From: Saccoglossus kowalevskii
Taxonomy: Eukaryota; Hemichordata; Enteropneusta; Harrimaniidae
Direction: 5' to 3'
Assembly: GCF_000003605.2 (NCBI RefSeq)
Contig: NW_003135334.1
Location: 264,082 to 291,562 of the forward strand
Length of the DNA: 27,481 nucleotides
Below the pieces are notes generated by a model, which was not told where the DNA came from, made no database searches, and saw only the letters and a list, made by a program, of their open reading frames with translations. Position 1 is the stretch's first letter. Every line of letters begins with the position of its first letter. The translations under genes were made by a program, and so were the position numbers. Positions 1 to 27,481 of this stretch are shown one piece after another.

Positions 1-233
1 TACAAACAACAATAATGTAGAAGATTAATTGATTTGTTCAGTGTGAAGGGCATTGAGTTATGTGCCAATTCATCACACACAGCCTCAAAAGTCTCCCTTT
101 AATCACTCCCCAATACCAGTATCATAGCAATGACCTTATAATGGCCTAACATCTAACCTCAATGCACTCTGTATATGAAGCACCATACTGGTGTTTCTAA
201 CAGTAGTTTTACTGAGTAAATAATACTATCAAA

Positions 234-1490
234 CATGTTATTTTAGCTAATTTAGCCATAGTCCATAGATTTCACTAATTCAAGATGTTGCTAATTTAGC
301 CATAGTCCATAGATTTCATTAATTCAAGATGTTGCTAATTTAGCCATAGTATTGATTTCACTAATTCAAGATGTTGCTAATTTAGCCATAGTCCATAGAT
401 TTCATTAATTCAAGATGTTGCTAATTTAGCCATAGTCCATAGATTTCATTAATTCAAGATGTTGCTAATTTAGCCATAGTCCATAGATTTCACTAATTCA
501 AGATGTTGCTAGTTTAGCCATAGTCCATAGATTTCATTAATTCGAGATGTTGCTAATTTAGCCATAGTCCATAGATTTCACTAATTCAAGATGTTGCTAA
601 TTTAGCCATAGTCCATATATTTCACTAATTCAAGATGTTGCTAATTTGGCCATAGTCCATAGATTTCACTAATTCAAGATGTTGCTAATTTAGCCATAGT
701 TCATACATGTAACTAATTCGAGATAACGCTAATTTAGCCATAGTCCATAGATTTCATTAATTCAAGATGTTGCTAATTTAGCCATACTCCCTAAATTTCA
801 TTAATTCAAGATGTTGCTAATTTAGCCATACTCCCTAAATTTCATTAATTCAAGATGTTGCTAATTTAGCCATAGTCCATAGATTTCACTAATTCAAGAT
901 GTTGCTAATTTAGCCATACTCCCTAAATTTCATTAATTCAAGATGTTGCTAATTTAGCCATAGTCCACAGATTTCATTAATTCGAGATGTTGCTAATTTA
1001 GCCATAGTCCATAGATTTCACTAATTCAAGATGTTGCTAATTTAGCCATAGTCTATTGATTTCACTAATTCGAGATGATGCTAATTTAGCCATACTCCCT
1101 AAATTTCATTAATTCAAGATGTTGCTAATTTAGCCATAGTCCATAGATTTCACTAATTCAAGATGTTGCTAATTTAGCCATACTCCCTAAATTTCATTAA
1201 TTCAAGATGTTGCTAATTTAGCCATAGTCCATAGATTTCATTAATTCGAGATGATGCTAATTTAGCCATACTCCCTAAATTTCATTAATTCAAGATGTTG
1301 GCTAATTTAGCCATAGTCCATAGATGTCACTAATTTAAGATGTTGCTAATTTAGCCATAGTCCATAGATTTCATTAATTCAACATGTAGCTAATTTAAAA
1401 GAAAGTATACTCTCACAATATGAATTGTTGGCACTACATTAAGATTCAGTTAATTCATGCATATACAGATAAATTCATTAAAAATTCATG
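234..1490 (+). mobile_element. Dispersed element, copy 1, with expanded internal minisatellite
   Basis: The left end has an 18-mer, catgttattttagctaat, at 234-251 that is identical at 15432-15449 and matches with one mismatch on the minus strand at 18343-18326. The right part after the array (1389-1490) has gctaatttaaaagaaagta and later ttaattcatgcat, which align in the same order with gttaatttaaaataaagta and ttaatttatgcat in copy 2. The tandem array lies between these flanks. The pattern fits a short non-autonomous element with a minisatellite-prone core, as known for bivalve 'pearl'-type and Helentron-like elements. I see no coding capacity, no clear terminal inverted repeats and no certain target-site duplication, so the class is open and both outer ends are approximate. 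Confidence 0.55.
246..1388 (+). repeat. 44-bp minisatellite, about 26 copies
   Basis: The unit starts gctaatttagccatag and ends ttcaagatgtt. I count 26 near-complete copies starting at 246, 290, 334, 376 and then almost every 44 bases, ending in a truncated unit at 1389. Copy 3 is 42 bp and copy 24 is 45 bp. Two unit types exist: type A with catagtccatagattt and type B with catactccctaaattt. Type B occupies the copies at 772, 816, 904, 1080, 1168 and 1256. Divergence between copies is low, which suggests recent expansion or homogenisation. The array lies in intron 3. Confidence 0.95.
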
Positions 1491-1682
1491 TGTGTCATAT
1501 GGATGGATTATTACATTATTATAGGCTATGTGCATTTCATATTTATTATGTTTTTAATATTGTTATTTCTACCACAGACTGTGCAAAATAGCCACTTGAA
1601 ATTGCATCCTTTTTATCACAATGGAGACTTAGTCACACAGTATAACTGAGATCTAAGCTATCCCATCATGCATTTCACTTAC

Positions 1683-1781
1683 TTCCTTTTCCTCCTTCGC
1701 CTCGATGTTCTTCGACATCCTCTACTGTATGAGAATCTCCATCATCTTCTGTATGGGATGGTTTGTTGGGACTTGGTGGAA
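1683..1781 (-). CDS. FGFRL1: FGFRL1-like exon 3: acidic linker (acid box)
   Basis: This is a 99-nt exon with a strong acceptor (CTTTGTTCTTTTTCAG) and a strong donor (GGAA|GTAAGT), in phase 1 at both ends, so it can be included or skipped without a frameshift. Read in the frame inherited from exon 2, it encodes residues 113-145: a proline-rich start (VPPSPNKPSHT), then the acidic runs EDDGD and VEDVEE, then a Gly/Lys-rich end. There is no in-frame stop. FGFRs and FGFRL1 carry such an acidic linker between Ig1 and Ig2. In FGFRs it dampens heparin and FGF binding, and Ig1 and acid-box exons are often alternatively spliced. The linker sequence itself is poorly conserved, so the call rests on position, matching phase, splice-site quality and acidity. 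It was not visible as a long open frame. The next exon, expected to encode Ig2, is not between here and base 1. Confidence 0.8.
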
Positions 1782-3715
1782 CTGAAAAAGAACAAAGTAG
1801 TTTTATTGAGATGGTCACAGGAAATTAATTAAACTTATTCATGTGTGAAATTATTTGTGAATCAATCATTTTAATAGGGCATATTATTTAACAAATGAAA
1901 ATGAAGAAAACAAAATCTGGCAGGATACTACTGTCTTCTTCACAAATGCTGTTTCACTGCCATCACATGATGTTACAGACCAATTAGGCCTAACAAAAAA
2001 GATGATTTGTTTCTGGTCATTTTGGTGTCAGTCCAAAAGTGACTGCTCACTTTTTTTATGGTTTCTGAAAATATTGTAAAAAAAAAAAAAAAAAAATTTA
2101 ACCATATCAGAACCAGAAATTGTTTTCATCCTCAAATTCTGACATATTTATTCGATTGAATAAATTATTTAGACCAAAGACACTAAAGATGGTTTGCCAG
2201 ACATATTGATAAAACTGACAAGTGTAATTTTTAACCTTGACTTCCCCATATCAACATTTAAAGAGACAAACTTAGATAAGTATTTTTGAGTATGCAGTAC
2301 TGGGGTAAATAATTAAACAGTAGGGTATAATTTATTGTGAAAAACACACATAGTATGAAACGTGTGCTCTCTATATTAGTGTTTTCAGTAATACGTCTAC
2401 ACCGCTCTTTGTTGCCAAAACAACATTTTTTTTATTTTACGATAACTCATGGCCCACTGTTTTATTAACTCTTTAATATCACAATTTTTCCCGCCAAAAT
2501 TTTACTGCAATATTTTCCTCATGTTTATGTAATTATTTTCTGTAATTTCTTTGTTGATTTTGGACCAGATATACATAATTTTCTACTGGCTATATCTTGT
2601 GATCAAAAAATTTGAAAAAATATTATGCAGGTATATTTTGTGAAAGATGACAAGTTGCTTTTGGTGTTCAGCAAAACTAATTACAATTATCTATCCACTT
2701 TCCCATGTGAACATACAACAGTATAATATAGGAAAAATACATATGTACTATTATATTTGTATAATTTCTCGATATTATAGAAAGCATGTTAACAACAAAT
2801 CACAAAGACCTGATTGTGTATTTAAGCTTTGAACAGCGACTAATTCTTAAAATATGATATGACTTTTTGGTTTTTTCTTTATTAAATGTTAGTATAGCAT
2901 TAGAATCAGTCACAAAATATGTTATACATGAATGCTAAATTTATTATTATTAGTTTTAGTTTGCAATTCATTATTGAACTGAATTATAAAAATTCAAATT
3001 GGGTTTACTTATTTTAGCAAAAAAAAAGGTCTTTAAAAAAATAAGTGTTGACCAGTTTCATCATGGATTCTATAGACTACACCTAAACTCATACAACATT
3101 GAAAGAATCAATGTTACTTTGAGATGTACTGTTTTTTTTTATAATACTGTTAAAATGATAGATATGTCCCATCCATACATGGATGTACTAGGATAAGTAT
3201 AGGTAAGAAATTAAGAGTGCACCACAAGCCTAAAAAGACTGGAAATTCAGAAAACATTTCACTTTATACCTAAGTAGTAATTGTTTTATTGAAATAAATC
3301 TTTTTTAAACTTTTGTTTTTACAAGTATAAACATCAAAATGTCTTAGGAATTAATCCATGGGAATGGAATGAAGTATGGCATGATACTGGATAACTAGAA
3401 AGTCTGGCATTCCGGAATATTAGCAAGGGATTGGAGACTTGTTATTTCCGGTTTATTATTTTAATAATGTTCTGGACAATGCAGCTACTGCCGATGGTTA
3501 GATAAGCTTGCACTAACAGTAGAAGTTTTAAGGTTCAATCAGAATTGAAATTCATATAATTTTAATGTCGATAAAATTCAAAACAAAACATGGAGAAAGA
3601 AACACTTGAATTCTTGTGAAAAATATGACAAATCATATTTTATTTTTGTTATTATATTTGTTTCTCCAGTGAGAGTAATTTGATCATATCTAAAAATTAT
3701 GCTTGATCTCAATTA

Positions 3716-3840
3716 CAGAACCTAAGAGAGGTCTACTCCAGGAACATACACCAAGTGTCTAAGCAATTAGGCTTGCAGTTTTCAAAAAGTAAAAAGTTGA
3801 CACGAGCGACGATGGACAATAACTCATATGATAAGAGCTG
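3716..3840 (+). repeat. Dispersed repeat fragment, mollusc-like
   Basis: The fragment contains, in order, taagagaggtctactccagg, aacatacaccaagtgtc, aagcaattaggcttgcagtt, ttcaaaaagt, then gttgacacgagcgacgatgg and acaataactcatatgataag. The same block order occurs at 4909-5030 and 14978-15060. The tail with gacgatggac...ataagct is, from memory, typical of repeats in mollusc genomes. No open frame of interest; boundaries are approximate. Confidence 0.5.
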
Positions 3841-4680
3841 TTAGACAAATTCGATAGTGGAGCTAACAAACTTATGCAGTTTTATTCGGTGATTTCCGTT
3901 CAAGGGGTCAACATGAATTGGAATTCTGACTAAGTTTGACAGATTACATATACTGCTATAAATATTCAGACGGCAATATGCCTGAGAGGTTACCCGTATA
4001 AAATGACAAAATTTATAGACTCGTAGTTTATTTCCCACGTGTGACACATTTTGAAAATATATGCTGGTTGAGGTAAAACATATTTATACTATTGTTATAC
4101 ATGTTATTCAATGAAACCATCCCTACTACGTAATCCGTACGCACACTATACACATGGTGCACAGAGAGTTTGCAGGAATGGATCGAGATTTCAATTTTAG
4201 GTGGATTAATTTTTTAAATCCACACCCAAAAATGAATGAGTTATAAAATTTAAAACTGTAATATAGGGGCTCCTACACCCTATGAAGCCCCTTGATTGCA
4301 GCCCCTGGTCTAATCAATTCTTTAATAAGCCTTTTCTCATTTATTTAATTAATGATCCTCGTTAGAGTGTTTACTATATTAACATATAAGTATTATTTAT
4401 TGCATTGTCCTATTGTTTTTAAAAACACTTAAATACTTATACTTAAATAACTAAACTGATTAAATAATAATAATATTTCACAACTATTTATCTTGCACAA
4501 AAAAAACAATATTTAAAAACGTGTACTGTATTTGTACTATTAGTAGCGCATGGATGTTTGTGCATGATAGACATATGTCTATGATCAAAATAAGTAATAT
4601 TTTAATTTAATTTTAGTAGTATACAACAAGCAGCCTGCTGATTAATATGGCTCTGCTGTATAATTAGACAGTTGCAAATA

Positions 4681-5030
4681 GCATTTTTTACCAAAAATAA
4701 CAAAACTACTAACTAAAATTAGAGAATTGAATGTATCATCACAAAGTGAATAAATCTGATTAAGGTCGAGATGTCTACATATATAATATCAAAGCAAATA
4801 GTGTAGCCACTTTCAAGTGATTGTAACTAGCACTTTTTACTAAAATGACAAACATTTTCATTAAAATTAGACATTCGAAGACCTCTTTACAAAATAAACA
4901 AATCTGAGAGAGGACCACCCAAGGTACATATATACCAAGTATCAAAGCAAGTGAACTTGCTGTTTTTAAGAAAACAAAAATGTGAAATTGATGCTGATGG
5001 ACAATCAGTAATATAAACATCTACGATGCA
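4681..5030 (+). repeat. Two diverged ~150-bp tandem modules of a dispersed repeat
   Basis: The module starts gcattttttaccaaaa at 4681 and again as gcactttttactaaaa at 4831. Each then has actaaaattaga or a variant, a (c/t)aaatctga block, tacatatata...tatcaaagcaa and a final poly-A/T segment. The second module ends in gatgctgatggacaatcagt. The short minus-strand open frame over 4775-5020 is a by-product. The same family occurs near 3.7 kb and 15 kb. Confidence 0.6.
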
Positions 5031-5226
5031 GCTAATAAATAATTATTGTTTTCTGTGCTTCTACATTTATGAGAAGTGTGCTTCTAATAAAGTGAATATG
5101 GTACTTGCTTAATTAAAAATACATCTGTAATATAAGGACAGACTCTCTCAAATTCCATTCATTTAGTCTTGGTTCATTATATATTATTTTGACTAAAGAC
5201 ATTTATGTGAGTATATTAACAGCTAG

Positions 5227-5386
5227 TAGAACAAATACGGTATAGATATAAAAACTGAATGTATAGACTAATTATACAAATAGAACAAATACGGTATAGA
5301 TATGAAAACTGAATGTATAGACTAATTATACAAATAGAACAAATACAGTACAGATATCAAAACTGAATGTATAGACTAATTATACA
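5227..5386 (+). repeat. 54-bp unit in three tandem copies
   Basis: Three copies begin at 5227, 5281 and 5335 with tagaacaaatac and end with gactaattatacaaa or a close variant. Copies 1 and 2 differ at one position and copy 3 at a few. It is a short local triplication in intron 2 with no coding meaning. Confidence 0.93.
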
Positions 5387-5896
5387 TGCTAGACCCGATT
5401 CCAGTAAAATACATTATATAAACATTGCAATGAATTCAATCATTTTTCATCATCTTTCAGCACACTAATTTGCATAATACAATAATTCCTCATTCACTCG
5501 TAGACAGAAGGTGCTTAGGAATACACAACTATATATCGACGGTTCTTAACGCGCAACCCTTTGATTGATAGTATTTTTATTAAACACAGAATGATTGGGT
5601 TTTGTTTTTCATGGTTTTGCTTTTTACTTATTTTTAGATGTTATAAATGACAAGAAAATGTATTTGCTAGAAAGCATATTAAACTACGCTGGCAAAAAAT
5701 TTGCATATTTGGTTCGAAATAACCACCTAGGACGTTTTACACCTGCTACAAAAATACCGTGCATACCCTTTAAAACCTCACTATAATTATTTGCACAGGA
5801 AGTATGCTGCAAAAAAATATGTAAACCTTTGTAATTTTGTGGGAGAAAAATAGTAAAATCATTGAATTCAGACATTCTCTCAAAGTTACTAAGCAT

Positions 5897-5910
5897 GTTG
5901 CTATGGCAAC
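5897..5910 (+). promoter_or_regulatory. RFX X-box-like palindrome
   Basis: GTTGCTATGGCAAC is a perfect palindrome of GTTGC/GCAAC arms around TATG and fits the RFX X-box consensus (GTnRCC, 0-3 bases, RGYAAC) except for one base. It lies in intron 2. It could be a functional enhancer site, a repeat-borne motif or chance. Confidence 0.4.
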
Positions 5911-6074
5911 CTATACATCATCGGAAAGCTCAGTATATCTAATGTCTTGATGTCTGGGAAAAAATATATTTTTGTTTTGTTTTCAAAATGCAAAGTTTGT
6001 CTACATCTCAAAATTAATTGGCACGAACAATTGAAAACAGAATTATAGTAACAACGAGTTATTGAAAAAAAAAT

Positions 6075-6111
6075 TGCGGAACTAGGCATATTTTAATGAT
6101 CTAGTTCCGCA
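6075..6111. other. Perfect 11-bp inverted repeat (hairpin) in intron 2
   Basis: Arms tgcggaactag (6075-6085) and ctagttccgca (6101-6111) are exact reverse complements around a 15-nt loop, with possible G-T pairs extending both ends. It is unusually GC-rich for its surroundings. It could be the core of a fold-back element or a structured RNA in the intron. The function is unknown. Confidence 0.8.
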
Positions 6112-6871
6112 GTGCATGGTTTTTTGTACACTTCTTGCATTACTGTGTAACGGCAAAAAGAACTAAAAGCATTTTAAGTAAATATTTCATTTGCTGTTGT
6201 GAACAAACTAAGTGGTATCTCAATCAAAACAACCACCAACTTTTGTAAAAGAAAGAGCAAATGAATAGTTAAATGTAGCATTGTTAGTCCATTCAATGGC
6301 AAAATTCTTTACTCGTATATTGGCATTCTTTCATTACAATGAGTTTGAAAAGTTTTGAAAAATAAAGTATGTGAAGAAAGTGGCCTTTATTTTTTTCGGC
6401 GGGGAGGTCAGATGGTTTAAATTATACAGCCGAATTGGCTAGCTCTGCATTTACAAAAAGTATAAGAAGTTAAAAAAAAAGTTAAACAAAGTTCTTGGCT
6501 AACATAAAAAGATTCCATTATAATCACCCCTGTTTTTTTTTTTGTCTTTTAAGATTCAACTGATTAAAGTAATACTCAAGGAGGCATTGGAAATGATTTT
6601 CTAAACTTTTCATTTTCAATGATTTTCAGCATATAAAATACGATAGGCGATTGACTGTTTTCTGATGGGTGGATTCATAAAGATTTGTCTCTATCCCGAT
6701 TTTCTCTGGCTCTCAAAGATTTGAAACAACAGTCAATCTAGGAATATCTAGGAATAATTCAACTTGGAGCATATAAAATAATTCTCATCATTTTAATTTC
6801 ATTTTTTTCCTCTTATCACAAAAAGATACACATTTCAAATAATTTAATAAGTATGGTATATTAATACCTAC

Positions 6872-7144
6872 CTAGCACAGTTAGAGTATAGTTAACGGTG
6901 ATACTGCCAAAACCATTTGTAGCTTTACAAATATAATGTCCAGCATCCTCTAATTCCACGTCTTTGATTTTTAGTCCTTGATTCAATATGTGGAACCTGT
7001 CCCACGCATTATGGATATTTTGTTTATCCTTTGTCCAAACTGATAGGGCAGGTGGGTCTGCTTCCACCTTGCATAATAGTTTCACAGTCCTTCCAACTCG
7101 TACTCTCTGGAAACCATTTACTGTGCCAGCAAGTCTTGGAGGAC
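6872..7144 (-). CDS. FGFRL1: FGFRL1-like exon 2: first Ig-like domain
   Basis: This is the clearest coding sequence in the window. The exon is 273 nt (91 codons), flanked by a pyrimidine-rich TATCAG acceptor and a CTAG|GTAGGT donor, in phase 1 at both ends. It encodes residues 22-112 of the predicted protein and forms one I-set Ig domain. Cys46 ([10 protein letters not shown]) and Cys94 ([15 protein letters not shown]) are the disulfide pair, Trp58 (VWTKD) is the core tryptophan, and DAGHYIC is the tyrosine corner. Asn106 in NYT is a potential N-glycosylation site. The WTKD, W-x-[14 protein letters not shown] and VNYTL motifs match the first Ig domain of FGFRL1 far better than that of kinase-bearing FGFRs. 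Family members are single-pass membrane proteins that bind FGFs and heparan sulfate but lack the tyrosine kinase, and act in FGF modulation and cell adhesion. The planarian relative is nou-darake. Because the C-terminal part is outside the window, loss of the kinase is inferred, not seen. Confidence 0.93.
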
Positions 7145-7304
7145 CTGATAAAAAAAAGGAGTTGGTTAATATTGACATTTTGGAATTCAACTTGATCAAC
7201 AGTTCATGATGCAATATGAAATATGGAATATATTTATTAAAATTGTAATTATTTTATTGGATATAGTTTAAGATAACTGTCACATGATGCATTTATTTTT
7301 TTAT

Positions 7305-9170
7305 TTATTGGTGTGTCCCTAACATTATAATTATTGGTGTGTCCCCCACATCATAAATATTGGTTTGTCTCTCACATCATAATTATTGGTATGTCCCCCA
7401 CATCATAATTATTGGTGTGTCCCTCACACAATAAATATTGGTATGTCCCCCACATCATAATTATTGGTGTGTCCCTCACATTATAATTATTGGTGTGTCC
7501 CTCACATCATAATTATTGGTGTGTCCCTCACATCATAATTATTGGTGTGTCCCTCACATCATCATTATTGGTGTGTCCCTCACACAATAGTTATGGTGTG
7601 TCCCCCACATCATAATTATTGGTGTGTCCCTCACACAATAGTTATTGGTGTGTCCCTCACATCATAATTAATGGTGTGTCCCCCACATCATAATTATTGG
7701 TGTGTCCCCCACATCATAATTATTGGTGTGTCCCCCACATCATAATTATTGGTGTGTCCCTCACATCATAATTATTGGTGTGTCTCTTACATCATAATTA
7801 TTGGTGTGTTCCTCACACAACAAATATTGGTGTGTCCCCCACATCATAATTATTGGTGTGTCCCCCACATCATAATTATTGGTGTGTCCCCCACATCTTA
7901 ATTATTGGTGTGTCCCTCACATCATAATTATTGGTGTGTCCCTTACATCATTATTATTGGTGTGTTCCTCACATCATAATTATTGGTGTCCATAACATCA
8001 TAATTATCGGTGTGTCCCTAACATCATAATTATTGGTGTGTCCCTCACATCATAATTATTGGTGTGTCCCTTACATCATAATTATTGGTGTGTTCCTCAC
8101 ATCATAATTATTGGTGTCCCTAACATCATAATTATTGGTGTGTCCCCACATCATAATTATTGGTGTGTCCCTCACATCATAATTATTGGTGTGTCCCCCA
8201 CATCATAATTATTGGTGTCCCTAACATCATAATTATTGGTGTGTCCCTAACATCATAATTATTTGTATGTCCCCCACATCATAATTATCAGTGTGTTCCT
8301 CACATCATAATTATTGGTGTGTTCCTCACACAATAGTTATTGGTGTGTTCCCTACATCATAATTATTGGTGTGTCCCCCATATCATAATTATTGGTGTGT
8401 CCCCCACATCATAATTATTGGTGTGTCCCTCACATCATAATTATTGGAGTGTCCTTTACATCATAATTATTGGCATGTCCCTCACATCATAATTATTGGT
8501 GTGTCCCCCATATCATAATTATTGGTGTGTCCCTCACATCATAATTATTGGTGTGTCCCTTACATCGTAATTATTGGTGTGTCCCTCACATCATAATTAT
8601 TGGTGTGTCCCTCACATCATAATTATTGGTGTCCCTAACATCATAATTATTAGTGTGTCCCTCACATCATAATTATTGGTGTTCCTAACATCATAATTAT
8701 TGGTGTGTCCCTAACATCATAATTATTGGTGTGTCCCTCACATCATAATTATTGGTGTGTCCCTCACATCATAATTATCGGTGTGTCCCTCACATCATAA
8801 TTATTGATGTGTCCCTCACATCATAATTATTGGTGTGTTCCTCACACAATAATTATTGGTGTGTCCCTTACATCATAATTATTGGTGTGTCCCTTACATC
8901 ATAATTATTGGTGTGTCCCTCACATCATAATTATTGGTGTGTCCCTTACATCATAATTATTGGTGTGTCCCCCACATCATAATTATTGGTGTGCCCCTCA
9001 CATCATAATTATTGGTGTGTCCCTCACATCATAATTATTGGTGTGTCCCTTACATCATAATTATTGGTGTGTCCCCCACATCATAATTATTGGTGTGTCC
9101 CTCACATCATAATTATTGGTGTGTCCCTCACATCATAATTATTGGTGTGTCCCTCACATCATAATTATTG
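7305..9170 (+). repeat. 26-bp minisatellite, about 70 copies
   Basis: The unit is ttattggtgtgtccct followed by cacatcataa. It runs almost without interruption for about 1.87 kb. Variants include 24-bp units lacking one GT (ggtgtccctaac), units with cacacaata in place of cacatcata, and changes in the ccctc/ccccc/ccctt segment. Stretches of several units recur as blocks, for example near 7950 and 8066. It lies in intron 1, starting about 160 bp from the exon 2 acceptor. The open frame beginning at 9116 starts inside the last units and is not a gene. Confidence 0.96.
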
Positions 9171-11077
9171 CAACATTCAACATAGCATTAATTGTTCTAT
9201 GGGTTAGCAATGCATTCCATGGGATTAAACAAATATTCTATGACATGAAGAGTAAACCAAACTATGGTATGAAGAGTGACCAGCATATGAGCGAATTTAA
9301 CAGTACACATTTTACTATATTACACAGTGTTAACAGCATTTGTCATCACCAGCTTGCAAGGCTTAATTGATCATTATTTGTGATTTCAGGAATTTAAAAA
9401 CTTGATCCACATTATCATCAGCTTAGTAGTTTTAATATTGTTATTTATTGGTTGGAGCATATGGTGGCTAAAGACACCAAAAGGCAATACGTAATAATAT
9501 TGAATATTAGACTACAGTGAAAATAACTGTTTTTACAGAGTTTCTAAAATATATATTTAAGTAAATTTCCATTAAATACTTAAGGGGTGATATCATATGA
9601 AATCATCAATCCACAGTTTCAAGTGATGAGTTTTATGCCTATATATCCCTGAATGCTTATGCTCATATGTCTACTACAACTTAGACCAGACTTTTATTAT
9701 GCCTTGTTTCGCAAACTCGCCGAATGAAAAAAAAAAAAATTTTTAGTTCAGCGTAATTTCTCGGGCCCGCCAACTTGTAAGCGCAAAACAATGCTAAAAA
9801 AATATTATTTTTATCTTCATTTTTTTACCCCCCACTGCATAACAAATCCAAGTTGCATTTTAATTGAAGTATCATGATCAAAGTACCGAAGTCTCGCGCA
9901 GATGAGAAACAAGTTTATACATGGAATAAAATTTTATTTCATTTCTTCTCTCCGATCAATGATCTCACTTACCTACAATTCTTTGAGAATCACACAAATC
10001 TAATAAAAAAAAGATTTATTTTTTTTTGCCCTCCTTAAAAAAATTGCCTTATAAAAACTCGAGAAACAAGGAATAAAAAAATTCTGGCCTTATTGTTTTT
10101 TTTTTCTCTAAATGATTACATCTACTTCATACTTAATTTAAGTAAATGTTTCGATGGCAGTATTTTTAGCAGCGGTCACTACAAATAAATGACTATTCCA
10201 ACCCATGGATTGGAAAAAACAAGAAATATTGATATAATACAATATGATATGATTTCAACAGAGTTAAATTTCATGAGGAGAAAGTATGAAGCCTGAAAAC
10301 GAAACACAGAAAAAGTCAAAGATGTAACTAGGTGATATTTTCTTAATATGGTCAATTCATTTCAGGTGGTTGGATTAAAAAACTATAGTTAAAGCAAAAA
10401 TCTGGTGGTCCAACTCATAAAAGAATTCAGGTAGTTTTGCCATGGGCTGAAATATTTTCATTTAGTGACAGTTTCAGTTGTTTCTGAGTCACTGTATCAG
10501 TCATCTCATTACTAGAACTATTTCTTTGGACTGTGTTTTTTTACAGGTGTTCCCACTATATCGAATTTCAATGCATCAAATTGTAAACCGTTTGATTTTC
10601 ACGGCTAGAAAATTTGTGCGATTATAAGACTGTTAGACATACACAAAGACATGTTGTAGGACTTGGGAAAATTTTCTCTTACTTGCAAAATTCGCGAAAA
10701 TTTTTCTTTCGTGAAACTAAAGTAGTTTGCTGTATATATCCTTGCTATCGTAGATATATCTGTAATGCCACAGTAACTGTGTGTATTGATAAATCAAGTT
10801 GGTGAAGTGTTTTTCATTTTGTCAGCTATATACTATATATTTTTTAACCTGAATGACTCAGAGAGCCACTTAAGTTGGCCATATTTGTCGTATGAATTTG
10901 ATGCAATAGCATTTATGGAATCTGATAATAAAACGAATACTGATAAGAATTTTAATCACAATTTGAATGTTTGTTTTTTTTCATTTTTAACCAACCATGA
11001 GAAAAATATGGCTGAATTAAGTAGAACACTGAGTGGTTTATAAACTATTAGGCCATTATAGCTGTTATATTGTATGA

Positions 11078-11110
11078 GGGGAGGGGATGTAGTTTGGAAG
11101 GAGGGAGGGG
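11078..11110 (+). other. G-rich tract with four G-runs
   Basis: GGGG (11078-11081), GGGG (11083-11086), GGG (11103-11105) and GGGG (11107-11110) lie close together in otherwise AT-rich DNA. The 16-nt middle loop is long for a G-quadruplex. On the transcribed minus-strand RNA it would be C-rich. Confidence 0.35.
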
Positions 11111-14100
11111 CATGAGTGAAACTCACAAACTAATCTAAATCACAGTTATTTGAAAGGGTAGTAGGAAAACAGCAATAAATTGAACCCCTCGGCTAAACAT
11201 ATATTGCACATGGAGAAAAGCTTTGTACATGAATATTGAACCAACCTCTGAAGAAATAAATTAATGCATTTACATGTAAAATAAGAAAGGTTCTATGTTT
11301 TATTATTTATAATTAGACTAAAAAGAAAACATTTTTTAGCAAACATTTTCTTTTTTGGGCTAATTTTCTTTCATGTTTATAATATTTAGCTAGAAAACAA
11401 ACAAAAAAGTTTTTTGTCTTCACACCATGTACAACATTATATTTTGCTCATTTTCACAATGTAAATACGTGCTAGATTTTTGTTTAAGACCTGAAAATCC
11501 TAATCAGGGCGAGTCTGGATAATTAAATTAAATTTCACTCGTATTTCATTGAATTTTGAGACACAAGTCTTGATTCATAGAATGATAATCTAGAACCATG
11601 GAATTGACAAGTTTTGAATTGTAAAATTGACAAGTGCAAATTATTGGATTATGAATAATTTTATTTTCGCTGCTGGAACTTTTCAGAAAGGGGACAAAGT
11701 TTTGCGAAAGTTGACGTAATTATTTGTGCTTAGCCTTTCCACCACCAGATTTTCTTGCCTGAATTTTTCTGCACTTTTGAATATTTCTGGAGATGAACCT
11801 TGATTTTGGAGCCAACAGACAAAATTTTAGTCAATTTTCAGTTTTTACTCGAAAAATTTGAAATTTGAGACGATTTTGTGATAAAAAGAGGGAACTGGTG
11901 GTGAAAAAGTCAGAACCCCTTGTGTTAATTTCAGTGCTATAAAATTCTGTGATTTTCACCGAATTATAAAATTAAAGCCGCAAAACTACAAAAGTTAAAG
12001 GAAATTTAGTAAACTATAAAATTGTTGTTAATAGCAAAGAATGTGACCAGCATTAACACTAAAATCTACAGCTCTACTCGCCAATAAATTAATTATTATT
12101 ATCTGTAATATGTTATATTTAGTGACAAATATGACAGACATGTGTGAATTATTATATTGACTGAGTTTCATCTTGTAAACGTGTTGATGATACCGTTGCA
12201 ATCAAGGCAGGGTGAGGGGTGTGAGCACGATCCTTTCTCAGTGTGCAGTTCTTAATTATGTGCAGCTATTGCAAGTGCATATAAAACCAAAAATGGTATT
12301 TATTGCATGTTGCATTATTAAAATATGATTTAATTAGACCATTATAGTAACTAATTTATGTATTGCATGCATTTACCATATTTGCTCTATTAAAAGCTTG
12401 TTCCCAATAGAGGTGCATATGAACTACCGGTAAATATTGTTTATGTATTGTAAGCGGAATCATTTAAATACAACACATTCTTACCATAGATACACCTCTG
12501 TCATATATACCTAAGTGCGTGCACTATTAATAGTATACCATATAACGTTTTAACCCATTACTAGTATATTTCATATTAAAACAAGCGTAGGTTGTTGGAA
12601 TGTTATTTTAAATTTATTTATATATATATATATTAAACATCATATAAATTTAGAATTACTGAACTAATAATTGGACTGATAAATATATCAATCTCCAGTC
12701 TAACAAATGACAATGAATTAACGGTCTGTATTTAATTATTTTTTGAAAGAAGAATGAATGTTCCAAAAGGTATGAAGCAGACATGTAAGAAAATGTGTGT
12801 GTCATTACAGCAAAGTGCTCCAGGCAGACTAGCAAGCCCCGCAGGTCAAATTATACAACAAACAAGATTGGTTTTCGGAGTAGGGTAGTTGAACAGGTTC
12901 TGAATAGAGTCACGTTGACACAATAGTTTAAACTAAAGCCTATGTTTGGATAGGAATCCATCATGGCCGCCGACTGTCTATAGCAAGCATGCAACTCACA
13001 ATACATAACATGACTGCAATGTTGCAGTGCAACCATACACACACACCCTATGTATTAAAGCATATTGCTGTGACTGAATCACTTAACAAAATAAAAAAAA
13101 TAAAAAAATTATCAAGATATCATTTTGATTGCGATATTCATTAGTGTACGTATAATTAGACATAGCCAACTCTACACTTATCAAAATGAGGTCACTCTGT
13201 ATAAAGTTGTTCATTTGAAGTTTGAATTCAAGATATGATCAGTACAAATTAAATATGCTACACAATTCTCCAGCAGTCCTTCCCTTTCCCATATTAGAAA
13301 ATAATAATTGTTTAGATAAGTCCATTTTTAGACTTGAATTTTAACTGTTAAACTTAATGTGGTTGGATTTTAAGACTTCCATTTTTCTCAGACTACAACA
13401 CCCTTCTTTAGAACATCTCAAAATGTCTGTACCAGTAAAGCCATGAATTGATGGGCATTCTGTCCAAAGAGAGTAAAAAAAACAACATGAAATGTTTTGA
13501 CAGGGGGAAAGGTAAACAATAATAAGCCAGGTTAATTAAGAGCTGTACCAGTGTATGTGTGGGAACAATGCCGGAAACACTGAGCCTATAGGCACATGTG
13601 TGGAGTGTATTAGTGACGCACAGACACACATTTGTATACTACATAATTAAGGCAGCTTTTGTTTGTACTTGAAAAGGTGAATATTTTTTAAAATGCTGCT
13701 TGCCTTGGCAGGGTTATATATACATGTACTTTGCACCACGACTGATAAGCAATATTATTGTACGAGTCAGATTGGACTCACAACTGGAAACAGACTAGCA
13801 AACTAACAATCACTACATTCAGCAAATACGAATAAGTTTGGAATAAATCACCATTTCAACATTATTTTCTACATATTTTTAACGTAAATAATTTTTTGTT
13901 GGCCTTATAGAGATACCTCCAATTTAAACAGTTTTTAAATATTTTTATAAATTGATTTTCAAAAATCTAACAACAATTTTATTCACCAATGTACAAACTT
14001 GAAATTAAAAAAAAATAATATATTTTTAAAAATAATGAAAAATTATACATATTCAAACTTAAATTAATTCGGAAAAGAGTATGTACATACACAAGAAAAA

Positions 14101-14902
14101 ATGCTTATAAGTTTAGGTATCTGTTGAGTATTTAGGCGTGAAATTGGATTACATTACCATGGAAACCATCCTGTGAAAACATTTATTTTAAGAATGGCAA
14201 GTATTCTCTGAATATTGATTATTTAAATCCTTTTTGTCAGAGCAGTCAGTTAACACTCCAAAATAATGGAGTCTTGTCAAACACACCATTTTGGTTCGTC
14301 TTAATATTCAGTGAAGTGGTAGATTTGATAATCAATATTCGATCTACAAATCAAAATCACGGTTTATTTATATCAAATAAAAATGGGTTTGTCGTAATCC
14401 CTTGCATGCGAATTACAAGACGATCATTGCACATCTACTACACTGATGTAACATTATATATTTACTACCGTAAAAATACTGTAATCCATTTTATTTTCAT
14501 CGCTATCAATTTTCATCATACAATGATTTGACTGTTTTGAATTTTATCTGCCCCCATGCTCCCAGACAAAATTCGCAAACATTTGTCTTTCATAAAAGTG
14601 TATTACAATCTGTTATTTTTGTCACATTTATGCTAAAAATAAAATTAGAAAAAAGAAATCTAGTGCAAATATTTTGTTTCTATTCCATGTGAGGCTCAGA
14701 AGAAAAAGACAAGTTTCATGGTCAGTTTGTTTTCCAAAATCGATGAGCGCGTTTTTGTTTTTATTTTTAAATTGTTATTAAATTTAAGTGTTCTTTTTTA
14801 ATTTTCCTGAAAATTTAATTAATCTTCTTTTTTCATTTAAAAGTTTAAAAGCAAAAACACTAATTTTGTCATTTTCTTTTTATACGCTTACAACCCCCTG
14901 TG

Positions 14903-15262
14903 CAAAATTGAAATTACTGACACTAAATTAATTATTCTGATAGAAGAATGAATCCTATCAAAAAAATTTATCATCACAAATCTGAGAGAAGTCGACCGAC
15001 TGCACCCATATATACAATATCAAGGCAATCAGGGTAGCAGTTTTCAAGAAGTCAAAAATAGCATTTTATACCAAAATTGACAAAAATATTGACTAAAATT
15101 AGAGAAATAAATGTATTGTAACATAATGAACAAATAGGAGACAGAACAACCCATAGTTGTAGTGAGTAACATAATACAGCTGACAGATTTTAAGAAGAAA
15201 AAGTTTATGCTGACAGAATACAATGGCAATGACCGACAGACAGACAATCAGTGATATGAATA
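14903..15262 (+). repeat. Second locus of the ~150-bp dispersed repeat modules
   Basis: It has the same module order as 4681-5030: acaaatctgagagaag and atatatacaatatcaaggca in the first module, gcattttataccaaaattga at 15061, actaaaattagagaaataaa, then gacagacagacaatcagtga at the end. It is diverged and has no coding content. The match to the 4.7-kb locus covers most of the length. Confidence 0.55.
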
Positions 15263-15431
15263 GTTCCGCTTGTTAAAGATAACACTTTTAACTAACATGT
15301 GCAATGACCAGAACATTTTTTTTTTCTGGGACATTTTTATTACAAATCAGTAAAAAGTAAATTACACCCACATTTTCAGCTAAAAAAATATAATTAACAT
15401 AATTAAACTAAAATTGAAGAGAAACATATAT

Positions 15432-15570
15432 CATGTTATTTTAGCTAATCTGTAATTTTGCTAATACAAGACGACGTTAATTTAAAATAAAGTACCGATA
15501 TATTCTGAGATTAGTTGCACTTTAGCTAAATTAAGTTTCTGTTAATTTATGCATTGGGCCAATTTGCTAA
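15432..15570 (+). mobile_element. Dispersed element, copy 2, unexpanded
   Basis: It carries the same left 18-mer as copy 1, one short core unit (gctaatctgtaattttgc, then taatacaagacgac), then gttaatttaaaataaagta, gttgcact, and ttaatttatgcat followed by a final ttgctaa. The order of blocks matches copy 1, but there is one core unit instead of 26, and it lacks about 12 bp that the 44-bp unit has. It is about 140 bp long with no coding capacity. Boundaries are approximate. Confidence 0.5.
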
Positions 15571-16479
15571 GATGGCATCTATCCATTTCAGAGCTTCTTA
15601 CAGTATACACGAACACTACACATGGAATAATAAACTGAAATCTCTGTACAATTACAAACTTATTTGAAAAAAATATCAGATAATATGTAAGTCAATGTAC
15701 CAAATATTCTAAAGCTAAAGGGCCCTACACCACACTCAGATTGTTACACCTATAGAAAATTAAGAAGTGTTGAGGGTGACCCCCCTAACCTTAGAATTAG
15801 AGTTAATGTCGGCTTCAACAACTGTATTTCCCTGGGGGAATACCTGCTCAGATTTAAAGCCGGTTTGACAACCAAGTCTTGATCAATAGATAGCCATTTG
15901 TACATGGAAGACTAAAAATAATACAAATTATTTATTTACTAACTGTATACATTCATGTTGTGAATTACTACAGATGGTAGTTAACTAAGTTTCATATCCC
16001 TACTGGTTTAGCTCTAATTTAAAAACTCATGTGTTTGCCAGTTTTAAACCACAAGCTAGCTTCAGTCAGAAGATGCCACCTTGGCAAATCTGGATATAGA
16101 ATTTTTATGTGACTCTAGTTGCGTGAATTGTAGATCAAAAACGATGATGGATTTGAACTTGACTTTCCCTGATTCAAAACTCAGGGTAAAAGTATATACC
16201 AATGGATAAAGCCATAGATGAATAGACTCCCATGATGCACCTTGTATTATATTAATAAGCAAATCATTAGCTATCTGCTTGAGAAGACAGTGGAGTATTT
16301 ACATAACAAAGCCACACACTGATGTCATCATTTCTTAGTATTTTAAGAAGATGGACACAAAATCAGATGCATCATGGGATTGCAAGTTTACATCAATAAA
16401 GTAACAATAAAATATCAAAATAATTTTTAAAAATCTCTCTCAACTACTGTAACCTTTTTATTCATAGAGACGAAATTTT

Positions 16480-16612
16480 GTGAGTCACCGTGACTTGCTC
16501 TCCAAAAAAATCACTGTGACTCACTGTTTTAAACAATCCCCAAATTTGGCAATTTTGCCTACTCACAAATTCACAAACATTTAAATGTCTCCCATGAAAA
16601 TAAAATGACTCA
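16480..16612. promoter_or_regulatory. AP-1 motif cluster with inverted repeat
   Basis: Three exact TGASTCA motifs occur: TGAGTCA at 16481-16487 and TGACTCA at 16517-16523 and 16606-16612. The first two sit in a near-perfect inverted repeat, gtgagtcaccgtga and tcactgtgactcac, with one mismatch. It lies inside intron 1 and could be an enhancer or a degenerate fold-back repeat. Confidence 0.35.
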
Positions 16613-18230
16613 CAAAATCTACTGAAACTTAAACCAATGCAATACTTATTATCTATCAAGCTACATTACAGCACCATAACAGCCCTAATGTAAATACTTC
16701 AATTTACACGATTATTAAAATGAGACAAATTATCATATCAATCCTGTGATGCCCTAATTATTCGCTACGGTAGTATAGTTTTCAGGAATTTAATTATTAA
16801 TTTTACGAAAACTGAGCTCGTACATCATCGCCCCAAAATGGGCAGCCATCTTTGTATAAAGTCCAGTTTGTTGTCCGCAGATAAAATTAAGCATACTAAG
16901 TCATGGCAGGCGGATTGTTTCAAACTGGCTGGCTGCTGATGTTTTTCATCACAAATATTTTTGACAAGTTGTTTTTCTAAAATGTGCAACAATACAGGCT
17001 TCACCTAGTTTGGGTGGTTATTGTTTGATGCTGGTAATGTTTTCACAGCAGCATGCTAATATTTTTACAAAACTACATATTTCCATAGAATTCATCATCA
17101 ATATTTAGAGAGGTGTCAATATGCTTGGCGGGGTTTCTATTATTTGTGAGTCTCTATGGTAATTAGCAAAGCAACACGGAGATGCATGGTTGTTTTTGCA
17201 AGTCGATGTCTTACACTGATGCAGCATCTCATGCACATTCCATAACCCACCTAACACACTGAAGAAACAACCATTAAACCCTAAGAAAACAAGAACAGAG
17301 TTTCTTGATGTCACCCAGTTCAGCATGGTGCAGTAAAGAAAGCCAGACAGTACGACCCAGGCCAGCATCAAGTCTGAAATTTACCAGTCTTGACTCTCAC
17401 TCACAGTACTCAGCCATTCACGCAGTAACTGACAAAGCTGAGGAGATTTTTCATTAATTTTGCGCCGTTTCTAAGCACACATTTGTCTCTTGAATTCATT
17501 ATCCATGTATAGGAGTTAGAGGCAACATGTCAGAACCTTAGTGAGGCCAACCAACTAAATGACACAATTTGTCAATGTCAATTTTGCCCTCTTTTGACTA
17601 GTAATGCAAATAACTTGGTCTGGTTCAACTTTGACAACAATGCCCTGTATTTGTCTTTGCTTGACCTAAAGCTGTCAGGAAATGCAGTCATAAATCCTCA
17701 CTGGTGACTATCTAAATAGCATTTCCACACACTTTGCATCTCTTCTTTTGTACTCCATCTTATAACACTCAAGGACAATGCTCAGTAACACTAACCTCTG
17801 CACTAATAAACAAGGGAATTCAAGTTTTATTAAATTACACAAAACCTGGACTTGTTAAATATGTTGTTTTTTTAATTCCCAAATATGCTGTGGACATAAG
17901 TAATTTTAAAACAGTGATGTGAATGTCTACTGGTTTGCTCATTCAAATATTTCTAGTTCCAGATTCAGAAAAAAAAGTTAAAAAGTTCACGTGAAAAATA
18001 TAAATAGTTTAATTGGGTAATAAATTCAGGAACTAGTTTAGTGAGGAAAATAAATGTATTTTTGTTGATTGCCAATTAAATTAAACTGCTTTATTTCATG
18101 ATTTTTTTTTATGATTTATGAAGTCCTGAAAAGCACAGTGCTTTGTTGGCGTCAGTTTCACTGGTGTCCTTAAAGTCAAGTCACAGTACCGTTCACAATT
18201 CATTATAGAACACTATAATTTTGCAATTTT

Positions 18231-18343
18231 AGCGAATTTGACTAAATGCATAAATTAACAGATTCCTAAGTGTGTTAATACATTTTCTGTTAAATCAGTT
18301 ACATCTTGAATTAGTGAAATTACAGATTAGCTAAAATACCATG
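18231..18343 (-). mobile_element. Dispersed element, copy 3, unexpanded, inverted
   Basis: Read on the minus strand it starts catggtattttagctaat (one mismatch to the other left ends), continues ctgtaatttcactaattc then aagatgt, which is the core half of the 44-bp minisatellite unit, and ends with ctgttaatttatgcat then caaattcgct. It therefore links the minisatellite unit of copy 1 to the short form in copy 2. There is no coding capacity. A CATGG palindrome at the left end also resembles an X-box half-site (see findings). Confidence 0.5.
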
Positions 18344-21109
18344 GTAACTAAAAAGACATGTTTTACATCATCTTCCAAAATGCTGTAAATTACCAACGGC
18401 AAAAATTAATAGTATTACACTAGTTTCAGGTTACTAAGAACATTTTGAAACTCAAAATGGTGGTTGAAAACTGTCCGAACAATCACAGCTACAATGTGTA
18501 TTTGACATCACTAGTCAGGATAATGTAATTTTGAAATGTTCTGAGAATCGTCCAATCAGCAATCAGTTCTGTGAGTAGAGGGCTGTACAAATCCTAAACA
18601 ATCAATCACAATCTCATATTTGAATTTGATGTTAAATTCATAAGTATTTACAAAAATTTACTGCGACAACATCCATGGATACGATAAACCAAAATAAGTG
18701 TAAATTGATTCACAGTATTTAGACCCCTGTCAACGTATTTTCATTGTGTATTAAATATTAGATTAAAGATACGAAACATTTTCGTGAGACACAGAAAATA
18801 ATTTTCTAACAGCAAAAATTCTCAAAGTCCACAGTCACAATGACTTAAATAGGATTCCGTCATTACAAACATTGTGTGATGTAGATTGTGTGATGAATAT
18901 GTAAACAAAAATGTAAATTTTGATGAAACGCTAATCTTCTTTATATTCACCTAGAAAAAAGTTCCTTTCAAATTGTTTTTTCAAAAATGACACAGTGGAG
19001 TTTTCTTTATTGATTTTTAAATTGACATAAAAAATGCGACTTTATTTTAATATTTCATGAAAATTTACTCCTTATTTTGATTTTAAATTCTGACAAACAC
19101 CCGCAAAAAAAACAAACACATATGATATGTAATATTGTCTTTTCTATCATCAGGACTTTAGTTGGAAATTGTTAGAAGTTGACTCAAAGCATGGTAGTGT
19201 AAGCCACGGTGGTTATGATAATGTTACACTTACAAATAGTCATTGTGACGCTACTTAAAAGTAAAAATAATTAATGTTACTTTATTTTACATACGTGTTA
19301 TTTCACATTTTATCATGAAAAGAATGTCATTCAAAGTTTTTTTATTTTGATATGATTAAAACAGGAGACACAGTTTTTACAGTATTTTAGTGGAATTATA
19401 ACAACAAATGTGTTCTCATTGTGGTCTATGATAAATTGCTATTTTATGCGTATCATTTTACAGATTTTCCCAAAAAACAGATTAACAATGAACAGAAAAA
19501 CACACATACTTTTATCTAATATTCAATAAATGATTAATTATAGATAGATATTGATACGTATAATGTCATGGCTACATGCACTATAAAAATGTACACATTC
19601 TAACTTTAAGAACCTCCCCCGAGTAAAGCAGCTTAAAATTTGTCAGTTCACAATATATTAATTGCATAAATCATTTTTAATGTATATCACTCAAATTCAA
19701 TTGATTTTCAAACTTTATTATTTTCCCTTTTTCTCTGATTATTACGGACTGTGTATTTCAAAATTGTATCTATGTTTTATATTGCTTGCTTACTAATTAA
19801 TGTAGATTTGACAATATATAAATTATCCATTACTTGGTTTTAAAACATGAATTATGGGTAGAGTCTCGTAAATGTAATACACTAAGTAGCTGCAAAACCG
19901 ATTTCAATGCAATAATGTTATAAACTAAGGTAACCGAAGAATGGTGTTTTTTATTTACGATTTGAATTGTAAACTTTTTTATAAAATTGACAGACAGTTG
20001 TGTTTACCTCAATGTCATCGGTATAAAATCTAACATACAAAACAGTTATTAAGTCCATGGGGTAAAAGATTTCTGATTCTATTATTAAATATTCAAAGTC
20101 AACACAGAATATCTAACTGCTTTAGTCGGGCATAAACTTGAACTATCTTTGTTACAAAATGGCTGCCGCCGTTTGTCTGTAGGAAACACGGGGCGACATA
20201 CGTACCAATGTTTCCATGTGGGGTGGGGTGTAAACTTGTAGTGATATTTGACGTTTTGTTTATCAATCATGTCAAATTCCCTACCTTCAGGCTACAGACA
20301 CATGTCAAATATCAACAGACTTGGCATCTCAGGTAAATTCCGCAATTCAGTTCTAAAAATTTTCAATATGTGGCTGTTTTAGTGGCCAATTCCCCGTGTT
20401 GTTCTGCATTCGAGCATGGAATTATAGTTCCATGATTCGAGTATCTAACTAACTGATAAATGCATTGATAATAGTATTTCGGACGGGCTCTGTAAAATGC
20501 GTGCCCAATCGAATAATCGGTAACAAAATACATAAACCACTTAAAGTTTTAAAATTGAATTTCATTTCACGTCGACAAATTTGGTGTGCGTGAACTTGTT
20601 AGTAAGTGATAAATAGGTGCTAATGAAAGGCCAACCCCTCTCGTCAAATAAGACGACGTTCAAGTAACATTCAATAGTTATATTGCTCTACGGACGTCGT
20701 CAAAGTTATCACCGATACACGTCAAACTCTCGCTAACTGACCGTTTTACGATTTCCTTTTTTTACACTTATATGTACCTGTCATTTTAATGTGTATACAT
20801 ACTAGCCGCACGAGAGCGCGTAAATCAATGTCTAATTAGGCGAAATGGCGCTCAACAAATATTAAAGAGAATTGTGAGTGAGTAGCGAGTAACGTTAATT
20901 GTAACAGCGCTGTAAAATCGGCTGTAACGCGTAGATTAGGGAGCAATAACTACAACGCACGGCCATTGCAAACTTGTGAGGTCTTTGATGTTTGACTGGA
21001 GGCAAGATCTGATCGCAACAAGCGGACTAAAAGCTGCGATCACACGAAAGGTATCGTATTTACATATAGGCAGAACTTGAAGGGAAAACTACATTTACAT
21101 AGAGATTAC

Positions 21110-21173
21110 CTCTTTGTGCCATTATCACGCTCAGTGTTGAAACAAACAAGACTAGGTTCACCAGCTTCGCCAT
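21110..21173 (-). CDS. FGFRL1: FGFRL1-like exon 1: start codon and signal peptide
   Basis: This exon is too short to show as a long open frame. On the minus strand an ATG at 21173-21171 has A at -3 and G at +4, a good initiation context. It opens 21 codons reading MAKLVNLVLFVSTLSVIMAQR: a lysine at residue 3, a hydrophobic core at about residues 4-18, and a likely signal-peptidase site after Ala19. The coding part ends with one extra G followed by GTAATC, a usable 5' splice site in phase 1. Exon 2 also starts in phase 1, and the join gives Arg-Gly-Pro-Pro at the start of the mature protein, the same arrangement as in vertebrate FGFRL1. The 5' untranslated part must extend to higher coordinates, but I cannot place the transcription start. 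Signal peptides are not conserved in sequence, so the case rests on phase, junction and topology. Another first exon remains possible. Confidence 0.78.
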
Positions 21174-21176
21174 CTT
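21168..21176 (-). promoter_or_regulatory. YY1-like motif overlapping the start codon
   Basis: AAGATGGCG on the minus strand matches the YY1 core (AAGATGGCGGC) over nine bases and includes the predicted ATG. YY1 sites at or near initiation codons of short 5' untranslated regions are known in animals. Part of this match follows automatically from a good initiation context followed by an alanine codon. Confidence 0.3.
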
Positions 21177-21297
21177 GGACTGCTTTAGTACGATCGGTGG
21201 ATGCCAGGTCGGTCAAAGTACGCCCCGAACACGCTGTTATTTGTATGCGACTGCAAACCTGGTTGGACAGGAAAAAACAACTACGTTAATGAAGGCG

Positions 21298-21345
21298 GTA
21301 GTGTCGTTGTAAAAGAGCCTAACAAAACGTGACCAACGACACTAC
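21298..21345. other. Perfect 12-bp inverted repeat upstream of the start codon
   Basis: Arms gtagtgtcgttg (21298-21309) and caacgacactac (21334-21345) are exact reverse complements around a 24-nt loop. The element lies about 125-170 bp upstream of the FGFRL1-like ATG, so it is in the 5' untranslated region or the proximal promoter, depending on where transcription starts. Confidence 0.8.
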
Positions 21346-24300
21346 GATGATCAACTGGTAATCATAATAGCGTAATGGTGTGGGTGAAAGAAAAAAAGTA
21401 GAGCTACAAGTAATTTAACACATTGCCCTACGAGAATGATCGATGGCCATTGCTTTGTAATATGACAGATAGCCTGCAGTTTATCCTGTCGCGACATAAC
21501 TTCCAACACTGGCACAACCGATATATTATGTTGTAGATACATATGCATACAGTAGCCAACTTAATATCTAGCGTACTGGAGCCCGCAAATTATGAACTAA
21601 ATTAAGCGTAAGTGTATATAATGTGGCCAAACACACGCGTCATCCGTTCACAGCACAATAAAGATCGCCTAGTAAAACGCAACACCACCTTGGTTCTCCA
21701 AAAATGTCGAGAAGTGTAACACCTCAATACTTTAAATGCTGGCAATTCAGATGCATCAATGGTGGAGTCATAACAGCACCATGTCTTAATTCATCACTGG
21801 TTTAACTCAATAACCAGAACAGCTAGTAAATTTCCTTCCGATTGTCGCGTCCCGGATAGTCCGTGTATACGTCTTCAGCAGGACTTGTCTTATTTCTCCA
21901 ATGGCAATATAGGATGTCGGTGTGCACACTTTGGTTTTTCTTTTGGTATTGTCCCACACTACAGCATGCATGAAGGTAATCACACAGCTCCTATACAATA
22001 ACACAGGCTTCCTTTGTTGTATAGAATTGTACGTAATCCAACAAGCGCTGTGGCTATTAAGTACCTAGCAACGGAACCAAAGGCGCACTCGTTGAAAAAG
22101 ACATCTACTCGGCCAGTTCCACTCACCGTCCAACATACACTGTTTCATTTGAATAAAGACACCAACGTGAAGCACTGGTTTTTCGCTGAGTTGGTTTCAT
22201 ACAATGCGGACACTTTTCAGAAGGCACCTACAACGATCACAGAGTCCCACTATTCAAATGCTAATATAACTAGTGGCCAATTATACCGAGGGTATTACGG
22301 AAACAATCCAACTGAACAACGCCAATGTATATAAAAATAATAAAGGCCACCAGAGAGAAACGGCACAAACAAGCCTTCAAACTTTGAGCGGCGGGTAACG
22401 AATAACTAGACCCCGGTAGTCCGACGTTGAGGTCACATATATTAAAACTAGCTTTTGCTGTTCTGCTGTGGTATACGTATCTGATTTCAATCGAAAGCTT
22501 TGGTGGGGCTTGGCATGCTTTGCGGGGCGCCAAACCTAGTGCTCAACTCGAGCATCTAACAGGCTATCCCGGTTGTTCATCGAACAATGCAAAGAAACTG
22601 AGACGATGGCCAAATGAAAGACCGCCTTTTCCACCAAAGTGCGTGCAAGCCAGTCGACCGAAACGGTCATAAAAGCGTATCGTGAAATCGTAGTAAAAAT
22701 ACCGAGCCGCGTTTTGCTACTCGGTTTGCCGTGACATGGACAGCTACACGCTCGTAGCTGGATGCAATCAACGAACAGTATTGACAGCTCTTTGAAGAGT
22801 CATGGGAAAATACATATCGACCAATCACTACACAGGAGACATGGGTGACCGAAGTTCCCATTATTGTCGGCACCCCCCTGGAATGCATCCGTCCCGAAAC
22901 CTTTTGGCCTATGCACTCAGGTTTCAAGTTACAACATCGGTACTATTTAAGTTTTTAAAAGGACTAAGTTTAATTGCACAAATTGGTATACATGTAAATA
23001 TACACTCCCACTAATAATAACTTATTTCAAAGCAAGCCTGATTTGCACGATTCTTAGATGTTTCCTTAGTAGTCAGTCTGTAAGTGAATACCAGACACTC
23101 CCAACTGATCTTGCTGCTCGTTTTTCCCAAACTCCTTCACTTCAAACGATACTCCTTACTCAACGCCATTTACTTTAAAAGCAACACATTACAATGGGCA
23201 CTTTGTGAATGGAATTTTATAACACGTTTTGCCATGCCACTTGAGAGACTTTATGAAACAGGCTACAATTAAAGTTGATTGCCAATGTGAAAATCCTAAA
23301 CTCAGCCCACATTTAGGGTGCTCATCGGTTACCCTGACAACAACCATCCCTTTCATATATGGCATGAAATTGAAAGTGTCGGTGTATTTGTTTAATGGCC
23401 ACAAGTATGCTTCTTTATGAGGGAGACCGGTTTGTTTTAGAACCACGTTCATGTCAATGAAGGAGTGTCGTTTGAACGTGTGTAAATTACTCGCCGCCAG
23501 ACAGATACACACGTGGGACCTCCCACCAAAGGTACCCACTCGTGATCACAAAATGGTAAGACGAATAATGAATTTCATCACAGGACATTGACGACACTGA
23601 GAAAAGAAGGCAAGCATTTACCGCCATTACCACGCTATCATTGCGTTTATCACATTAAACTAACTCATTCATAACACGGCTTTCTCTTCTAAAATAATGC
23701 CCAAGATATATGCAGTTTCTTCACAGAAACAGTCTCGCCATGATACCATTGACTACAGTTACCTCTTTCTATCGATTGTCCACTACGACCCCGGAGTGCA
23801 GGTGCATGATTCTGTATGCTAATTTCATCTTGTCAGTTTTTTAGTTATAGTTTAAACAAACTTGCTGTCTAAACAGATAAACTTAAATACCATAACCTAC
23901 TCCAGTTATAAATAAACACTCAAATAACCGCCCAATACGTCTCAACTGTATACCTGTCAAGTGGCAAAAAAAAAAAGCGAGCGCATTGTTTCACACAGAA
24001 AAGGGCGCAGTACGTTAATAACGCTACACCAATGCTGGCATAGTTCAGAACAGAAATACTCGCTGATAACCGTCAATCCCTTCAACATATTTGACCTAGT
24101 GTATGGCTAGTGTGCTTCACCATGTTTACGACTGCCAGGAAGAGCAGGTTATAGTATATAGTAGTATAGTAAATTAAATCATTACTGTACAGTTAAACGC
24201 ATATGTACTGGATTCAGTCACCGAAGAGTAAAAATATCAACAATGAGTTGTAACACACGTCTCGTCTTTTTTTATCGCGATTTAGTCCATAAAAAGTAAT

Positions 24301-25650
24301 AGATACATCGACATAAAGCACATTAAACGCTAGATTGACATCCCCTTGACAATATAGATCACCAAAGCGTAACCATTTATCATAAAATCTTCACTATCCA
24401 GAGTGCGCATTAATCCACCTTATATGGAGCGCATATAAATCACTCAGAAATTTTCACAAGAAGGCGAATCATTGTCAGTAATAAAGAGATCGGCAAACCC
24501 GTGTATTCATCAACTTATTGTAAAGTTACAAGTGTGTTTGTTCCTCAATAGCGCTCAAGTTATGTCGCAAAGCAGTCATATCACATCGCCCATACATATA
24601 TAACAGTAAATTGTCTTCTGAAGCACGTTAATAGTCGTAAAATTACAATTACGGCAATTTACTGTTTATTCATTAATTATGGCAATAAAATGTTACGACT
24701 TTCAACTTACCTCTGATCCAGGCTATTCAGCAACGCACAATAACGACGCATTAAATACTACTACAGGGCGCTGGTCGTGGAGTGAAGCAACACTCAAACA
24801 CCAGTGTAACTCCTCAAATTGGAGCGTAAAAAACAACGATTGTTCGTTGCCAACAGTCGGAACAAATCGAACCAAAGGACTTCTTAAAAGCCTTCTTTGT
24901 CCATCGATTTTTAGAAAACAAATTGAAAGAATCTGGATGGTTAGTCAGATTTTACACCGTGCATTCATTCGCATAACATTGAACACACTCTTCTCGATAG
25001 GCTTGCCATTAAAATACTGTCCGACTCGCCACAATACTAAACAACTGTTTACTCAATGGCCAGCGTGTTAGTGGGGCATTGACGAGAACTCTATTCACAA
25101 AGATCTGCAGTCCTTGTTGATTTCAACCCCCTGGCAAGTAAGCAATGCATGCCGCCGGACGATATCAAATGTACCTACATTAGAGGGGTGTTAGGCGTCT
25201 ACATCCTAGGTGCTATAGTAATTCATATGTTCCTTTCAACTTTTCTAACCTATAACTGCAGGCTTCATGCTGTAAAACCTCAATTCTTACCTTCTTCAAT
25301 GTACAATATTTTACTTAAGTGCGCTATTAGATCGAAATGATTTGTACCCCCTACCAACATGTATAGTGCCCGATATACTGCCATTACGGGAGAAATGTAT
25401 TCCTTAATATAAACACACTTAAAAAAAAACGAATAGCTTTACTCTATATTGCATATTCATACAATACGATTGGAGAGCAATTTGCCCACAGGGGGAACGG
25501 GGCAAATCGAATGTCCTACATGACAAATGGGACAATGAAAAAGGCCCGTAGGGCTACGAGGCAATTTAATAATTCTCCGGATCCGAGTACAGTGTAGTAT
25601 CGAGCAGTAACATATATGTACGCTAAGACGTCCAATCAGGTGCAAGTGAT
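21346..25650. other. Upstream CpG-retaining region, no gene recognised
   Basis: The sequence is visibly richer in GC and CpG than the introns and nearly free of tandem repeats. It has several open frames of 60-130 codons on both strands (the longest at 24679-25071, plus strand), but none has a recognisable domain, a transmembrane or signal pattern, or a splice context I trust, and they overlap one another freely. It is probably the intergenic flank of the FGFRL1-like gene, perhaps with untranslated exons or regulatory elements that I cannot identify. Confidence 0.5.
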
Positions 25651-26785
25651 TCATCTTAATTGTTAATTAATGTAAACATTGGCGTAATACATTACGTGAC
25701 CACGTGGGACATATATTACATCGTATTTACTTAATACGTACTTCCCAGTTGCTTTGCCAAAATGTATTAATTATCACATGATTTACCCCCCCCCCTCGCC
25801 TCCGGTGTCACATTTTGAGGCGATTTAACAATTCTGGTGCAGTTAAAATGATGAATGGTGTAAATAACATTAACACAGAAGAAATGCGTTAAAGTATCGA
25901 TTGTAGAAAATAATATAATTCAGCTTCAATAATGTTATTTTAGACAGAAAGTATTGCTCAATGAAAGATTCTTTAAAAATTTCCTGAATGGGGTGATTTG
26001 TACGTAGTCATGGCAACAACACATTACATTAAATCAATCAGTCCACGCATTCTACGAAATAATGGGTAGACACTGAAATCAATTTCTAGATGAAAAGTTA
26101 AAATGTGCAATTTTCCAAAAAGTCACAGACTGGATCAATAATTAAATATACGGCGATTGATTCTGTGTTAATATTATACAGTAGTCATTTCATATAGACG
26201 AAGAAAGGTCAGTATGTTATCCAAGTTTTAATATGTTTTCAACTGCCTGTGTTAATACTGAGTTCTATTACATATTCCCCGGGGTATTGTAGCCATTACA
26301 TTCTATAGATATTTGCTGATTATAAATTATAACACGGAATTAAGTATAGAAAACATAGCATTACATAGATACCACTATAGATTATAAGAGGCCAGTGTTA
26401 CTGCACTGCTCTATAAAAATGATATATTATGGTGAAGTCCAATATTTAATAAAACCAAGGGAGATTTACTGTTGACCTGTGTCGAGTCACTGTCATTAAC
26501 TCATACTAGATATTCATCTTGCTCCGGCGTTCTCTAAATTGATTTTTGATGACTAAATTGGGTTAGACGCGTGGGTGCCTCCGATAACTCACGAACGCAC
26601 ATGTACATGTAATACACTGATGGAAAGTAGATTTGTCTTGCCGGCTCTCTGACAAGCCCGTATCAAACCAATTGATTTATAACAAAGAAGCAAGTTCATT
26701 AGCATTATGTTAGTACTACTGTGCAAGAACCGGTGAATCGTTTATATCATAGTGACGGGAAGTGGCAGACCTCGAGACGTAAATA
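25651..26785. other. AT-rich intergenic stretch, nothing recognised
   Basis: No gene or clear repeat is visible. A run of ten C at 25786-25795 is the only marked low-complexity tract. CpG density falls gradually here from the upstream region. Confidence 0.5.
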
Positions 26786-27481
26786 CAAGGTATGGTGAGA
26801 TGCAGTACAACTATGTACCAGGATGCAAGGTAAAGTGGGAAGTAGTACAAATCGGTACCAGGATGCAAGGTAAAGTGGGAAGCAGTACAACTCGGTACCA
26901 GGATGCAAGGTAAAGTGGGAAGCAGTACAACTCGGTACCAGGATGCAAGGTAAAGTGGGAAGCAGTACAACTCGGTACCAGGATGCAGGGTAAAGTGGGA
27001 AGCTGCACAACTCGGTACCAGGATGCAGGGTAAAGTGGGAAGCAGTACAACTCGGTACCAGGATGCAGAGTAAAGTTGAAAGCTGCACAACTCAGTACCA
27101 GGATGCGAGGTAAAATGGGAAGCTGCACAACTCAGTGCCAGGATGCAAGGTAAAGTGGGAAGCAATACAACTCGGTACCAGGATGCAGGGTAAAGTGGGA
27201 AGCAGTACAACGCGGTACCAAGATGCAGAGTAAAATTGAAAGCTGCACAACTCAGTACCAGTATGCAAGGTAAAGTGGGAAGCTGTACAACTCGGTACCA
27301 GGATGCAAGGTAAAGTGGGAAGTTGTACAACTCGGTACCAGGATGCAAGGTAAAGTGGGAAGCAGTACAATTCTGTACCAGGATACAAGGTAAAGTGGGA
27401 AGCAGTACAACTCGGTACCAGGATGCAGGGTAAAGTGAGAAGCAATACAACTCGGTACCAGGATGCAAGGTAAAGTGGGAA
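26786..27481 (+). repeat. 40-bp minisatellite running off the right edge
   Basis: The unit is ggatgcaaggtaaagtggga followed by agcagtacaactcggtacca, repeated about 17 times with a degenerate first unit at 26786-26820. Variant units (gcagagtaaagttgaaagct) at 27061 and 27221 are 160 bp apart, which suggests a four-unit higher-order block. The minus strand of the unit has no stop in any frame, so long overlapping open frames appear. They are not credible genes. The array continues beyond the window. Confidence 0.95.

What the first reader, a model, noticed from the sequence alone, without database searches (positions are those of the whole stretch)
1683..21173. Three-exon 5' half of an FGFRL1 gene with matching phase-1 introns
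Exon 2 is recognisable as FGFRL1 Ig1. The flanking signal-peptide and acid-box exons are not visible as long open frames, but both have good splice sites in the phase needed for joining. Spliced, they give 145 codons without a stop, in the known domain order. The agreement of phase, topology and order across 19.5 kb is strong evidence for a real gene.
Basis: partly seen in the sequence, partly recalled or inferred. Interest (0 to 1): 0.7.

Follow-up and report, generated by a model that had tools for sequence, protein, structure and literature searches.

The report
Front half of animal FGFRL1 gene
This stretch holds the first three coding exons of an ordinary FGFRL1 gene, a kinase-less relative of the fibroblast growth factor receptors known across the animals, so it is a correct reading but not a surprise.

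Summary
On the minus strand three exons (21173-21110, 64 nt; 7144-6872, 273 nt; 1781-1683, 99 nt) each end in phase 1 and splice to 145 open codons: signal peptide, one I-set Ig domain (Pfam E 8.7e-16), acidic linker. The product is 61% identical over 103 residues to human FGFRL1 and 25% to FGFR1 (both recalled from memory). Six other Ig matches in the same genome are 32-39% identical. Published sea urchin FGFRL1 has the same exon order, phase-1 junctions, a 273-bp Ig1 exon and the ArgG|lyProPro junction (PMC2806250); Nematostella and human share the plan (PMC2754479). Exon 1 is weakest: its donor is mediocre and a similar exon arises in 9 of 60 random copies. The junction and the CpG maximum over exon 1 support it. 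Ig2, Ig3 and transmembrane exons were not found in 260,000 bases downstream, 100,968 of which read N. New member of a well-known family; low interest.

The parts
21110..21173 (-). Exon 1, coding part: start codon and signal peptide MAKLVNLVLFVSTLSVIMAQR, ends in phase 1 (Arg, then first base of a Gly codon)
   Evidence: only signal-peptide-like exon candidate upstream of exon 2 on this strand; junction ArgG|lyProPro as in sea urchin; weak donor
6872..7144 (-). Exon 2: first immunoglobulin (I-set) domain, 273 nt, phase 1 to phase 1
   Evidence: the only Pfam match at E 0.01 or better in a six-frame scan of the window (found; none); 273 bp also in sea urchin
1683..1781 (-). Exon 3: acidic linker (acid box), 99 nt, phase 1 to phase 1, donor GGAA|GTAAGT
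   Evidence: sea urchin exon 3 also ends GGAA|gtaagt in phase 1
7145..21109 (-). Intron 1 (13,965 nt), with a 26-bp minisatellite of about 72 copies at 7305-9170
1782..6871 (-). Intron 2 (5,090 nt), with a 54-bp x 3 tandem repeat at 5227-5386
20251..21250 (.). Highest CpG observed/expected of the window (1.29, of 36 windows of 1 kb) over exon 1, fitting a promoter and first exon; the 6 kb further upstream is also raised (0.62-1.17)

Best explanation
The minus strand carries the first three coding exons (signal peptide, Ig1, acid box) of the FGFRL1 gene of an animal. Shown here: the open spliced frame, the Ig domain, the phases and the match to published FGFRL1 structure. Inferred from the family: transcription starts near 21.2 kb; the three exons join to Ig2, Ig3 and transmembrane exons further left; the product is a cell-surface receptor without kinase that binds FGFs and heparan sulfate, can be shed, and damps FGF signalling or promotes cell adhesion. 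Ig1 and the acid box are probably modulatory, since mice lacking Ig1 are viable and normal but with a reduced life span (passage of PMC12026108).
For: exons, phase, 145 open codons; I-set E 8.7e-16; six-frame Pfam scan, only the Ig1 domain; 61% over 103 aa to recalled human FGFRL1 against 25% over 102 to recalled FGFR1; 206 bits for itself, 28-37 bits for the six other matches in its genome; published gene structure; CpG maximum at exon 1; chance tests.
Against: Exon 1 donor is weak and exon 1 alone is not beyond chance (9 of 60 random copies). The raised CpG content is not confined to exon 1. No Ig2, Ig3 or transmembrane exon was found in 260,000 bases downstream, 159,032 of them readable. 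No transcript data.
Confidence: 0.95

Rival explanations
1. The exons are the 5' part of a true FGFR with kinase, which has the same signal peptide, Ig1, acid box order.
For: Same domain order; the FGFR1 chain 8jqi_B is among the PDB matches and its match covers Ig1 and part of the linker.
Against: 25% identical to recalled human FGFR1 (25 of 102) against 61% to recalled human FGFRL1 (63 of 103); only FGFR1 of the FGFRs was compared in this way.
Confidence: 0.03
2. Exons 2 and 3 are FGFRL1, but the real first exon is another one and 21173-21110 is a chance signal-peptide-like frame.
For: Weak donor; 9 of 60 random copies hold such an exon; in a mollusc and an annelid the first exon is split in two.
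Against: Only candidate on the strand, CpG maximum there, and junction residues ArgG|lyProPro equal to those of sea urchin.
Confidence: 0.06
3. A decayed or truncated copy (pseudogene or partial duplicate) of FGFRL1.
For: No Ig2 or Ig3 exon in 159,032 readable downstream bases.
Against: No stop in 145 spliced codons, consensus splice sites in exons 2 and 3; no second strong match to this Ig1 in the genome; 100,968 of 260,000 downstream bases read N.
Confidence: 0.03

Closest known systems
Sea urchin (Strongylocentrotus purpuratus) FGFRL1 gene, PMC2806250 (abstract and whole Results section read)
   Same: Signal peptide, Ig1, acid box exon order; junctions in phase 1; Ig1 exon 273 bp; exon 1 ends ArgG and exon 2 starts lyProPro; exon 3 ends GGAA|gtaagt
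   Different: Acid-box exon 84 bp there, 99 bp here; exons 4 to 6 not seen here
Human and Nematostella FGFRL1, PMC2754479 (abstract, first of three parts of the Results, and the gene-organization section read)
   Same: Exon 1 signal peptide, exon 2 Ig1, exon 3 box; exons 1 to 5 end in phase 1
   Different: Only the first three exons are seen here
FGFR1
   Same: Signal peptide, Ig1, acid box order
   Different: 25% identity to recalled human FGFR1; kinase exons not seen

Membership tests
FGFRL1 | FGFRL1-type Ig1 sequence | tested here: met
   63 of 103 identical to recalled human FGFRL1; I-set domain
FGFRL1 | Signal peptide, Ig1 and acid box on separate exons with phase-1 junctions | tested here: met
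   exon 1 is the least certain
FGFRL1 | Ig2, Ig3 and transmembrane exons | tested here: inconclusive
   none found in 260,000 downstream bases, 100,968 of which read N; the whole-genome search for them did not complete
FGFRL1 | No tyrosine kinase domain | not testable with these tools
   3' part of the gene was not found in the DNA at hand
FGFRL1 | Grouping with FGFRL1 in a tree | not tested
   no collection of animal proteins at hand
FGFR1-4 | FGFR-type Ig1 sequence | tested here: not met
   25 of 102 identical to recalled human FGFR1; FGFR2-4 not compared this way

The most novel reading that the evidence does not exclude
The gene ends soon after the acid box and makes a secreted Ig1-acid-box fragment, a soluble FGFRL1-derived protein without the ligand-binding Ig2-Ig3 part.
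Probability: 0.02. Interest if true: 0.4.

Novelty: new member of a known kind. Interest (0 to 1): 0.06.

Why it matters
It adds a further example of the deep conservation of FGFRL1 gene structure, in print since 2009 from sea anemone to human (PMC2754479, PMC2806250). It may help annotate this genome, because exons 1 and 3 are short and easily missed by gene finders.

Tried and rejected
Six-frame Pfam scan of the window at E 0.01, X at each stop, each frame cut once near the middle: nothing but the Ig1 domain. tRNA scan (bacterial code) and Rfam at gathering scores: nothing. Phage-record DNA search with 20500-22500: no match. Viral-contig search with Ig1: 4 pattern matches, none confirmed as a relative. 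Bacterial promoter scan of 21100-22100: not meaningful for an animal gene. Full-text search for the peptide CKATNGFGS: 0 papers. A literature search for FGFRL1 with mollusc, annelid, brachiopod or regeneration matched 1,052 papers; of the 10 listed, PMC2754479 alone mentions FGFRL1, the rest were not seen. The searches were seen as listings, apart from PMC12026108 (passages) and PMC7492417 (abstract).

I looked for Ig2 and Ig3 exons in 60 kb and then 260 kb downstream: none. Short matches to recalled residues 362-379 had E 2.1 and 4.7, and one remained at E 6.9; I take them as chance. The outermost 4,081 bases of the contig on that side were not fetched.

The six other Ig loci of the genome (L002-L007) are 32-39% identical to this Ig1 and 30-38%. 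Recalled human FGFRL1 matches them at up to 43% over 70 columns (L007, Ig1 part), below the 63% over 91 for exon 2. Which genes they belong to was not worked out; L007 alone was shown to be an Ig domain by Pfam. In one search L002 and L004 were read on the strand opposite to their match, so their empty rows say nothing; L003, L005 and L006 were not scanned.

The organism was not identified; no call named it.

Full report
The observation. On the minus strand there is a start codon at 21173 followed by MAKLVNLVLFVSTLSVIMAQR and a GT at 21109; an exon from 7144 to 6872 between AG and GT; and an exon from 1781 to 1683 followed by GTAAGT. Exon lengths are 64, 273 and 99 nt. Joined, they give 436 nt, i.e. 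145 codons without a stop, and every exon ends after the first base of a codon.

More than chance? With approximate animal splice matrices typed from general knowledge, four of the five splice sites rank among the best 11 of more than 1,200 sites of their kind on the strand; the exon 1 donor ranks 61 of 1,615. In the 6.9 kb downstream of exon 2, a search for open phase-1/phase-1 exons of 45-240 nt found only 1781-1683 on the coding strand and none on the other; 100 Markov-1 copies gave a mean of 0.01 such exons and none with 25% or more acidic residues. In the 20.3 kb upstream, a search for signal-peptide exons with a phase-1 donor found only 21173-21110 on the coding strand and none on the other, but 9 of 60 Markov-1 copies held one. 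A first run with a higher donor threshold found no candidate on either strand, because the nominated donor lies below it. The thresholds were set after the nominated exons were known, so these are not clean tests. Exon 3 is convincing by itself; exon 1 is not, and leans on other evidence.

What it is. Pfam gives one Ig domain, best model I-set, E 8.7e-16, and a six-frame scan of the window at E 0.01 finds no other domain. Against sequences recalled from memory, residues 19-121 are 61% identical (63 of 103, no gaps) to human FGFRL1, running across the exon 1/2 junction, while the best match to human FGFR1 is 25% (25 of 102). Exon 2 alone is 63% identical over 91 residues. In the window's own genome (572 Mb, 4,830 contigs) the Ig1 query finds itself at 206 bits and six other places at 28 to 37 bits and 32 to 39% identity. 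So FGFRL1 is the right name, and no second strong match to this Ig1 was seen in that genome. Of 370 PDB sequences matched, the best 60 were listed; none is called FGFRL1, and chains of FGFR1, 2, 3 and 4 appear among many other Ig proteins.

Gene structure compared with print. In sea urchin FGFRL1 (PMC2806250, Results read) exon 1 encodes the signal peptide, exon 2 Ig1 (273 bp), exon 3 the acid box (84 bp), with the junctions in phase 1; exon 1 ends ArgG, exon 2 begins lyProPro, exon 3 ends GGAA|gtaagt. Here exon 1 ends ArgG, exon 2 is 273 nt and begins lyProPro, exon 3 is 99 nt and ends GGAA|GTAAGT. PMC2754479 reports the same six-exon, phase-1 plan in Nematostella and human. It also reports departures: exon 1 split in a mollusc and an annelid, the box split in Xenopus and (on a gene prediction that PMC2806250 later corrected with cDNA) in sea urchin, and very different structures in Ciona and ecdysozoans. 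CpG observed/expected is highest over exon 1 (1.29 at 20251-21250, of 36 windows), which fits a promoter there, though the 6 kb further upstream is raised too (0.62-1.17). Together these support exon 1.

What was not found. The Ig2, Ig3 and transmembrane exons should lie left of the window. A tblastn search with recalled human FGFRL1 over 260,000 fetched bases downstream on the same contig found none; 100,968 of these bases read N (assembly gaps or withheld), including sequence close to the window. The whole-genome search for them did not complete. The absence is therefore inconclusive.

How it works. By family knowledge and passages of a review (PMC12026108, passages only), FGFRL1 is a cell-surface receptor without kinase that binds some FGFs, is shed from membranes, antagonised FGF signalling in Xenopus embryos and promotes adhesion through heparan sulfate; mice lacking Ig1 are viable and normal but with a reduced life span. 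For this gene, all of this is inference.

Verdict. An ordinary, correctly recognised FGFRL1 5' half. New member of a known kind; low interest.

Noticed in passing
window 234-1462, 15429-15577, 18222-18346 (minus): Three copies of one dispersed short repeat. One of them holds the 26-copy 44-bp minisatellite between flanks that resemble the other two copies, which hold roughly one degenerate unit each. The layout recalls non-autonomous Helentron elements with central tandem repeats described in the Pacific oyster (PMC7492417, abstract read); membership was not tested.
   Followed up: partly
window 7305-9170: 26-bp minisatellite of about 72 copies, 90% matches, starting about 160 bases upstream of the Ig1 exon in intron 1; CpG observed/expected there is 0.03-0.13.
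   Followed up: no
window 26786-27481: 40-bp minisatellite of about 17 copies that reaches the window end; it carries long open frames on the minus strand, up to 250 codons, which I take as a by-product of the repeat.
   Followed up: no
window 20251-27250: GC and CpG content are higher from exon 1 on upstream (GC 0.34-0.45, CpG o/e 0.62-1.29) than in most of the gene body; no Pfam match at E 0.01 there.
   Followed up: partly
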